Source: a virus. Taken from it: a DNA stretch of 61,416 nucleotides. Both the position numbers and the translations under genes were made by a program. The notes beneath the pieces were generated by a model. The model searched no databases, was not told where the DNA came from, and worked only from the letters and a program-made list of their open reading frames with translations. Shown piece after piece: positions 1-61,416 of the stretch (positions are counted from its first letter, which is position 1; each line of letters begins with the position of its first letter). The stretch spans positions 1-61,416 of the IMG/VR virus record IMGVR_UViG_3300047509_000054; one strand, given 5' to 3'.

Positions 1-127
1 GAGACCGGGAAGGAACATTTGTTACCATCAGACGCCGATCGCTATCCAAGTATAGTTGATTGCGCCGGTGGTTGCCGTCTGACCAAACGTAAAAGAGGAA
101 AGTGACGCAGGGACGGCGGTTGGCGGC
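1..127. repeat. 127-bp terminal direct repeat, left copy
   Basis: Bases 1-127 are identical to 61290-61416. An exact repeat of 127 bp, a common assembler k-mer size, most likely marks a circular or circularly permuted genome assembled with overlapping ends rather than a biological terminal repeat. The 3' end of the tail-fibre gene ending at 28 lies in it. Confidence 0.95.
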
Positions 128-1044
128 ACTTGGCAGTTGGATTGAGGGGTGATGACAATCGAAAAAAAAGCACTGACAAATGGCGTGGTCAGCCCGACCG
201 CACCAGTGACGGGTCCAGATTCCGTCACAGAACCCCATTGAATCGTCAATCCGCCTGGAAACTTGTAGAAGCCATTCGCAGTGAGCGTCTTGTTGCCGGC
301 GAATCCCGCCGCCGTGAGCGCCTGTGTTGCGTCGGTACCAACAAGCGTCGTAGCGGCCGAAGCGGCCGGAACGGTTACCGTTCCGGTGCTGGTGATCGGG
401 CCTCCCGTCGCGAGGCCTGCCGTTGCCACGCTGGTAACGGTGCCAACAGTCGCGCCAGCCGACGATCCAGAGAACAGGGAGAAGCCACCAAGACCGCCAT
501 TGAGCGCGCTGTTGTAGGCGATGACGTAGAATTGCCCGACGACGAAAGCGCCCGAACCCGCCTGTGTGTTGTTCGCCAAGTAGACGCCGCGAATCGGGAA
601 GCCGACAACTTGCGCCGTGACCGCGCCGGTCGACGTGGCGGCGGCGACGAACGAAAACTCCTGATAGTTGGAGTAGGCAAAAGGCTGCTGAATGCCGTTG
701 ATCGGCGTGAGGATCAGCAGATTGGTTCCGGTCTCCGTGCAGGAGATGACGTTCGACGACGAGCCATCGACGGAGATGCGCTCCCAATATCCGGAGCCGG
801 CGCCGACAGGTACGATAATGCTTGTGCCGTCGTCGGTGCCGATGACGTTGGGCACCCATGAGAACGAGCCCTGACCGCCGTCGCCTATGGCACTGATTCC
901 ACGGACATAGACTTGCACGCCCGGTGCGCCGATGAAGCCGCGCAACTGCCCAACCGTGTCACAGCCTTGCAGATAAGTATTGAGTTGGTCTGCAGAGACG
1001 CTCCCCTGACCCTGAATCGAAACGCTCAACTGCGGCGCGGTCAC
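28..1044 (-). CDS. Tail fibre protein with gp53-like tip
   Basis: A 338-aa virion appendage protein starting at GTG (1044), which overlaps the upstream TGA as GTGA. Residues 1-95 form an N-terminal domain shared with the upstream gene (common MTAPQL start, GQGSVSAD, GAPGVQV and DGGQG motifs), presumably the attachment part. The middle is a low-complexity Thr/Ala/Gly repeat region. The last ~90 residues have FPGGLTIQWG and end in YTWIAIGV, the pattern of phage tail-fibre gp53-like C-terminal domains that form the receptor-binding tip. The stop codon lies in the 127-bp repeat, so the gene is complete. Receptor binding is inferred from family and position. Confidence 0.75.
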   Translation of the reverse strand: MTAPQLSVSIQGQGSVSADQLNTYLQGCDTVGQLRGFIGAPGVQVYVRGISAIGDGGQGSFSWVPNVIGTDDGTSIIVPVGAGSGYWERISVDGSSSNVISCTETGTNLLILTPINGIQQPFAYSNYQEFSFVAAATSTGAVTAQVVGFPIRGVYLANNTQAGSGAFVVGQFYVIAYNSALNGGLGGFSLFSGSSAGATVGTVTSVATAGLATGGPITSTGTVTVPAASAATTLVGTDATQALTAAGFAGNKTLTANGFYKFPGGLTIQWGSVTESGPVTGAVGLTTPFVSAFFSIVITPQSNCQVPPTAVPASLSSFTFGQTATTGAINYTWIAIGV

Positions 1045-2036
1045 GGGATCGTCTCGGTAATGGTAATGCTAGACGCCAGCGTTCCGCCGAACAATCCGCC
1101 TCCAATGTTGCCGTTAAACACCAGAGTGCCGGCCGCCGATGGCCCAGCCCGCACCTTAAAGGTCGTCGCAATCCCCGTATTGACGGCCATCTTGTGACGA
1201 AAATTCACGATGTTCATGCCGCCAGATGTAGCCTGAAATACCGCGCCAACCGCGAGTGCATTCGCGCCGGCATCCTGAAAGAGAGCAACGATCATATTGA
1301 GATTTGCAGCATTGACCACGCCGATGAACGTCACATCGATGAGCCATGTGTTGAGGGGGTTAATGGCGGTCAGCGTGAGCGACATGTACTGGTCACCCTC
1401 GTTCTGCTGCGGGATAGTATTGTCGAATGGGATAATGTTCGGCCCAGAGCCCACCGAACCCGTCTCGAAATTGACGATTTGCTGGACAGACCCGGAAAAC
1501 GCCGTGCGCAACTGATCGATGGTCGTTTTCTTCGCCGCGAACGCCGCCGCCGAATCGCCGATGACGACGAGGTCAGCACTTGTCGGGGATGCCTTCGCGA
1601 CGAGGTCGGATGGTGCCAACGCGATTGTCTGGGTGAACGTGCCGCTGTTGCCGATCAAGACGCCGCCGTTGAGCGCGTCTACAACGGGTCTGACGGCGGT
1701 CAATCTTTGCCAGATGCCGGTTGGTGCGCCGCCCGCTGGAACGATGACGTTGAGCCCGTCGTCCGGGCCGGTGCCGGTTGCGATCCAGGCGAAGTTGCCT
1801 TGCCCGCCGTCGTTGATGACGCTAGTGCCTCGGACAAAAACTTGGACGCCGGGCGCGCCGACGAAGGCTCGGAGTTGCGCGATGTTGTCGCATGTCTGTT
1901 GGTAGGTGTTCAAATTGTCGGCAGAGACGGAGCCCTGGCCGTTTAGTTGGACGGCTAATTGTGGTGCGGTCATAACTGGATTAGCCCCGCCGAAGGCGGA
2001 AACACCGAAGGCGAACTGCCCGAAGGCCCCGCTCAT
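1041..2036 (-). CDS. Tail appendage protein, paralogue of the downstream fibre
   Basis: 331 aa. After a short Gly/Phe/Ala leader (residues 1-22) it repeats the ~95-residue N-terminal domain of the next gene (MTAPQLAV, GQGSVSAD, GAPGVQVFVRG, DGGQG), then diverges. The C-terminal half is predicted beta-rich and has no gp53-like tip. The two genes overlap by 4 bp, which suggests tandem duplication of an attachment domain carrying two different distal parts. No enzymatic motif is visible. Confidence 0.7.
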   Translation of the reverse strand: MSGAFGQFAFGVSAFGGANPVMTAPQLAVQLNGQGSVSADNLNTYQQTCDNIAQLRAFVGAPGVQVFVRGTSVINDGGQGNFAWIATGTGPDDGLNVIVPAGGAPTGIWQRLTAVRPVVDALNGGVLIGNSGTFTQTIALAPSDLVAKASPTSADLVVIGDSAAAFAAKKTTIDQLRTAFSGSVQQIVNFETGSVGSGPNIIPFDNTIPQQNEGDQYMSLTLTAINPLNTWLIDVTFIGVVNAANLNMIVALFQDAGANALAVGAVFQATSGGMNIVNFRHKMAVNTGIATTFKVRAGPSAAGTLVFNGNIGGGLFGGTLASSITITETIP

Positions 2037-2225
2037 TCACGCCACTTCCCTGTCGCTGTCGAAGTACGGCTTGGTGCGGCTGATCCCGATGATCTGCGTC
2101 GGCTGGATGAGGTGGCTCGGAAGTTCGACCTGGACCGTCTCGCCCCGGCAGGTGAACCGCGACGCGATGAAAACCCGGTCGTCGCGCACGAAGGGACGGC
2201 TGGTCTCCACCTCCCCGTCAGGCAT
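2037..2225 (-). CDS. Small hypothetical protein
   Basis: 62 aa, starting at ATG 2225, eight bases below the preceding stop at 2234; its TGA abuts the ATG of the next gene. A longer frame exists upstream but would run far into the preceding gene. The sequence is soluble and beta-rich with no recognised domain. Its place in the tail operon suggests a minor structural or assembly role. Confidence 0.5.
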   Translation of the reverse strand: MPDGEVETSRPFVRDDRVFIASRFTCRGETVQVELPSHLIQPTQIIGISRTKPYFDSDREVA

Positions 2226-2233
2226 CAACCGCC

Positions 2234-2617
2234 TCACGCGGCGCGCCCCCGATCCGGCCACGCGAGCCAGATCAGCGGGATCACCGTGAGGCAGCAGTAC
2301 GCGGCGAGGACCGCGAGGCCGATGTTCGACTGCCACGACATCGCGAGGAGAGCCAGCACGAACGCGCCGATCAGCGCGAGCAGCAGTTGCAGCCGAACGG
2401 CGAGAATCTTGGCGATTGCGGTGAAGACGGCGATGAGCGCGGAGGGCGTCGGCGGCGGCCTACTCGTCGTCTGAGGCTCCGCCGAAGGTTGGCTCGTCGG
2501 CTCGATGGAGGATGGCGGGGGTTCCGCCACGACCGTTCTCGGCCTTGGCTCGGCGGGTCTGACGGATAGTCTCTCCACGGAGCTGGTGGACAAATCCGTC
2601 AAGGGCATTTTCGTCAT
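2234..2617 (-). CDS. Proline-rich membrane protein
   Basis: 127 aa. Residues 1-60 are a Pro/Ser/Glu-rich tail; residues 61-118 hold two or three hydrophobic segments. The N-terminal half overlaps the upstream gene by 158 bp in another frame, and the low-complexity composition there fits overprinting. No usable start codon lies after that overlap ends. Function unknown; it could be a holin-like or virion membrane protein. Confidence 0.5.
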   Translation of the reverse strand: MTKMPLTDLSTSSVERLSVRPAEPRPRTVVAEPPPSSIEPTSQPSAEPQTTSRPPPTPSALIAVFTAIAKILAVRLQLLLALIGAFVLALLAMSWQSNIGLAVLAAYCCLTVIPLIWLAWPDRGRAA

Positions 2618-2849
2618 CCTCCGGGAAGAGGCGATGTTTGAGCGCGACGAAGTTGTTGATCGAACTCAGCAGTTTCAGTTGGTCGCTCATGGCGATCGGC
2701 GGCGCGTCGTCTACGGGAGTCCCGGAACCCTCAGACGTGCCGATGTCATTGGTTATAGACGGAAACGCTTTGTCCAACAAGGTTCCGTAGGCTCGCTCGA
2801 CCTTGTCCATGAGGGTCGGCGGCGGCGGGGTGCGCGAGCGTCCGGCCAT
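2460..2849 (-). CDS. Hypothetical helical protein at the head of the tail operon
   Basis: 129 aa, largely helical, with an acidic C-terminus (GGASDDE). Two in-frame ATGs are possible (2849 or 2810); neither has a strong Shine-Dalgarno. It is the first gene transcribed leftward from the gap holding RNA copy A, and its 3' 158 bp are shared out of frame with the next gene. No family recognised. Confidence 0.55.
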   Translation of the reverse strand: MAGRSRTPPPPTLMDKVERAYGTLLDKAFPSITNDIGTSEGSGTPVDDAPPIAMSDQLKLLSSINNFVALKHRLFPEDDENALDGFVHQLRGETIRQTRRAKAENGRGGTPAILHRADEPTFGGASDDE

Positions 2850-2868
2850 CAGAGGACTATTTTATGGG

Positions 2869-2897
2869 TTGGCATTACTTCATGCGCTCGCTAAAGT
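2869..2897 (+). promoter_or_regulatory. Sigma70-like promoter for RNA copy A
   Basis: TTGGCA (2869-2874), a 17-nt spacer and TAAAGT (2892-2897), rightward. The predicted start at about 2904 falls within a few bases of the first conserved hairpin (2901-2935). Copy B has a promoter in the equivalent place. Confidence 0.6.
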
Positions 2898-2900
2898 GGC

Positions 2901-3300
2901 GAGGCCGGCGAGGGCGTCAACCCTCCTCCGGCCTCTGATCAAGTCCGGTAGCCGCCGGGACGAGATCAACTTCTCCCCAATCTAGGGTCGCAGGCGGCTT
3001 AGGTCAATCCGAGAGGGTTGGCACCGCAGGCATTCGGGATCTATCGACGGTCGGTCTGCGGCGTAAATGGTGGGAGACGGGCCTGGCAAACCACCATCGC
3101 CGGCCGAACGGTCCGGGCGAGCCAGACGGGGAAACCTACGAAGTGCGGGCCGGTGGTCTAAGCGTGGGCTCGTCTCAAGGGGCAAGTCTTAAAGTCGCTT
3201 GGAGGCCATAGGCGCCACTCGAACGCGCGCAACAAAATTGCGTGCCGACGGGTAGGCGGCCTGTGGCCATCACGCGGGTCTGAACTCAGGGGCAAGTCGT
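2901..3300 (+). ncRNA. Candidate large structured RNA, copy A
   Basis: A ~400-nt non-coding element whose diverged second copy is 10120-10509 on the other strand. Pairings seen here: 2901-2908 with 2928-2935 (inner 2910-2914 with 2921-2925); 2950-2956 with 2993-2999; 3006-3010 with 3015-3019 closed by a GAGA tetraloop; 3067-3073 with 3091-3097; 3124-3130 with 3169-3175; 3204-3216 with 3255-3268; 3225-3232 with 3238-3245. Several of these differ between copies on both arms with pairing kept. The element follows its own promoter and ends about 20 bases before a small same-strand gene, so it may be a separate RNA or a long leader. It does not match RNase P, tmRNA or group I intron cores that I can recognise. 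Confidence 0.65.
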
Positions 3301-3319
3301 TAGAAAGAGAAGATTAGAG

Positions 3320-3562
3320 ATGAGCAGACGACATCGAAGCATCAGAATCGTCGGTGGCCTGAACTGTCCTCATTGTGGAAAAACGATGCAACGCTTCGAG
3401 CACAGCAAATCGTGGGTTCCTCGTCCTGGTCGATATTATTTTCGCTGGTGGGACCGTTGCTTTCGGTGCCAGCATCTCCAGCACTATGAGAGCGCGAAAG
3501 TTTCTGTGCTGACGGAAGCCGATATGGACATACTTGACTTCGCACGCTCGCAAGGGTTGTAG
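3320..3562 (+). CDS. Small zinc-ribbon protein downstream of RNA copy A
   Basis: 80 aa with two CxxC pairs (CPHC at about 18-21 and CFRC at about 50-53) around a Trp/Tyr/Arg-rich stretch, the layout of a small zinc ribbon. It is the only rightward gene in this leftward region, lies about 20 bp after the structured RNA and is more AT-rich than its neighbours. Start chosen at ATG 3320 after a purine-rich AGAG stretch. It could bind nucleic acid, perhaps the RNA next to it, but that is a guess. Confidence 0.65.
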   Translation: MSRRHRSIRIVGGLNCPHCGKTMQRFEHSKSWVPRPGRYYFRWWDRCFRCQHLQHYESAKVSVLTEADMDILDFARSQGL

Positions 3563-3563
3563 G

Positions 3564-4949
3564 TTACTCAGCCGCAATCTCCGCGCGCCCGACCGCCTCG
3601 TCCACGCTCGCCTCGAATGTGTGCCCGCCAGTGTGCTTCAGCTTGACGGACGGCAGCATGAATATCTCGCCGCCTAGCGCCTTCCATCGGTGGCAGAACG
3701 CGAAGTCCTCGGCCTTGCGTCGCTGATTGACGATCATCGGGGCGAACACGTCGTGCTCGGTCTGTCCCGTTTCCGACATGAACACGAGGTCTGGATATCC
3801 CGCCGCCATCCGCTCGGCGCAGGATCGAGAAATCATCGCGAAGGCCATGCCGATCTCGGAGACCAGCCAAAGCTCCGTTTCGCCTTCCACGATGACGACG
3901 TGCGAGCGTTCGAGGTTGAAGGCGAAGTTGATGGGGTACTGCTTCTTAGGGCCGGCTGCGGCGACGAAGTCTCGTTTGAGCATGGCGAGGCGGATCACGT
4001 CGATGGCTGACCAGCCCATGTCGGCGTCGATCGCCATCATGTGGGTGTGCGGCGATCTGAGGAACGCGCCGAGGAGTTTCGCCCGCGCGAGGCTGATATC
4101 GGCGCAGTAGGGCAACTCGCCGAAATCGACCCGCCCGCCGCACTGCCTGATCATGTTCGTGGTGTTCTCGAACGAGCGCATGAAGTGGCGGTCGTAGGTG
4201 CCGTCTCCGGTCGGCGTCGCGATGTAGATCGACATGCCGTCGAGGCGGGGCCGGATGACGTTGCCGCCGTGGCGCTCGGCGAGGTCCATGATGGCGTCGC
4301 AGGCGACCCGCTTCTCCTCGGCCATCCATCCCCGGAACCGCTTCTCGTCGCCGTCCCAGAAGCGCCCGATATGCGCGGTCGTGGCGTCCGACTTGCCCTG
4401 CCGGAAGGCGTGCATGTGGGCGACGGTCACGTCCATCCGAACCGTCCAGCAGTTCGTCGCGTTGCCGAGTTGCTCCCAGATGTCATCGACGAAGAAGTGC
4501 TTGAAGCCGGGCGGGTAGATGCCGCCGAGGGTTCTGAGGAGGTCGCCGGACCAGACGATTGCGCCGTGGATGCGCTTGGGGGCCTGCCAGTCGTCGTTTG
4601 AGGAGACGACGTTCCATCCGGCGACGCTCTCGATGAGTTTGGTGTCCCAATTCGGCGTCTTCGGCACATGGTCGTCGCAGAGGCCGCCGATCCAGTCGAG
4701 GTTCTGGCATGCCGCCTGCCATGCCCCGTTCATCGCCTCGACGACGCTGCCGGCCTCGATGGTGAGGAATGACCAGTTGTCCGGCATCTCGTCGGCAAGG
4801 GCGAGATAGTGCGCCTTTTCCTCTTCCCACTCGTCGAAGTTGACGACGACCCGCCCCGGCGTGCTCATGCCTGTCGCCTTCGCGGCGGCGAAGAAGCGCT
4901 TGAGCGAGGGGATGCGGCGCTTCGAGGGGAGGAGCCAAAGTCCGTTCAT
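3564..4949 (-). CDS. Two-domain glycosyltransferase-like protein
   Basis: 461 aa. Residues 1-230 resemble a GT-A glycosyltransferase fold with an acidic metal-binding type motif (GLCDDHV at about 88-94). The C-terminal half has a second one (MMAIDADMGW near 316-325). Two acidic triads suggest a bifunctional enzyme or two tandem transferase domains. The gene lies between the two RNA copies, and its start overlaps the stop of the ejection-like gene. Substrate unknown; it may act on the host envelope, virion proteins or DNA, alongside the sugar operon at 23.6-30 kb. Confidence 0.65.
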   Translation of the reverse strand: MNGLWLLPSKRRIPSLKRFFAAAKATGMSTPGRVVVNFDEWEEEKAHYLALADEMPDNWSFLTIEAGSVVEAMNGAWQAACQNLDWIGGLCDDHVPKTPNWDTKLIESVAGWNVVSSNDDWQAPKRIHGAIVWSGDLLRTLGGIYPPGFKHFFVDDIWEQLGNATNCWTVRMDVTVAHMHAFRQGKSDATTAHIGRFWDGDEKRFRGWMAEEKRVACDAIMDLAERHGGNVIRPRLDGMSIYIATPTGDGTYDRHFMRSFENTTNMIRQCGGRVDFGELPYCADISLARAKLLGAFLRSPHTHMMAIDADMGWSAIDVIRLAMLKRDFVAAAGPKKQYPINFAFNLERSHVVIVEGETELWLVSEIGMAFAMISRSCAERMAAGYPDLVFMSETGQTEHDVFAPMIVNQRRKAEDFAFCHRWKALGGEIFMLPSVKLKHTGGHTFEASVDEAVGRAEIAAE

Positions 4950-7900
4950 CAGAATGGAGATCCCTCATTGATTCCGAGTTGGCTGGCGGCGGTCGGCGGG
5001 CCGATCAGAGGTGGCGGCGCGGGCGATGGCTGCGAGGCGATCTTGCGCGTGCCGGTTGTCTGTCGCGGTCGCGGACGGTGCGGTTCCTGTGACGATCCAC
5101 CGCTGCCGACGCTCGCCCCAATGCCCGCGCCTGTGACACCGCCCACGTCAGACATCAGTTTGCGAAATGCCTCTCTAGCGGCATCGCGCTGCGGGCCGGT
5201 GCCGTTGAGGCCAGTGATGAGCCACCGCTGAAATGCAGGATTGGCTTGGAGGTTGGTGATGACCTTGTAGTATCCGCCGAGGATGGCACGCCCGGCGACA
5301 TCGCTTCCCGGCACCGCCTTGGCTACCTGCCCGACGAATTTTCCGGTGATTGAGGACCACGGGTGCTCGACCTTGGCGACCGCCGCGATGGATTTGGCGG
5401 TGTTCGCCCCGGCTCGCGTTCCCATCAGGAAATCCATTTCCTTCGCGAGCGTCTGCATCGCATCGAGTGAGACGCCGGGCATCATCATCTGCTGGATCTC
5501 GGGCGAGACGGATGCGAGTCGCCTGCCGGGGTCGAGCGTGCCTTCGAGTATGCGCTGCGTCCACAACTGTCGGAGGAGTTTAAACTCGTTTGAGTTCTCG
5601 CCGAATTTCTTAGCGGCGGCGATGATTAGATCCTCGCTGCCGAGAATGTGGTTTGCCGCTTCGTCTGCGCCGGTGGTGGGTTTGTAGAGGAACGCGAGAG
5701 GATCGGCGCGCCGCTCGGCGGCGAGTTTTCCCTTGGCGATTTTCCCCTCGTGATCGATCGCCTTCATTTCCCGCGCGAACGTTCCGAGTGGATCTTGCTT
5801 GGCGACGAGTTTGATGGCGTCAGCGGCTTCATTTGCCCGCTGGATCACCGTCGTCAGCGTGTCGCCGGGCCTCACGGTCACCGGCAACCTTCCGCCGAGC
5901 ATTTCGATGTTCTGCGCCTGCCGCAGCAACTTGTCGGCGGTCTCCTTGCCGTGAACCGATTCGAGCATCCCGCTGCGCGTGCGGTCGAGCACCTGCCGGG
6001 AGAAGGTTCGTCCGTCAATCTCGCCTGGGATCAGCGTCTTTGCGGCATCAAGCATCTCCTGCACGTCCGCTGCCTTGACGCCGGCCCAGAGGTTGGGACC
6101 GACGAGATCGCGCACCTTGTTGGTGAGTTCCGTGCGGCCTTCCTTGACGACGGTATTGTAGAGGATGTTGGCGTCGGCAGGCATGCCAGATTCGAGGCCG
6201 TTGACGACCGCCTGGATGTTCTTGTCCTTGAACGCCCTGATATTCTCCTTGTAGTAGGCATCTGCCTCGTCGAGCATTTCCGCCGCCGCTTTCAATTCAG
6301 GAACGGCCCCTGCGTCGTGGAGAACGCCGTCGACCTTGCCGGCGAAATGCTTGTAGACGCCATCGCGGACATCGGGCGTGAGGTCGTGGTAATCGACGTT
6401 GCTGCGGAAATCGGTGCGCAGTCGCCGCAGTTGTCCGAAGGTCGGATTTTCGGGCGGTCGAATGACCTTACCCTCTGCGTCCACCTCTCCCGCGAGATCA
6501 CGAAGTTTCTTGACGATGTTCGGATACTTGTCCTGGAACGTCTTGGGCAACTGGTCGAGGAACGTCTGTGCATACTCGACAAGATCGCCGGTGTTGGGCA
6601 GATGTGTTCCGGCCATCTCGTCGGCGCGGTCGTACATGCGCGTGGCATTGACACCGATGGCGCGGCGGATCGACATCAACTTGTTGCCGACCATCTCCCA
6701 GAGATCGCCGCCGCCCTGTCCCGCTTTCGTCGCCTTCATCGCGGCATCGACATCGGCCTTAATATCGGTGAATCCCGCGTCGATCGCCGCCTGTGCCGTC
6801 TTGCGATTTTCCGCTTCGGCGGTTTTGAGCGCGGCAAGATTTGCCTCGTGCTCGGCAACATTTGCCGCACCGCCTTGGCTTGCCGTCAACTTCGCACGGT
6901 CGAGCGCGTTGCGCAGAGCGGCGTCCTTTTCAGCAACCTCGCTCGCGATTTTCGCCTTCACCGCTTCTCCCGCCTTCAACGTCGAAGGAGCGGCGGACGG
7001 CTCGACCACGCTGCCCTCGTGCGTCATGCCTTGCGTCGCTAGGAGTTTCTTCGCCTCGTCCTCGTAATAGGCGGTCGCCGACTTGACGAGCGGCTTTTGC
7101 GTGCGGAAGGCCGGATCAAACACTTCGACGATGTTGCGCAGATGTGGCGATTCCTCGGCCCATGTCGGCGGCGTCAGCACGCCTTTGTCGGCGAGGCTGG
7201 ACGACAATCGAAGTTTGTCGGGGTCGGTGCCAAGGAAGGCGTTGAATCGCCCTGGGAGCGCCGCTTTGCCCTGCACGACAAGATCCTTCGCGAGACGTGC
7301 GCCGCCGACGACAAGACGCCCCGCACCCTCGCCGACCGCGCCGCCTGCTGCGGCTGTTCCGAGGGTTCCCGCCTCCTCGCCGATCGAGCGGTCATAGACG
7401 CCCGTCAACCCGAGAATGATGTCGTTGAAACCCTGCCCGATTGCCGCCCCGCCGCCAGCGCCAGCGATGCCGCCGACGATCGTTCCTCCACCGGGGACGA
7501 GAGATCCAACCGCGCCGCCGCCGACCGCGCCAGCGACTGCGCCAGCGACCGGAACGGCTTCTGACGCCACGAACGCCGCGCCGCGCTTGGCGATATTGCC
7601 ATGTCCCGGCTTGAGCCGCCTGCCGTCGCCAGCATCGACGTAGAATCCGCCAAATTCGTCCTGCTTGACGGCATCATCGCCGTAGGATCGCACCAGAACG
7701 TTCCGGCGCTCCTTGTCGTTGACGGCCATGTCGTAAAGCGTCTGAGCCGTGAGGTCGATGCCATCGAAAATCGGCTTCTGGCGCTTTTTCCCTGAAGGAT
7801 CGACATAGGTCTCCCCCTCTGGTACAGCCGCGTAACTCGCAGCGTCCGAAACGGCGTGGGGTTTCTGCCGTGTCTTGCCTTCTGGATCGACGTATTTGAA

Positions 7901-8035
7901 TCCCGGTTCGAGCGCTGCGTATTCCTCCGCCGTCTTCACCTCGCGCGTCGTTTTGAGAGGCTTGTCCGGGTCGAGCGCGGGTGTCCCCGTCGCCGGCAGC
8001 TTCGGCAAATCGGGACGGTCGATATCGGTCGCCAT
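4949..8035 (-). CDS. Large internal virion (ejection-type) protein
   Basis: 1028 aa. The N-terminus carries two copies of a ~22-residue motif (YVDPEGKTRQKP and YVDPSGKKRQKP) and a related third (FYVDAGDGRRLKPG). Residues ~150-205 are a Gly/Ala/Val-rich hydrophobic stretch able to insert in membranes; the rest is mostly long helices with an Ala/Lys/Glu-rich coiled-coil look; the C-terminus is Pro-rich. Size, composition and pairing with the next large protein fit podoviral ejection proteins. No lysozyme or transglycosylase catalytic motif was seen. Starts at ATG 8035 in a TAATG overlap. Confidence 0.6.
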   Translation of the reverse strand: MATDIDRPDLPKLPATGTPALDPDKPLKTTREVKTAEEYAALEPGFKYVDPEGKTRQKPHAVSDAASYAAVPEGETYVDPSGKKRQKPIFDGIDLTAQTLYDMAVNDKERRNVLVRSYGDDAVKQDEFGGFYVDAGDGRRLKPGHGNIAKRGAAFVASEAVPVAGAVAGAVGGGAVGSLVPGGGTIVGGIAGAGGGAAIGQGFNDIILGLTGVYDRSIGEEAGTLGTAAAGGAVGEGAGRLVVGGARLAKDLVVQGKAALPGRFNAFLGTDPDKLRLSSSLADKGVLTPPTWAEESPHLRNIVEVFDPAFRTQKPLVKSATAYYEDEAKKLLATQGMTHEGSVVEPSAAPSTLKAGEAVKAKIASEVAEKDAALRNALDRAKLTASQGGAANVAEHEANLAALKTAEAENRKTAQAAIDAGFTDIKADVDAAMKATKAGQGGGDLWEMVGNKLMSIRRAIGVNATRMYDRADEMAGTHLPNTGDLVEYAQTFLDQLPKTFQDKYPNIVKKLRDLAGEVDAEGKVIRPPENPTFGQLRRLRTDFRSNVDYHDLTPDVRDGVYKHFAGKVDGVLHDAGAVPELKAAAEMLDEADAYYKENIRAFKDKNIQAVVNGLESGMPADANILYNTVVKEGRTELTNKVRDLVGPNLWAGVKAADVQEMLDAAKTLIPGEIDGRTFSRQVLDRTRSGMLESVHGKETADKLLRQAQNIEMLGGRLPVTVRPGDTLTTVIQRANEAADAIKLVAKQDPLGTFAREMKAIDHEGKIAKGKLAAERRADPLAFLYKPTTGADEAANHILGSEDLIIAAAKKFGENSNEFKLLRQLWTQRILEGTLDPGRRLASVSPEIQQMMMPGVSLDAMQTLAKEMDFLMGTRAGANTAKSIAAVAKVEHPWSSITGKFVGQVAKAVPGSDVAGRAILGGYYKVITNLQANPAFQRWLITGLNGTGPQRDAAREAFRKLMSDVGGVTGAGIGASVGSGGSSQEPHRPRPRQTTGTRKIASQPSPAPPPLIGPPTAASQLGINEGSPF

Positions 8036-9642
8036 TACTGGACCTCGGGATCGCTAGACCACGGCGTTGCGCTTGGCGCAGAACGCGCACCGGCACCGCC
8101 AGCCGCGCTTGGCGACCCTTCGCCGGCATCGCGCTCGCCGCGCGGACGCCATTGCCCTTTCAACTGCAACAGCGTGTCTTGCTGCATTTTCTCGTACAGT
8201 TTTCGCACCTCTTCGAGAGAGCGCATGGTATTAGCCGTGGTGTCGCCCATGTTGAGCCCGCCGATGATCTCGGTGATCTTCTCCGCGTCGGCATGGAGCG
8301 GCCGGGACGACGCATCGGTCAGCAGGCGCGACGCCATCAACTGCAGATAGTCGATATTGCGCATGAACTGCACGCGCTCGGTCGTGTCGCTGCCGAGGAC
8401 GTTGCCGATGCGTTCGCCCAGTCTGGTGACCTTGCCGCCGACGCCGGCAGCGCCGACCAGATTATCGAGCACGGCCGTCGTCTCGCCGATCTTGTCGAGG
8501 CTGTCGTCGAACTGATCGACGCGCGTCTGCAACTTCTCCTGCGCATTGCCGGTGAGGAGACTCTTGCCGTATGCGTTGGCAATCGCCCGGTCCTTCTCGG
8601 TAGCCGTCGCCTTGCGCCCTGTCTTGGCCTCGATCTCGGCGATTTCCTGTTGAATGGCGTCGGCGCGTATCGCCGCGATCGAACCGCTTGACGCACCCGA
8701 TCGCGCCGTCGCTTTGACCGCGCCGGTCGGCGTGTAGGGCTGTCCGGCCAGATCCGTCGTCGCGCCGGTCTTGTCGTTCATCCGATACTGCTTCGCTGGC
8801 ACCGTCCGGCCATCGGCCCCAACGCGCTCCGGATCGGTGAAAATCTCCCACTTGCCGGTGTTTCCAGTGGTGCTCTCCGGCGTCCCCGACAGCACGCGAT
8901 TCATCTTGTTTATCCGCTCCTCCGGCGTCATCGGATTGGGCGTTTTCGCGCGGTCGGCCTGCTCCTTGTCGATCGCCAAGATACCAGCCTGTTTGGTGTG
9001 CAATTCTAGGAGTTTCAGACTGATCTCGGGCAACTTGCCGGCTTGAATCCGCATGTCGTTCTCGTACTTCGCGATGCCGTCAAGCCCCTGCGTCACGAGG
9101 ATTTGGTTCGCGGTGTGATTCTGGAAAACCGCCGTGAGATTCCTGACCTCGGCGTAGGTTCCGGCCCGATCGGTGTCGATCTTGGAGAGCGCCGCGCGAT
9201 AGGCGTCCAACTCGAAATGCGCGAGTTTCACCGCGTTTTCGGTGTTGATCTTCCACTCGTCGAACGCGGTCTGCGCGGCAGCGGCGTCCTTGCGCTTGTA
9301 GGCGTCGAGCACGCCAGCCGCCGCGTTGAGCGAGGCTGTGAGAGGCCGCCGCGTCAGCAAGCCTCCGAGCGACGCAAGCACGCCCGCCGACGAGCCGAAC
9401 GCCTCAAGCGGGCTGGTCTGAGGCGGCGCGGTCCACTTTTCGAGCTTGGGCGGCGTCAGGACGTTGGGATCGAGCTTCGCTTCCTCGGCGTCGATCTTCG
9501 CGGCCTTCTCCTTCGCGCGCTCGGTCGCGGCCTTCATCTCCACGTCCGACTCTTGGATGTACTTCTCGTTGGCGAGGAGGTTCGAGCGCAGCGCCGCGCC
9601 GATGCCGCCGCGTTTGGGATCGATCGCGTCGAGGAAACTCAT
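8035..9642 (-). CDS. Internal virion protein
   Basis: 535 aa, predominantly helical with coiled-coil stretches (about 30-60, 120-260 and 330-490) and a short Ala/Gly/Leu-rich segment near 78-110. It is translationally coupled to the 1028-aa protein and has no enzymatic motif. Its place between neck and tail genes suggests a second ejection or inner-core protein. Confidence 0.6.
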   Translation of the reverse strand: MSFLDAIDPKRGGIGAALRSNLLANEKYIQESDVEMKAATERAKEKAAKIDAEEAKLDPNVLTPPKLEKWTAPPQTSPLEAFGSSAGVLASLGGLLTRRPLTASLNAAAGVLDAYKRKDAAAAQTAFDEWKINTENAVKLAHFELDAYRAALSKIDTDRAGTYAEVRNLTAVFQNHTANQILVTQGLDGIAKYENDMRIQAGKLPEISLKLLELHTKQAGILAIDKEQADRAKTPNPMTPEERINKMNRVLSGTPESTTGNTGKWEIFTDPERVGADGRTVPAKQYRMNDKTGATTDLAGQPYTPTGAVKATARSGASSGSIAAIRADAIQQEIAEIEAKTGRKATATEKDRAIANAYGKSLLTGNAQEKLQTRVDQFDDSLDKIGETTAVLDNLVGAAGVGGKVTRLGERIGNVLGSDTTERVQFMRNIDYLQLMASRLLTDASSRPLHADAEKITEIIGGLNMGDTTANTMRSLEEVRKLYEKMQQDTLLQLKGQWRPRGERDAGEGSPSAAGGAGARSAPSATPWSSDPEVQ

Positions 9643-10073
9643 TTGTCAAACTCCGACCTACGATAGCTTACACTAGTTATTGGGCCGGGTTCCAAAACCG
9701 CGATTTTAGGTTCGTACAGCGTCTTCAGCGCTAAATCATAATCGCGCTCGCTCTTCCGAAGAAGACTGTCCCGAGTTGTGGATTCTCCGCCACCCGATCG
9801 TCTCATCGACGCGGTTCTATAAAGTGTCATTGCATAGATAAACGATATTCCACCAGTAATAAATGGCGAGAAACCCAGATGTAAAGGCGACATTATCGTT
9901 GCTATAAACAACAGACAACTGGAATATATGCAGAATAGCCAGAAAATACCCACTGATTCATCACAGTCTTTTTCCCACTCATGCAAAATTGAAAACGTAA
10001 AAGTGGAAAGAAGACCAAACTCGGATATCAGTGTCATAACATATGCTGTCACATCACCTATATTGTCTCTCAT
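9639..10073 (-). CDS. AT-rich membrane protein downstream of RNA copy B
   Basis: 144 aa with hydrophobic segments at about 10-30, 42-62 and 67-85 and a hydrophilic C-terminus. It is visibly AT-richer than the genes around it, which suggests recent acquisition. It is the first gene read from RNA copy B and has the AGGACTAG-type ribosome-binding motif just before ATG 10073. Its stop overlaps the next ATG (ATGA). Function unknown; superinfection exclusion or host takeover are possible roles for such a moron gene. Confidence 0.65.
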   Translation of the reverse strand: MRDNIGDVTAYVMTLISEFGLLSTFTFSILHEWEKDCDESVGIFWLFCIYSSCLLFIATIMSPLHLGFSPFITGGISFIYAMTLYRTASMRRSGGGESTTRDSLLRKSERDYDLALKTLYEPKIAVLEPGPITSVSYRRSEFDK

Positions 10074-10119
10074 CTAACTAGTCCTTGTGTTGTCGTGTTA
10101 ACATCTAAACCTACCAGAC

Positions 10120-10509
10120 TGTCCCTGAGTTCAGACCCTCGTGATGGCCATAGGTCGCCTACCCGTCGGCGCGCAATTCGGCGCGCGTTCGAGTGGCGCC
10201 TATGGCCTCCAAGCGACTTTAAGACTGTCCCTTGAGACGAGCCCACGCTTAGACCACCGGCTCGCATTTCGTAGGTTTCCCCGTCTGACGCGCCCGAGCC
10301 GTTCGGCCGGCGATGGTGGTTTGCCAGGCCCATCTCCCACCATTGCGCCGCAGACCGACCGTCGATAAATCCCGAATGCCTGCGACGGTGCCAATCCCGG
10401 AGGATTGACCGATGCAGCCTGTGTACCTAAATTCGGGGGAAACGCTCCTGTCCCGGCTGCATTCCGGACTTGAGCGGGGCGACGGGAGTTGATAGCTCCT
10501 GTCGCCCGC
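10120..10509 (-). ncRNA. Candidate large structured RNA, copy B
   Basis: Leftward second copy of the element at 2901-3300. Nearly identical to copy A in the part equivalent to 3028-3180 (about ten differences by eye) and strongly diverged at the 5' end, where pairing is nevertheless kept: 10501-10509 with 10474-10483, and 10455-10462 with 10412-10419. The small hairpin at 10393-10410 has a C(UCCG)G tetraloop where copy A has GAGA. A GCGCGC stem with a different loop corresponds to copy A 3225-3245. It runs into the membrane-protein gene ending at 9639. Confidence 0.65.
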
Positions 10510-10513
10510 CTTC

Positions 10514-10543
10514 ATTCTAGAGCCATTTTCGTCGTCGATGCAA
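10514..10543 (-). promoter_or_regulatory. Sigma70-like promoter for RNA copy B
   Basis: Read leftward: TTGCAT (10543-10538), an 18-nt spacer and TAGAAT (10519-10514). The first conserved hairpin begins about 5 bases beyond the -10 box, the same arrangement as copy A. Confidence 0.6.
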
Positions 10544-10554
10544 GCGCGCCGCAT

Positions 10555-11871
10555 TCAAGCCGCCGATACCTTGATCGTCTGTCCCCCGCCGCCCGCGAGG
10601 CCCGCCGCGAACTTCGCCAGCGCGTCCGAGAGCGAAGCGTCCTGCGCGAGCGAGTCCTTCAGGATAGACTCGTAGAGCGCTGTCGAGAGGCCGGTTTCCT
10701 GTATGCCCGTCGAGAGGAGGGTGCTCGCGAGGCTAGCGCCCTGCGACTGCTCGTTGATGCCCTGCGCGAGAAGGCTCTGCGCCAGCGTGCCGCGCTGCGC
10801 CGCGATCTGGTTGTCGACGTTGGCGAGATCCTGCTGCTCCGCCGACGATCCCGACATGCCGCGCGAGGCGTACTGGCTGCGGATGGTCGCCTTGGCGGAT
10901 GCGGCGGCTGTCGTGAGTTGCTGTTCGAGGCCGGGCGGCAGTTTCCCGGCTGCGGCGTCGTTGGCGATGGTGGTGCCCTGCGTCGTGAGGTTCCCAGCCG
11001 TGCTGCCGACCGTTGCCGCGTTCGGGCCGATGAGCGAGTTTCCTTGGCTGGCGAGTTTGTCCGCTGCGGAACTGAGATTGCCGGCGGCGGCGGAAGCGCC
11101 GGGGATGGTCGGCTGGTTGAGCGCCTCGAAGCCGAGAATGCCGGCGCCGAGAACAGCGCCCGGATTGTTGACGAGGCCGCCGCCGATCGTGCCGGCCGGG
11201 TCGTTGAGGAATTTGGTGAAACTCGAATCGGGCGACGGTTTGATGCCGGATGCTCCGAAGGCATTTTCTCCGGCAGCGATAGCGGATGGTCGCGCTCCTC
11301 CTGCGGTGTCGGCGTTGAAAGCATCGGTCGCCGTTTTGTCGAGTCCCGCTGGTGCCGTCGCATCAGGGCCGGAGAAGGGCACCGAGGCGGGCGCGGCGAC
11401 CGGGCCGGCAGCGGAAGCGATGCCGACAGGGGCTGCACCGGGAGGAGCCACGGCAGGCGCTACGGGGGCGATGGCTTGCCCCACCGGCGAGGCAAAGGCG
11501 GAAGCGGGGTCAATGGCAGGGGGCGCTATTGCACCGGCGGCGCCACCAGCCTGCGGAGCGACGCCCAACGCAGTCGCGATATCCTGCCCGCCGATCGAAG
11601 CCTCGGTGAGCGCGGCGGGGATAGCAGTGCTGGCCGCATCCGTCGCAACTGGTGCGACATCCGCCGCACCGCTGGCACCCGCTGCGGCAGCATCGGCAGC
11701 CGTCGATGACAGTTGGCCCGCCGTACCGGCGGCATCCGCCGCAGCGGGCGCCGTTCCACCGAAGAAGTCGCTGACTGCGGTTCCAGCCTGATCGAGCACC
11801 GCGCCGAGGTCGCAGACGATCGAGTGCGGGATGTCGCAGAGCCAGATCTCAGCGTTGAAGACGTGCGTCAT
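10555..11871 (-). CDS. Ala/Pro-rich virion protein
   Basis: 438 aa, starting at ATG 11871 in an ATGA overlap with the upstream gene. Residues ~30-200 are almost entirely Ala, Pro, Gly, Thr and Val; the C-terminal ~150 residues are helical with Gln/Ser/Ala repeats. Composition and location suggest a structural or ejected protein. No motif recognised. Its stop lies just before the promoter of RNA copy B. Confidence 0.6.
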   Translation of the reverse strand: MTHVFNAEIWLCDIPHSIVCDLGAVLDQAGTAVSDFFGGTAPAAADAAGTAGQLSSTAADAAAAGASGAADVAPVATDAASTAIPAALTEASIGGQDIATALGVAPQAGGAAGAIAPPAIDPASAFASPVGQAIAPVAPAVAPPGAAPVGIASAAGPVAAPASVPFSGPDATAPAGLDKTATDAFNADTAGGARPSAIAAGENAFGASGIKPSPDSSFTKFLNDPAGTIGGGLVNNPGAVLGAGILGFEALNQPTIPGASAAAGNLSSAADKLASQGNSLIGPNAATVGSTAGNLTTQGTTIANDAAAGKLPPGLEQQLTTAAASAKATIRSQYASRGMSGSSAEQQDLANVDNQIAAQRGTLAQSLLAQGINEQSQGASLASTLLSTGIQETGLSTALYESILKDSLAQDASLSDALAKFAAGLAGGGGQTIKVSAA

Positions 11872-12296
11872 AGAGAAAACTCCATCCGAAACGACGGTGT
11901 GCTCGCGGTGAACCCGAGAGCGGTAGCGAGCGGCGTTGCATCGGTCCCGTTCGTCGGGCGCAGCGTCACCGTGCCGACGCCGTTCACCTCCATCCAGAAA
12001 AGTACCTGCCGGAAGATGCGCAGCAGTTCGCCGGCATGGCCCGCCGTGTCCGAGAACCAGAACGGGAACAACCCCTCCATGACGATCTGGTCGGGAAGCC
12101 GCTGCTGCTTGACGCCGACGACGACGGTGTGCTCGCCGCGCGCAAAGCACCAGTTCGGATTCCTGAGACGGTCCAGCACCCACGTCGCCCATGCGCCGCG
12201 TCCGAGTTTTCGCTTGTAGCACCGCTCGGCGAGGTCGAGCGCCCATTCGATGTCGGCCTCGGTGAGGCGGCGCATTTCATGGGCGATGGTGTCCAT
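11868..12296 (-). CDS. GNAT-like fold protein of the virion region
   Basis: 142 aa. An N-terminal helical segment is followed by strands and a central stretch (GRGAWATWVLDRL) reminiscent of acetyltransferase-like proteins found among phage structural genes. A clear acetyl-CoA P-loop is not visible, so enzyme activity is uncertain. Coupled to its downstream neighbour by a 4-bp overlap. Confidence 0.45.
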   Translation of the reverse strand: MDTIAHEMRRLTEADIEWALDLAERCYKRKLGRGAWATWVLDRLRNPNWCFARGEHTVVVGVKQQRLPDQIVMEGLFPFWFSDTAGHAGELLRIFRQVLFWMEVNGVGTVTLRPTNGTDATPLATALGFTASTPSFRMEFSL

Positions 12297-12297
12297 G

Positions 12298-13467
12298 TCA
12301 GCGCGGTCCCGGCGCGAACGAGGACGCGCTCAACTGGCGCAGCAGGGCGTCGAGGACGGGATCGCCGCCGGCAGCGCCGCCGAGCGTGCCTGCATTCTGC
12401 CCCACCGTTTGACCACCCATAGCACTCGTTCCCGGATCCGTTCCTGATCCGATTCCCGTACCAACGCCCCCAGTATTTGCAGCAGAAACATTACCGCCGG
12501 GGTTGTTCTGCGCATCGACGCCGTGCATCGCCATGTTCGCGCCCGTACTAAGAGCGCCGATCGCCGTCCCAAATCCTGGCGCGGCGAGGTTGCCAAGCGT
12601 TCCAGTGAGAACGCCAACACCCATCCTTTCCGGCGTGGAGGTGATGCCGAACGGATTGGCGAGAAACCCCATTACATCCTTCGCCGTCGTCCCCACTGCA
12701 CCCGCACTCTGCGCCGGTCCACCTTGACCTTGATCGTCCGAGCTTTGCCCCAATCCAGTTCCCACGCCGCCCATGCCTGGACCTGTCCCGCCGGTCGCCG
12801 AGCCGCCGCCGGTCGCACCCGTTCCTGTGCCGCCACCGCCGCCCATGTCGCTGCCGCTCGGATCGCCTGACGCGCCGCCGGGATCGCCCGCCCCGCTGTC
12901 GGTACCCTCGCCGAAAAACTCTGGCAGCCCCGTCTCGGGATGAACGCTGTTTCCCTTCGCGCCAACCGTGTAGCGATCCTTGTCGATCTTGTGTTTGGCG
13001 AGCAGAGCGTCGAGTTCGCCCTTGAACTTGCCCTTGATGCTTTCGACCGGGATGTTGAGGTCGCCCTTGCTCGCGTGGGTGAGGGTGTCGTCTCCGTTGC
13101 GCCCTCGCTTGGCGACGTGGTCGAGGACGTATTGCATGACGGTTCGCCCCTTCTCCGGGGTGTCGCCCATGACGGCAGAAGCGTCCGGTTGTCTCATATC
13201 GGCTCCATTTCCGGGCGCGGCGGCGGGCACCACACTGCTCTTATACTTTTCCGGGTTCCACTGAGGATCGCTCAGTTTGCGTCGTATCGAATCAACCTCC
13301 GCTTCCGCCTTGGGATCGCGCGGCATGATCTGCTCGTATCGATCCATGCGCGGGTTGATGCTGTTCCACCAGTCGAGTCCCGGCGTGAAGCGATCGTCGC
13401 CGAAGTCTGGTCCGCTCCCGCCCGGAGTGAGTTCGTAGCCAAGCGACTTGATGCCTTGGACCGCCAT
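12298..13467 (-). CDS. Gly-rich structural protein
   Basis: 389 aa. Residues 1-180 are charged and helical (the region with KAEAEVDSIRRKLSDPQW). Residues ~190-260 are a Gly/Ser/Thr linker, and a hydrophobic Gly-rich C-terminal part follows. No enzymatic motif. Position among neck and tail genes suggests a virion protein. Confidence 0.55.
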   Translation of the reverse strand: MAVQGIKSLGYELTPGGSGPDFGDDRFTPGLDWWNSINPRMDRYEQIMPRDPKAEAEVDSIRRKLSDPQWNPEKYKSSVVPAAAPGNGADMRQPDASAVMGDTPEKGRTVMQYVLDHVAKRGRNGDDTLTHASKGDLNIPVESIKGKFKGELDALLAKHKIDKDRYTVGAKGNSVHPETGLPEFFGEGTDSGAGDPGGASGDPSGSDMGGGGGTGTGATGGGSATGGTGPGMGGVGTGLGQSSDDQGQGGPAQSAGAVGTTAKDVMGFLANPFGITSTPERMGVGVLTGTLGNLAAPGFGTAIGALSTGANMAMHGVDAQNNPGGNVSAANTGGVGTGIGSGTDPGTSAMGGQTVGQNAGTLGGAAGGDPVLDALLRQLSASSFAPGPR

Positions 13468-13468
13468 C

Positions 13469-13801
13469 TCAGATCCTCAGAGCCGCCCGCGCCGAGTAAT
13501 GCTGCTGATAGACCGAGTAGATCCAGCCTTGCAGATCCTTGGGATCGTCGAAGTTCACGAACTCCACGTCGGCGCCGTCGAGTTGCAGCGCGCCGTTGAT
13601 GCCGGAGAGCGCCGACTGATTGCGCTCAAGCCACAACTGCCGGTCGCCGGGCGGGATCGGGTCGAGCTGGTACTGCGGGAGGGAGACGCCCTTCTGCGCG
13701 AGGATCGCCTCTTGAATCTCGACGATGTCAGCCGCCGATGCGAAGGACCAGCGAGCCCAATCCAGTTCGGTGACTGGCGTGTTGAGCAAGGATGCCAGCA
13801 T
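13469..13801 (-). CDS. Small structural protein
   Basis: 110 aa, start placed at ATG 13801 just after the upstream stop at 13807; the longer frame would cover the neighbour. Helical, acidic, with FVNFDDPKDLQGW near the middle and ending SARAALRI. No family recognised. Operon context suggests a head-tail assembly protein. Confidence 0.55.
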   Translation of the reverse strand: MLASLLNTPVTELDWARWSFASAADIVEIQEAILAQKGVSLPQYQLDPIPPGDRQLWLERNQSALSGINGALQLDGADVEFVNFDDPKDLQGWIYSVYQQHYSARAALRI

Positions 13802-13806
13802 CGCCG

Positions 13807-14040
13807 CTATCTCTTTCGCGTGTCCTCGTCGCGAGAAACCTTGAGCTTGTAGAGCGGGCGCCGTCCCCACTCGTACGGCTCTCCCGGCAGCGGCGGATAG
13901 TCCGGGCCGTTCTCCCAAATCTTGATCTTGCCGTCTGGGATGACGCGGGTACCGACTGGCGTCTGCGCGACGAATCCCTTCGGGTTCTCGCCGTCCGCCA
14001 TGATGCCCTCGAAGTCGAGCGAGCCGTTCTTGCGTGGCAT
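13807..14040 (-). CDS. Small hypothetical virion-region protein
   Basis: 77 aa, rich in Pro, Gly, Lys and Tyr (ENGPDYPPLPGEPYEWGR). Soluble, no known domain. It sits between the tail protein at 14049 and the helical protein at 13469. Confidence 0.5.
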   Translation of the reverse strand: MPRKNGSLDFEGIMADGENPKGFVAQTPVGTRVIPDGKIKIWENGPDYPPLPGEPYEWGRRPLYKLKVSRDEDTRKR

Positions 14041-14048
14041 GGTGCCTC

Positions 14049-16334
14049 CTAGCCGAAGACGCTGCCCTGATGCTGGTACGCGAGGGCGAGGTTCTCGATG
14101 GTGAAGTCGGGCGAGGTCGAAACTACAGTGAATCCAAGGTTAAAGCCAACGATGTCGCCGGAACCCTGGGCGAAGACGGCGACCGAGGGCAGCCCGTCGC
14201 CTGCCGGATTTGGCGCCGGGAACGTCATCGTGTTGGGCATCGCGTAGGATTGATTGCTGTCCGTATCGACCGTGCCGGTGAGGGTCACGCCGGCCTGTGC
14301 CGCCGAGCGGTCCTGCCCTTGCGCGTAGAGGGCGAGCGCCGTCTTTTGGAGGAAGATCTCGCTCGCCCCGTAGTGCTTGGATACGAGGCGCTTCTGCAAC
14401 GTCGCGGAGGGCACGGAAAGGAGCGGTCTGAGTGTCGTGCCGTCCGTTCCCCATGAGGTGATGATCGTGCCGACTTCTTGCGTCGAGATGTAGATCAGCG
14501 CCGACGACTGGCTGACGATGAACCACTCCTTCTCGTCCCAGCCGAGCATGACGTTGCGCTGCGCCTTGGTGACGGGATCGAGAATGGTCATCAGCAGCAG
14601 ATAGACGCGGATCGAGAAGATCTCGGCAACTGCGGCGCTCGGCAGTAGCGCGCCCGGTGTCGGCGGGAAGATCGCGTTGTTGAAAATCTCGTCGATCTTG
14701 CTTGAGATCTTGGTCACCGCGCCGCCGTAGAGACCGAAGACGCCGAGCGGGTTGGCAAAGAGGACGGTGCGCCCGTAATCCTGCAACGTGTCGCGCCATG
14801 ACGTTCCGATCTGCGGGTCGGTGTTCTGGTAGTTGAACGTCGTCGCCGGTGGACTGCCCGCAGTCTGGACGTTCGAGATGACCGAGACCGACGAATCGCC
14901 GAACGGATAGAGGAAACCGTTCGCCTGCCGCATCGCGCTGTAATTGACCCGCAAGAATCGATCAGTCGAAGTGAAGATGAGGCCACCGTCCGAGGTCGCG
15001 AAATCGGTCAGAGAGCCCGGCGCCGAGACGAGGAAGACGCCGCCGTTGTTCTGCTTGCCGGACTGGTTCGGGAATGGCAACCAAACGCGGCTTGAGAACG
15101 TTTCGATGGCGGCGCCCGAGACGCCGAAGGGCATTACCGTCGCTGTGGCGGCGGCTGCGCTGTTGACTCCGGATTGGATAGTGACGGCGGGCGCGCTGGT
15201 GTATCCCGTGCCAGCAACGCCCGGCGTCACTGCGGAGATTGCTCCCGTCGTCAGCGTCGTGGTTGCGGTTGCGCCCGAACCGCCTCCGCCGGAGACGACG
15301 AGGGTCGGCGCAACGCCGAATCCCGTGCCGCCGTTGACGATGCTGTACGAGGCAACCGTCGTCGGCGCGAGAAAGGCCGCCGCCAAAGCACCAGAACCTC
15401 CGCCGGAAGGGAACGTGACAGCCGGCGCGTCGGTGTAGCCGGCGCCGCTTGCGCTCAAGAAGATGCTGACGACCGCGCCTGTCGCATCGACGGTATATGT
15501 TCCGGTCGCCCCGCCGGCACCTGAAAACGCGAGCGCATAAGTACCCGCCGCGTAGCCGCTGCCGCCCGCCAGAAGCGATACATGATCCACCTTGGCCGCC
15601 GTGAGCACGGCCGTGATGATGGCGCCCGTGTCGCTGCCTCCACCGGAGAAGGCGAATTGCACGACATCGCCGGGATGGTAGCCGGCGCCTTGGTTTGAGA
15701 TGATGACCGCGACGACGGTGCCGTTCGCGATGACGGCGGTGGCGACGACGCCTGACCCGCTCCCTCCGAACGCGGTGACGCCCGGCGCGGAGGAATACCC
15801 GGACCCGCCCGAGAGAAGGGTCACCACCGGCCCTATCGAACCCGCCGTGTAGAGGATCGCGCCGTCCCAGATCCAGTACGAGTTCGGCGTGATGTTCGAG
15901 GCGATGAGGAGGTACTGAGAGCCTGACTGCACGCAGGCTGGCAGGATGCCGCCTTTATAGAATGTTCCCGGAACCGACGAAATGACCGTCACCGCCAGCG
16001 TCGCGATGTTGACCTGGACGGCGGTGCCATCGGACAGGAACACTGCTTCGTAGATCGTCGCGCCGATGTTGAAGCCAAAGTGCGAGACGATCGTGAGGGG
16101 CGGCGTCGGGTTGTAGATCGCGGTGCCGATGTCCCAGCAGGAGCGGAGTTTCCCCGGCCCGGTGCGGATGAGGTTTTCGAGGACGAAGAAGTCGGTATCT
16201 CCCATCCCCGAGCGCGATGCCTGCTGATCCATCCCGCCGAACGGCATGGGCGACCAGACGCGGAACCCCTCGGGGATGCCGAGTTGCGATTGCAGCTTGG
16301 AGGAAATCTCGGCAGTGTTCGGGGAGAGCGCCAT
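14049..16334 (-). CDS. Large tail/neck protein with inserted GGxGY repeats
   Basis: 761 aa. Residues 1-165 and 400-761 look like a beta-rich tail stabilisation or hub protein. In between, about 165-400, is a run of imperfect repeats with the pattern GG(S/T)GY-xxx-P-x-V-x-GGGSG. The same repeats occur in 17159-18235, 21102-21350 and 60125-60778. Adjacent to the adaptor and coat genes, it is probably the main tail tube or hub component, with the repeat domain as a surface decoration. One base separates it from the upstream gene. Confidence 0.65.
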   Translation of the reverse strand: MALSPNTAEISSKLQSQLGIPEGFRVWSPMPFGGMDQQASRSGMGDTDFFVLENLIRTGPGKLRSCWDIGTAIYNPTPPLTIVSHFGFNIGATIYEAVFLSDGTAVQVNIATLAVTVISSVPGTFYKGGILPACVQSGSQYLLIASNITPNSYWIWDGAILYTAGSIGPVVTLLSGGSGYSSAPGVTAFGGSGSGVVATAVIANGTVVAVIISNQGAGYHPGDVVQFAFSGGGSDTGAIITAVLTAAKVDHVSLLAGGSGYAAGTYALAFSGAGGATGTYTVDATGAVVSIFLSASGAGYTDAPAVTFPSGGGSGALAAAFLAPTTVASYSIVNGGTGFGVAPTLVVSGGGGSGATATTTLTTGAISAVTPGVAGTGYTSAPAVTIQSGVNSAAAATATVMPFGVSGAAIETFSSRVWLPFPNQSGKQNNGGVFLVSAPGSLTDFATSDGGLIFTSTDRFLRVNYSAMRQANGFLYPFGDSSVSVISNVQTAGSPPATTFNYQNTDPQIGTSWRDTLQDYGRTVLFANPLGVFGLYGGAVTKISSKIDEIFNNAIFPPTPGALLPSAAVAEIFSIRVYLLLMTILDPVTKAQRNVMLGWDEKEWFIVSQSSALIYISTQEVGTIITSWGTDGTTLRPLLSVPSATLQKRLVSKHYGASEIFLQKTALALYAQGQDRSAAQAGVTLTGTVDTDSNQSYAMPNTMTFPAPNPAGDGLPSVAVFAQGSGDIVGFNLGFTVVSTSPDFTIENLALAYQHQGSVFG

Positions 16335-17141
16335 CTAGCGGTAGGTGCCGTACCAGTCGGCGACCTTCCCCGAATCCGTGGCGAACCGCGCGATGCCGAG
16401 ATCGTCGGCGAAGAGGTCCATCATCAGCCGCGCCTGACCCATCCGGCCCGATCCGTAATAGGCCATCCCGGCGGCGTAATACTTGACCGCGCCCTGGAAG
16501 CCCTCGGGGATAGCGTCGTAGTCGCTGTCCGTCGCGAGCGGCGAGGGAACGCAGAGCGTGTCCCACTCCATCTCTCCGTTCGGCCCGCCTTGCGACGGCG
16601 CCGGGAACAGCCAAACCTGCCCGTTGTCGCCTTCGTTCGTACACGACCAAATCCACGGGAACGAGGTCACCCCGAGATTGTACGACCGCGCGTAAGCCTG
16701 GAGGTCTTCCCACGGCATCCACGTCATCATCGGGCGCGACGATCCCCAAGTCACCGCGACGTTCAGCACGTTGATGATGTGGTCGATGCCCTGGCTCTGC
16801 GCCCGCGCGTAGGGGTTCGCATAGCCGTAGGGGTACATCTCGACGCCGGTGATCGTGTTGAATGAATTGGTGTCGGTCGACTTCTGGCCGGCGAGGTTGA
16901 CGTTATTCGCCACCGCGCCGGGCAGCGTGCCGGGAACGAACGCGCCGGGGGTCATGTTGCCGGGTTGCGCGGAGGTGCCGAAAGGCGACTGGCCGGTGAC
17001 GAGGACGCGCAGGCAAGAGGTGTGCTGCGCGACCTTGCGACGGGCGAGCATTATCCAGCGTTTGAGCTGCTTGTCGCTCAAAAAGAGCGCTGAATTATCC
17101 CGCAGCAGGCTCCGCGTGTCGGTGAGATAGTCGCTGAGCAC
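16335..17141 (-). CDS. Head-tail adaptor-like protein
   Basis: 268 aa. The N-terminal helical part (LTDTRSLLRDN, LSDKQLKRWIMLARRKV) resembles connector or adaptor proteins that sit below the portal; the rest is mixed, with several Trp-rich motifs. Lies between the large tail protein and the GGxGY head protein. Assignment rests on sequence style and synteny only. Confidence 0.55.
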   Translation of the reverse strand: MLSDYLTDTRSLLRDNSALFLSDKQLKRWIMLARRKVAQHTSCLRVLVTGQSPFGTSAQPGNMTPGAFVPGTLPGAVANNVNLAGQKSTDTNSFNTITGVEMYPYGYANPYARAQSQGIDHIINVLNVAVTWGSSRPMMTWMPWEDLQAYARSYNLGVTSFPWIWSCTNEGDNGQVWLFPAPSQGGPNGEMEWDTLCVPSPLATDSDYDAIPEGFQGAVKYYAAGMAYYGSGRMGQARLMMDLFADDLGIARFATDSGKVADWYGTYR

Positions 17142-17158
17142 TCACACCGCCTCTCCGA

Positions 17159-18235
17159 TCAGATCGCGTAGAAATGCACCTGATCGACCGCGCCGCCCAT
17201 GCTCGGCGTCGGCGTTCCGGGCGGGTTCACCGACGAGTTCGCTGTGCCGTAGAGGATGACCGAAGGCGTGCCCGAGTAGATGCCGCCGTCGAGCACCGTC
17301 TGCGCCGAGTTCGAGATCGCGCCGGCCGTGATCGTCGCCAAGATGGATGCCTTGCGCGGGCGCACCAGCAGCGCTTGCGTCGTCGGGTTGATGTAGGCAG
17401 CCGTCGTCGTCGGGAAGCCGCCGAGCGCCGACAACTCCACCGCGCCCTGCACCGCCGAGAAGCCCGATCCCGTCGTCGCAAAGGACACGCCGAGAAGCGC
17501 CCAGCACATGATCGGGGTAGCCGCAAAGCCGGTGCCGCCGCCACCCGTGGCGGTCAGCGTCGGAACAGCCGTCAGCGGGTTGCCGTGGTCGGTGCAGAGC
17601 AGGCCGGTGATGGTTTGCGCGCCGGTCAGCACGCACGATGCTTGCCCGTTTGCTCCCACGCCGTCGCGCCCGTCGTTGGTGATCGTGATCGTCGGCGCCT
17701 GCGTGTAGCCCGCGCCCTGGTCGGTGACCGTGATCGAGGTGACCGCGCCCGCCGAGATCGTCGCAAAGCCCGTCGCCTGAATGCCGGGGGTCGGCGGAAC
17801 AGAGAACTCGATGACCGGCGGATAGACGTAGCCTTGCCCGCCGTTCGTCACGGTGATCGCGGTGCCGACTGCGCCGCCGACGATCGCGAGCCACACCGAC
17901 GCGCCAGCCGATGCCGTGACAACCGGGGCCGACGTGAAGCCCGTCCCAGCAGCGGTGATCAGCGCGCCGACCGCGCAACCCGTCTGGTTCGCCATCCGCA
18001 TGTTGACGCCGTCCGAGTAGACGTTGAGCGGCGATGCGGTCGGCCAGTCGCCGCCAATCGTCCGCCACGTCGTCGTGACCGGATCGTACTCCTGGACTGC
18101 GGTGTAGCGACCGCAGCGCACCATCCACGCGCCCGGATTGATGAGGTCGACCTGCCCCGGCTCCATGGTCTGGATGTTGGTCGGCTGCCCCCGGAGAGTG
18201 GGCTGTACTCCTGGCGCTCCATAAACGACGGGCAT
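17159..18235 (-). CDS. GGxGY-repeat head decoration or fibre protein
   Basis: 358 aa. Residues ~90-250 contain at least three repeats of the GxG(F/Y)-xxx-P-x-(V/I) type (GGQGYVYPPVIEF, QGAGYTQAPTITI). The N- and C-terminal parts are beta-rich. It directly follows the coat gene in the operon, a usual position for head decoration proteins. Confidence 0.6.
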   Translation of the reverse strand: MPVVYGAPGVQPTLRGQPTNIQTMEPGQVDLINPGAWMVRCGRYTAVQEYDPVTTTWRTIGGDWPTASPLNVYSDGVNMRMANQTGCAVGALITAAGTGFTSAPVVTASAGASVWLAIVGGAVGTAITVTNGGQGYVYPPVIEFSVPPTPGIQATGFATISAGAVTSITVTDQGAGYTQAPTITITNDGRDGVGANGQASCVLTGAQTITGLLCTDHGNPLTAVPTLTATGGGGTGFAATPIMCWALLGVSFATTGSGFSAVQGAVELSALGGFPTTTAAYINPTTQALLVRPRKASILATITAGAISNSAQTVLDGGIYSGTPSVILYGTANSSVNPPGTPTPSMGGAVDQVHFYAI

Positions 18236-18252
18236 CGGTTTCTAGCTCCTAC

Positions 18253-19317
18253 TTACTGGAGGGGCGGGTTGCTGCCGGGGGTGTTCGGCCACGCCGCTCC
18301 GGTCAAGCCAGTGATGTGCGCCCCCGAACTCGGCTTGGCGCAGACGAGGTCGAGAGCCGTGATGAGGACGCCGATGTCCGCGATCTGGCCCTGCGGGATG
18401 GTCGACTCGAAGCCCGAGAACACGAAGGGCGCGTACTCGCTCAGATACATCGCCGTGTAGCGCGAGTTGAGCGTGTACATCTCGCCGCGCGGGCAGAACG
18501 GATCGGGGAAGAGCGGCGTGTCGAGAACCTGGATCGCGCGGAAGCCCGCGTTCACCACGTCGTCCTTCTGGTACTTCGACTTCGGCGTCGTCTGGTACAT
18601 CTCGTAGCCCATGAAATCCGTCATGAGCGAGGCCCAGTCGGCGGGGTTCATCACGGCGAAGTCGGGAGCCTCGCCGCCTGCCCCGGTCTGCACGCGGGTC
18701 AGCGTCACTGCCATGCCGGAGCGGTTCGAGATGCCGCCGGAGTTGGGCAGGAACTGACCCTGCCACCACACGTTCCCGGCCCGCGCGATGCCGCCGTAGC
18801 TCGGCGCGTTCGTCCCGTTGTCGAAAGCTTGGCTCAGAGAGTCGATGGCGCTCGGCTGCGCGAAATTGTTCGCGTAGAGCGATGTCGCAAGCGCCTGCTT
18901 GATCACCACCGCCGCGTCCGACATCACCGCCCGCAGCTTCGGGATGATCACCTCCGACGACTGGATAAGCGCCTCCATCCCGAAGAACCCGATCGGAACC
19001 ATCCCAAGTTTCAGGTTGAACATCGCGTTCTGAATCGCCGCCTGATCCTCCGGCATCGGGAAGTCGCCCGCGAAACCGCCCCACGAGAACGACGTGAACG
19101 CCGCGCCCTGTGCTGGGATCGTGATCTGAGGAGCGCCGCCCTTGGCCTTCTGCGCGTTCTGCAAAAACAGGCTAAGTAGCGGATGCGCTTGGTAAATTTG
19201 GACGAAAACCGAAGGCAAAACGGCCCTTCTTGTGAGCGCGGCGAGCTGCGCCCCTGCGGCACCACTAGGCAGAATTCCGCTGGAAACGGGGGTCTGGAAG
19301 GTCGTTGGGAGTGCCAT
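18253..19317 (-). CDS. Major capsid protein
   Basis: 354 aa, with the length, composition and position (directly after a scaffold-like gene) of an HK97-fold coat protein. Features include a long central helix region (IIPKLRAVMSDAAVVIKQAL at about 120-140) and P-domain-like strands near MNPADWASLM and TTPKSKYQKDDVVNAGFRAI. No protease or delta domain is visible. A short hairpin (GGCCG..CGGCC) in the 53-bp gap upstream may tune expression. Confidence 0.75.
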   Translation of the reverse strand: MALPTTFQTPVSSGILPSGAAGAQLAALTRRAVLPSVFVQIYQAHPLLSLFLQNAQKAKGGAPQITIPAQGAAFTSFSWGGFAGDFPMPEDQAAIQNAMFNLKLGMVPIGFFGMEALIQSSEVIIPKLRAVMSDAAVVIKQALATSLYANNFAQPSAIDSLSQAFDNGTNAPSYGGIARAGNVWWQGQFLPNSGGISNRSGMAVTLTRVQTGAGGEAPDFAVMNPADWASLMTDFMGYEMYQTTPKSKYQKDDVVNAGFRAIQVLDTPLFPDPFCPRGEMYTLNSRYTAMYLSEYAPFVFSGFESTIPQGQIADIGVLITALDLVCAKPSSGAHITGLTGAAWPNTPGSNPPLQ

Positions 19318-19370
19318 ATCTCAGATCTCCGTTACATTGCCATCAGGCCGGCGGCGGCCTTGTGGTGTGG

Positions 19371-19955
19371 TCACGCTGGATTTCCTCTCGCAAATTCGTC
19401 GAGAACTTCGGCGGCTTTGCGGTCATACCAGCGGATTGGGTCCTGATGCAGAAATGCAATGTCCTCGTCGTCGCTCTTGATGCCCGCGCCGAATAGGTTG
19501 AGGTCTGACGGCGCGTATGAGGAAGTCGTCGCCGGCTTGGCTCGCGGCTCGTGGTCGGTGACCCAAGCTGCGGCGGCGGCGGGATCGGGGTTTCCGGTGT
19601 CCTTCATGCGCTTGACGACCTTCGCCATGCCGTCGTCGGTGAGGCGGTATTCCTTCTGGGCGTCGGCGAGGGCTTTGTTGAGGTCGGCGTCCTCCTTCGA
19701 CTCCTTGTCGGCCTTCTCGCGTGCGTCGAGGCGATCTTCGAGGGTGCGGCGGGCTTTGCGTTCCTCTTCGAGTTCGGCCTTCACGGGGGCGAGCATCGGC
19801 TCGGCGATGTCGAGTTCTGGGATGCGCGAATCGGGGAGCTTTGCCTTGACCATTCGCTTGAAAGCAAGACCGTGCTCCTTGTCGTTCCAGATGCCGTCGA
19901 GGAGTTGCTGGGCACGTCGGAGGACGGCGAGTTCCTGATCGGAGATCTCTGGCAT
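19371..19955 (-). CDS. Scaffolding protein
   Basis: 194 aa, highly charged. A long coiled coil covers ~50-125 (KAELEEERKARRTLEDRL and following Lys/Glu/Asp heptads), with a less ordered C-terminus ending AEVLDEFARGNPA. Immediately upstream of the coat gene, as expected for an internal scaffold. Confidence 0.75.
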   Translation of the reverse strand: MPEISDQELAVLRRAQQLLDGIWNDKEHGLAFKRMVKAKLPDSRIPELDIAEPMLAPVKAELEEERKARRTLEDRLDAREKADKESKEDADLNKALADAQKEYRLTDDGMAKVVKRMKDTGNPDPAAAAAWVTDHEPRAKPATTSSYAPSDLNLFGAGIKSDDEDIAFLHQDPIRWYDRKAAEVLDEFARGNPA

Positions 19956-19969
19956 CGTTCACGCCTCCG

Positions 19970-20158
19970 TCAGGTGGTCGACCGATTGGAAACGTGGTCA
20001 ATCCCCATGGGGCCGTCGCTGACGGTCTTCGGCAGGCCAGATGCGCGGGCGCCGATGCCCATCTTGTCCATCGGGACGCGCTTCATCATCGGGTCGTCGG
20101 CTTCAGTTGTGTTGACATAAGGCGCAGGGAACGAGGGGTTCGTCTTGTTGAGGGCCAT
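19970..20158 (-). CDS. Small head-region protein
   Basis: 62 aa, polar, no hydrophobic segment (MALNKTNPSFPAPYVNTTEA start). Located between two head-assembly genes. Family not recognised; probably a minor structural protein. Confidence 0.55.
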   Translation of the reverse strand: MALNKTNPSFPAPYVNTTEADDPMMKRVPMDKMGIGARASGLPKTVSDGPMGIDHVSNRSTT

Positions 20159-20167
20159 CGGATACTC

Positions 20168-20581
20168 CTATGCGGGCGGTGCGCCGCCGCCGGCAGCGGG
20201 CGGGGCGGGCATCGCGGGGGATGGGGGAGCGCCGCCGCCCATGCGCGCGAGCGCGGCGTTCGGTGCGTTCTGCTTCATCTGCTGCATCATCTGGAGCAGC
20301 GATTGGACGGGGGGTCCGCCCTGCTGGCCTTCCTGATCGACGTGCTTGGAGAGGGTCTTGGCGACCGAGAGCACGTCGGTGTGGAGGGGCGATCCCATGG
20401 GGATCGAGGGCAGCGCGTCTTGCAGGGCTTGGAGGGCGACCTTGATCTTGCCGAGGCCGGCCATTGCGTTCCCGGCATTTCCCTGCGGCGCTGTAGGTCC
20501 GCCGAGGTTTGGCTTGGCGGTCGCCAGCGCCGGGGAGGCTGCCGGGGCGCCGCCTGCCGGGGAAGGCATTGGCAGGGGCAT
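20168..20581 (-). CDS. Small head-assembly protein with Pro/Gly-rich ends
   Basis: 137 aa, start at ATG 20581 because AAGGA lies about 6 nt upstream. Pro/Ala/Gly-rich ends flank a helical core (ALQALQDALPSIPMGSPLHT). Small helical proteins of this type often occur beside podoviral portal and coat genes. Function unknown. Confidence 0.6.
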   Translation of the reverse strand: MPLPMPSPAGGAPAASPALATAKPNLGGPTAPQGNAGNAMAGLGKIKVALQALQDALPSIPMGSPLHTDVLSVAKTLSKHVDQEGQQGGPPVQSLLQMMQQMKQNAPNAALARMGGGAPPSPAMPAPPAAGGGAPPA

Positions 20582-20662
20582 CGAGATCCTTGGTCGGGAG
20601 AACGGCGGGCGGAGCCGGGACGACACCGCCCGTCGATGTCAGGAAGTATCGCGCTGGGCGAT

Positions 20663-20698
20663 TTACTTCCGCTTGTGACGACGACGGCCGCGTGCCAT
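20663..20698 (-). CDS. Eleven-residue basic peptide, candidate
   Basis: ATG 20698 to TAA 20663 encodes MARGRRRHKRK. AAAGGAG stands 7 nt before the ATG, the best Shine-Dalgarno in this region. The peptide is nearly all Arg/Lys/His and would be the first product of the leftward late operon. It may be a nucleic-acid-binding peptide or a leader whose translation opens the downstream site. Confidence 0.5.
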   Translation of the reverse strand: MARGRRRHKRK

Positions 20699-20863
20699 GG
20701 CGAGTCTCCTTTGCTGTGAGCGACCGCCAAAGTCTCAAGCCCGTATTCGGCGGTCAGGAATCCCCAAAGCGGGGGGTGTGAAACCCCTACGCGCGATGAG
20801 CAAATTGGACGAGAGTGGAAAATCGCGCTAGCGTGCGCTACTCGCCAAATAGCGCAGGGGTGC
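20699..20863. promoter_or_regulatory. Divergent control region of the late operon and the portal operon
   Basis: 165 bp between divergent genes. It holds a 7-bp inverted repeat (GACCGCC/GGCGGTC, within 20720-20757) separated by about 21 bp, a hairpin around CCCCAAAGCGGGG (20762-20774) and GC-rich palindromes near 20825-20855. Promoter boxes for the two operons must lie here, but no consensus pair is clear. Confidence 0.45.
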
Positions 20864-21070
20864 GTGAAGATGCACACTGATCAGCAACGGTACACGTCGA
20901 AGGAAGTCGCGAAGATACTTGGCGTCTCGACAACGTGGCTTTATCGACGGCGCAAGGAAATTGGCACCGGCCCTGATTTCTTCAACTTCCGCCGTCGATA
21001 CTTCTACTACGAGAGCGACGTTGAGCGCTGGCGCGAGAGTCGCCGAAACCTCGGACAAATCGTGGCGTAG
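20864..21070 (+). CDS. MerR/excisionase-type HTH protein
   Basis: 68 aa, with a helix-turn-helix at about 11-35 (YTSKEVAKILGVSTTWLYRR) of the HTH_17/excisionase type. Starts at ATG 20864 or at the in-frame ATG 20870; AGGGG lies upstream. First gene of the short rightward operon that leads to the portal. It probably regulates the divergent late promoters, although excisionase-like folds also serve as terminase small subunits in some phages. Confidence 0.7.
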   Translation: MKMHTDQQRYTSKEVAKILGVSTTWLYRRRKEIGTGPDFFNFRRRYFYYESDVERWRESRRNLGQIVA

Positions 21071-21101
21071 CCAAAATCGACAGAGCGAGTATGCTCGCCG
21101 G

Positions 21102-21350
21102 ATGCGCATCCCCGGCAAACTTTCCAGACGATCAATCCTTGGCGGGATAGCCGGGCTGCTGGCCGGGCCAGCCATAACTCGTGCAATCTCATCTCTGCCT
21201 GATATTGCGGCAACGGATCCAATCAAACGATTGGGAGCTTGGGCCACCTCTACCGTAGTTGCTGGGCAAATCACATCGGTTACGATAACGAACGGTGGCA
21301 GCGGCTATCGCGTGCCGCCAACCGTCACAATTTACGATCCAAACGCATGA
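21102..21350 (+). CDS. Small protein with twin-arginine-like leader and GGSGY repeat
   Basis: 82 aa. SRRSIL at residues 8-13 followed by a hydrophobic stretch (GGIAGLLAGPAITRA) has the look of a Tat signal. The remainder ends with one copy of the GGSGY-xxPP-x-V repeat of the tail proteins. Start at ATG 21102; TGA overlaps the portal ATG as ATGA. Its role beside the portal is unclear. Confidence 0.55.
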   Translation: MRIPGKLSRRSILGGIAGLLAGPAITRAISSLPDIAATDPIKRLGAWATSTVVAGQITSVTITNGGSGYRVPPTVTIYDPNA

Positions 21351-23140
21351 GAATCCCCTCCCGCAACATCGCAGCATTCGCCAAGGAACTCGTCGACCGC
21401 TGCTCGATTTCACGTGAAACACGCATCGAACGCGGCCGCATGTACCGCAATTTGTTTCTGACCGGCGACGAGGGCGGCGACCCGGCGACCTACCCCCGGA
21501 CCTACGCCTACATCGACAACCTCTCGTCCTATCTCTACTCGCCGGTCGAACTGCGCTTCATCATCGAGCACTACGGGCAGGCGAACCCCGCCGACCGCGC
21601 AAAGGCCAGAGCCGCCGCGTCCGACCTCCACCGCAGATTCCGCGAGGCCGCGCTCGACACCGAAATCGAGGAGGCCGTCACATGGGCCCTCGTCAAGGGC
21701 AAGATGTTCGTCAAGCTGCTGTGGTCGCGCTGGGGCTTCGAGCCGATCCTCGTGCAGCCGGAGATGATGGGCGTCCTCGACGAATCAAAGGCCAGCCTCG
21801 ACCGGCAGGAGGCGTTCTGCCACACGACATTCATTTCCAAGGCCCAGTTCTACGATCTCATCGAACTCCACCCCGACCGCGCCGACCTCGAAAAGAAGGT
21901 CCAGCGATATCTCTCGCCGCGCAAGGGAGCCGAGGAGGCGCAGGGGAACGCCGTGCTGCGTCAGGTCATCCTCGGCGGGCTCTACCCCTACCAGACAGCC
22001 GGCAACGATAGCGTAGCGAAGCCGCGCGGGTTCGTAGACTGGCTCTCCGGCCCCGATCCCGTCATCAGCCCCGAAGTTCTCGGCGACCTCCTGCGGCTCG
22101 ACGAGCTATGGGTCTGGGACTCGGCGGAAGACGACTGGACGACGATCCAGATCATCGGCGAGGATTGCGTCATCGAAGGCAAGACGATGCACCGCAACAT
22201 CTTCGCCGACGCCATCGACACGAACCTCAAGCTCGACCACAAGGACAACCCGCTCAACGGGCACCATCCCTTCAACGAGATCTGCCCGAACCCGCTCAAC
22301 GGCTACTTCTGGGGCCGCTCGGAACTCTGCAACGTCGCGCTGCTGCAAAAGACGCTGAACATCAGGCTCAACGGCATCAACGCGCTGCTGCGCTTGCAGG
22401 AGAAGCCGTCGCGGCTGATGACCGGCGGGACGAGCCTCAATCAGAGCGCGATGAACAAGATCAGCAAGCCGGGCGGATACCTGACGGACTCGAACCCGAA
22501 CGCGAAGATCAGTTCTCTCGCGCCTGAGATCCCGGTCGGCCTCTACGAATCGCTGCACGAAAGCGAGCGCATGTTCGACCACATGGCCGGCACGCCGCCT
22601 GTCCTCCAGGGCCGGGGCGAGGGATCGGTCAGAGCGCAGGGCCACGCCGAGACGCTGACCCGAAACGCATCGCCCCGCTTCAAGGACCGGGCATTGTTGA
22701 TCGAGCGTCAGATCGAAGCCATCGGCGGCCTCGGGCTTGACATGCTCAAGGCACACGAACCGAAAGACCTCGTCGCTTGGGTCAAGCCGAACGACGCCGG
22801 CATCGAGACGGAGTTGAACGGCGTCGAGGACATCGAGCAGGCTCCCGCGCCGGGGATGCGGAGAATCGATTTCAAATACGCCGATCTTCGAGATTGCGCC
22901 GTCAGGGTCGACTCTCATTCCGCCTCCCCGGCCTTCGCGCATGAAAGCAAACAGCTTGCGTTTGATTTGTTGAAAGCCGGTGTCGCGCCGCCGCGCTACG
23001 TCGCCGAACATCTGCATCCTGCCGGCGAAGACGAATTGGTCACCGATTTGGAGCGTGCCGAAATTGACCGCGCGAAGATGATGCAGGAACATCCGGAACT
23101 CGCACTTAAATCAATCGAGGGCGGCAAAAAACGGAAATGA
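21347..23140 (+). CDS. Portal protein
   Basis: 597 aa. Size, charge and features such as YIDNLSSYLYSP near the N-terminus, EKPSRLMTGGTSLNQ in the middle and a Lys-rich end match podoviral portal proteins, the dodecameric DNA gate at the head vertex. Start ATG 21347 is coupled to the upstream small gene. Unusually, it lies on the + strand while terminase, scaffold and coat are on the - strand. Confidence 0.7.
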   Translation: MRIPSRNIAAFAKELVDRCSISRETRIERGRMYRNLFLTGDEGGDPATYPRTYAYIDNLSSYLYSPVELRFIIEHYGQANPADRAKARAAASDLHRRFREAALDTEIEEAVTWALVKGKMFVKLLWSRWGFEPILVQPEMMGVLDESKASLDRQEAFCHTTFISKAQFYDLIELHPDRADLEKKVQRYLSPRKGAEEAQGNAVLRQVILGGLYPYQTAGNDSVAKPRGFVDWLSGPDPVISPEVLGDLLRLDELWVWDSAEDDWTTIQIIGEDCVIEGKTMHRNIFADAIDTNLKLDHKDNPLNGHHPFNEICPNPLNGYFWGRSELCNVALLQKTLNIRLNGINALLRLQEKPSRLMTGGTSLNQSAMNKISKPGGYLTDSNPNAKISSLAPEIPVGLYESLHESERMFDHMAGTPPVLQGRGEGSVRAQGHAETLTRNASPRFKDRALLIERQIEAIGGLGLDMLKAHEPKDLVAWVKPNDAGIETELNGVEDIEQAPAPGMRRIDFKYADLRDCAVRVDSHSASPAFAHESKQLAFDLLKAGVAPPRYVAEHLHPAGEDELVTDLERAEIDRAKMMQEHPELALKSIEGGKKRK

Positions 23141-23612
23141 GCCGTTGACGCCGCGTGCGCGTCGTGTCAAAGCCGTCACGGCTACGAGAGGCCCGTTGTT
23201 GCCCGTCCCGGAAGTTCCCGGAACGGCATCGTCCGTTACGTCCGGTCAATGCCGGAGGGGTTGTGAGTGGCTGGTCCAGTTTCTGACCAGTAGTGCTAGG
23301 AATGCGAGGCCGGAGGGGTTTTGCTTTCTGCGGCCAGTTACGGCCCGTTCCAGATCGTCATGTTAAGGCTGGAGGGGCATCGAAGTGAAGCGTGCGTCGC
23401 GGAGCGGGAAGTTCAGGCTTTGCGCTGATCGGCTCCGCTCTGTAAGGCTGTCTTGTTCGGGCATATCCCGTTCGGGTCCGCCACGTTGTTGCTGCGCTAG
23501 TTAAGGCCGGCAGAGAGAATACGAAAGTCGGCGGTTGCCGGCGAGAGGCGGGGAGAGTCGTTGCTTGTCGCATCGAGGCTCGTATGTGATTGGAGCGTCA
23601 ACGACAGGCGTG
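23141..23612. repeat. Non-coding stretch with a degenerate motif at ~58-bp spacing
   Basis: Between the portal and the convergent sugar operon. The motif GCYGGAGGGG occurs at 23251, 23309 and 23368. Related AAGGCYG copies begin at about 23443, 23502 and 23614. Spacings are 58, 59, 79, 59 and 112 bp. Short inverted repeats lie between copies (CTGGTC/GACCAG at 23271-23290; GCGGAGC/GCTCCGC within 23399-23438). No convincing gene; very short frames after the GGAGG motifs are possible. Confidence 0.45.
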
Positions 23613-23616
23613 GTAA

Positions 23617-23646
23617 GGCCGGCTTCTATCGTTGTAGAAGTCGGCC
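23617..23646. terminator. Hairpin terminator between convergent operons
   Basis: A 12-bp stem (23617-23628 with 23635-23646, one G-U pair) with a 6-nt loop, followed on + by a pyrimidine-rich stretch. It lies at the meeting point of the portal and sugar operons and includes the stop codon of the dehydratase-like gene, so it may serve both strands. Confidence 0.6.
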
Positions 23647-24639
23647 TCCTTCCTTTCTAACGCGATCTCGCCAATACGCCATCAGGTCCGCCATCGTCTG
23701 CGCGAACGGGATCTCGGGTTGCCACCCTGTGTGTGCGCGAAACTTTCTTGTGTCGGGGACCTGGAGGTCGGCGTCGATCGGGCGCAGGCGCTCGGGATCG
23801 ACCTCGATGGTGATCCTCACATCAGCCGTGGACATCCGAATCAGGTGGTGAGCGATGTCGCCCACGGTGCAGGTGTGCGTGCCGCCGATGTTATAGTAGG
23901 ATCCGGGAATCGGATTGACCGTCACGGCGATGTGGTAGGCTTTGGCGACATCGCGAACGTCGCAGAGGGTTCGGAGAGAGTCTAGGTTTCCGACCTTCAC
24001 GACAGGCGGAAGAAGTCCGGCTTCTATCATGCAAATTTGCTTGCTGAACGAACTTTCCATGAACACATCGCCCCGCCTTGGCCCGGTCGTCGTGAACATC
24101 CGCGTCGTCTGCGTGTTGATGCCGTAAGCCTCGGCGTAGAAGCGCCCGACGAGATCGGTGCCGGCCTTGCTGATCGCGTAGGGGCTCGCGGGATGGAACA
24201 GCGTCTCCTCGCCGATCGGCACCTTGTCCTTCGGCACGCGACCGAAGACCTCCGACGAGGAACAAACGTGGACGATCGCCTGTGGACAGAATTGCCGCAC
24301 GGCGTCGAGCAGCCGAGTCGTTCCCAAGATGTTCGTGTCGAGGGTGTCGAGCGGCGAGTCGAACGAGGTGCGCGGGAAACTCTGCGCGGCGAGGTGGAAG
24401 ACGTAATCCGGCGCCGCCTCCCTGACCACGCGCTGAATGCTGATTGTGTCCCTCAAATCGCCGCAGAGCAGATGCACCCGGTCCTTCGCGTTGATGCGCG
24501 GGATCAGCGTTTCGAGGTTGTCGAGCGGCGAGCGCCACCGCGTCATTCCGTACACGTCCCAATCGGTGTGCTCGACCAGGTACTCGGCGAGGTGGCTGCC
24601 GACGAATCCGGTGAGGCCCGTAATCAGCGCGCGGGTCAA
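23626..24639 (-). CDS. GDP-mannose 4,6-dehydratase-like NAD(P)-dependent enzyme
   Basis: 337 aa of the extended SDR family. The Rossmann motif TGLTGFVGSHL is at the N-terminus, then SSSEVFG, and the catalytic pair YAISK (YxxxK). The block TGPRRGDVFMESSF with VGNLDSLRTLCDVRDVAKAY resembles GDP-mannose 4,6-dehydratases. Expected reaction: GDP-mannose to GDP-4-keto-6-deoxymannose; a GDP-4-keto-6-deoxymannose reductase is not excluded. Start is TTG 24639, overlapping the previous TGA as TTGA. Last gene of the sugar operon; it would supply the 4-keto sugar for the DegT-family enzyme before it. Confidence 0.75.
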   Translation of the reverse strand: MTRALITGLTGFVGSHLAEYLVEHTDWDVYGMTRWRSPLDNLETLIPRINAKDRVHLLCGDLRDTISIQRVVREAAPDYVFHLAAQSFPRTSFDSPLDTLDTNILGTTRLLDAVRQFCPQAIVHVCSSSEVFGRVPKDKVPIGEETLFHPASPYAISKAGTDLVGRFYAEAYGINTQTTRMFTTTGPRRGDVFMESSFSKQICMIEAGLLPPVVKVGNLDSLRTLCDVRDVAKAYHIAVTVNPIPGSYYNIGGTHTCTVGDIAHHLIRMSTADVRITIEVDPERLRPIDADLQVPDTRKFRAHTGWQPEIPFAQTMADLMAYWRDRVRKEGGRLLQR

Positions 24640-25757
24640 AGGACTAGCCGCATGACGGCGACGGCGCGTTCGATGAGGTCCGGAGCGGGCCAAGGCGGGT
24701 TGCCCAAGAACATGCCGGTGTCGTGAATGCGGTCAGCGTTGGGTGTGGACTGGTTCTGCCAGCGGGCCGAGTAGGGGTGGCGCAGGAAGCTACCGCCAGC
24801 GGGAAGGCGACAATCTATGCTCGCTGCCCGCAACGCCGTCACCAGCCGCAACCTCGTCGCGTTGTCGGTCACGCTGAACTGAAACCCAAACGGCGACATG
24901 AAACCGTTCTCTCTAACTGGCGTGATATCCAGATCCTTGGTGAGTCCGATGAAGTGCTGATAATTGTGACGACGCTCTGCGATGAAGCCGGGGAGTTTGC
25001 GAAGCTGCACGCGGGCGACTGCCGAGTTGACCTCGCTCGGACGGCAGTTGAACCCAAAAATCTCGAAGCGGTATTCGTCGTCGAACGTCTCCGCCTTCTG
25101 CACGTCGCGCGTCCAGCCGTGCGAGCGCAGCATCCTCAAGAGCCGATAGCACTCGGCGTCGTTTGTGCCAACGAGTCCCAGTTCTATCGCGCTGAGTTGA
25201 TGGCTGTAGAATCCGCTGAACGTGCTCATCAGTCCGAAGGTGCCGCAGAGCTTGCCGTCAACCGATGCGCCGAGGCTTTCACACGCATCCTCGATCAGGT
25301 ACGCCTTCGTGACGGCCGCCGCCTTTTCCCATCCAGCGTAATAGGCCGGATTGCCGAGAACAGGGCAGGTGACGATGAGGCGCGGGACCGGCGTCGAGGT
25401 GACGATCAGCGGCACCGCGTTCCAAGTCGCGTCGGTATCAGCCACGCGAAGGTCCAACCCACTCTGCACCAAAGGCGCAAACGTGGTCGCCCAAGCAATC
25501 GCCGGCACCACAGCGCGATCACCGACCCGCAGCGGATTGTCCTTGAGATGAAAGAGCGCGGCGGTGGCGATCTGATTGGCGGCCGACCCGGAGTTTGTCG
25601 CGACGGCGTACTTGCGCCCGATATACGCGGCGAACTCCGATTCCAGAGCCGCCGTCTCCTCGCCCATCGTGACCCATTCGGAGTCGAGGACGCGGTTGAT
25701 CGCCTCCCGCTCTAGCTTGTCCCAATGTGAATGCCCGGTAGGAAACTCATATGCCAT
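24636..25757 (-). CDS. DegT/DnrJ/EryC1-family enzyme, probable sugar 3-dehydratase
   Basis: 373 aa, fold type I PLP enzyme. NSGSAANQ (55-62) binds the cofactor phosphate and IEDACESLG (155-163) gives the pyridine-binding Asp157. The segment where these enzymes carry the PLP lysine reads YSHQLSAIELG, with His186 at the Lys position. Replacement of that Lys by His is the hallmark of the 3-dehydratases ColD and E1/RfbH, which remove the C3 hydroxyl of a 4-keto-6-deoxy sugar. With the dehydratase next door this predicts GDP-4-keto-3,6-dideoxymannose. The usual Glu-Gly-Gly is Glu-Leu-Gly. Start ATG 25757 has AGAGGA upstream. Confidence 0.75.
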   Translation of the reverse strand: MAYEFPTGHSHWDKLEREAINRVLDSEWVTMGEETAALESEFAAYIGRKYAVATNSGSAANQIATAALFHLKDNPLRVGDRAVVPAIAWATTFAPLVQSGLDLRVADTDATWNAVPLIVTSTPVPRLIVTCPVLGNPAYYAGWEKAAAVTKAYLIEDACESLGASVDGKLCGTFGLMSTFSGFYSHQLSAIELGLVGTNDAECYRLLRMLRSHGWTRDVQKAETFDDEYRFEIFGFNCRPSEVNSAVARVQLRKLPGFIAERRHNYQHFIGLTKDLDITPVRENGFMSPFGFQFSVTDNATRLRLVTALRAASIDCRLPAGGSFLRHPYSARWQNQSTPNADRIHDTGMFLGNPPWPAPDLIERAVAVMRLVL

Positions 25758-25928
25758 TTCGCTAATCCTCTCTGAGTTGCCGGCTCGCACCCCTTAGCGT
25801 TAGCCGCGCCGACTGTCAGAAGATCGGCGGGAGATTCACGGTTTGCCCCTTGCATAATGCGGGGGAGGGCTGCTTGGTTCGCTGGGACGGCCGGCGCGTC
25901 CCCCAGGACGAATCTCCTATGGCAACTG
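25758..25928. promoter_or_regulatory. 171-bp gap inside the sugar operon
   Basis: GC-rich spacing between the TPP-enzyme beta gene and the DegT gene, otherwise rare in this operon. A frame crosses it but looks non-coding. It may hold an internal promoter; no clear boxes or hairpin seen. Confidence 0.3.
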
Positions 25929-26456
25929 CTACGCATAGAATTGCGTATATTCGACGAGTAAGGTTGAGCCCTCGTAGTCTAGGGCCTTGCGATATGCGGG
26001 GACAATCAACTCGTGGACGGCGAGGCGCTCGACGCGGATCGTCTTGAACATCATCTCAAACGCCCCGCTTGGATCGCCGAGGTGCTGACATCCAGCGTCC
26101 AGCGGGATCGGCGTGGCGACCGCTGTGCGAATGATGACGCGGGGCTTGTAGCCGCCATTTGAGAAGATCGGAATCTTGTCCAGTTGCTGCACCATCTGCG
26201 GCACGGCTTCGAGGAGAAACTGGATGCGTGGATAGACGCTGACCGGCAGTCCGCCAGCGATGGCAATGCCCGTCGCCATCCCGCATTGGAGATTCTCGGC
26301 GACGGGCATTTCGAGCAACTTCTCGGGGGGCAGGTGGCGGAACGTTTGGCTCATCGCCGTTCCGTCCGCCACAACGGCCTGCCCGATCACGATGGCTAGC
26401 GGATGCTCGCACACGAGACTCATCGCGTCGCAGATGGCTTTCGCGTAGGCGTTCAT
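25929..26456 (-). CDS. Thiamine-diphosphate enzyme, beta (pyrimidine-binding) subunit
   Basis: 175 aa, matching the first domain of E1-beta/transketolase pyrimidine-binding subunits. PVAEN carries the catalytic Glu that activates the cofactor, followed by the Gly-rich GMATGIAIAGG. It stops before the C-terminal transketolase domain that ordinary E1-beta proteins have. Start at ATG 26456 overlaps the preceding TGA as ATGA. No E2 or E3 partner is encoded, so a pyruvate-dehydrogenase complex is unlikely; C2 transfer to a keto sugar is inferred. Confidence 0.7.
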   Translation of the reverse strand: MNAYAKAICDAMSLVCEHPLAIVIGQAVVADGTAMSQTFRHLPPEKLLEMPVAENLQCGMATGIAIAGGLPVSVYPRIQFLLEAVPQMVQQLDKIPIFSNGGYKPRVIIRTAVATPIPLDAGCQHLGDPSGAFEMMFKTIRVERLAVHELIVPAYRKALDYEGSTLLVEYTQFYA

Positions 26457-26629
26457 TCGTCGGTCGACATGTTGTTGGCAAATTGCCATCCATACTCGGA
26501 AATCGCCTCTTCGATCATGTCCCTAATGATCGCCATCTTGGTCTCGTTCGGCATGCCGTGCGTTGCCCATACTCGCGGATCGGCACACAACTCTTCGATC
26601 ACCTTGTCGGCGTATTGTCCTGCGGTCAT
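26453..26629 (-). CDS. 58-aa protein between the TPP-enzyme subunits
   Basis: 58 aa (MTAGQYADKVIEELCADP start), helical and acidic. It begins in a TAATG overlap with the alpha gene and ends in an ATGA overlap with the beta gene. Such tight coupling between two subunits suggests a third small subunit or assembly factor of the same enzyme. No family recognised. Confidence 0.6.
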   Translation of the reverse strand: MTAGQYADKVIEELCADPRVWATHGMPNETKMAIIRDMIEEAISEYGWQFANNMSTDE

Positions 26630-27222
26630 TAGAACTGAATCCTCTTGCCACTTCCGGCGTGCGGCCAGGGACTTGAATAGACGAAGGTCGTAACGAAGTC
26701 GTCCTCGGGGTTAGCAATGCGCGGCCCCCACGTCTCCTCGGTATCCGAGCACACGCTTTTCCCGTTGTCCTCGCATACGAAGTGGATCGGAAGATCGTGG
26801 CCGGCGGCGTAGGACAGGCACTCGTGAAACATGCCGCCGCGCGCTGTCATATCGCCGCAGAACACCCAGACGCGGTTAGTCCCGCCCGATCTTTTGATCT
26901 CGAACGCGATGCCGAGCGCGATCGGAAGGATGCCGCCGACGATCGCCGAGGAGATCATGCGGTAAACGGGGAAACAGAGCGTCATGGATCGACCGGCCAT
27001 GATCTCGGCGCGCACTAGATCGGGCGGAATCCCGTGGAGCAGCGCGTGATAGTGACTACGCCAGTTCGAGCAAATCCAGTCGGCCCGGTCGATCGTCTCG
27101 AACACCTTGATGAGTTGGGCTTCGCAGCCGCCGTGCAGATGGATCGGCGCGCGTATCTCGCCGCGATTGAATCTCTCGGCGATATCGGCCTCGAACGCGA
27201 TGAGTTCCTCGTCGGTCATCAT
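26629..27222 (-). CDS. Thiamine-diphosphate enzyme, alpha subunit
   Basis: 197 aa, short E1-alpha/transketolase-N type. RSHYHALLHG (55-64) corresponds to the E1-alpha active-site His region. The diphosphate-binding motif runs from CGDMTARGG (122-130) to EDNG (151-154), the GDG-x(~26)-NN pattern with M and D substitutions. About half the length of ordinary E1-alpha. Similar split E1-like pairs act on sugars in avilamycin biosynthesis (AviB1/AviB2), which supports a carbon-branching role. Transcribed just before the 58-aa gene. Confidence 0.7.
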   Translation of the reverse strand: MMTDEELIAFEADIAERFNRGEIRAPIHLHGGCEAQLIKVFETIDRADWICSNWRSHYHALLHGIPPDLVRAEIMAGRSMTLCFPVYRMISSAIVGGILPIALGIAFEIKRSGGTNRVWVFCGDMTARGGMFHECLSYAAGHDLPIHFVCEDNGKSVCSDTEETWGPRIANPEDDFVTTFVYSSPWPHAGSGKRIQF

Positions 27223-27440
27223 TTGCCGACCACCCTCACAGGCACGCCCATGATCATCAGCCCATCGACGGATCGAGGAATCGGTCGCGCGAGTTTTTTC
27301 TGGAGCAACTTCATCTCCTCGACCAGCGCGTCGTATTCGGCCTGAGTCACTGCGAGATAGGCCGGGGCGCGTCCTCCCGTCGCGTCCTGGTCGAGGACGA
27401 TCTTGCGTGCGATGGCGTGGGCGAGGGGCGTCGCGGTCAT
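27219..27440 (-). CDS. Small hypothetical protein of the sugar operon
   Basis: 73 aa, start ATG 27440 with only a weak ribosome-binding site. Helical middle (AEYDALVEEMKLLQKKLARP) with basic ends. Its stop is coupled to the alpha-subunit start. Function unknown. Confidence 0.55.
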   Translation of the reverse strand: MTATPLAHAIARKIVLDQDATGGRAPAYLAVTQAEYDALVEEMKLLQKKLARPIPRSVDGLMIMGVPVRVVGK

Positions 27441-27466
27441 TCTTGGAACATCGGAGTTATCATCGT

Positions 27467-28507
27467 CTACTCCGCAGCCTGCTTCTTGCGGAACGTCACG
27501 CGGTCGAAAACCTGCGTCCAGAACTCCGCCGGGTCGTGATCTTGGCGAACCGCCGTATAGAGCGCGTGCCCGATCTCTTCGCAGCGCTTTATCTGGCCCA
27601 TGAGAAATTTGCACATTTCCAGGCAGTGATCCGGGTTGTCGTACTCCTCGAACTCGGAGCGCGGCTCGAACCACTCGCGAAGATGCGGGTTCGTCCATTC
27701 GAGCAGGCACGCCCGCGCGAGCGCCGTCTCGATCACCCGGCCCTTGACGTGCTTGCGCTGCCCCGACCCGGTGAACGGCACGTTGACGATGATCCGGCAG
27801 TGCTGGAGGAACGAGGCGTAGCTCGCGTACTCCTCGAAGTCTCGAAGCTTGAGGACGAATGGCAACTCCTCCTGCTGGAGCCGCTCGACGACGCCCTTGC
27901 GCATCCAGCCGCCGACGTTGCCGGCATAGCCGATGGGGAACGGGCGCTCGGAGAAGGCGAAGGTTGGCTCGGGGTAGAATATCGGGCTGATTGGGGTGAG
28001 CAGCGTGATGCCGTTCTCGATCTTCCAGGATGGAAGTGGCGCGATGGCCCCGGTCCACTCCGAACCGCCCGGCCAGTCGTGGTTGCCGTCGATGCTGACG
28101 GTGAGGTCGAACAGCCCTTCCTCCTCGAACTTCCGCAGGATCGGCCACCACGGAGGATCGCCGCCGTCGAAGAGCAGATGCACCAGCGGCGCCATCTCCC
28201 TCAACTTCAGCAGCGTCTCGTTCGTCGGCGCGAACGCCGATCCCCACGCGCTGATGTAGAGAATGATGTCCGGTCGCATGTCCTCGGCGTGGTGCAGCAG
28301 TTCCGGATCGCACGTCACGTACTGCGCCGTCTGGTTGAGCCGCACCGCCGCCTTTTGCGTCGGGTCGAGCTTCTGGTAGATGCCGTAAGACTGCGTCGAT
28401 TTCTGATCGTAGCAAAATGAATTGACCTCGTGCTGGCCGATGTAGCGCAGGCCCGCCGCGATGCTCTCGGTGTCGCCGGTCGATGTCGTCGCGATCAGTA
28501 CGCGCAT
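27467..28507 (-). CDS. CgeB-type glycosyltransferase
   Basis: 346 aa. The C-terminal block (GRVIETALARACLLEWTNPH, then WFEPRSEFEEYDNPDHCLEM) matches the nucleotide-sugar-binding half of GT-B enzymes of the CgeB/Glyco_trans_1_2 type. The N-terminal half starts MRVLIATTSTG and forms the acceptor domain. Probably transfers the sugar made by the operon to a host-surface glycan or other acceptor. Acceptor unknown. Confidence 0.7.
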   Translation of the reverse strand: MRVLIATTSTGDTESIAAGLRYIGQHEVNSFCYDQKSTQSYGIYQKLDPTQKAAVRLNQTAQYVTCDPELLHHAEDMRPDIILYISAWGSAFAPTNETLLKLREMAPLVHLLFDGGDPPWWPILRKFEEEGLFDLTVSIDGNHDWPGGSEWTGAIAPLPSWKIENGITLLTPISPIFYPEPTFAFSERPFPIGYAGNVGGWMRKGVVERLQQEELPFVLKLRDFEEYASYASFLQHCRIIVNVPFTGSGQRKHVKGRVIETALARACLLEWTNPHLREWFEPRSEFEEYDNPDHCLEMCKFLMGQIKRCEEIGHALYTAVRQDHDPAEFWTQVFDRVTFRKKQAAE

Positions 28508-28518
28508 GCGCTAATCCT

Positions 28519-28701
28519 TCAAGTGTAGTTTCCAGGGTCGGCGCCTGCCGGCCAGGTAAGCGCGTGCTCCTTCGCGAGGGCGCGCAACTCGTTCATGGGT
28601 ATGCTCACCCGGATCTCGATCAACTCGTCATCGCCCTTCTCGGCGGCCTGGATGATGATGCTGTAGTAGGCGCTCAATACCCTGCTTTCGATGGAGGTCA
28701 T
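28519..28701 (-). CDS. Small hypothetical protein of the sugar operon
   Basis: 60 aa (MTSIESRVLSAYYSIIIQ start), helical N-terminus then EIRVSIPMNELRALAKE. Overlaps the radical SAM gene's stop by 4 bp and precedes the glycosyltransferase. Not recognised. Confidence 0.55.
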   Translation of the reverse strand: MTSIESRVLSAYYSIIIQAAEKGDDELIEIRVSIPMNELRALAKEHALTWPAGADPGNYT

Positions 28702-30173
28702 GCCGTCTCCAGCAGCTTGCGGCGGATCGTCTTCGCCGTCATCGCCTTGATGTGCTCGACCGTCGCGGCGCCGAACTTCTCGCGGATCATCGAGAGGTAG
28801 CGCGGGTTTCGGTAGTAGGTCTGGAACGCGGCGTCCCGGAATCGCAGCACCTCCTCCGCGCGGACGTGCAGCGTGTCGAGCGGGTGCGTCTCGTAGGCGT
28901 GTTGAGAAAATCCTAAATAGCTATCGGGCAGCCGCGCGCCGGCCTTCACCGCTTCCGCGTAAAGAGCCGATCCTGGATACGCCTGCGCAGAATAGAAGTT
29001 CGCGAAACTCGTATTGAGGCCCATTGCCAGATCGAGCGTCTCCTGCATGCTGACGAGGTCATCGTCTGGCAGGCCGAAAATGTAGTTCGCAATGACGTTG
29101 ATACCGGCACTTTCGATAGATCGAACCACCGCCACAATATCGTCGCTCTTGAGCGCCTTATCCGCTCCGTCTCTGACATGCTTGCTCCCCGATTCGATGC
29201 CGAGCGCGAGCCAGCGGATGCCGGCGCGGCGGAACATGCCGAGCGTGTCGGGCTTCACTGTATCGATTCTCGCGTAGGCCCACGCATTGCCACCGCGCTC
29301 GCCCCATCCGGATTCGATCAGACTTTGGCAGATCGCGGTGTAATGGCTCGGCTTGAGCACAAACATCTCGTCGACGATCTTGATCGTCTGGACGCCGTAC
29401 TTCCGTTCCAGCATGAGAATTTCGGCGACGACGTTCTCAGGATTTCTGGTACGATACTTGTTGTCTCCGAAGGGCGCAGAGATACAGCAAAATTTGCATC
29501 GCCAGCTACAATTTAGGCTCGTGTAGATCGAAGCGTAGGGCTTCCGCTTCGACAGATCGCCGAAGCACTGCCATGGGTGCGCGGCGTAGGCGTGCATCGG
29601 CAGCAAGTCCCACACGTCGCCGTGCAGATCCTTCATGTTGGGGAAGGCGGCTCGCGGCTCTTGGAGGATGCGACCAGAGACGAGAGAATCGCGCCACACC
29701 AATCCAGGAACCGGACCTCTGCCACGCAACAACCCTACGATGGTCTCGAATCCCTCGCCGTTGCAAGCGTAGTCGATCGGCTCGTCGCGCAGCGTCTTCT
29801 CGGGCAGCGCCGCGACGTAGCCGCCGACCATGATGACTGGGATATCGAAGCCATGAACCTCGTCGTCAAGCATGGCGGCGATCTCGTGCGCGCCGTGCAT
29901 GGTTTGGGCGCTCGAACTCGGTTGATGGCCGTGTGCCACAATGCAGATCAGGCGCGGCCTGTGGAACAACAGACCTATATTCATACAGACATCGGCGGCG
30001 CTCATACCCTCGGCTTCTGCGTCCATGATGGCGACGGAGAAACCCAGATCCCTCACATACCCAGCGATGAGGCGGACCCAAAGATTCGGTTCACACGCCA
30101 CCAACTCGTCGCCGAGTCCGCTATAGATCGCGTCAGACGCGCCGGGGTTTATGAGGAGGAGGTCGAGCGTCAT
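28698..30173 (-). CDS. B12-binding-domain radical SAM enzyme
   Basis: 491 aa. Residues ~1-160 form a cobalamin-binding Rossmann-like domain; where DxHxxG would give the lower-ligand His the sequence has DAEAEG (51-56), so cobalamin, if bound, is probably base-off without His. The radical SAM domain follows with the 4Fe-4S cysteines Cys222, Cys226, Cys229 (CSWRCKFC), GGNAWAYARID, and GIESGSKHVRDG. Class B methyltransferases and related enzymes share this plan. In a sugar operon it could C-methylate or rearrange the sugar. Needs host cobalamin or none. Confidence 0.75.
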   Translation of the reverse strand: MTLDLLLINPGASDAIYSGLGDELVACEPNLWVRLIAGYVRDLGFSVAIMDAEAEGMSAADVCMNIGLLFHRPRLICIVAHGHQPSSSAQTMHGAHEIAAMLDDEVHGFDIPVIMVGGYVAALPEKTLRDEPIDYACNGEGFETIVGLLRGRGPVPGLVWRDSLVSGRILQEPRAAFPNMKDLHGDVWDLLPMHAYAAHPWQCFGDLSKRKPYASIYTSLNCSWRCKFCCISAPFGDNKYRTRNPENVVAEILMLERKYGVQTIKIVDEMFVLKPSHYTAICQSLIESGWGERGGNAWAYARIDTVKPDTLGMFRRAGIRWLALGIESGSKHVRDGADKALKSDDIVAVVRSIESAGINVIANYIFGLPDDDLVSMQETLDLAMGLNTSFANFYSAQAYPGSALYAEAVKAGARLPDSYLGFSQHAYETHPLDTLHVRAEEVLRFRDAAFQTYYRNPRYLSMIREKFGAATVEHIKAMTAKTIRRKLLETA

Positions 30174-30688
30174 ATCGGCCTCGGCTTATTTCTAGGACCG
30201 GATGTGTACCCTGTCCCGCCGCCAGTTTCGGTGACCGTCAGTTTTGCGGTCGGGTCGCTGACAAGGGCGGCGACCTCGCGCGGCCCGAACACGTTCCAGT
30301 TTCCGAACTCCTCGTGAAGCTCGGCGGCGAGAGCGTCGGCCTTGAAATCTTTTCTGTCTCCGCAGATCGAAGAGAGGACGTTCTTGGCGGTGTTTCTCAC
30401 TCCATTTATCGAGTGGGTTAGTTTCAGCAACTTGTCCTGCTCCGCGCCGCCGGCCCGCGCCTTCGCCTCATTTTCCCAGATGTATCGATTACACAACATC
30501 AGCACGAGCATCGCATGGATTGAGCGCGCATCGATCTCCGGTCGCAAAATGTCGAGATCGTGCAGGATCAACTCCATCTCAGCGCGGTACTCAGCGGCGT
30601 GCTCGGGGATGAAGACGGCCTTCAACTGCACGATCGAGAGCCGGTCGACGAGTTCGGCGAAGGTGGGGAGGTAGCTGCGCTCGGTCAT
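30170..30688 (-). CDS. Conserved hypothetical protein of the sugar operon
   Basis: 172 aa. All-helical N-terminal part (FAELVDRLSIVQLKAVFI at about 10-27), Cys/Trp-containing middle, and a Gly/Pro-rich tail ending GPRNKPRPI. Overlaps the radical SAM gene by 4 bp, suggesting a linked function. Family not named with confidence. Confidence 0.55.
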   Translation of the reverse strand: MTERSYLPTFAELVDRLSIVQLKAVFIPEHAAEYRAEMELILHDLDILRPEIDARSIHAMLVLMLCNRYIWENEAKARAGGAEQDKLLKLTHSINGVRNTAKNVLSSICGDRKDFKADALAAELHEEFGNWNVFGPREVAALVSDPTAKLTVTETGGGTGYTSGPRNKPRPI

Positions 30689-31014
30689 CGAAGGGCCTCG
30701 TCTATCATCGCCTGATATGCCTTGGTCGGCTGCCCATCGATCAGCGTCAGGGGGAGAGACCCTATCGTGGGAGTGTGGATGCCATACGTCATTGCGCCCG
30801 CTTCCTTCATTGGCCCGCTCGGTTCTCTCATCGCCATGATGGCGGCGCGGGCGTTCATATCGTCCACGATGTCGTGCGGCTCATCCCGTGCCGTCAGACC
30901 CTCTCGCACGACGGCATCGGTGTAGCCATCCTGAATGAAGAACGTGCCGTTGACGTGCGCCTCCAACTGGTAGCGCATCATCTCGAACGAGACCTTGTCC
31001 ACCATCTCGCTCAT
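30685..31014 (-). CDS. Small protein with duplicated C-terminal module
   Basis: 109 aa. The C-terminal ~45 residues (REPSGPMKEAGAMTYGIHTP, GSLPLTLIDGQPTKAYQAMI) recur almost unchanged in the gene at 31493-31702, and the DNA repeats directly as well (about 30690-30830 versus 31498-31640). The N-terminal part differs. Function unknown. Confidence 0.55.
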   Translation of the reverse strand: MSEMVDKVSFEMMRYQLEAHVNGTFFIQDGYTDAVVREGLTARDEPHDIVDDMNARAAIMAMREPSGPMKEAGAMTYGIHTPTIGSLPLTLIDGQPTKAYQAMIDEALR

Positions 31015-31496
31015 CGCTGCCTCGGCGGGTTGATCAGGCGGATCGGCATCGGCGTCCTCGGAGCCTGCGCGACGGCGACGGGATCAGGCGAGTGCTGGAC
31101 GCCGGGCGAGTACGATCCGGCGAGCGCGCGTCGTCCGAGCATCGCGGCGTTGGGGATCATCGGGTTCTTGCGCCGCCCGCCGCCGAAGAAACCATCGGCC
31201 ATCTTCTGGAGTTGTGGCGCAAGCGGCGGCGCGGAAGTCTCTCCCTCGCGCACGTTCGATTTCAGGTCCGTCATCCCGTGGTCCTGCATGACGATCTCGG
31301 CGGTCTGGTCGATCGCCTTGACGCTATTGCTCATGCCGACGACGGCGGGCGCGCGGTTCGAGGAGAAGTCCATCCCGCGCACCTTCTCGCGCTTGGAGCA
31401 CGCGGGGCACGGCGGGTCGGGCGCGTCCTCGGATGGCAGGACGCGGGTGTACTTGTGGCCGCAGGGGATGCAGCGGAGCGTGACCTTGACCTTCAT
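31011..31496 (-). CDS. Zinc-ribbon virion-region protein
   Basis: 161 aa. CIPCGHKYTR and CPAC (about 9-12 and 30-33) form a small zinc ribbon at the N-terminus; the rest is Pro/Arg-rich and probably disordered. Coupled by ATGA overlaps on both sides. Role unknown. Confidence 0.6.
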   Translation of the reverse strand: MKVKVTLRCIPCGHKYTRVLPSEDAPDPPCPACSKREKVRGMDFSSNRAPAVVGMSNSVKAIDQTAEIVMQDHGMTDLKSNVREGETSAPPLAPQLQKMADGFFGGGRRKNPMIPNAAMLGRRALAGSYSPGVQHSPDPVAVAQAPRTPMPIRLINPPRQR

Positions 31497-31702
31497 TCAA
31501 GCGCCTTATCGATCATCGCCTGATATGCCTTCGTCGGTTGGCCGTCGATCAGCGTCAGGGGGAGAGAGCCTATCGCGGGAGTGTGAATGCCATACGTCAT
31601 TGCGCCCGCTTCCTTCATTGGCCCGCTCGGCTCGCGAACACATTCGATAACGCGACGGGCAAGTCGGCGCGCCTGTTCGGTACTGCATCGCTTGCCGAAC
31701 AT
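31493..31702 (-). CDS. Small paralogue of the 30685-31014 protein
   Basis: 69 aa starting at ATG 31702 inside the upstream membrane-protein gene. After a short Arg-rich lead (ARRLARRVIECV) it carries the same ~45-residue module as the 30685 gene, indicating a recent partial duplication. Confidence 0.5.
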   Translation of the reverse strand: MFGKRCSTEQARRLARRVIECVREPSGPMKEAGAMTYGIHTPAIGSLPLTLIDGQPTKAYQAMIDKALE

Positions 31703-31863
31703 GAGGGCGTATTCATCCACTCGCCGGGAATGGCATACATCACCAAATACCAGAGCATCACCCCCATGAAGGCGATGCGCAGTCCGATCGAGACATAGTC
31801 GAGCCCGGACGCCTCCTGAGCCACGATCCCTACTAGCGGCATTCCGCCCGAGGCTGGCATCAC
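31615..31863 (-). CDS. Small single-pass membrane protein
   Basis: 82 aa with one hydrophobic segment (IGLRIAFMGVMLWYLVMYAI at about 27-46). Start overlaps the preceding stop as ATGA. The 3' part overlaps the next gene out of frame by 88 bp. Unknown function. Confidence 0.45.
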   Translation of the reverse strand: MMPASGGMPLVGIVAQEASGLDYVSIGLRIAFMGVMLWYLVMYAIPGEWMNTPSCSASDAVPNRRADLPVALSNVFASRAGQ

Positions 31864-32213
31864 GCTCTCCGTGCCAAGTCGTCGCGCCGCGCCTGCTCCG
31901 TATCGGCCCGCAGCACCTCATCGTCGGACGGCGCAACCCGCCAGCCTTTCGGCTCCCACGCGATCGTCGCGAAGTCCCATGCTGACACCCATTTTCCAGA
32001 CATAACCCACCTGCCTTTTTCGATCTTGCGCGTCTTCTGCCAGCGGGCGCGGACCTCGCGCGTGCCCTCGTTCAGCAAGATATGAGTCCCGTCGAGCGGC
32101 GCCGTATCCATTGCGGCGTACTCGACCGCAGGTTGCGGCGTCTCGACGGCGGGAGGAGGCGGCTCGGGCGTCGGCGGCGCCTCCTTGAATACCTGCTTCG
32201 GCTTCTCGGTCAT
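31860..32213 (-). CDS. DUF551-like protein with Pro-rich start
   Basis: 117 aa, start ATG 32213 (ATGA overlap with the HNH gene). After a Pro/Glu-rich leader, MDTAPLDGTHILLNEGTREV and the Trp-rich block GRWVMSGKWVSAWDF resemble small phage proteins of the DUF551 type (usual motif xAPxDGTxxLL). Biochemical role unknown. Confidence 0.6.
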   Translation of the reverse strand: MTEKPKQVFKEAPPTPEPPPPAVETPQPAVEYAAMDTAPLDGTHILLNEGTREVRARWQKTRKIEKGRWVMSGKWVSAWDFATIAWEPKGWRVAPSDDEVLRADTEQARRDDLARRA

Positions 32214-32689
32214 CTCTTCCTCCGTATCCCAAGCATACGCTGCTTGTCGCGACGGCGTTGTGCGGTGGCTCGAACACAGATCCGGCACCACCTCCCGAGG
32301 CCACCACAATCTGTTTTTCCGATCAGGGTGTTATCAGGGGAGTACGGGTGACCATTTTTGCAGTGCGTTTTTATTCTGTTGTGTTTTCCGCCATTTCCTC
32401 TCCTCACGTTCTCGGCGTGCGTCACCGGCTCAAGATGGTCTGGGTTGCAGCATGGAGGATTTCGGCAAAGATGATCTAACTCAAAGCCTTCGGGAATCGG
32501 ACCCTTGATCCGCTCGTACATCAATCGAGAAACCCTTACATGTTTTCGGTCGAATGACGCATACGCGTATCCATACGTAGTGGCCCCGGTCCAATTCCAG
32601 CAGCCGGTTGCTTGGTCAACCACGAGCTTGCTGGTGATGCGCTGGATCTTCCCTGGAATTGTCACGCCAAGCCTCGCTGTATCATCCAA
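32210..32689 (-). CDS. HNH homing-type endonuclease 1
   Basis: 159 aa. HNH core: FELDHLCRNPPCCNPDHLEPVTH at about 69-91. A C-terminal zinc module follows (THCKNGHPYSPDNT then CRIC). It is more AT-rich than its surroundings and its 5' end overlaps the terminase 3' end by 28 bp, typical of a free-standing homing endonuclease inserted next to a conserved gene. Similar enzymes are at 50978 and 55064. Confidence 0.85.
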   Translation of the reverse strand: MDDTARLGVTIPGKIQRITSKLVVDQATGCWNWTGATTYGYAYASFDRKHVRVSRLMYERIKGPIPEGFELDHLCRNPPCCNPDHLEPVTHAENVRRGNGGKHNRIKTHCKNGHPYSPDNTLIGKTDCGGLGRWCRICVRATAQRRRDKQRMLGIRRKR

Positions 32690-34545
32690 GCCGGAGATTC
32701 CGGCTCCATCTCGGCCAGTTCTTCCTGACGTTTGAAAAACCTCTCTACAATTCTGTTTGCGACGGCGGTCATCGGATGGACATCGCCGCGCTCGACGGCA
32801 TCGACCGCCTCATATGTCATGCCCTCGGCGATCATGCGAGGCCGAATCCATTGGAGCCAAGTGGAATTGGCGTGTCCCGCCGCAAATACGCGGTCGTCGT
32901 GGCCCCTGCCCGGCGCACCGATGTCATTGCCCTCTTGTGTGACGATCAGCATCTCTTCGAGCAGCAGTGCCGACTTAATCGCCAAGAGACTCATGTGATA
33001 ATGATCGCGAAGCTGGTTCATCATCTGCCACTTCGTCTTGAAATTCATATCTGAATTCCACATGAATCCGGGGCCTGCGGAGTCAGGTCTGGTTTGCATG
33101 TACCATCTTGCGTTACTGAGGAAGTCGTCGAACTTCCGCTGCTCTACCTGCTTCTGGAACATCTCGGCTCGGAGACGATCACGCAACCCGTCGAACTCGA
33201 CCATCACGGCGCGGCCGGGTCCGGTCAATTCGAGGTTCACCATGCAGTCCTTGTAGGCTCCCGCGAGGTGAGCGAGGATCCACGCGAACTGCCGCGTGTC
33301 GATGGCGTCGGAGGCGTACTCGGCGCACTGGACGAGGCGGTCGGCATAGCAGCGCCACACGCTGATCGCGCCCTTGTCCTTCCAGTCGTTTCTGCCATAA
33401 GCCGGATCGGCGCCGATGACGTAGCTCGCGCCATCGACCGGCTCGTGCCACACCCGAAGCTCGACCTCGTCGATGCGATCATAATCGTCGATCTTCTCGG
33501 TCTGCACCGCGAAGAAGTCGTTCCCGATGTAGTAGCGGTACGCCTTGAACGTGAACTCCGGCTCGTTGGCGGGATCGTAGGCGTATTCGAGATCGCGCTG
33601 CACGACCCTCGTCATAAAGAACGAGAACCCGGTCAGAACCCAAGCGTCTTCTTCAATCCACGGTTGATTCTGCTGGAGCGTCCCTTCGTCGGCGCCTTCC
33701 TTCGAATCCTTCCACCGACGCCACGCCACCTGCTCGATAGTTATGGTGACACCATGGCGCTCCTTGACGAGGTTGATGCGCTCGCGCTCCTCTGAGTCGA
33801 TCTTCGCGGCGCCGAACTTCTTGAAGCGCTCGTCGTGCTTCGGGATCTGGTTCTGCGGCTTCGCCCACCAGCCGATGAAGAAGCGGCGCTTGGTAGCGCT
33901 GTCCTTTCCGGCGTCGATCCACATGTCGCGGAAAAAATTCATCCCCTTCGCGGTCGATTCCTCGACGACCAAGCGGTCAGGATGCTCGACCGAGAGGGAC
34001 TCCTTGAAACTTTCGTACCCCGCCGGGTTCCCGTAGGCTCCGAGTTCCATGGCGTGCGCGACGACATAGCCGACGCCCTCTCCCCATGAGATCGATTTTT
34101 TCCCGGTTCCGGCAACGAGGATGTCAAGGCGACTGCCGTTCGAGTATTGGATGCCGCCAGAGTGGCTGCGCACGATCTTGAACTTTCCCAAATAGCCCTT
34201 CGGAAACGAGCGGACCATTCGGGTGATGACGGCGCGGCAGGCATTGGCGTTCTTCGGCGTGTCGGTGACGAGAGCGCCCGTGAGACCGGGGTGTACGGCC
34301 ATCCAAAACACATCGACGAGCGCGAGCGAGATCGTCGAGATGCCGAGTTGCCGTGACTTCAGGCAAAGGAACTCGCGCTGCCCGGCATCAAGGCCGCTCG
34401 CGAGTTCATAGAGGAATGTCTCTTGGCTCGCCCACATCTCGAACGGTGCGCCGCGATCGTCGAGCGACGCGACCTCTTTCGAATCGATGCGAATGTTCGA
34501 GATAAAATTCTCGAACAGTGGCATCCATTTGTTGGGGTCCGACAT
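32662..34545 (-). CDS. Terminase large subunit
   Basis: 627 aa. ATPase: Walker-A-like KSRQLGIST (63-71), an acidic Walker-B-type AHAMELGAY near 163-171, and the coupling motif LVVEESTAKG (192-201). Nuclease: YVIGADPAYGR with its Asp, and GHDDRVFA near the end. It drives DNA packaging at the portal. Start ATG 34545 shares a base with the preceding stop. No ordinary small terminase is adjacent. Confidence 0.85.
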   Translation of the reverse strand: MSDPNKWMPLFENFISNIRIDSKEVASLDDRGAPFEMWASQETFLYELASGLDAGQREFLCLKSRQLGISTISLALVDVFWMAVHPGLTGALVTDTPKNANACRAVITRMVRSFPKGYLGKFKIVRSHSGGIQYSNGSRLDILVAGTGKKSISWGEGVGYVVAHAMELGAYGNPAGYESFKESLSVEHPDRLVVEESTAKGMNFFRDMWIDAGKDSATKRRFFIGWWAKPQNQIPKHDERFKKFGAAKIDSEERERINLVKERHGVTITIEQVAWRRWKDSKEGADEGTLQQNQPWIEEDAWVLTGFSFFMTRVVQRDLEYAYDPANEPEFTFKAYRYYIGNDFFAVQTEKIDDYDRIDEVELRVWHEPVDGASYVIGADPAYGRNDWKDKGAISVWRCYADRLVQCAEYASDAIDTRQFAWILAHLAGAYKDCMVNLELTGPGRAVMVEFDGLRDRLRAEMFQKQVEQRKFDDFLSNARWYMQTRPDSAGPGFMWNSDMNFKTKWQMMNQLRDHYHMSLLAIKSALLLEEMLIVTQEGNDIGAPGRGHDDRVFAAGHANSTWLQWIRPRMIAEGMTYEAVDAVERGDVHPMTAVANRIVERFFKRQEELAEMEPESPAWMIQRGLA

Positions 34546-35192
34546 CAGGGCACCCCGGTGTTGAACAGCTTGGCGAAGTGTGAGAGCGGGATCGTCACCG
34601 GACCCTGCGGCCTCATGCCCGGCTGGGCAGGATCGAACTTGAACGTGTGGTCAGCGAGAATCGCCCTCGCGCTCTTGACCTTCGCCGCATCCTTCTCGTA
34701 GGCGTCGAGCTTGCCGTTGCAGCCCGACAGCATACCCGTCAGCGCGTTCTCCATGACGTTCGGCTTGCCCTTCTTTGCCGAGAAGCGGCCGACAAGTTTC
34801 GCAAGCCGGTCGCGCACTTTCCGCACTGGTGCCGCCTGCTGCTCTATCGCCGCCGCGCGCTCGGCAAGAACCTGATCCATCAACTTCACGAGATCGAAGT
34901 GCAGAGCGTCGCCGACCTTCGCGAGCGCGGCATCAAGCGCGACCTGTAGCACTTGGATCGTCTCGGCCAGAGAATTATCTGGTGACTTCTCACTGATATC
35001 GCCTGTCGCGTCGTACTTCGCCCGGCGCTCGGGATCGACGAGAATGTCGTGCGCGTGCTTCAGCGCCGCGAAGACCTTGGCGTCGCCGCCGTTGATGTCG
35101 GGATGCGCGGCCTTTGCTTTACTCCGGTACGACTTCCTGATCTGCGCCGCCGTCGCATCGCGGGAAACGCCGAGAACATCATAGAGAGTCAT
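34545..35192 (-). CDS. J-domain (DnaJ-like) protein
   Basis: 215 aa. A complete J domain at 1-65: LYDVLGVSRDATAAQIRKSY, then the HPD triad at 30-32 that stimulates Hsp70, then DPERRAKYD. Residues ~70-160 are a long helical region. Directly coupled to terminase, so it may recruit host DnaK for packaging or assembly, or take the place of a small terminase. The first is inference from family, the second only from position. Confidence 0.8.
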   Translation of the reverse strand: MTLYDVLGVSRDATAAQIRKSYRSKAKAAHPDINGGDAKVFAALKHAHDILVDPERRAKYDATGDISEKSPDNSLAETIQVLQVALDAALAKVGDALHFDLVKLMDQVLAERAAAIEQQAAPVRKVRDRLAKLVGRFSAKKGKPNVMENALTGMLSGCNGKLDAYEKDAAKVKSARAILADHTFKFDPAQPGMRPQGPVTIPLSHFAKLFNTGVP

Positions 35193-35466
35193 CGCGCGCC
35201 ATCGTTATATAGTCGGACCACACAGGCGGAAACCGCGCGTCGTCGCGCTTGGGCGTGTCGTCGACTCGCAGGGCGAAGGGAACCCATCCGTCCTCAATGA
35301 TCGAGGTCATCTCGCCCGTCGGCGGTATCAGAACGCCATGCTCAGCGACGTGGCAACGGAAGACCTCGATGCGATCCTCGTTACCCATCTCGAAGGCGGC
35401 GACCAGCACGTCTTTCATCGGATAGGGAAAAGCGTTGGCGCTCATCGGCAGCCAGCCGTCATTCAT
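35179..35466 (-). CDS. Small DUF551-like protein
   Basis: 95 aa: DGWLPMSANAFPYPMKDVLV near the N-terminus and DRIEVFRCHVAEHGVLIPP, resembling small phage proteins of the W(I/L)PM type. First gene after the hairpin at 35504-35536; overlaps the J-domain gene by 14 bp. Confidence 0.55.
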   Translation of the reverse strand: MNDGWLPMSANAFPYPMKDVLVAAFEMGNEDRIEVFRCHVAEHGVLIPPTGEMTSIIEDGWVPFALRVDDTPKRDDARFPPVWSDYITMARDDSL

Positions 35467-35503
35467 GTATCGTGTCCCTCGATCTAGCTAATCCCGGTCA
35501 GAG

Positions 35504-35536
35504 GAAATCCCCAAGAGCCTCTCGGGGACTTCCGTT
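35504..35536. terminator. Hairpin in the 100-bp gap upstream of the terminase operon
   Basis: An inverted repeat, about 10 bp with one mismatch (GAAATCCCC against GGGGACTTC), around an AAGAGCCTCT loop. It may end the upstream leftward transcript. No T-run is obvious. Confidence 0.4.
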
Positions 35537-35566
35537 CACATGGTCATCACGCTACTCCGACCATGT

Positions 35567-36322
35567 TTATGCGGTCGTGCCAGCGGCGAAGGTGCCGAAC
35601 GCGCCGGTGATCGTCACTGGTATCACCTGATCGGTCAGGGTGACGCTGAACGGCGCGATGACGCCGGCCGGATCGGTCCAGGTGATCGTGACGCTGCCGC
35701 TCGCAGGCGTGGTGACGTTGCACGACTGGAAATCGGCGGACAGCCGCGCGTCGGCAACGGCGGGGTTGTCGACGGTCAGCGTGCCGGTCGGCCCCTTGAC
35801 GGCGGCGCCGGTCGAATCGGTGAAGATGATTGGTGCGGTAACCGCCGTCGAGGCGGGCAGAGTCTGTACGGCCAAGATGATGTCTCCTGTCTTTGGGTTG
35901 ATGAAGTAAGCGCCCGCAAAGCGGCCTTTGACGGCCTTTCCCGGCTCCGGCTTCTCTGTGAGAACGTTTGAAATGTGCTTCAGCGTATGGTTGTGCAGTT
36001 TGAACTCTTCGAGAATCTCCCCCAGCACCCTCACCTCGGCCGATAGAACCTGAACCTCGGTCGGCTCGTGCGAACGGTGCCACGTCATCTCTTCTTCTCC
36101 AGGTTGAGTCGCGGATTGTAGCACTTTGCTTGTCGGCAGACCCGCGTTCGTCGCAAGATAGTTGCGCTCGCGCTGCGGCAGGCACTTCAGCATCGCCCAA
36201 CGGCACCACGTCGAGATCGTGTTCCCCGACGCACGAGCCGCCCGCTCGATCGACGACTTCTCCGCATCGACCAGCGTCACCGTCACATACGCCTTGCGCG
36301 GCGTCCGACCGGGGCGCGGCAT
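35567..36322 (-). CDS. RHH-like domain fused to an Ig-like protein, internal start likely
   Basis: 251 aa. Residues ~1-60 look like a ribbon-helix-helix or short HTH DNA-binding region (PRKAYVTVTLVDAEKSSIER). A linker precedes residues ~80-251, which include a helical segment and a C-terminal Ig-like beta domain (VTITWTDPAGVIAPFSVTL). An in-frame ATG at 36088 has GGAG about 10 nt upstream, so a 173-aa protein lacking the DNA-binding part is probably also made. Start ATG 36322 overlaps the previous TGA. Confidence 0.5.
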   Translation of the reverse strand: MPRPGRTPRKAYVTVTLVDAEKSSIERAARASGNTISTWCRWAMLKCLPQRERNYLATNAGLPTSKVLQSATQPGEEEMTWHRSHEPTEVQVLSAEVRVLGEILEEFKLHNHTLKHISNVLTEKPEPGKAVKGRFAGAYFINPKTGDIILAVQTLPASTAVTAPIIFTDSTGAAVKGPTGTLTVDNPAVADARLSADFQSCNVTTPASGSVTITWTDPAGVIAPFSVTLTDQVIPVTITGAFGTFAAGTTA

Positions 36323-36567
36323 CAGGAGGCGATGCGCCGAGCACGCTGCCGAGCGCAATATTCGCGAGCCAACCGCCGCGACGCATCGTCTTGCGGCAAC
36401 TCGCCCATGTCGATCATGCGATTGCGCCAGCCATGCCAGAACGACCGGCCGCGATTGGCACCGGGTTCGGGATCGCCGCGCTCCGTCGAGAGATAGCCCT
36501 CGAAGACATCGTCACTGTCCAGCGTGTCGAGATCGGCTACCGTGCTGACCGGAGGGAACGTCGTCAT
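36322..36567 (-). CDS. Small RMF-like protein
   Basis: 81 aa, start ATG 36567 preceded by GGACTAG. SFWHGWRNRMIDMGE near the middle resembles the GW-R motif of small ribosome-modulation-factor-like phage proteins. Similarity is weak and function is unproven. The longer open frame upstream is Gly/Arg-rich and looks non-coding. Confidence 0.5.
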   Translation of the reverse strand: MTTFPPVSTVADLDTLDSDDVFEGYLSTERGDPEPGANRGRSFWHGWRNRMIDMGELPQDDASRRLAREYCARQRARRIAS

Positions 36568-36668
36568 CGCCGCTAGTCCAAGGCCAAGGGTGCAATCCGA
36601 CGACCGTAAACCTGGGGCAGCGGCCCCGCAAGACCAGATCTCGCAGAGCCGCGCCTTTTTCCTAACCT

Positions 36669-36833
36669 TCAGCCGACCGTCTTCACCTTCGACGCCAAAA
36701 CCGAAACCTCCATCCCAGCCTCCGTCCGAACCAGCTTCTGCGGCCCCGCCTTCGGATCGAAGTCCGGATCGCCCGCCGCCGCGTCCCGAATCACAGTCAC
36801 GTCCTTGCCGTCGACCTGAGTCTTCTGCGCCAT
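36669..36833 (-). CDS. Small hypothetical protein
   Basis: 54 aa, start ATG 36833 because GGAG lies 6 nt upstream. Polar (MAQKTQVDGKDVTVIRDAAA start). Not recognised. Confidence 0.5.
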   Translation of the reverse strand: MAQKTQVDGKDVTVIRDAAAGDPDFDPKAGPQKLVRTEAGMEVSVLASKVKTVG

Positions 36834-36891
36834 TTCCGTCTCCATCGATGGATTGCCGGTCAGCGCCGGCCCGCATGAGGGTAACGCCGGA

Positions 36892-37179
36892 TCAGGCCGC
36901 TCGCTCGCCCGCCGAACCCGCCGCAAGCGCAATCAGCGCCGCAAGAGCAGCATCTAGGAACTTCCGCGCCCGCGCGTCGTCCTCGAACTCGATGATCGCC
37001 GAATATTGCTTCGTTCCGTCGCGCCGCGTCCACGACTGCCGAGGCAGGCTCACAAACGCCCCGTTCGTCCCCGCAACCAGCATCGCCCCGCGAATGATCA
37101 TTCCGCTGTCGAGAATGAGATCGGCCCGGCCCCGCGCCTTGCTTCCATTCGAGATCAGCTTCCAGTTATCCGCCCGCAT
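36892..37179 (-). CDS. SpoVG-like small protein
   Basis: 95 aa. GRADLILDSGMIIRGAMLVA followed by FVSLPRQSWTRRDGTKQYS has the strand order and the x-F-V-x-(L/M)-P motif of SpoVG-type nucleic-acid-binding proteins. Start ATG 37179 overlaps the TGA of the upstream initiator-like gene. Function inferred from pattern only. Confidence 0.5.
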   Translation of the reverse strand: MRADNWKLISNGSKARGRADLILDSGMIIRGAMLVAGTNGAFVSLPRQSWTRRDGTKQYSAIIEFEDDARARKFLDAALAALIALAAGSAGERAA

Positions 37180-37568
37180 CACGCGGCCTCCCCCAACTCC
37201 TCGCGCAACCGCTTCGCCGACCCCTTCCACGCCACCTGCGGGTTGATCCGACTGATCCGCCGCAGCCGAGGGTGCTTCTCGATCAGATGGCGATCGCGCA
37301 GGGCCTTCAGCGCCCGATAGACTGACGACAGAGCCATATCCAACTCGTCCGACATCGCCTTCGCGTCCGCTATCACTTTGTTCTCGTGATCCGCCACCGC
37401 CAGCAGATACTCGAACAAACGACGCGCCTCGATCCCAAGCGTCTTGTCCCGAGCCATCTCCAGCAACGCCGCCTGCCTGATTTGCACAAAACCCTCGTCA
37501 TAGGGATGAGGATGACGGCGCGGAATGATCATCAAACCTAGCTCGCGCGGCTCAGAAATATCATCCAT
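37179..37568 (-). CDS. Winged-helix replication-initiator-like (RepL-type) protein
   Basis: 129 aa, start ATG 37568 with GGAG about 7 nt upstream. RRLFEYLLAVADHENKVIAD, then an HTH (AKAMSDELDMALSSVYRALK) and a wing ending in NPQVAWKG, the order and closing motif of RepL-like plasmid initiators. A transcription factor is the alternative. A 585-bp gene-free stretch lies directly upstream, where an origin could sit. Confidence 0.6.
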   Translation of the reverse strand: MDDISEPRELGLMIIPRRHPHPYDEGFVQIRQAALLEMARDKTLGIEARRLFEYLLAVADHENKVIADAKAMSDELDMALSSVYRALKALRDRHLIEKHPRLRRISRINPQVAWKGSAKRLREELGEAA

Positions 37569-38153
37569 TTTCCGCTCCGAAAGAACCAATGACTGCGCAA
37601 TACGGTAAAAGATGAATACTAATGCGCGAAAACGAGCCCCGCAAGCGCTTGAATCAAAACGCCAATTCAGACCCCCTCTTATATGTTTGGAGTTCCCTTG
37701 GAACAGTCGACCGCCGTGGGATCGCTGGCGGAGCGACACATTTTGATCAGCCTAGCGATGAAGCGAAGCGAAGGCGCGAACCCAGGCTGACCAACCTTTC
37801 CAGCCGAACCACCGGACCCCACCGTTCAATTCTCCGTGATACGCGGAAGACCATCCGCAGCGATGGGGCAAAACGTCCAAAATTCTGGGGGAAAAACGAC
37901 GAGGTGGCCTCAGAATCAGCAGGCCAGCGTCCCGACGACGAGGCCGCGCCGCACTTGCTCGCCGTCGACGCCGGCCATCGAGCCGTTCGCCGAACCCCAT
38001 CGAGACGCCGCAAACCCCCAAATCGAGCCGAATCACCCACTAAATGCGGTGTTCCCAATAGACCAAGCCCTAGCGAGACAAAATCAACGAGAAATGGCGC
38101 GATCCAGCCATCGCAGATCACACGACGACTAAGACCGATACAGACGACGACTG
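37569..38153. other. 585-bp gene-free stretch, candidate origin or control region
   Basis: Frames cross it on both strands but none looks coding (Arg/Pro/Ser-rich). It is strand-biased (C-rich on +) and holds repeats of ATCGAGCCG (near 37976 and 38022), CCAGCCGAACCACCG (near 37800) and a short GAAGC tandem near 37757. Position upstream of the RepL-like gene makes it an origin candidate. No DnaA box seen. Confidence 0.35.
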
Positions 38154-38555
38154 CTATTCGGGCCGATTGCGAGGCTTGTCCGATAGACGATTGAGCGGAC
38201 GCGCAACGTTGGCATGCTCGTTAACTTCAGCCTGAGCGTGCGCGAGCCCATCGGCGAAGTAGGCGAGGGAGTTGCGGCGTCGTTTCTCAGATCGAGCGGC
38301 TTCCCATTCGGGGGTTGGGGCAAACACCGCGCGGAACTGTCCGCGTTCGTTGCGCGGCTTAGGCTGGAATGTTCGTGTACGGTCAATTTCCGGGTCGCTA
38401 ACCGCTGCCATCGTTTTACGGATGAAGTCCGACATACTGAGGCCAGCGTCACGCGCGGCGCGTTTGATTGAGGCTGCCAGCTTCATTGAGACGCGGGCGC
38501 CGATGATTGGATTTGATGATCGGAAAGCGAGGCGCTGGGCCTGGTTCCAAGCCAT
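38154..38555 (-). CDS. RHH-like regulatory protein
   Basis: 133 aa, start ATG 38555. IIGARVSMKLAASIKRAARD and MSDFIRKTMAAV fit an Arc/CopG-like ribbon-helix-helix domain. The C-terminus is basic and polar. Divergent from the early operon starting at 38749, so probably one of its regulators. Confidence 0.6.
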   Translation of the reverse strand: MAWNQAQRLAFRSSNPIIGARVSMKLAASIKRAARDAGLSMSDFIRKTMAAVSDPEIDRTRTFQPKPRNERGQFRAVFAPTPEWEAARSEKRRRNSLAYFADGLAHAQAEVNEHANVARPLNRLSDKPRNRPE

Positions 38556-38679
38556 TGAGCGGTGATAGCACGATCCGACCAAGCGGAGAAACGTCTTCGG
38601 ATTCTGCGCTGCTTACGCTGCGCGACGCAACGCACCTCAGACGGCTGCTAAAAAAAGAGGTTTGGGGGAAAGTTAGACG

Positions 38680-38709
38680 TTGACTATATACACGTCGTAT
38701 GGTTTTATA
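38680..38709 (+). promoter_or_regulatory. Early rightward promoter
   Basis: TTGACT (38680-38685), a 17-18 nt AT-containing spacer and TTTATA (38704-38709). It lies in the 193-bp divergent gap and drives the small-gene operon to 41950. Confidence 0.65.
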
Positions 38710-38748
38710 GGGATGTTGATGGTTTCACTCTTACGGGGATTAGCGGCG

Positions 38749-38955
38749 ATGACGATCACTCCGACGGGTTACGAGAAGGGCGAATGGTCGCGGTTTGCGC
38801 AGGCGGCTTATGGTCGCGGCGAGAATTCGATCGGCCATCGGTTTAGCGTTGCGGCCAGCCTGCCGACTGGCGCGGCGATGGATCTGGCCTATTTCGACGG
38901 CTTGCAGCGCGATTACCGGGCGTGGCTTTCGTTCAACGAATATCCGGCGGTCTAG
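38749..38955 (+). CDS. Small early protein
   Basis: 68 aa, start ATG 38749 behind GGGGATTAGCGGCG. An upstream in-frame TTG is the promoter's -35 box and was rejected. GEWSRFAQAAYGRGENSIGH and DFYDGLQ-like ending; soluble. First gene of the early operon, unknown function. Confidence 0.55.
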   Translation: MTITPTGYEKGEWSRFAQAAYGRGENSIGHRFSVAASLPTGAAMDLAYFDGLQRDYRAWLSFNEYPAV

Positions 38956-39036
38956 TTCGGCGATTTGGCTTTGCAGCGTTCCGGCGCTGCAAGGTCAAGG
39001 CGCGGAATCATCCCCCTTGAGCGAGGACTGGCGACA

Positions 39037-39225
39037 ATGGCAACTCGGATCAAATACGTTTGCGATGGCTGGCATTGTTTCATTCGCTCGGATCGCGATT
39101 GCTGGACGCGCGATGCGAAGGCGGCGCGGCGGTTTGCGAGCATGGCGGATGCTGCGCAGTACCTTGTGAGCAACGGCTACAATCTTCCGCCGATCCAAGT
39201 CGTATTCGAATCGACGGAGGGATGA
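39037..39225 (+). CDS. Small early protein
   Basis: 62 aa, start ATG 39037 behind GAGGACTGG. ATRIKYVCDGWHCFIRSDRD contains a Cys/Trp/Cys-like turn; basic. Unknown. Confidence 0.5.
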   Translation: MATRIKYVCDGWHCFIRSDRDCWTRDAKAARRFASMADAAQYLVSNGYNLPPIQVVFESTEG

Positions 39226-39229
39226 AGCC

Positions 39230-39445
39230 ATGATGATAACCAACATTTCGCTGGCAACGTATGGCGAGGCGCAATCGCAACTGCCGCAAGGCGCGAAATG
39301 GTCCTGCTGCTTCGGCAACCCCGGCGAGGGCGGCTATGCCGAATACTGGCGCGATCAGGAGGGCGCGACCTGGATCATCGCCAACGGGCCGTGGCATTTG
39401 CACCCGTCAGAATTCAACTGGCATTGCGCCAAGCGGGAGGGTTGA
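39230..39445 (+). CDS. Small early protein
   Basis: 71 aa with WSCCFGNPGEGGYAEYWRD and a Trp/His-rich end (PWHLHPSEFNWHC). Soluble, not recognised. Spaced 4 bp after its neighbour. Confidence 0.5.
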   Translation: MMITNISLATYGEAQSQLPQGAKWSCCFGNPGEGGYAEYWRDQEGATWIIANGPWHLHPSEFNWHCAKREG

Positions 39446-39448
39446 GCG

Positions 39449-39685
39449 ATGGCCGCTTACACGATCATAGCGCCCTCGCTCGCCGAGACTTCGCTTACCG
39501 GTTTTGTCGGCGCGATGGAGAAGACATGGCGCGGCAAGCTGTACCGTGCGGAGTCGTGGCGTTCGGGATGGCGCTTGCTGAAGGACGGCGAGACGGTGCG
39601 GCGCTGGGATGACCTGCCGCTGCCGGTGATGAAAGCGGTGAAGTCGTACATCGCATTCCTGAAGTCGGCGCGCGAGTTGGCGTAA
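39449..39685 (+). CDS. Small early protein
   Basis: 78 aa, basic, helix-rich (WRSGWRLLKDGETVRRWDDL). Three bases after the previous stop. Unknown. Confidence 0.5.
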   Translation: MAAYTIIAPSLAETSLTGFVGAMEKTWRGKLYRAESWRSGWRLLKDGETVRRWDDLPLPVMKAVKSYIAFLKSARELA

Positions 39686-39736
39686 TTCGAGACTGCGGCG
39701 CGGCACTTATGCCGGCCGAGCAAGGGGACTAGGGCG

Positions 39737-40009
39737 ATGACCATTGCATCACACGAGCTAGCACTGTGCGAAATCAACAACGGCAAGCGATACGATCGTC
39801 GTTGCGCTGCGATTCGTCATTCGCCGGCGATCCGGGCGGCTGACTTTCATGAGTTCGCGCAATCGGCGGCGCGCGATTACGTGCGCGAGTTCGGCAATCC
39901 GGGCGACGTGATTTTCACGGCGGAGGACATCCTTTTGTGTGCGGTTGAATTGGAAGCGTATTACCGCGATCACGTGGCGGAGTGTGAGAGGATCGCAGCG
40001 GAAGGCTAA
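39737..40009 (+). CDS. Small early protein
   Basis: 90 aa behind GGGGACTAGGGCG. Helical (EFAQSAARDYVREFGNPGDV, then ILLCAVELEAYYRDHVAECE). Followed by a hairpin at 40027-40051. Unknown. Confidence 0.5.
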   Translation: MTIASHELALCEINNGKRYDRRCAAIRHSPAIRAADFHEFAQSAARDYVREFGNPGDVIFTAEDILLCAVELEAYYRDHVAECERIAAEG

Positions 40010-40026
40010 GGCGAACGGCATCAACC

Positions 40027-40051
40027 AGCGGGCCGGCTTAGTGCTGGCCCG
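40027..40051 (+). promoter_or_regulatory. Intergenic hairpin
   Basis: GCGGGCCGGC pairs with GCTGGCCCGC around TTAGT. No T-run follows, so it may be an mRNA-stabilising or attenuating hairpin just before the GGACTAG ribosome-binding motif. Confidence 0.5.
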
Positions 40052-40070
40052 CGCAACGAGGACTAGACCG

Positions 40071-40283
40071 ATGACCGATATCGAATGCACATGGACGCCG
40101 AGCTTCGTGATTGCGCGCATCGTCAGCGAGGATGGGCTGCGATGGATGCACGAATACGTGCAAGGCTGGAACACGGCGCCGCTGCACGAGAACCGCGACA
40201 CGTTCCACGTCGATCATCGGTACATCGCCGATATCGTGCTGGGCGCGCGGGCTGACGGGCTGACCGTCGAGACGACGAATTGA
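40071..40283 (+). CDS. Small early protein
   Basis: 70 aa behind GAGGACTAGACCG. Contains SFVIARIVSEDGLRWMHEYV and a His/Asp-rich VDHRYIADIV. Unknown. Confidence 0.5.
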   Translation: MTDIECTWTPSFVIARIVSEDGLRWMHEYVQGWNTAPLHENRDTFHVDHRYIADIVLGARADGLTVETTN

Positions 40284-40297
40284 TCGCGGCGGACGGC

Positions 40298-40459
40298 ATG
40301 ACCTGCATCTGCGACGGGCTGGCGACGCTGGGGCACTGGCTGCAAATCGCGGCGATCGTCATCGGAGGAATGTGGACGGTCGCCCTTTTTGCCGGGTTCG
40401 GCGTCCTGTGGTTTTTCAAGCGGTTTGAGGCGGACGACGCGCGGAGGGCCAAGCCATGA
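40298..40459 (+). CDS. Small membrane protein
   Basis: 53 aa with one strong transmembrane segment (IAAIVIGGMWTVALFAGFGV at about 18-37) and a basic C-terminus. Its stop overlaps the next start (ATGA). Unknown. Confidence 0.5.
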   Translation: MTCICDGLATLGHWLQIAAIVIGGMWTVALFAGFGVLWFFKRFEADDARRAKP

Positions 40460-40587
40460 TCCACATCATGGGCGGCATCATCCTAGCGTGGGCGGCGCTC
40501 GGCGTCCTGCGCTGGCTCGCCCAAACCGAGCGCGTGAAGACGTTTATCGCGGTGCTGGCGGGTTTGATCCTGCTGGTGCTGCTCTAG
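40456..40587 (+). CDS. Small two-segment membrane protein
   Basis: 43 aa: hydrophobic start (MIHIMGGIILAWAALGVL), a short polar turn and a second hydrophobic stretch (FIAVLAGLILLVLL). Coupled to the preceding membrane protein; the two may act together. Confidence 0.5.
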   Translation: MIHIMGGIILAWAALGVLRWLAQTERVKTFIAVLAGLILLVLL

Positions 40588-40601
40588 GGGAAAACCGAGA
40601 C

Positions 40602-40853
40602 ATGACGCGAAACAATCTTGCGCGGATTTTGGCACGCTACAGCGGCTCTGGCCGTTCGGAGGTAAAATCCCCCGGTTTTTTAGCTTGGCGTGGCGAGGCG
40701 TGGCGGCGCTGTGCCCGTTTGGCCCTTCTGATCGCGATGGCTGCCCTTCCGCTCGGCGGCTGCGTCGCGGTCGATCTCCTCGAATGGGCGGGCGAGGAGA
40801 TCCACTGCCAGCCGACCGGGTTTTTCGTGTGCCCGCCTGCGAAGACGCCATGA
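40602..40853 (+). CDS. Lipoprotein-like small protein
   Basis: 83 aa. A basic N-terminus precedes a hydrophobic stretch ending in a lipobox-like LPLGGC near residue 53, which would leave a ~31-residue mature lipoprotein with two more Cys. The long lead before the leader is unusual; an internal start is possible. Role unknown. Confidence 0.45.
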   Translation: MTRNNLARILARYSGSGRSEVKSPGFLAWRGEAWRRCARLALLIAMAALPLGGCVAVDLLEWAGEEIHCQPTGFFVCPPAKTP

Positions 40854-41149
40854 GATCTGCTCACACCCGCGGCCCATGGACCGCAAAGGAAGTCATCGGT
40901 CTACCTGACGAGGATTGGTGGAGTATTGTCGCCCTACACGGAACCGAAGAAGTCGCAATCATCCCGCGTCGGAACGAAACCGATGCACAGAACGCTCGCC
41001 TGATCGCCGCCGCGCCCGAGCTTCTGGCAATTGCCCAGCGCTGGGGTGCGCTCGATGGCGGCGCGTGGCATGTCGAGCGTCACGCCGCCGAGAAAGCCGA
41101 ACTTCTCGCCGACACGCGCGGTGCCATCGCTAAGGCGACCGGGTTATGA
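40850..41149 (+). CDS. Conserved small phage protein
   Basis: 99 aa, start ATG 40850 in an ATGA overlap. NARLIAAAPELLAIAQ is a motif found in many small phage early proteins. Function unknown. Confidence 0.6.
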   Translation: MRSAHTRGPWTAKEVIGLPDEDWWSIVALHGTEEVAIIPRRNETDAQNARLIAAAPELLAIAQRWGALDGGAWHVERHAAEKAELLADTRGAIAKATGL

Positions 41150-41343
41150 ACGGGCTCACCGCCGCAGAACTTCGCGAATGGCGGGCGCGGCTGAAGCTGA
41201 CGCGCATCGAGGCTGAGGCGGCGATCGGGGTCAGTCGCTTTGCGATCCAGCAGTACGAGGACGGCAAGCGCTGGGCGGGCGGGCTGCCCGCGTGGCTGCG
41301 CAAGCTGTGCGCGTACTACGAAAAATTTGGAGGAATCGAATGA
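41146..41343 (+). CDS. XRE/Cro-like HTH protein
   Basis: 65 aa. LTRIEAEAAIGVSRFAIQQYEDG is a helix-turn-helix of the XRE type; ends in a Tyr/Phe-rich helix. Likely an early transcription regulator. Confidence 0.65.
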   Translation: MNGLTAAELREWRARLKLTRIEAEAAIGVSRFAIQQYEDGKRWAGGLPAWLRKLCAYYEKFGGIE

Positions 41344-41600
41344 GTATCCCGAAGCGTGACCCTAATTTCACGACGGCCGAACTCAACAGGGTGGCCGACG
41401 ATTTTTTAGCTGCTGGCAAGCGCTATTGGGAGGCGGCGCACCGGGCCGGCATCAATGGCGCGGTGATCTGGATCGAAGACACCGATGGTCGTTTCGTGCT
41501 GTTCACGCGCGGCGAGTACAGAGAGACGATCATGCGGAATGTCCACGAGATCGGGCCGACTCGGCAACTAGGCGCGGTGCAGGATAGCAGCGAAGAGTGA
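41340..41600 (+). CDS. Small early protein
   Basis: 86 aa, start ATG 41340 in an ATGA overlap. TAELNRVADDFLAAGKRYWE then VIWIEDTDGRFVLFTRGEY. Unknown; probably DNA- or host-interacting early protein. Confidence 0.5.
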   Translation: MSIPKRDPNFTTAELNRVADDFLAAGKRYWEAAHRAGINGAVIWIEDTDGRFVLFTRGEYRETIMRNVHEIGPTRQLGAVQDSSEE

Positions 41601-41629
41601 TCCTACTACGAGCGCTACGGGGAAATCGA

Positions 41630-41950
41630 ATGACCGACAAATACATCCTCAAGGGGCACGAGGCTGTGCCGTGCGATGATCTCATGGCATGGGCGCGCTG
41701 GTACGAGACGGCCGAGCGACAGGTCGGCCGCACGGAGGTCGGACACTTCACGGTATCGACGGTCTTCCTCGGAATCGATCACGGTTGGAGCGAAGGCGGG
41801 CCGCCGATCCTCTTCGAGACGATGATGTTCACGCGGAACGATCAGCGGCGCGCCGAGTTTGAGGACTATCAAACGCGCTGCTCGACTTGGGACGAGGCGG
41901 TGGCGATGCACGCGGAGGCGGTCAGGGTCGCGCGGGCGGCGATCAACTGA
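41630..41950 (+). CDS. Conserved small phage protein
   Basis: 106 aa, start ATG 41630. VSTVFLGIDHGWSEGGPPIL, ETMMF and STWDEAVAMHAEAV are typical of a small conserved family in proteobacterial phages. Function unknown. Last gene of the rightward early block. Confidence 0.6.
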   Translation: MTDKYILKGHEAVPCDDLMAWARWYETAERQVGRTEVGHFTVSTVFLGIDHGWSEGGPPILFETMMFTRNDQRRAEFEDYQTRCSTWDEAVAMHAEAVRVARAAIN

Positions 41951-42604
41951 CGAAAGGGCCGGCGCTCGGCAGAGGCCGTCACGCCGGCCAGTTCGGCGGG
42001 CGGGGGAGGGTCCGCGCCGTCATGCGCGACCTGGGGGAGGCGGCGCACGGCTAGACCCTAGCGCGGCGGCGCGGCGCGCGATGTTCCCCATTGAACAGCG
42101 AACGCGATTTTTTGAAGTCGCCAATGTTAAGGGGATTCACATAACAAACTGGGCATAGTTCGTTTTCCGCAAGCCCTGGCATCCCTCGATGCCGTGCGGT
42201 TCTAGGGGCAATGTAGCGCTTTACCGTAGGGTACCCGTACGTGGGTCAGTCGCCCTGGCAGCCGATAGAGAGTCGGCCCGCTCGAATCACTCGCCATTCA
42301 TGCCCTACGCTATCGCGACCCCTCATTGCCGAGGCCGCGCGGTCGGAAGTCCTCGCGCAATCGACATCATGTCCATATCGACCACGCTCGGCAAAGTTCC
42401 CGGCGCTTCGTCCCGCGCTTTTGGGTGGAGCGCGACGAACCATTGCGCGGCGCGACTTAGAGGGGGATCTTGCAGAAGCTGAAGCTTTAGCCTACGTTCT
42501 GCATCGTGTCTGACGCCGCCGCGTTAAGACCGAAAGTCGTCGGGGGGAATCCGTCACTGGGTTTCCCCCGTCGCATGTGAGCGTGACTCTATCGAGGGCG
42601 CTCG
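41951..42604. other. 654-bp gene-free stretch between convergent operons
   Basis: Starts with a perfect 8-bp hairpin (GGCCGGCG/CGCCGGCC near 41958-41990), a likely stop for rightward transcription. A GGGGGAA/TTCCCCC hairpin around 42541-42567 would serve leftward transcription. In between are short inverted repeats (GCAGAA/TTCTGC near 42472-42501; GACATCATGTC at 42362-42372) but no convincing gene. A + frame at 42241-42513 looks doubtful. Confidence 0.4.
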
Positions 42605-42976
42605 TCAAGGCTTGTCGTCGGGGCGCATTCCCCACGAATCCAACCAAATCCCCAATCTCGTAAAGGCTCTCAGGCGCGCCGGATGCTCGGCGGCTGGGGT
42701 GGCGCGCGGCGCTTCGTCCAGCCATCGCTCGCCATTGAGCCATGTTGCGGGATGCGCGATGAAGCGGTCCTCGGTGGCGGCAACCGTCGCGGAATAGCGT
42801 TCAACGCCGCCGATCAGTTCGGCCATTGTCGCTTTCTTGCGGGCGCGGTGGAATGCGATGCGGGCATGGCCCTTTGCGACGCGACGGGGATAGCGCTTCC
42901 ACCAATCCTCGAATTCGCGCTGGTTCGATGGCTCTTGCGCCGACGAAGGGAAGAGTCGGACGACACGGGCGGTCAT
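42605..42976 (-). CDS. DnaT-like / replisome-organiser C-terminal protein
   Basis: 123 aa, start ATG 42976 in an ATGA overlap. FEDWWKRYPRRVAKGHARIA and HPATWLNGERWLDE match the C-terminal domain of phage replication organisers and DnaT-like helicase loaders. The usual N-terminal DNA-binding half is instead in the separate HTH gene upstream. Probably recruits host helicase. Confidence 0.6.
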   Translation of the reverse strand: MTARVVRLFPSSAQEPSNQREFEDWWKRYPRRVAKGHARIAFHRARKKATMAELIGGVERYSATVAATEDRFIAHPATWLNGERWLDEAPRATPAAEHPARLRAFTRLGIWLDSWGMRPDDKP

Positions 42977-43182
42977 TTGCGCGGGATGATCGCGAGCGCG
43001 ACATTGAGCGCGGCACACCATGCGACGAAATCGACCAGTCTCGGCGAGCGCCGTGCAGTCTGCCACTTGCGCAGGGCGTGGTGAGAAACGCCGATTCGAC
43101 GGGCGACGACCTTGACCGGAAGATTGAGATCTCGACGACGCTGGCAGAGAAGGCCGACGATGGCGGCAATATCGCCGTCCAC
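42973..43182 (-). CDS. XRE-type HTH protein
   Basis: 69 aa. LPVKVVARRIGVSHHALRKW is a clear helix-turn-helix. Coupled to the replisome-organiser-like gene, so it may bind the origin or be a repressor. Confidence 0.65.
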   Translation of the reverse strand: MDGDIAAIVGLLCQRRRDLNLPVKVVARRIGVSHHALRKWQTARRSPRLVDFVAWCAALNVALAIIPRK

Positions 43183-43414
43183 GCTAAGACGCCCCGGCGA
43201 GAGACTCCGGCACTGTGGATAACTCGGTGGATAGCGGGGAAAAGATGGTCATCGGTGCCTCCCGGATGAGGCGGGCGTGGCGGCTACCGATTCCGGCGGT
43301 AACCGCCTGCTCCGTCAGGTTGTGGCGCGTCGGGGGACGAGCGCGCCGGATGCCGGTGATCAGCCAGCGGTGGAGAGGGAAGCCTAGCGCCGACTAGATT
43401 GCGCGGTCAAGAGT
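43183..43414. promoter_or_regulatory. Gap with a DnaA box, candidate origin
   Basis: 232 bp upstream of the HTH/replisome-organiser pair. TTATCCACA on the - strand (43222-43214) is a perfect DnaA box; a related CTATCCACC lies a few bases away (43234-43226). A 22-residue frame (43252-43184) crosses it but is weakly supported. Confidence 0.4.
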
Positions 43415-43615
43415 CTACGGATCCGGCGCGTGTCGAGGCAGCGGCGGGCGCCAGCAGAGCGCGTAATGCGCAGTGCAGTATTGCGAGCCTTCGATCTTCG
43501 GCGCGTTGCAGAAAATGCGCTCGCCCTTGCTTCGGAAGTCTCGCGGGTCTCCGGCGATGAAGCGGCAGCCGGCTCCGGGCTTCGGCTGGACCTTCGGCGG
43601 GCGCTCGCGCTTCAT
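43415..43615 (-). CDS. GcrA-C-terminus-like zinc protein
   Basis: 66 aa, start ATG 43615. GCRFIAGDP, FCNAP and YCTAHYALCW resemble the Cys/His C-terminal motif of GcrA-type regulators of alphaproteobacteria. Lacks the GcrA N-terminal HTH. May mimic or modify host transcription control. Confidence 0.5.
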   Translation of the reverse strand: MKRERPPKVQPKPGAGCRFIAGDPRDFRSKGERIFCNAPKIEGSQYCTAHYALCWRPPLPRHAPDP

Positions 43616-43839
43616 CGCCGTTTGATCTCCGGTGGCAAGCGATCCCACGGAAGCCAGATCACAAGACCGAGTTTTTTCGCCGTTCCATTCATCACTTCGG
43701 TAGCGGTGATCTGTCCGGTGAAAAATGAGATTTTAGTGTCGCCGTTCTTCATCATCTGAATGCTGGCAGTCGAGTCCAGCAGGTTTTGAAGCTGGATATG
43801 CTCGTCACCGACCGCCGCAATTATCTCTGATAGTTTCAT
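43612..43839 (-). CDS. Small hypothetical protein
   Basis: 75 aa, start ATG 43839. IIAAVGDEHIQLQNLLDSTA then a beta-rich stretch and LGLVIWLPWDRLPPEIKRR. ATGA overlaps on both sides. Unknown. Confidence 0.5.
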   Translation of the reverse strand: MKLSEIIAAVGDEHIQLQNLLDSTASIQMMKNGDTKISFFTGQITATEVMNGTAKKLGLVIWLPWDRLPPEIKRR

Positions 43840-44033
43840 GTCACGAGTTTGATCGGCGCGTGGTTGACGGCCTCGACGATGCGCTGCGCCACGCGGTTGC
43901 AGACATACGGCGGCGGCACGGTGCCGAGATGCTGCGACGGGTACACCTCGCAGACGCGAGCGCCGTCCGCCGCGACGATCACGATCCGGCCGTCGAAGTC
44001 GCCGACGATCCAAGGCAGCGGGAACTCGAACAT
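43836..44033 (-). CDS. Small hypothetical protein
   Basis: 65 aa, start at ATG 44033 (TGATG overlap; GGAAGGGGG lies 8 nt upstream). FEFPLPWIVGDFDGRIVIVA, beta-rich. Unknown. Confidence 0.45.
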   Translation of the reverse strand: MFEFPLPWIVGDFDGRIVIVAADGARVCEVYPSQHLGTVPPPYVCNRVAQRIVEAVNHAPIKLVT

Positions 44034-44224
44034 CACCATCCCCCTTCCGGCTCGCGCCAATCCGCCATCGTGCGCGCGATTTTGGCCCGCGTCTCCGGCG
44101 AATGCTTCCTGCCGAGCCTTGCCTGCCGCATGCGCTCGCGCGTCTCGTCGGACTTCGGCACGCCGACGCGGGCGTCGCTCATGCGCTGTCGCGAGTCGCC
44201 GGTGTGGTGCTGGCCCTTCCTCAC
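44033..44224 (-). CDS. NUMOD3-like DNA-binding protein
   Basis: 63 aa. GRKHSPETRAKIARTM and the preceding SDETRERMRQARLG are two copies of the NUMOD3 motif found in DNA-binding parts of homing endonucleases. No nuclease domain attached; may be a remnant of an endonuclease or a stand-alone DNA-binding protein. Confidence 0.6.
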   Translation of the reverse strand: MRKGQHHTGDSRQRMSDARVGVPKSDETRERMRQARLGRKHSPETRAKIARTMADWREPEGGW

Positions 44225-44412
44225 CGCTCGTCCCGCATGAGTCGGACGGCGACCTTCCGGGCAATAGCGGCAAGATCCGGGTTGCTCGTGCGGTCGGCGA
44301 ACTCGGAGAGGCGGCGGATTCGCGAGGTCACGCTGCCGTCGTGCTGCGGGTACGGGTAGCGATGCGGCTTGTCGGGGAGGTCGTGGCCTCTCGGGCGAGC
44401 GGGAGGTATCAC
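44221..44412 (-). CDS. Small hypothetical protein
   Basis: 63 aa, GTG start (44412) overlapping the resolvase stop as GTGA. Basic N-terminus rich in Pro/His/Arg, then SRIRRLSEFADRTSNPDLAA. Unknown. Confidence 0.45.
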   Translation of the reverse strand: MIPPARPRGHDLPDKPHRYPYPQHDGSVTSRIRRLSEFADRTSNPDLAAIARKVAVRLMRDER

Positions 44413-44897
44413 GCCGCTGCCCGCGTGTCGCCGAAATAGACGTGCCGCCCCCAATAGGCGATCAGCGCCGCCTCGGCTCTCCCATGATGCTTCTTGATCG
44501 GCCAGAAGATCGCGCCCTGCGGCATGAGCCGGGTGGCCTGTCGCCGCGCGTCCTCCTTGTCCTTCGAGACGCCGAGGTCGCGCTTCCACTTCGCTGGCCC
44601 GACGAGGACATGGACGAGTCCGGTCGCCGCGATGATGCCTTTGTAAATCCCATAGCCGGTGCCGTAGTTGAAGCTCGACGAGCCGCCCTGGCCCGGCATG
44701 AACTGAGCGCGTTCGATGACGACGCGGGTGCCCTCTGGAAAGCGCTTGAACAGAGCCGCCAAACCGACCGCATCGACCTCGCGCTTTGTGCCCTTCAGAT
44801 CGAAGATAGGGCAGTCGTGGACGGCGAGGTGTCCGGCGTCATCGAGCACGGCGATGGCGCCGCCCAAACCTACATCGATGCCCACCACCACGTTCAT
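44409..44897 (-). CDS. RuvC-like Holliday junction resolvase
   Basis: 162 aa, start ATG 44897. RNase-H fold acidic residues: Asp8 (GIDVGLGG), Glu62 (VVIERAQ) and Glu142 (GRAEAALIA). Where many relatives have Asp before GRA, this protein has His-His. Would resolve branched DNA before packaging. Confidence 0.75.
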   Translation of the reverse strand: MNVVVGIDVGLGGAIAVLDDAGHLAVHDCPIFDLKGTKREVDAVGLAALFKRFPEGTRVVIERAQFMPGQGGSSSFNYGTGYGIYKGIIAATGLVHVLVGPAKWKRDLGVSKDKEDARRQATRLMPQGAIFWPIKKHHGRAEAALIAYWGRHVYFGDTRAAA

Positions 44898-45004
44898 CGC
44901 GCCCTGCTGACGCGCCGGTAGGCGACGATGGCGACGGCTGCGATCAGCACACCGACCGAGAACAGAGCCAACCCAAGCAGCAGGAGTTGCAGCATGTCGC
45001 TCAT
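44894..45004 (-). CDS. Small membrane protein
   Basis: 36 aa, one transmembrane segment (LLLGLALFSVGVLIAAVAIV) with a basic tail. Coupled by ATGA overlaps to the DpdA-like gene and the resolvase. Unknown. Confidence 0.45.
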   Translation of the reverse strand: MSDMLQLLLLGLALFSVGVLIAAVAIVAYRRVSRAR

Positions 45005-45741
45005 GCCGCCGCTCCGAAGTCAAAATGATCCTGCACCGGCATGGTTGCGATGCGGTGCGCGAAGCGAACGGCATGGCGCGGATCGTTCGGACTCTCCTTC
45101 CGCCTGCGAGCTGCGGCCGACCACGCCATGCTATCGGCGCTGTAAAGCATGTCGCGGATCATCCCGCACGCAAGCGCCGTCGTCTTGACCCCGAAGGCGT
45201 GCAGGCGAAGGTCCGGTCGTGCTGCCTTGATCGCGCTCAAGACGGCGCGAATTGCGGCGGGATCGCCGTTGCGCTTGCAGATGCTGCCGACGCCGGTCCA
45301 CATGCCCGACTTGAGCCGGTCACCGTACTGCCGGATATGATCGACGTAATCAGCTGGCGCATAGCCTTGCAGAACGGGGAGGATGTAGACGCCGCTAGTA
45401 TTGCAGGCGAGCAGCGCATCGTATCGCTCAATGGTGAGGCGCTGGTGATTGGCGATCGTGAGGCCAGTCTTCTCCAGCATCATCGTCTCGCACATATAGT
45501 CCTGTGCCACGGCGGCGAGGAGATTGCCGCAGCGCCGCCAACGCCTGATCTCGCACGCATAGGCGCCAACCGTCGTCGTGTATCGGCCGTGCGCCGCAAT
45601 CTCGGTGAAGGCGCCACTGTCCATAATCCAGTCACCAACCGGGAAGTTCCGGCGGCGACCTAGTAGCCGCTTCACCGAGACGAACGCCGCGCCAACCTTG
45701 TCAGCGTCAGAAGGATGATGCATGCCAGTGAAGAATTTCAC
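45001..45741 (-). CDS. DpdA-like tRNA-guanine-transglycosylase family protein (DNA 7-deazaguanine insertion)
   Basis: 246 aa. TGT-family marks: WIMDSGAF with Asp41, AQDYM with Asp81, PVLQGY (122-127), GVGSIC (150-155), HAFGVK (181-186) and SADSMAWS with Asp203. This order is that of phage DpdA proteins, which exchange guanine in DNA for a 7-deazaguanine (preQ0-type) base and so block restriction. No queuosine-pathway genes (FolE, QueD, QueE, QueC) are seen, so the base would have to come from the host. Assignment is strong for the family, inferred for the reaction. Confidence 0.7.
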   Translation of the reverse strand: MKFFTGMHHPSDADKVGAAFVSVKRLLGRRRNFPVGDWIMDSGAFTEIAAHGRYTTTVGAYACEIRRWRRCGNLLAAVAQDYMCETMMLEKTGLTIANHQRLTIERYDALLACNTSGVYILPVLQGYAPADYVDHIRQYGDRLKSGMWTGVGSICKRNGDPAAIRAVLSAIKAARPDLRLHAFGVKTTALACGMIRDMLYSADSMAWSAAARRRKESPNDPRHAVRFAHRIATMPVQDHFDFGAAA

Positions 45742-45935
45742 GCCTCGTCCCTCATCGCCAGCGTCTTCAGCCGCATGTTGATCGTCGCCGGCGAGCGCGG
45801 CTTGCCGAACCTCGCCGAGACGACGCGGGCTATCTGCGAGGTGCCAGCGCCGGCTGTCCGCATGCGCTCGATCGTCGCGTCCTCGTCGGGCGAGAATCGG
45901 CGCACCGTCTGCGTGCCACGACGATACTCGCTCAT
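45738..45935 (-). CDS. Myb/SANT-like HTH protein
   Basis: 65 aa. RFSPDEDATIERMRTAGAGT and SPATINMRLKTL form a Myb-like three-helix DNA-binding domain as in GcrA-like N-termini. ATGA overlaps with both neighbours. May pair with the GcrA-C-terminus-like gene at 43415. Confidence 0.5.
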   Translation of the reverse strand: MSEYRRGTQTVRRFSPDEDATIERMRTAGAGTSQIARVVSARFGKPRSPATINMRLKTLAMRDEA

Positions 45936-46279
45936 TCCGCCGCTTTCTCGACCGCCTCGATGAGGTCGACCGTCCCGCCGACCGGCAGAACCTCGTAAAG
46001 TTCGCGGATCGCCTGCAACGTCAAGTCGTCGCTCGCCTCGACGGCCTCGCGCTCGATCTTGTAGGAGTAGTAGCGCGCTTGGATCATGCGGCTCGTCAGG
46101 TTGAACCGCTCGCGGAGGCTGTCCTTGATCGCGGATTTTGAGGCTCTCAGTTCCTTGATGTCGCGCTCGACGATCGCCGCGATCTCGCCGTCGAGCGCGT
46201 ACATCTCGCGCAAGCCGTCCGCGATTGCCGCCGCGCGCTCGCCGCTGTTGTGGCCGACCGTCGCTTCGTCATCGGACAT
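45932..46279 (-). CDS. Coiled-coil protein with GHNSGE start
   Basis: 115 aa, start ATG 46279. VGHNSGERAAAIADG then a long acidic helix (AAIVERDIKELRASKSAI) and ARYYSYKIER. The GHNSGE opening is common in small proteobacterial phage proteins. Function unknown; DNA binding possible. Confidence 0.55.
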   Translation of the reverse strand: MSDDEATVGHNSGERAAAIADGLREMYALDGEIAAIVERDIKELRASKSAIKDSLRERFNLTSRMIQARYYSYKIEREAVEASDDLTLQAIRELYEVLPVGGTVDLIEAVEKAAE

Positions 46280-46290
46280 GGCTGGTCCTT

Positions 46291-46398
46291 TCAGAGGAAA
46301 GCGCCGAGAGCCGCAGCGAGGAGCAACAGCGCCAGCGCAACCGCGATCTCGGCGCGGGAGAATATGGGAGACAACGTGAAGCGGGAGAGCGGGAACAC
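46291..46398 (-). CDS. Small membrane protein
   Basis: 35 aa, GTG start (46398) directly after the TAA of the repressor-like gene. One hydrophobic helix (AEIAVALALLLLAAALGAFL). Weakly supported. Confidence 0.4.
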   Translation of the reverse strand: MFPLSRFTLSPIFSRAEIAVALALLLLAAALGAFL

Positions 46399-46593
46399 TT
46401 AGGCGGCACCCCCATCCAGGAACTTCTCGGGCAACGGAATGCGCTTCTTTCGAGCGAGTGTTGCTACCGTCGCGCGCCAGCGCCACGGGATGCCACGACG
46501 CTTCCAATTATGCACGACCTGACGAAACGGGATATCGCAATACTCCGCCACCGGCGCGACCCCTCCAAGGGCTTCGATGAAATCTGCGTGCAT
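46399..46593 (-). CDS. Cro/CI-type repressor-like protein
   Basis: 64 aa. EALGGVAPVAEYCDIPFRQV then WKRRGIPWRWRATVATLARK is a YdaS/Cro-type HTH. Divergent from the rightward early genes across an 80-bp gap with paired 13-bp repeats; probably controls both promoters and its own gene. Confidence 0.65.
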   Translation of the reverse strand: MHADFIEALGGVAPVAEYCDIPFRQVVHNWKRRGIPWRWRATVATLARKKRIPLPEKFLDGGAA

Positions 46594-46672
46594 CGGGCGA
46601 GCGTAACATCATGTGAATTATTTTCGCAAGAGGCATTGACGGTGCCGGGGGGTTGTCTGTAACATCGCGTGT
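46594..46672. promoter_or_regulatory. Divergent promoter/operator region, near-leaderless rightward start
   Basis: Repeat GTAACATCNNGTG at 46603-46615 and 46659-46671, 56 bp apart. Rightward: TTGACG (46636-46641) with TAACAT (46660-46665) overlapping the second repeat, so transcription should start at or next to ATG 46673. Leftward boxes are weaker (TTGCGA 46629-46624). Repressor binding at the repeats would cover the -10 regions. Confidence 0.5.
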
Positions 46673-46879
46673 ATGACGACCGAACCGAAATACCCTGAAA
46701 TTCACGTCCAACTTTCGGGCGAGGACGGCAATTCGATGTTCATCGTAGGCCGTGCCCGCAGCGCTGCTCGCCAAGCCGGTCTGCCGTCATCCGAACTCGA
46801 CGGCTATTCTCGCGAGGCGATGAGCGGCGATTACGACCACGTTCTGCAAACGACGATGAAATGGTTCTCCACGTCATGA
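46673..46879 (+). CDS. Small early protein, probably leaderless
   Basis: 68 aa (MTTEPKYPEIHVQLSGEDGN start) with SSELDGYSREAMSGDYDH. No Shine-Dalgarno fits the start, and the predicted transcript begins about at the ATG. Unknown function. Confidence 0.55.
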   Translation: MTTEPKYPEIHVQLSGEDGNSMFIVGRARSAARQAGLPSSELDGYSREAMSGDYDHVLQTTMKWFSTS

Positions 46880-47253
46880 GATTCACAACCACGCTCCTGC
46901 TGACCATCGCCGATGTCGAGCGCGAGATACCGATCACGGTCGAGGGAGATTACCAGCGCGCCGAGAGGGCGTTCACGTATCCGGGCGAGTATGCGCCGAC
47001 AGATCCGCCGACGTGCGAGGGTTTTGAACTCAACGCCGTGTATATCGAGCACGGTCCCTATGGCGAAGGGAAGCCGCGCCCGCAGTTCCACATTCTCTCG
47101 CTGTTGAGCGACGAGCAACGCGAAGGCTTGCAGGAACTCGGAATATCGGAGGCTGCGGCGCAGCGGGAGGAGATGGAATACACGCGGCATGAGGCACGCG
47201 AGGAAGCGCGTCAGGAGTGGGCGGACATGCTCGATGAGCGAGACGAATTATGA
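46876..47253 (+). CDS. Early protein
   Basis: 125 aa, start ATG 46876 (ATGA overlap). Beta-rich N-terminal half, then a charged helical tail (EARQEWADMLDERDEL end). Unknown. Confidence 0.55.
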   Translation: MRFTTTLLLTIADVEREIPITVEGDYQRAERAFTYPGEYAPTDPPTCEGFELNAVYIEHGPYGEGKPRPQFHILSLLSDEQREGLQELGISEAAAQREEMEYTRHEAREEARQEWADMLDERDEL

Positions 47254-47435
47254 GCGAACTCACCCACGACGAGCTGCGGACGACGGCGCTCTATCTGCTC
47301 GCCAAAGCGAAGGACAACCACGACACCGAAGATGCGCATTGTGAGGCCGACGCCGCGCTTTGCACGTTGCTGGTAGCGCTCGGGTTTAAAGACGTGGTCG
47401 ACGCATGGGGCGAGATCGACAAGTGGTACGCATGA
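47250..47435 (+). CDS. Small early protein
   Basis: 61 aa, helical, with acidic His/Cys-containing middle (DTEDAHCEADAALCTLL). Unknown. Confidence 0.5.
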   Translation: MSELTHDELRTTALYLLAKAKDNHDTEDAHCEADAALCTLLVALGFKDVVDAWGEIDKWYA

Positions 47436-47584
47436 GACGCCCTTCGCTCCCCGCGCGCCTGCTCTGCGTCTCGATACGAGAAGCGACGCCACAGCGCCCC
47501 GAACCGCGCAGACCCTACTCGCTCGCCGTGGGACTCGTCGCCGCTTTCGCACTCGCTTTTGCGATGATTGGGATGTTCCTTTGA
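47432..47584 (+). CDS. Small membrane protein
   Basis: 50 aa: basic N-terminal half, one hydrophobic helix at the end (SLAVGLVAAFALAFAMIGMF). ATGA overlap with its neighbour. Unknown. Confidence 0.45.
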   Translation: MRRPSLPARLLCVSIREATPQRPEPRRPYSLAVGLVAAFALAFAMIGMFL

Positions 47585-47760
47585 TCGATACCGGATATCA
47601 GCACAATGTCACCAAACCATCGTTGTGCTGGGAGTCGGGCACGGAAGACGACGATGGAATGGGCAGAACGTGCATCCTCATGGAAGGCCATCAGGGTCCG
47701 CACGAGTTCACGCGCGACGATGAAATCATGATCACGTTCACCGGAGACAAATCGAAATGA
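47581..47760 (+). CDS. Small CxxxxGHxGxH-type protein
   Basis: 59 aa from TTG 47581 (overlapping the previous TGA). TCILMEGHQGPHEF resembles a Cys/His metal-binding motif; second Cys at position 16 (SLCW). TTG start makes it less certain. Confidence 0.45.
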   Translation: MIDTGYQHNVTKPSLCWESGTEDDDGMGRTCILMEGHQGPHEFTRDDEIMITFTGDKSK

Positions 47761-48140
47761 GCCAACCGCCGAAGCCGAATCCGGCAATCGCCGCCATCGT
47801 CTCGGAGATCGAGAAGCATGAGCGCATCCGAGACGATGCAGCCAAGATGGCTGAGGCGCTTCGGCTGCTCAAGCTCAACATTGAGCACGCGGAGTATGCC
47901 GCCACGAAGCAGCTATCCGCCGCACCGAAGCGGGCCGCACCGAACAGCGTCAAGGCGTCGGTGCTGATCGCGATCGGACAGTTATCCGGTCCCGCCTCGG
48001 TCGATACGCTTGAGGCAACCGGACATAGCCGATCGTCAATTAGGGCGGCGCTCAAGTCGCTTATGAAGGCGAAGAAAGTCTCCGAGTGGCCGGACGGGAC
48101 GTGGACGCTCCGCGCCGATGAAGCGAAAGCAGCCGAATGA
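47757..48140 (+). CDS. Coiled-coil winged-helix protein
   Basis: 127 aa. N-terminal coiled coil (~10-50), then a winged-helix-like domain (VDTLEATGHSRSSIRAALKS; VSEWPDGTWTL). Probably an early DNA-binding regulator. Confidence 0.6.
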   Translation: MSQPPKPNPAIAAIVSEIEKHERIRDDAAKMAEALRLLKLNIEHAEYAATKQLSAAPKRAAPNSVKASVLIAIGQLSGPASVDTLEATGHSRSSIRAALKSLMKAKKVSEWPDGTWTLRADEAKAAE

Positions 48141-48544
48141 GCGACTTCGTTTTGCCGAGAACCTATCGCTACGAATATCGGCTGTCGTCTCGCTTTGGTC
48201 ACTGGCGGCATTCGTACTCGCTGATCGGACGATGGGGCGGCTTGGAATTCCATGTGACCGATCTCGGCGAGTCCGCATTGAGTTACACGTCCGAACGTCT
48301 GAGTTCCGGCTTGGAAGTTCATCACCGTGAGCCACCTGAGTACATGGCGTCAGATCCACCATCACATGATGAATGTTGGTTGCTCAAATCACCGTGCTGG
48401 CACGACGGAACCTCGCTTTACGCGCGAGAAACGCTGCTGCCAATGTTCGACGGTGTGAGTCACGAGAAGATGTTCAGCAGGTTGGCGCATGAAGCAGATG
48501 ACCGGTTCGCCGATAGCGCAATGCGTAACAAGGCAGCGGAGTAG
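48137..48544 (+). CDS. Hypothetical early protein
   Basis: 135 aa, Tyr/His/Trp-rich, with DECWLLKSPCWHDGTSLYAR near the centre and a helical tail. Looks like a small conserved protein of temperate phages; no function known. Confidence 0.5.
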   Translation: MSDFVLPRTYRYEYRLSSRFGHWRHSYSLIGRWGGLEFHVTDLGESALSYTSERLSSGLEVHHREPPEYMASDPPSHDECWLLKSPCWHDGTSLYARETLLPMFDGVSHEKMFSRLAHEADDRFADSAMRNKAAE

Positions 48545-48548
48545 GTAC

Positions 48549-48845
48549 ATGGACATCGCAGAGGCGCAGGCGGTCCTACAGGCCGAAGCCGACAAACTAA
48601 CCGATGCGTTGCGGCGCAAGGGGTACGTGGACGCTCACTGCGAGATTTGGATCAACCGGAGTGGCACTGGCGAGGCCACGATCTACGTGGCTACGTGGCC
48701 GATCGTACCCGGCAGCAACCCTTATCTGTCGTCGCTGATCCGTGACGCTCGGGCACAGATCATGGAGTTGCCGTTTTCGGATGCGATGGCCTACGCCGAC
48801 GAGTTCAATGGTCCGCTATATCTGATGAGCGAACAGGTACAATGA
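48549..48845 (+). CDS. Hypothetical early protein
   Basis: 98 aa, start ATG 48549. Helix (AEAQAVLQAEADKLTDAL) then a beta part (CEIWINRSGTGEATIYVATW). Last gene before the 250-bp leader of the recombination genes. Confidence 0.5.
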   Translation: MDIAEAQAVLQAEADKLTDALRRKGYVDAHCEIWINRSGTGEATIYVATWPIVPGSNPYLSSLIRDARAQIMELPFSDAMAYADEFNGPLYLMSEQVQ

Positions 48846-49097
48846 TGATCCTTGGCGGGGCGGCATCGGATCAGAGTTATGCTCGCGCCTCTGGCTCTGA
48901 TCGCGTAGCCCCGCAGAGGCGCACCCTCGGGGAAACTCGGGGGTGCGACACTCCTACTTTGGGGTTGCGACGATTTGTCACATGGACTCGCGTCGAAATC
49001 GGCCCCCTCATACTCCCCGGTTTAAGAGACAGTAAGAAAGAATGGGAGAACTACCCCGTTCTCCCAAACCCTCTCCTCCCAAACTTTGGTGATCTTT
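48846..49097 (+). promoter_or_regulatory. 252-bp leader with several hairpins upstream of the recombination genes
   Basis: Inverted repeats: GATCAGAG/CTCTGATC (48870-48903), GCACCC/GGGTGC (48921-48951 region) and GGGAGAAC/GTTCTCCC (49043-49064). The last is followed by a C/T-rich run. It could attenuate or terminate transcription before the ERF gene. No convincing gene inside. Confidence 0.45.
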
Positions 49098-49847
49098 ATG
49101 TCAAAGGCTTCTCAAGAGAAGTCATCGCAAGAGGTCGCGACTGTCGTTCCATCGACTGCGCCGGTCGTCTCGCAGATAATGGAACTCGCCGCGCGCAAGG
49201 ACATCAACCCCGAGATGTTCGACCGCCTCGTCGCGTGGCAGGAGCGCGAGGTCGCGCGGCAGGCGGAGATAGCCTACAACGCCGCCATGAACGCCGCGCA
49301 AGCAGAGATCCAGCCCGTCGCGCGTAAGACCGAGAACAGCCAGACGAAAAGCTTCTATGCCAAGCTTGAGGCGATCGATGCCGAGATCAGGCCGATTTAT
49401 CTGCGCCACGGCTTCTCGCTCGAATACGACACCGTGCCACCGATAGCGCCGGGCCAGATCCGAGTCGCGTGCCGGTGCTCGCATCGTGACGGCCATAGCC
49501 GGATGTTCTACCGCGAGGCTCCGGTCGACATGCTCGGCCCGAAAGGCAGCGCCGTCAAAACCGCGCTGCATGGCGGCGGCTCCACCGAGACGTATCTGCG
49601 GCGCTACCTGACGACGGGCATTTTCAACGTGGTCTTCAAAAAAGATGATGACGGTGTTCTCGGCGGCATGCGCTTCATCACTGCCGAGCAAGTCGCCGAA
49701 CTAGACCGCCTGCTCACTGACAGCAAGAGCGACCGCCTGCGGTTCCTACAGTATTTCGGCATCGCCGCGCTTGAGTCCATGGAAGCCGCTGCGCTGGTCC
49801 CGGCTCGAAATATGCTGATCTCGAAAATGGGTGGTGCGAAGCCATGA
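49098..49847 (+). CDS. erf: ERF-family single-strand annealing protein
   Basis: 249 aa, start ATG 49098. A helical N-terminus, then GGGSTETYLRRYLTTGIF, the signature region of ERF annealing proteins, preceded by LHGG. Pairs complementary ssDNA; followed at once by an exonuclease, the usual two-part recombination module. Confidence 0.75.
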   Translation: MSKASQEKSSQEVATVVPSTAPVVSQIMELAARKDINPEMFDRLVAWQEREVARQAEIAYNAAMNAAQAEIQPVARKTENSQTKSFYAKLEAIDAEIRPIYLRHGFSLEYDTVPPIAPGQIRVACRCSHRDGHSRMFYREAPVDMLGPKGSAVKTALHGGGSTETYLRRYLTTGIFNVVFKKDDDGVLGGMRFITAEQVAELDRLLTDSKSDRLRFLQYFGIAALESMEAAALVPARNMLISKMGGAKP

Positions 49848-50566
49848 GGATCATCGACGTTCAGCAGGGCACGCCCGAGTTTTTCCGCGCCCGTATGGGT
49901 ATCGTCACGGCGTCCCATGCAGATCAGATCATTACTCCGGTCAAGGCCGAGTTGTCGAATGCGTCACGCAAATACGCTTATAAATTGGTCGCGGAACGGC
50001 TGTTGAACGAGCCGATGACGACAGGCGTCGAGACTGACTGGATGGCGCGTGGGAAGGAACTTGAGCCGCTGGCGGTCAAGCAATTCGAGTGGGTCAATGA
50101 GATTCAGACGGAGCCGGTCGGCTTCATCGTGACGAATGATGGTTTGGTGGGCGCAAGTCCAGATCGCCTCATCAAGGGCCAAAACGCAGGATTGGAGATC
50201 AAGTCTCCGGCGCCTCACACTCACATCGGCTACCTTCTCGACGGCCCAGGAGAGGCTTACCGCCCTCAAGTGATGACACAAATGTACGTGGCAGAATTCG
50301 ATTCCGTCACCTTCTATTCGTACTCTGATCGGATGCCGGCCGCGACGATCCGCACGAACCGCGACGAAATTTACATCGCGAAGCTGAAGGACGCTCTCGA
50401 CCAGTTCAACGCGCAGCTATTCGAGATGCTTGATCGCGCGAAGTCGCTGGGCGTCTTTCAGGCTTTCGATTCCGCTCTGACTCCGACCGACGTGGAGCGC
50501 TCCGAGGAGCTTAACCGCCAGTTCCGCGAGGACTTCGGGTTGAGTTCGTTCGGCGAATCGTCATGA
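49844..50566 (+). CDS. YqaJ-type recombination exonuclease
   Basis: 240 aa. PD-(D/E)xK core: Asp107 (GASPDRL), Glu118-x-Lys120 (GLEIKSP). N-terminal RMGIVTASHADQI is typical of YqaJ nucleases. Probably resects DNA ends for the ERF protein. ATGA overlap. Confidence 0.8.
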   Translation: MRIIDVQQGTPEFFRARMGIVTASHADQIITPVKAELSNASRKYAYKLVAERLLNEPMTTGVETDWMARGKELEPLAVKQFEWVNEIQTEPVGFIVTNDGLVGASPDRLIKGQNAGLEIKSPAPHTHIGYLLDGPGEAYRPQVMTQMYVAEFDSVTFYSYSDRMPAATIRTNRDEIYIAKLKDALDQFNAQLFEMLDRAKSLGVFQAFDSALTPTDVERSEELNRQFREDFGLSSFGESS

Positions 50567-50832
50567 CCGACGAAACAGCGCGGGCGCGCGACGCAGAGCG
50601 ACTCGTTATCAAAATCGGATATCTACTCGACGAGGAGAAACCGTTTGAAGCTGCCGCGCTCATTGTCGCGGATCGCCTCGCCGCCGAGGCGCGCGGGCGA
50701 GCGGCGGTGGATAGCGTCCTTCACGACTTCATACGAGCATACGATGAAGGTGTGTTTGGTGATGCAGGATGGCACGACAGGGAGGCTGATATCGTCGCCC
50801 GCATCCGCGCCCTAAAGGACACGCCGCGATGA
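50563..50832 (+). CDS. Hypothetical early protein
   Basis: 89 aa, all-helical and acidic (IKIGYLLDEEKPFEAAALIV; DFIRAYDEGVFGDAGWHD). ATGA overlaps on both sides. Unknown. Confidence 0.5.
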   Translation: MTDETARARDAERLVIKIGYLLDEEKPFEAAALIVADRLAAEARGRAAVDSVLHDFIRAYDEGVFGDAGWHDREADIVARIRALKDTPR

Positions 50833-50981
50833 CCGAAAGTAACGAGTTCGGCGACTGGTGGTCCGATGCGATGAAGGAGCGAGCCGTGGCTGATTACTTG
50901 CTTGCTATAGGGCCACTGGCGTTTCTTGTCGCCGTCATTATTGGCGTGGTGTTTTACATCGTGGACGGGGGATCGCAATGA
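50829..50981 (+). CDS. Small membrane protein
   Basis: 50 aa, one transmembrane helix (LAIGPLAFLVAVIIGVVFYI) behind an acidic N-terminus. Coupled by overlaps. Unknown. Confidence 0.45.
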   Translation: MTESNEFGDWWSDAMKERAVADYLLAIGPLAFLVAVIIGVVFYIVDGGSQ

Positions 50982-51472
50982 CCGAGATCGACCAAGCGTT
51001 GGCGCGCATTTCGTCGGGTGGCCCCATCAATAGATGGATTGGCAGAGGTCGATCAATTGACTGGTTTGCCGATTATGTTATGCCAGAGCCGAATAGCGGA
51101 TGTTGGTTCTGGACCGGCCATATCGATGACCTTGGGTATGGCAACGTGATGATCTACGGCAAAAGAAAACGCGCCCATAGATTAATGTGGGAGGTGTCTG
51201 GTCGAACGGTATCGCCTGGATTGGTTTTAGATCACAAATGCAACGTGCGATCATGCTGTAACCCTGATCATCTTCAGGCTGTGACCCATCGTGTAAATAT
51301 CCTGCGGGGAACATCGCCATCTGCGCGACACGCCGGGAAAACTCATTGCGCGAACGGCCACGAATTCACGCCGGAAAACACGTACATTAACAAGACAGCT
51401 AGAGTCTGCCGTGCGTGTGGTCGGGCTAGTTTTCTACGGAACAAGGCAAGGCGAAAGGCGATTCCTCGATGA
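50978..51472 (+). CDS. HNH homing-type endonuclease 2
   Basis: 164 aa. LDHKCNVRSCCNPDHLQAVT is the HNH core, with the THCANGHEFTPENTY / CRACG zinc module after it. AT-rich relative to neighbours. Same family as the enzyme at 32210. ATGA overlaps show it has been taken into the operon. Confidence 0.85.
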   Translation: MTEIDQALARISSGGPINRWIGRGRSIDWFADYVMPEPNSGCWFWTGHIDDLGYGNVMIYGKRKRAHRLMWEVSGRTVSPGLVLDHKCNVRSCCNPDHLQAVTHRVNILRGTSPSARHAGKTHCANGHEFTPENTYINKTARVCRACGRASFLRNKARRKAIPR

Positions 51473-52419
51473 CCATTGATGATGCGACCGTCGAGCGCAC
51501 AGCCGCCGCTGTTTTCGATGTGTGGGATAGGCCGGACAGCAAAGCAGAGGACATCGCCCTCGCCGTGCTCGCCGCCAGCGGATGGGGCGAGGAACGCGAT
51601 GACGCTCGTAGCATTGTTACGAAGCTAGAACGCGAACTATATGCCGCCGAGCAGCGCGTTGGGCGGCTGGATGCGATCATTCGTGATGTAGTCACGAGCG
51701 ATGTCATCGCGCGAGCGCAACGGGCAACGGAAAATGGCGAAGAGCGTGTCCCGTGCTTCTTTTCGATCGACTGGATAGGTCGCTGCATTGCTGCCCTCTC
51801 CGCGCCCCCTGCGCCGGCGCCCTCTTTCCAGGCGAGGGTCCAGCCTTGGATGATGGAGTGCTTCGGCGAAGAGATCAGCGCCGATATTTCAGAGCGGTGT
51901 CATCGTCTCTACGAAGAGGTCGGCGAGACGGTCCAGGCGCTTGGAATGACCCGCAGCGAGGCGCACCAACTTGTTGACTACACCTGGGATCGCGAAGCAG
52001 GCAAGCCGGCACAAGAGATCGGTGGCGTCATGGTGACGCTGGCCGCGCTCTGTCTAGCCGCCGGCCTCGACATGCACGAATGCGGCGAGGTCGAACTAGT
52101 GCGCGCGTGGGGAAAGATAGAGACGATCCGCGCGAAGCAAGCGGCCAAGCCGAAGCACTCACCGCTGCCTGCGCCGGCTCCCGAGCGCGACGGGTGGCGG
52201 CCAACGCCATCCCCAGGCTTTGATCACTCGCTACCGAACGATGCGCCAACGCCGGTTGACCCGCCCTATCGCATCACCTGTCAGGACGAGAACGCTATTG
52301 TTGTAGAGTGGCTGGAAGGTGAGATGAAGGGCAAGACGGCGCGATTCATTCTGACGCCGCCGTCAGCCGCGTATTTCAACGAGCCCCTCTCTACCCCGCC
52401 GCGCGAGACGACGACATGA
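51469..52419 (+). CDS. MazG-like NTP pyrophosphohydrolase-type protein
   Basis: 316 aa. Residues ~120-205 (FQARVQPWMMECFGEEISAD, RLYEEVGETVQALG, QEIGGVMVTLAALC) form an all-alpha NTP-PPase-like domain of the type found in alphaproteobacterial phages; EEVGE (149-153) supplies metal-binding acids. A variable N-terminal helical part and a Pro-rich C-terminal extension surround it. May clear non-canonical or alarmone nucleotides. Confidence 0.7.
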   Translation: MTIDDATVERTAAAVFDVWDRPDSKAEDIALAVLAASGWGEERDDARSIVTKLERELYAAEQRVGRLDAIIRDVVTSDVIARAQRATENGEERVPCFFSIDWIGRCIAALSAPPAPAPSFQARVQPWMMECFGEEISADISERCHRLYEEVGETVQALGMTRSEAHQLVDYTWDREAGKPAQEIGGVMVTLAALCLAAGLDMHECGEVELVRAWGKIETIRAKQAAKPKHSPLPAPAPERDGWRPTPSPGFDHSLPNDAPTPVDPPYRITCQDENAIVVEWLEGEMKGKTARFILTPPSAAYFNEPLSTPPRETTT

Positions 52420-52640
52420 GACAAACCGGACGCGCCGGATGCTTGCATGGATTGCACCCGAATATACGTCACTCCATGCGGGTGTTCGATAAACTGCCGA
52501 GACCTATACGCGATGCGATCAATCGAGCCGATTACGAGGTCTGCATCATTTGCGTTCGCGACCTGATGCGCGATCCTTGGATGCCGAAGCCGGTGGCGAT
52601 GCTAGAAAATGAGATACGGCGACGCGAGACGCCGACATGA
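52416..52640 (+). CDS. Small hypothetical protein
   Basis: 74 aa, with several His/Cys in the N-terminal part and LPRPIRDAINRADYEVCIIC. Overlaps by ATGA. Unknown. Confidence 0.45.
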   Translation: MRQTGRAGCLHGLHPNIRHSMRVFDKLPRPIRDAINRADYEVCIICVRDLMRDPWMPKPVAMLENEIRRRETPT

Positions 52641-52876
52641 CGCTGCAAGAGAGGTTGCGTGGTGATCGCGGTGCCGGACAAGTCCATTGGGACGATTGCC
52701 GCGAAGCCGCCGACGAGATCGACCGATTGCGCGCGGCGTTGGAGAACATCATTTTGAGATTTGAGAGCTGCCTCCAATATGCCGGATCATCCGAAGAATA
52801 CGTAAAACTTGCGACATCGGATGCTCGCGCCGCCCTATCCGCCGGGACCGCCTCGCGCGCGGAGAAGGCGCTATGA
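52637..52876 (+). CDS. Small hypothetical protein
   Basis: 79 aa, helical (EAADEIDRLRAALENIILRF), a common style for small phage proteins with an EIxRLR motif. Unknown. Confidence 0.5.
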   Translation: MTLQERLRGDRGAGQVHWDDCREAADEIDRLRAALENIILRFESCLQYAGSSEEYVKLATSDARAALSAGTASRAEKAL

Positions 52877-53244
52877 AGGTCATAGACACAGACCGATCGG
52901 AACATGGTCCGCAAAGGCGCAAAGACGCACGCGGTCGGCATCTTCATAGCTGCTGCGTTTGCGGGCATCTAAGTCATTGGACGGAGAGTTGGTCCTGGTA
53001 CGGAAGTTTCAAAGATTTGGACGATTCAGAGGCGCTGGCTAAGTTCTGCTCGCCATCATGCGCAGATACAGCCGGCGCCGATTGCGACCTCATAACGAAC
53101 GAGATGCGGGAACGTGCCAGAAATGCCGAATGGCGCGAGCCTGAGTTGGCATATCGAGAGGCTACAGATAGAGAAAAGTACCAAAACGCAAAGGCAGACC
53201 AAAAACGCCGTGCATTGCGCGCGGAGAAGGCGCCGCAGGGATGA
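52873..53244 (+). CDS. Zinc-finger-like protein
   Basis: 123 aa. CCVCGHLSHW and FCSPSCAD form a four-Cys zinc site; the C-terminal half is charged and helical. Last rightward gene; the next gene converges only 4 bp away. Confidence 0.5.
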   Translation: MKVIDTDRSEHGPQRRKDARGRHLHSCCVCGHLSHWTESWSWYGSFKDLDDSEALAKFCSPSCADTAGADCDLITNEMRERARNAEWREPELAYREATDREKYQNAKADQKRRALRAEKAPQG

Positions 53245-53248
53245 GCGG

Positions 53249-53407
53249 CTAGATCCTGCCAGAGAGCGCCATCACGACGAGAATGATGATCACGATGCCG
53301 ACGATCCCAATCCCACCGCCATAGGCCGGACCCCAGTTCTGGTGAGCGAAGAAGCCACCACCGCCGAAGACGACAAGCAAGATCAAGACGATAACAAGCA
53401 AAGACAT
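53249..53407 (-). CDS. DUF3309-like membrane peptide
   Basis: 52 aa with two hydrophobic helices around a Gly-rich turn (MSLLVIVLILLVVF start, GGGIGIVGIVIIILVVMALS), ending in SGRI as in DUF3309 proteins, common in alphaproteobacteria. Role unknown. Confidence 0.65.
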   Translation of the reverse strand: MSLLVIVLILLVVFGGGGFFAHQNWGPAYGGGIGIVGIVIIILVVMALSGRI

Positions 53408-53416
53408 GGCGCGCTC

Positions 53417-53668
53417 CTATGGCCGGCGAAGGTGGAGTGGCCCGCCGCCAGCGCCCAAAAGACACGAAACTAAATCGAATATGATTACGATCACGAATAT
53501 TGCGATGATGGCACCGATTACTATGTTGATAGCCCTCATGAGGATATCGCCGCCGACCCCGAACATCCCGAGAACCCACGGCAGTAGCAGGCGCAGGAGG
53601 GCGACGATGCACCCCACGACCACCAGCCATATGAGGAGGTTTTCGATGAAGGCCAAATCGAAACACAT
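53417..53668 (-). CDS. Small membrane protein
   Basis: 83 aa with two or three transmembrane helices (LLIWLVVVGCIVALLRLLLP, VIGAIIAIFVIVIIFDLVS). It may join the lysis genes downstream or be a separate moron. Unknown. Confidence 0.5.
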   Translation of the reverse strand: MCFDLAFIENLLIWLVVVGCIVALLRLLLPWVLGMFGVGGDILMRAINIVIGAIIAIFVIVIIFDLVSCLLGAGGGPLHLRRP

Positions 53669-53718
53669 GGTTCGTCTCCCGGTTCCCCAATAGGTGAACG
53701 CTTCAATCTAGGGTTTAC

Positions 53719-54261
53719 TTACCGATGCCCTTTCAGGTTGGTCACGTCGTTGCGCAGGTTGTTGATCTCGATGGTCGTCTTGAGTCCTTCCGTCCGCTGC
53801 GACTGCTCGAACGCCTTCTGCTCGCCCTGAACGTCCTGAATCCACAGGGTATTCGCCTTGGTTCTGACATCGATCGCCTCGATATCGCTCTTGTTCTTCT
53901 CGGTGGCCTTTTCGGTCGCGTTGGTCGATGCCACGTGCTCAGCAAACTTGCGGTCGAAATAGAAAAATGCCGTGCCAACAGCGCTGAGTATCGCAATGAC
54001 GACGGTGAGCGCCAGCGCACCCCAGATACGGATTTCCGTTGCCACCTTGTCCCGGCGCTCAAGTTCACCGCGCAGCCTCGCGTTCTCGGCTCGCCGGTCG
54101 CTCTCGTTGAGCGTCGCTTCAAGGAGGCCATCTCGAATGGTTTGCTTGCTGATCTCAGCTTCGACGCGATGGCGGTGTTCATCACTCACGGTGGCCTGAT
54201 TATAGCCGGCTTCTTCCTGGGCTTCGGCTTGGGCAAAAGGGGTGTCGGCACCTGATTGCAT
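53719..54261 (-). CDS. Single-pass coiled-coil membrane protein, spanin-like candidate
   Basis: 180 aa. Cytoplasmic-side coiled coil (~30-75), one transmembrane segment (IWGALALTVVIAILSAVGTA at about 78-97), then a second helical region (EKNKSDIEAIDVRTKANTLW). Overlaps the upstream lipoprotein gene by 76 bp out of frame. Arrangement recalls inner-membrane spanins, but the long N-terminal part is unusual. Confidence 0.45.
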   Translation of the reverse strand: MQSGADTPFAQAEAQEEAGYNQATVSDEHRHRVEAEISKQTIRDGLLEATLNESDRRAENARLRGELERRDKVATEIRIWGALALTVVIAILSAVGTAFFYFDRKFAEHVASTNATEKATEKNKSDIEAIDVRTKANTLWIQDVQGEQKAFEQSQRTEGLKTTIEINNLRNDVTNLKGHR

Positions 54262-54611
54262 TCTGCACTCAGGACGTTGGCGGCGTGGGGCTTCCCGGTC
54301 TCGGGGTCAACGAGGTCGGTGTGTTCGAGCGCCGCAGCCTTGGCGGTTTCGCACTCGGCGAGAGTCATCCGACGAGAGGGGCTGACGGTTCCGCCGACCG
54401 TGTAGGTCTGAAGCATGGTGTTGGCGGCGGGTCCGGCCGGCGGTGTTGTCGAGGTCATGGTCTGCGAGACGCTGACTTGCGGGGAGGCCCCGGGCGCTGC
54501 GGTCGAGATCGTCGCCGTGGTATCGGGCGGCAAGGCGACGGTCGGTGCCACGGCGGGACAGGCGACAGGAGCGCATCCAGCAAGCAGCAGGAGAACGAGG
54601 GTGCGTTTCAT
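54186..54611 (-). CDS. Lipoprotein, outer-spanin candidate
   Basis: 141 aa. MKRTLVLLLLAGC is a lipoprotein signal with lipobox LLAGC. The mature part is Pro/Thr/Ala-rich with a Pro/Lys tail (LLPKPKPRKKPAI). The out-of-frame overlap with the coiled-coil gene resembles Rz/Rz1 pairs, although it is longer than most outer spanins. Confidence 0.5.
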   Translation of the reverse strand: MKRTLVLLLLAGCAPVACPAVAPTVALPPDTTATISTAAPGASPQVSVSQTMTSTTPPAGPAANTMLQTYTVGGTVSPSRRMTLAECETAKAAALEHTDLVDPETGKPHAANVLSAECNQVPTPLLPKPKPRKKPAIIRPP

Positions 54612-54811
54612 TTCTCGTAGAACAATCGATACGGCATTTCGAACTCTTGGCTCAGGTTGGCCGAGAGTTTGCGCGCGTGCTTGACGGGGATTTTGTCGGC
54701 GGCGATGTAGCCGTAGATGGTGGCTTCGTCGAGGCCGAGAAGCTTCGCCATTTGCCGGACGCCGCCGAAGGCATGGGCCAGTTCCGACACGGTGTCGATC
54801 GGCTTGCTCAC
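54608..54811 (-). CDS. HTH protein
   Basis: 67 aa, GTG start (54811, GTGA overlap). SELAHAFGGVRQMAKLLGLD and ATIYGYIAADKIP form a Cro/YdaS-like HTH. A regulator inside the lysis region is unusual. Confidence 0.55.
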   Translation of the reverse strand: MSKPIDTVSELAHAFGGVRQMAKLLGLDEATIYGYIAADKIPVKHARKLSANLSQEFEMPYRLFYEK

Positions 54812-54966
54812 TCGGTCTTCCCCGTCATGTTGAGCCGCGCCCGCAGCGCATCTAACTCCGCCTCGGTCTTGCCATGCGAGAAAAGCTCGATGCCGAAGCA
54901 GACCGACACGGCGATCAGCCCCACCACGGCGAGAAGAAACATCCACAGCGGCACGCACGCGCTCAT
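54808..54966 (-). CDS. Small membrane protein
   Basis: 52 aa, one transmembrane helix (LWMFLLAVVGLIAVSVCFGI) then a polar helix (KTEAELDALRARL). Coupled to its neighbours. Possible lysis accessory. Confidence 0.45.
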   Translation of the reverse strand: MSACVPLWMFLLAVVGLIAVSVCFGIELFSHGKTEAELDALRARLNMTGKTE

Positions 54967-55067
54967 CGTCCAGTCCTGTCAATGTGCAGAGTCAGCAGAT
55001 TTACGAGTCCTGCCACCACCAGCCCCATGCCGAAGCCCATCAGGAAACTGCCCCAATCAATAGTCAT
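54963..55067 (-). CDS. Small membrane protein
   Basis: 34 aa, Gly/Met-rich transmembrane helix (GSFLMGFGMGLVVAGLVNLL). Coupled by ATGA overlaps to the HNH gene upstream. Unknown. Confidence 0.45.
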   Translation of the reverse strand: MTIDWGSFLMGFGMGLVVAGLVNLLTLHIDRTGR

Positions 55068-55603
55068 CGGGCGGTCCTGTCGATCGCTTTGCGGAGAGTC
55101 CTTTTACGCGCATTCATTTTGCGGCCTCGCGCCGCGCGACACGCTCTGCATTGTCGGTTAGTGCCGGTAACGTTCGCCTGCGGCGGAAAATATGTATTGG
55201 CTTCGTCGTAAATGTGCCCCTGCGGGCAATGTGTCTTCCCCGCGTAATGATGAACCCCGTGAACGACGCTATCGTTGACGTTATCTGACCGGGTTCCGTA
55301 CCGTAAATTCACGAATGCTGGATTTTCTTTGTTTCCATCAACGTGTCGAATCTCAGTTCCGCTTGGCCTCGGCCCCGCAAACGCCAACATCACGAGTTTA
55401 TGAACGCGGATTCTGTACTCGCGGTTGCCCTTGAATATGCGCGCGACTCGATATCCCCTGGTATCCAGGGTATGCGCAAGCTGTCCGCCGGCAACTCCCT
55501 TTCTTCGCAAAGTATAAATCTCGCCAAAGGCATTGATCTTGTAGTTGTCGAAACCAGGGATGGGGCGCCACTCTTCCGGTGTGCTAGACACGTCGTCAAC
55601 CAT
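55064..55603 (-). CDS. NUMOD4-HNH homing endonuclease 3
   Basis: 179 aa, start ATG 55603 with AGGAG 9 nt upstream. N-terminal NUMOD4 (EEWRPIPGFDNYKINAFGEI), then an HNH core with HKLVMLAFAG, IRHVDGNKENPAFVNLRYG, then the THCPQGHIYDEANTY / CRACR zinc module. Lower GC than neighbours; a mobile gene within the lysis region. Confidence 0.85.
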   Translation of the reverse strand: MVDDVSSTPEEWRPIPGFDNYKINAFGEIYTLRRKGVAGGQLAHTLDTRGYRVARIFKGNREYRIRVHKLVMLAFAGPRPSGTEIRHVDGNKENPAFVNLRYGTRSDNVNDSVVHGVHHYAGKTHCPQGHIYDEANTYFPPQANVTGTNRQCRACRAARGRKMNARKRTLRKAIDRTAR

Positions 55604-55689
55604 GATCGCTTCTCCTAAAAGCGGTGGTGGCCAGAGCCGGGAGAGCGCTTCCAACGCCCTCTCGGCTCGTTGTATTTTACACATATTTT

Positions 55690-55917
55690 TCATTTCGTTC
55701 GAGAAATCGCTCGCCTTAACGCCGCATCCTTGACGCCCTTCACGAGCAGATCGGCAGATTGCTCAGGCTTCTGCATCGAGGTCTTTCCGGCTCTCTCGTC
55801 GGCAGCCTTGCCCTGCTTCATCTTGAACGCCTCGACGTGGCGTTCCTCGCAGTCGGTGCGGGAAATCCAGGTGAGGCCCACGGGGGCGATGCGACAGTGC
55901 GGGCAGAGAACGGTCAT
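55690..55917 (-). CDS. Small zinc-binding-like protein
   Basis: 75 aa, CPHC near the N-terminus and a basic helical rest (MTVLCPHCRIAPVGLTWISR start). Lies upstream of HNH 3 across an 86-bp gap. Unknown. Confidence 0.5.
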   Translation of the reverse strand: MTVLCPHCRIAPVGLTWISRTDCEERHVEAFKMKQGKAADERAGKTSMQKPEQSADLLVKGVKDAALRRAISRTK

Positions 55918-56111
55918 GCCTTGGCGTCAGCCTGCAACGTCGAATGTGCGAGTTCGAGAAAATCGTCGATTTGCGCCTGCTGCTCAGGTGTCGGCGCAGC
56001 CCCGGAGTTGATGAGGCCGATCGTGGTCTCGACGGCGGCGACGACAGCGGGCAGTTTCGGAGCGAGCGAGAGCAGGCCTTCGATGACCGAGATGATGAGC
56101 GCGGGGTTCAT
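55914..56111 (-). CDS. Small helical protein
   Basis: 65 aa (MNPALIISVIEGLLSLAPKL start), hydrophobic N-terminal helix and an acidic rest. Located among holin, lipoprotein and lysin genes; may be a membrane-associated lysis or virion protein. Confidence 0.5.
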   Translation of the reverse strand: MNPALIISVIEGLLSLAPKLPAVVAAVETTIGLINSGAAPTPEQQAQIDDFLELAHSTLQADAKA

Positions 56112-56473
56112 GGCGTGGCTCCTTTCGCTGGGGCCGGCATGTACTGCGTAACGAGGCTCTGGAATGCGACCAGCGCGGCTTGCGCTGCGGTGAGGTCCAC
56201 GGTCTGCCCGGCGGCGGCGCTTGCCGCAGCGGACTTGATGGCGTCGTAGGCGACTTGGTCCGCCTTGGCGATCTGGAGCACGGCGGCCGGATTTCGGCAT
56301 GGCGATACCGCTGGGGTACCGCAGTTTGGCATCTTGACATAGATATCGGCTAGCGTTTCGGCAGTCGCGAGGCCGACCTTGAGGGTGTCGACGGTGGTGA
56401 TCTGGCTTGTCGATGAGCAGCCGGAGAAGCCGGCGAGCAGGAGGAGGATGGGGACGGCGAGGAGGCGTTTCAT
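56108..56473 (-). CDS. Lipoprotein
   Basis: 121 aa. MKRLLAVPILLLLAGFSGC signal with lipobox; the mature domain is helical (TADTLKVGLATAET-like start and VDLTAAQAALVAFQ). Exported lysis-region lipoprotein of unknown function. Confidence 0.55.
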   Translation of the reverse strand: MKRLLAVPILLLLAGFSGCSSTSQITTVDTLKVGLATAETLADIYVKMPNCGTPAVSPCRNPAAVLQIAKADQVAYDAIKSAAASAAAGQTVDLTAAQAALVAFQSLVTQYMPAPAKGATP

Positions 56474-56847
56474 GGGGATGGTCCCTTGGTTGTCGCCAGT
56501 TGGCTGATTGTCGCATCCTTGGTTTTGCTCCCAGCCGTTGAGCCGAACCAATAGGACATAGCCGTGACCCAGGCTGTGGCGATGGAGCCGGTCAGGGTAT
56601 TGGCGACGTTGAGATTCCCAGGCGGGATCTCGTGGAACAGCATCACCGCGACATCGCCGAAGAAGCCGCAAGTCACGAGCAGCATCAGGACCAGCGGGGC
56701 GTTGTCGCGCCAGTCCGCGCTCTTGGTGATCGTCGTCGCCGTCGCTGGCGCGGTCTGCACGACCGTAGTGTCGCCGGCCGGATTGAGTGGAGCGGCTGGC
56801 GGGTCTATCGGCTTGCCGGTGAGCAGACTGATATTGTTGTCAGTCAT
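56470..56847 (-). CDS. Holin candidate
   Basis: 125 aa, start ATG 56847. A polar Pro/Thr-rich N-terminus is followed by two transmembrane segments (APLVLMLLVTCGFFGDVAVM; ANTLTGSIATAWVTAMSYWF) and a charged tail, the plan of 3TM/GTA-type phage holins. Directly after the endolysin gene with an ATGA overlap. Confidence 0.6.
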   Translation of the reverse strand: MTDNNISLLTGKPIDPPAAPLNPAGDTTVVQTAPATATTITKSADWRDNAPLVLMLLVTCGFFGDVAVMLFHEIPPGNLNVANTLTGSIATAWVTAMSYWFGSTAGSKTKDATISQLATTKGPSP

Positions 56848-57392
56848 ACCGTGCCGACCTCCTCGGGCGCCGAGAGCGCGGCCTCTGTAATATCGACTAG
56901 ACGATTCGACCACCCATTGAGGTCCAGCGCCGCGTTCGGATCGACCGCATAGGCTTCCGCCCGCAGGTACATGAATTTAAGAAACACGGTAAGGACCGCC
57001 GTGCTCTCCGGCGGCGGCAGTGCTGCCAAGGTCTTTGGCCCTATCGCCCCATCGACGACGACACCGAGCACTCGCTGGAGCCTCTTCGCGGCGCCGCCAT
57101 CGCCATGATTCACACTGTCATCGAACAGCCCGAGCGCCAGCATCCACGGCATCGCGTCACAACGGCAAGCAAGCCAATAGTCCTGGCGATAAAGAGCCTT
57201 GGCCTGCTCTAAGGTCAGACCGGCGATGTCCATAGTCGGATAGGCAGCGGCGCTGATGCCATATTTGGTGCCTCTGAGCTCGCCCAGGCCGATACGGCCG
57301 CCGGTCCAGTTTCCCCGGTCGCTCGCGCTCTTGGAGTAGCGCCCCTCGATGCCCACGACAATGCCAACGGCCAAAGGGAAGTAGTCTGTCAC
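56844..57392 (-). CDS. GH108 endolysin (N-acetylmuramidase)
   Basis: 182 aa. IEGRYS carries the Glu16 equivalent to the catalytic Glu of GH108 enzymes (usual EGGY), then RGTKYGISAAAYP and LTLEQAKALYRQDYW. The C-terminal part (ALGLFDDSVNHGDGGAAKRL; DGAIGPKT) is the peptidoglycan-binding half. No signal peptide, so the holin must release it. Confidence 0.85.
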   Translation of the reverse strand: MTDYFPLAVGIVVGIEGRYSKSASDRGNWTGGRIGLGELRGTKYGISAAAYPTMDIAGLTLEQAKALYRQDYWLACRCDAMPWMLALGLFDDSVNHGDGGAAKRLQRVLGVVVDGAIGPKTLAALPPPESTAVLTVFLKFMYLRAEAYAVDPNAALDLNGWSNRLVDITEAALSAPEEVGTV

Positions 57393-57622
57393 TTCGGCCC
57401 CTCCGCACGCTTCTGCGCCTCGGCCAGCGCCTTCTCAAGCTCGGCGATGCGCGCCGCCAGTTCCGCGACCTTTGCCCTCGCCATAATGGCCTGCTGCATC
57501 TGCGTCGCCGCCTCGCGCGCCGCGTCCTCGATGACGTAGCTCTCGGGCGTGCGCTTGGGCGGCTCCTGCGCGAGGGCAGGGGCGGCCAGCAGGACGAGGG
57601 CGAGGGCGAGGCGGGTCAGCAT
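57389..57622 (-). CDS. Exported small coiled-coil protein
   Basis: 77 aa. MLTRLALALVLLAAPALA is a Sec signal ending in AxA; the mature part is a coiled coil (AKVAELAARIAELEKALAEA). Between the spike and lysin genes; possibly spanin-like or an assembly factor. Confidence 0.55.
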   Translation of the reverse strand: MLTRLALALVLLAAPALAQEPPKRTPESYVIEDAAREAATQMQQAIMARAKVAELAARIAELEKALAEAQKRAEGPK

Positions 57623-59334
57623 CCGGTGACCCCTGCCCCCACGTTGTCGAGCACCGTGAACTGCGACGCGCTCGTTCCTGCATGAGCAACGAGCTTCGCC
57701 GTTCCCGCAGAGGTTCCGCATACCCACGTCAATTTTGCTCCGTTCGCACCCGCCGCTCCAGTCGGCGTGATGACCTGAAATCCGAGTTCGCCATCAGTAA
57801 GATTGAGCAATGTTCCGGTTCCAACCATCGCCGCTGCGTTGACGTGGAGCGTACTCTGAGCGGAGATCAGGCCGCTCGCCAACTGAAGAACGGAGGCATT
57901 GTTGGAAACGAAAGTCCAAGCATTCAGCACCGACGAGTGGCAAATCCTCGATCGCCCGAGAATTGTGGTATTCGGAAAATTCGTACCCCATGCGCTGTTG
58001 TTCGACGCGCTGCCAAAGATACAAGAATCGTCGGGCATCGCGAGAATCGCCGGTCCATTATAGCCGAGAGCGTAGATCGCGCCGCTCCCAGTTCCGCCTG
58101 TCGGACTGTTCGGAGTTGCCGGATCGACGGAATATTTGCCGGCCTTCTCTAGCGCCCAAGTCAGGATCGTTCCGCCGCCGTTGACGGTCAGTACACGCAC
58201 CGAAGTCTGCATGTCGAACGTGCCGCCGACCATCGTCAGCACATCGCCGGCCGTGTAGGCCGTTCCGCCGTTGCTTAGAGAAATCGTGCTTACAATATCG
58301 TCGGGAAAGGTTGCCCCGGAGAAGTCCAGACCGATACCAAGTGGCCCGGTCGCGTTGAGGACGGCATCGATCGGCTTCGCCCCGGTGCTGTGGATATGAT
58401 ACCCGATCCATTTGGTGTTGCGGTCGCCAACCGAGTTGGTACGGTTCATATTCTGGACGATACCGAGTACATCGCCCTGAAAGCCATTGTCGCCAAAATT
58501 ACCGTCGCCCAAGCCCTCCATGTGGCCGAAATCCACCGAGGTCGCGAGATCGAAGGCGCCGAAGGAAACTTCGGGACAGCCGGAGCCGTTAGGGAACGTG
58601 GCGCTACACGTCGATGTGACAGAGCCACCCGTGAAGTATCCGGTGAGGTCACCGGCACCCTGATTGAGCAGGTTCCATCGGTTTGCCGAGGCGCCGGTAC
58701 GACCGAGGCTGTCCGGCGAGTTGTAGCCTGCGGTCAGCCGATAGACGCCGTAAATAGGGATGACGTTGCGCGGCTGCGAGGTTCCGCTGGCCGGCTGACC
58801 TAGCGCGGTGCCGGTCACGTTGTAGTCAATCGCCAGCACGGCCTTGGAGAAGTCGCCATTGAACGAGGTGAACTCGGCGTTTGTGCTGTAGCTTCCAAGC
58901 AAGGCTGGTGGCGTCGAGATGTTGACGTAGATCGGGCCGAGGAGATTGTTGTTGCTGTCGCCGATGCGGCCGGGGCCGCTGAACATCCCGGCGAAGGTCG
59001 ATCGCGGAATAGTCGTATCGCAATAGTTGAGATAGGCCGGCAAGGTCTGCCGCGGCACTATCCCGCCGCCGGCCGCGTCGAAGGCGGCGATGGCCGCCGT
59101 GTTGTCGGCGGCGTTGCCGTTGCACGTCGCACCGGTTAGAACGCCCAAGGTTGCGGGGGCGAGCGGCACGTAGCCGAGATAGTCCTGCTTCGAGGCGAAC
59201 TCGATCTCCCACTGAGCCGGCGTCCAAGTGATGCTCCTCCCACTGGTCGGCGTTGGGAGTCCAGGAGCCGATATCGACTGCGCGAGCGCCGCGCCGGACC
59301 AAAGGAGCGCCACGATGAGGGGAACGCCTCTCAC
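57616..59334 (-). CDS. Tail spike / appendage protein with signal peptide
   Basis: 572 aa, GTG start at 59334 (GTGA overlap). The first ~20 residues (VRGVPLIVALLWSGAALAQ) look like a Sec leader. GATCNGNAADNTAAIAAFDA is the opening of a pectate-lyase-type right-handed helix as in tail spikes. A GxAY-type repeat (NGGTAYTAGDVLTMVGG) and Gly-rich beta stretches follow. Ends VLDNVGAGVTGC. The leader is odd for a virion part. Confidence 0.6.
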   Translation of the reverse strand: MRGVPLIVALLWSGAALAQSISAPGLPTPTSGRSITWTPAQWEIEFASKQDYLGYVPLAPATLGVLTGATCNGNAADNTAAIAAFDAAGGGIVPRQTLPAYLNYCDTTIPRSTFAGMFSGPGRIGDSNNNLLGPIYVNISTPPALLGSYSTNAEFTSFNGDFSKAVLAIDYNVTGTALGQPASGTSQPRNVIPIYGVYRLTAGYNSPDSLGRTGASANRWNLLNQGAGDLTGYFTGGSVTSTCSATFPNGSGCPEVSFGAFDLATSVDFGHMEGLGDGNFGDNGFQGDVLGIVQNMNRTNSVGDRNTKWIGYHIHSTGAKPIDAVLNATGPLGIGLDFSGATFPDDIVSTISLSNGGTAYTAGDVLTMVGGTFDMQTSVRVLTVNGGGTILTWALEKAGKYSVDPATPNSPTGGTGSGAIYALGYNGPAILAMPDDSCIFGSASNNSAWGTNFPNTTILGRSRICHSSVLNAWTFVSNNASVLQLASGLISAQSTLHVNAAAMVGTGTLLNLTDGELGFQVITPTGAAGANGAKLTWVCGTSAGTAKLVAHAGTSASQFTVLDNVGAGVTGC

Positions 59335-60143
59335 CGGCCGAGCGCCTTCTTCAACTCGTCGATCTCGCGTTGCTGATCCTGAATTGCCCGCACGAGGACC
59401 GCCGTCAGTTGCATGTAGCGCACGCCCTTGATGTCGCCGTTGCCGTCTCGTCCGATCAGCCGCTCGTCGATCGCGCCGACCTCCTCGGCCATGAGGCCGA
59501 CCTGTCGCCCGAGATGCGTCGGGTTGAACTCCGGCCGGAGATCGTAGCTCACCGGCCGCATTTTCATCACCGCGTCGAGCCCGATGTCGAGCGGCTTGTC
59601 GTGCATCTTGAACCGCGCCGATGAGGCGAGGCAGGCGACGGTCGTGTCCACGGTGATGGCGCCGGTCCCCGTCGTCCAGCACAGCGTTCCCGTCTGCGCG
59701 ACAGAAGTCTGAGTAAGAGCGGGCGCAAACATCTGCGCGTTGAACTTTACTCCCTGCGTTGCGTCGATCAGAACGGCCTGCGTCGTTGCCGTAGAAAGCG
59801 CCAGTTGATTGGCGAGCGGGCGATAGATGCCATTCAGCGGCACGGTAGCGCCGATGACATTGACATTCGCGCTCTGGATGGCCCCGGATGCGGTTAAGCC
59901 AGCAACGAGCGTGGTTCCGGTCAACGTCGGCGCTGCCGAGAACACGACGTTACCCGTTCCAGTGGTGCCTGCCACTGTGACTCCAGAAATTGCCCCTACC
60001 GTCGTCACACCAGCCGCCGTAGCCGTCACGTCGCCAGTGAGCGAGGTTACCGCTATTCCAGGCGGAAAATTGATCTGCGCATCGGCGACGCCTGCCGCTA
60101 AGACAGCGAGCAGTGCGTATCTGGCTACGGCATATAGGCGCAT
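59331..60143 (-). CDS. Tail protein with S74 chaperone domain and signal peptide
   Basis: 270 aa, start ATG 60143. Sec-type leader (MRLYAVARYALLAVLAAGVA...AQ), a low-complexity fibre part, then a C-terminal intramolecular chaperone: SSARFK with Ser and Lys five apart corresponds to the self-cleavage dyad of Peptidase_S74, and VGLMAEEV plus YMQLTAVLVRAIQDQQREID are its conserved blocks. Would trimerise a fibre and cut itself off. Confidence 0.7.
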   Translation of the reverse strand: MRLYAVARYALLAVLAAGVADAQINFPPGIAVTSLTGDVTATAAGVTTVGAISGVTVAGTTGTGNVVFSAAPTLTGTTLVAGLTASGAIQSANVNVIGATVPLNGIYRPLANQLALSTATTQAVLIDATQGVKFNAQMFAPALTQTSVAQTGTLCWTTGTGAITVDTTVACLASSARFKMHDKPLDIGLDAVMKMRPVSYDLRPEFNPTHLGRQVGLMAEEVGAIDERLIGRDGNGDIKGVRYMQLTAVLVRAIQDQQREIDELKKALGR

Positions 60144-60778
60144 GTGAATTTCTGGCTCCCTGCTCCCGCGCCCCAAATGGCGATCGGGTCGGTTGTGCAG
60201 ACCGTCGAGTCGAGAAAGAAATTGGCCCCTGAAGGAAGGAGAAATCCGCTCCCGGCGCCGACTGCCGGATCGGCGACGCCGTTGGGGTCGAGTTCGGAGT
60301 TTCGGATGAAGACCTGTGGCGTGATGACGTAGCCGAGGCCGCCGTCATCGACGACGATGGAGGTGACGACGCCAGCGGTGAGGACGGCGCGTGCCTTGGC
60401 TGGTCGATGCTGGAGCCTGCCGCTGCTGATCATGCCCGTTCCCGGCACCGGCCATCCGACGAGGCCCGCGCCGACCATCTGCGGGTTGCCGCTGTCGCCG
60501 CCGCCGTAGAACTCGACGACGGGAGGGCGCGTGAAGCCGAAGCCGCCGTTGATGACAGTGCAGGAGGTGACGACGCCTGAGGTCAGCGTGGCCGTCGCCC
60601 GCGCGCTGCCGATCTCAAGCCACATCGTCCCGGCTGAGATGTTCTGGACCGAGAGATACGAGCGCGACTTCGCTTCGGGAAGGACAAGGGTGCCCGTCGC
60701 GGCGAGGGCGGTTACGGACCCGTCGGCACGAAAAATAAAATCTCTGATCTGCTGGCCGCGCGAGCCGACGAGTTGCAT
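60125..60778 (-). CDS. GGxGF-repeat virion protein
   Basis: 217 aa. Two GGxG(F/Y)-type repeats (GGFGFTRPPVVEFYGGG and DGGLGYVITPQVFI) with beta-rich flanks; no signal peptide. Overlaps the S74 gene by 19 bp. Probably a tail connector or fibre part. Confidence 0.55.
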   Translation of the reverse strand: MQLVGSRGQQIRDFIFRADGSVTALAATGTLVLPEAKSRSYLSVQNISAGTMWLEIGSARATATLTSGVVTSCTVINGGFGFTRPPVVEFYGGGDSGNPQMVGAGLVGWPVPGTGMISSGRLQHRPAKARAVLTAGVVTSIVVDDGGLGYVITPQVFIRNSELDPNGVADPAVGAGSGFLLPSGANFFLDSTVCTTDPIAIWGAGAGSQKFTCAYMP

Positions 60779-60787
60779 GGCGGGTTC

Positions 60788-61279
60788 CTATGGCGCTGAG
60801 TACGGCAGGACGACGATGAGTTGCTGCGTGCCTTTGTCGCAGGATGTGTAGGCGTCGATGTGCCCGGTTCCGCCCTGCGCCATTCCCGGCGACAGCGATC
60901 CTTGGCTTGTCCATGTGCCGACGCCGCCGCCAGAGGCGAACACATCGCCGCCATCGGCAACTCCGTTCGTCGAGTGGGCCGACCCAACAACCATGAAGCC
61001 GCTCGCGGTCGGATCGCTGAGGATTTGCGTGATCTGCCATCCGGTGATGCTTATCGCCTGCCCTCCGTCGAACGGGTTTCCTTGGACGGATGGGGTCGGG
61101 CAGATTGTGAAAGCACCTAGCGGGCAAAGAGGGCGCCCGTAGGACGACACAACAGGCGCGCCCCAAAAACTACAAGGAAACGCGGCAGACACCCAATAGA
61201 TACTCCACAACCCAGCGGCGCTCGCTGGACCGGCCAGAAGGATGAAAAGAACGGTAAGGAATCTCAGCAAATATTTCAT
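60788..61279 (-). CDS. Exported tail-operon protein
   Basis: 163 aa. MKYLLRFLTVLFILLAGPAS is a Sec signal; the mature part has four Cys, Gly/Ser-rich loops (VFASGGGVGTWTSQGSLSPG) and no known domain. In the circular genome it is the first gene after the fibre gene ending at 28. Confidence 0.55.
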   Translation of the reverse strand: MKYLLRFLTVLFILLAGPASAAGLWSIYWVSAAFPCSFWGAPVVSSYGRPLCPLGAFTICPTPSVQGNPFDGGQAISITGWQITQILSDPTASGFMVVGSAHSTNGVADGGDVFASGGGVGTWTSQGSLSPGMAQGGTGHIDAYTSCDKGTQQLIVVLPYSAP

Positions 61280-61289
61280 CCAAATCTCT

Positions 61290-61416
61290 GAGACCGGGAA
61301 GGAACATTTGTTACCATCAGACGCCGATCGCTATCCAAGTATAGTTGATTGCGCCGGTGGTTGCCGTCTGACCAAACGTAAAAGAGGAAAGTGACGCAGG
61401 GACGGCGGTTGGCGGC
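61290..61416. repeat. 127-bp terminal direct repeat, right copy
   Basis: Identical to 1-127. Joining the copies gives a 61,289-bp circle and restores the order fibre gene (28-1044) then exported-protein gene (60788-61279) in one leftward operon. Confidence 0.95.

Follow-up and report, generated by a model that had tools for sequence, protein, structure and literature searches.

What kind of element are the two copies of a non-coding sequence of about 400 nt that lie amid the late structural genes of this phage genome? The window, by which we mean the whole stretch of 61,416 nt analyzed here, is IMG/VR virus record IMGVR_UViG_3300047509_000054, positions 1 to 61,416, from a bacterial virus represented by environmental DNA only. 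Because its first and last 127 bp (1-127 and 61290-61416) are an identical direct terminal repeat, as expected of overlapping genome ends, the window is probably a complete phage genome of ~61.3 kb. The two copies are as follows.

2901-3298, plus strand: RNA copy A (~398 nt)
10511-10117, minus strand: RNA copy B (~395 nt)

A preliminary description had proposed two copies at these positions in opposite orientation, and blastn recovered both, with 87% identity across 360 nt (E = 1.5e-118). It had also held that the copies diverge most at the 5' end with their stems kept, and this too held up: alignment columns 1 to 108 were 59.8% identical and those after them 91.7%, and the helices it named were present. 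Beyond the 5' end the copies are ~92% identical and differ by non-coding indels. Since the alignment contains one-base indels and stop codons occur in all three forward frames, the stretch is not coding, and a coding reading was set aside. The fold z-score against dinucleotide shuffles was -3.15 for RNA A and -4.08 for RNA B; 96 control windows from the same genome had a mean of 0.08 (standard deviation, 1.45), with 4 of the 96 reaching -3. Control windows 35500-35910 (minus strand), 25900-26310 (plus strand), and 48700-49110 (both strands) scored about -3.5 to -4.8, and the first of these carries a strong hairpin close to its 3' end.

The predicted helices and repeats of the two copies are listed below in approximate 5'-to-3' order.

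2901-2935, plus strand: P1 hairpin of RNA A, which opens the RNA; GAGGCCGG/CCGGCCTC at 2901-2908/2928-2935, plus GAGGG/CCCTC
10507-10477, minus strand: P1 hairpin of RNA B; core GGGCGAC/GTCGCCC at 10507-10501/10483-10477, plus GGAG/CTCC
2936-2968, plus strand: P2 hairpin of RNA A; UGAUC/GAUCA, then inner stem GUCC/GGAC
10476-10443, minus strand: P2 hairpin of RNA B; CGCUC/GAGCG
2950-2956 with 2993-2999, plus strand: pseudoknot of RNA A; AGCCGCC/GGCGGCT
10461-10455 with 10419-10413, minus strand: pseudoknot of RNA B; TGCAGCC/GGCTGCA
3025-3060, plus strand: P5 hairpin of RNA A; 22-nt loop bearing the motif CGGGAUNUAUCNACG at 3035-3049
10384-10349, minus strand: P5 hairpin of RNA B
3074-3085/3165-3176, plus strand: P6', a long-range 12-bp helix of RNA A; GAGACGGGCCUG/UGGGCUCGUCUC, enclosing P7 and the CGAAC element
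10336-10325/10245-10234, minus strand: P6' helix of RNA B
3100-3105/3148-3153, plus strand: P7 of RNA A; CCGGCC/GGCCGG
10310-10305/10262-10257, minus strand: P7 of RNA B
3179-3188 and 3289-3298, plus strand: direct repeat GGGGCAAGTC bounding P10 in RNA A
3204-3268, plus strand: P10, a long hairpin toward the 3' end of RNA A
10231-10223 and 10125-10117, minus strand: direct repeat GGGACAGTC, twice in RNA B

The RNA also contains P4 (CAAUCC/GGRUUG, in which a GC bulge is conserved) and P9, which lies between P6'/P7 and P10 in 5'-to-3' order, and it ends with UCUGAACUCAGGG after P10. The AGCCGCC/GGCGGCT helix is a pseudoknot because 2950-2956 falls in the loop of the covarying P2 hairpin, which pairs ~40 nt downstream. 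A second pseudoknot would result if P6' and P9 both form, and the middle region also has alternative nested foldings. A P8 pairing (219-225/256-262), first chosen on one double change, was rejected, as the third member of the family (see below) favors the overlapping P7. The motif flanking P10 reads CUCA(A)GGGGCAAGUC twice in RNA A and CUCA(A)GGGACAGUC twice in RNA B, so both motif copies changed identically, i.e., in concert. A third GGGACAGTC/ACTCGGGACAGTC occurs at 9772-9764 (minus strand), within the ORF behind RNA B.

Between A and B, the P1 sequence is 47% identical with the hairpin retained, P2 has two compensatory double changes, and the pseudoknot has two within 7 bp. The preliminary description had argued from such helices, with both arms changed and pairing kept. 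The helices are present as named, but their covariation is borderline on two copies (P ~0.05). When substitutions were placed at random in these variable columns, 5.4% of trials gave a couple of local helices that each had two compensatory pairs, and wider covariation counts were matched in 28 to 59 of 300 shuffles; P1, which changes wholesale, was left out of both. Thus, the covariation between A and B is by itself suggestive and not decisive, and the case made from it is right yet weaker than first appeared.

Each copy is joined to an ORF on the same strand, as follows.

2850-3563, plus strand: insertion unit A, RNA A and the zinc-ribbon ORF, antisense to the neighboring genes
3320-3562, plus strand: zinc-ribbon ORF of 80 aa directly 3' of RNA A; CPHC...CFRC, basic N terminus
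9643-10554, minus strand: insertion unit B, RNA B and the 144-aa ORF
9639-10073, minus strand: 144-aa ORF directly 3' of RNA B; hydrophobic stretches, unrelated to the zinc-ribbon ORF
10078-10104, minus strand: eight-codon mini-ORF MLTRQHKD, at the site where the zinc-ribbon ORF begins after RNA A

In the related phage record G013, the homologs of the genes flanking A (3564-4949 and 2460-2849) overlap by 17 nt; the second flanking gene is just 24% identical to its G013 counterpart (E = 1e-5). The homologs of the genes flanking B (10555-12246 and 8035-9642) abut within 0 to 15 nt or overlap in 12 of 12 related phages covering the site. Because the flanking genes abut in relatives, both units are insertions in the manner of moron-like cassettes, each an extra unit between genes that are adjacent in relatives. 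The preliminary description had missed this insertion, the zinc-ribbon ORF, and the pseudoknot nature of the AGCCGCC helix. A sigma-70-like promoter match (TTGGCA-17-TAAAGT, 2869-2897, plus strand) lies just before RNA A but is weak, given 6 such matches in 13 kb where 2.2 were expected; no terminator turned up, and nothing was flagged as a promoter before the L080 RNA described below.

Elsewhere, the window encodes HNH_3 homing-type endonucleases at 50978-51472 (plus strand) and 55064-55693 (minus strand), the second with NUMOD4. It also carries a queuine tRNA-ribosyltransferase-like gene (45001-45741, minus strand), possibly for deazaguanine DNA modification, genes for a radical SAM/B12-binding protein (28698-30173, minus strand) and a DnaJ-domain protein (34545-35192, minus strand), and a 141-nt segment duplicated at 90% identity (30685-30825 and 31493-31633).

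The 80-aa zinc-ribbon protein has homologs at L080:11669-11887 (46%), the sole one in the related loci fetched, and at L098:1142-1396 (56%). Common to the three are CPxxC...CxRC, an RFEH/RYSH stretch, WxPxPG, QxYExAK, and a basic N terminus. Pfam gave sub-threshold zinc-ribbon matches only, and the AlphaFold model was of low confidence (mean pLDDT, 69). The top Foldseek matches of this model were ribosomal proteins, none significant (E of 0.5 or worse), so the resemblance is a lead only. A search of phages, plasmids, and 659 bacterial genomes gave no convincing match to the ORF, and a search with the 144-aa ORF behind RNA B gave no homolog. It is possible that the mini-ORF is a truncated zinc-ribbon remnant, judging from a likeness to MSRRHRS noted by eye. 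Two other phages have a primase-type gene close to the zinc-ribbon gene (L098 1142-1396 and 1771-2193; L080 10128-11887).

We collected 38 related loci by a scan for the major capsid protein, in none of which did blastn find a copy of the RNA. A covariance model of P4 to P8 (R2) matched L080, the locus from G013, whose capsid protein is 72% identical, at 11268-11407 (15.6 bits; E = 0.09 for the 310 kb searched, 0.006 for the locus alone); a model of P6, P8, and P9 (R1) found no member besides A and B. The third member spans L080:11168-11600, in a 536-nt gap directly upstream of the 72-aa zinc-ribbon ORF. The RNA and ORF of G013 are located elsewhere than units A and B, after the gene for a primase that has Zn_Ribbon_Prim and Toprim domains.

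In the L080 RNA, the P5 loop motif CGGGAUNUAUCNACG is intact on a different 9-bp stem, AUUUCAGUG/CACUGAAAU, the chance of such a stem flanking the loop being ~0.012 to 0.018, and the CCGRCCGAAC element is intact as well. In a structural alignment to A and B that was made by hand and leans toward the structure, P7 keeps 6 of 6 pairs with one double change (G-C to A-U), and P6', a helix that by itself is not above chance, keeps 11 of 12 with five; P5 and P2b have four double changes each with pairing retained. P1/P2 hairpins with changed pairs precede P5, and the 3' domain is unlike that of A and B. The covariation is strengthened by this third member, in which predicted pairs have changed and pairing is retained. 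In the 1.3 Mb compared, no sequence other than A, B, and L080 has the P5-P7 motif pair, even when up to 3 mismatches are allowed.

These results bear on whether there is a functional RNA at all. That A and B are just two copies of GC-rich non-coding DNA would fit the borderline covariation and the control windows that reach a fold z-score of -3, but in the third member the loop motif is conserved, the stems have changed, and the same gene follows, and we regard this explanation as very improbable. The RNA is a very rare, previously undescribed family with three copies in two phages.

Large structured phage RNAs known to us are few (GOLLD and ROOL), and their functions are open. Rfam 15 at the gathering threshold, run on the whole window, gave no match, and at E ≤ 10 there was nothing meaningful for A, B, or the L080 RNA; the models covered RNase P, tmRNA, group I and II introns, GOLLD, ROOL, and OLE. 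The earlier placement of the RNA outside known families, GOLLD and ROOL included, is thus borne out by direct comparison. RNase P RNA and tmRNA were rejected for want of a covariance-model or ARAGORN match, and membership in GOLLD, ROOL, or OLE for want of a covariance-model match. No tRNA genes were found in the window, hence no tRNA island. Searched by blastn in phages and plasmids, A and B gave nothing and the L080 RNA gave 48-nt chance matches only. Three core DNA pattern searches of IMG/VR returned zero matches and another returned seven, all in short, unrelated sequence. Of five core-pattern matches in GTDB, three were examined and rejected: two are one efflux-type coding gene, and the third shares the same 21 nt only. 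The P5-P7 pattern in IMG/VR returned nothing but L080, already known, and L101, where the match falls by chance within a coding gene.

Two similar copies inserted between abutting genes might also suggest a mobile catalytic RNA, an unrecognized self-splicing or selfish intron-like element copying itself within the genome, and the direct repeats flanking P10 and the homing-type HNH endonucleases elsewhere in the genome are in keeping with this. However, the group I and II models, including their catalytic cores, were unmatched even at E = 10, no catalytic motif was recognized, and the copies lie between, not inside, complete coding sequences that abut in relatives, so that there are no exons to join. 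We consider such an element improbable.

Could the RNA instead serve replication, as a structured primer or origin transcript? The G013 RNA follows a primase gene and the L098 zinc-ribbon gene is near a DnaG-type zinc-finger gene, but a clear GC-skew turn is absent at A and B, the copies in the window are among late structural genes, and an inverted second copy is unexpected for one origin. This is the explanation to which we give least credence, and we judge it highly improbable.

The position of the RNA relative to its neighbor raises another alternative, namely, a very large 5' leader that regulates the downstream ORF in cis, in the manner of a riboswitch or attenuator, with the ORF exchanged behind copy B as happens among regulatory RNAs. 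In all three members an ORF on the same strand begins no more than ~90 nt from the RNA, nothing resembling a terminator separates the two, and the RNA is kept while the downstream ORF differs between A and B. This ORF-upstream position argues against a stand-alone role, and the leader predicts it too. On the other hand, a conserved pairing of the RNA 3' end with the ribosome-binding site was not found by eye, and at ~400 nt it would be long by the standards of bacterial regulatory leaders. Moreover, the retention of the RNA in B without the zinc-ribbon ORF argues for a role beyond regulating that ORF. We treat a leader as the main alternative, possible but doubtful.

We tentatively prefer a stand-alone structured phage RNA that probably works with the zinc-ribbon protein, although we hold this at somewhat less than even confidence. 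The structure signal, the two copies, the insertion at both sites, and the distant third member with the same zinc-ribbon gene are matters of observation. Since RNA A and the L080 RNA both lie directly before the same zinc-ribbon gene, the RNA and the protein gene are probably carried along as one cassette; the L098 homolog has no RNA upstream, so the pairing is not obligatory. Under this preferred reading, each cassette consists of a ~400-nt RNA and a small accessory ORF on the same strand, placed between phage genes that otherwise abut. The RNA, contiguous with the ORF, probably has a promoter of its own. The typical ORF product, a basic zinc-ribbon protein, would most likely bind the RNA to form a ribonucleoprotein, a layout resembling that of OLE and oapA. 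Copy B, which has no zinc-ribbon ORF, could use the protein of copy A in trans, and any benefit might lie in host takeover or counter-defense.

OLE RNA is a large, structured RNA of ~600 nt from Bacillota whose gene colocalizes with that of its protein partner, OapA, a membrane protein of 21 kDa (PMC12054373). RNA A and the L080 RNA are likewise directly upstream of a conserved protein gene, but this layout fails at RNA B, which has no zinc-ribbon ORF, and at L098, where the protein occurs without the RNA; further, the RNA here is phage borne, ~400 nt long, and without an Rfam OLE match. GOLLD has a variable 5' and a conserved 3' region, ROOL is a large phage RNA with pseudoknots, and both are often near tRNA islands (PMC12286853). 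RNA A and RNA B similarly combine a variable 5' end with a conserved remainder, and they share with ROOL the character of a large pseudoknotted phage RNA. However, GOLLD is often >800 nt and near tRNA islands, whereas our window has neither tRNA genes nor a match to either family, and here a protein gene accompanies the RNA. Structured RNAs next to an ORF are also found among HEARO and IscB omega-RNAs, which are associated with mobile elements, but the ORF adjoining RNA A encodes a zinc ribbon of 80 aa instead of an HNH/RuvC nuclease, and Rfam gave no match.

More broadly, and with a little more reserve, we propose a class of phage ribonucleoprotein cassette not described before, in which a large pseudoknotted RNA, its core conserved and its 5' domain evolving fast, is paired with a dedicated zinc-ribbon protein; such a cassette may move between phages and act in trans. 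The candidate protein partner and the clean insertion boundaries make the system directly amenable to tests of binding, processing, and deletion. The finding suggests that large structured RNAs can ride as compact accessory cassettes, duplicated within one phage.
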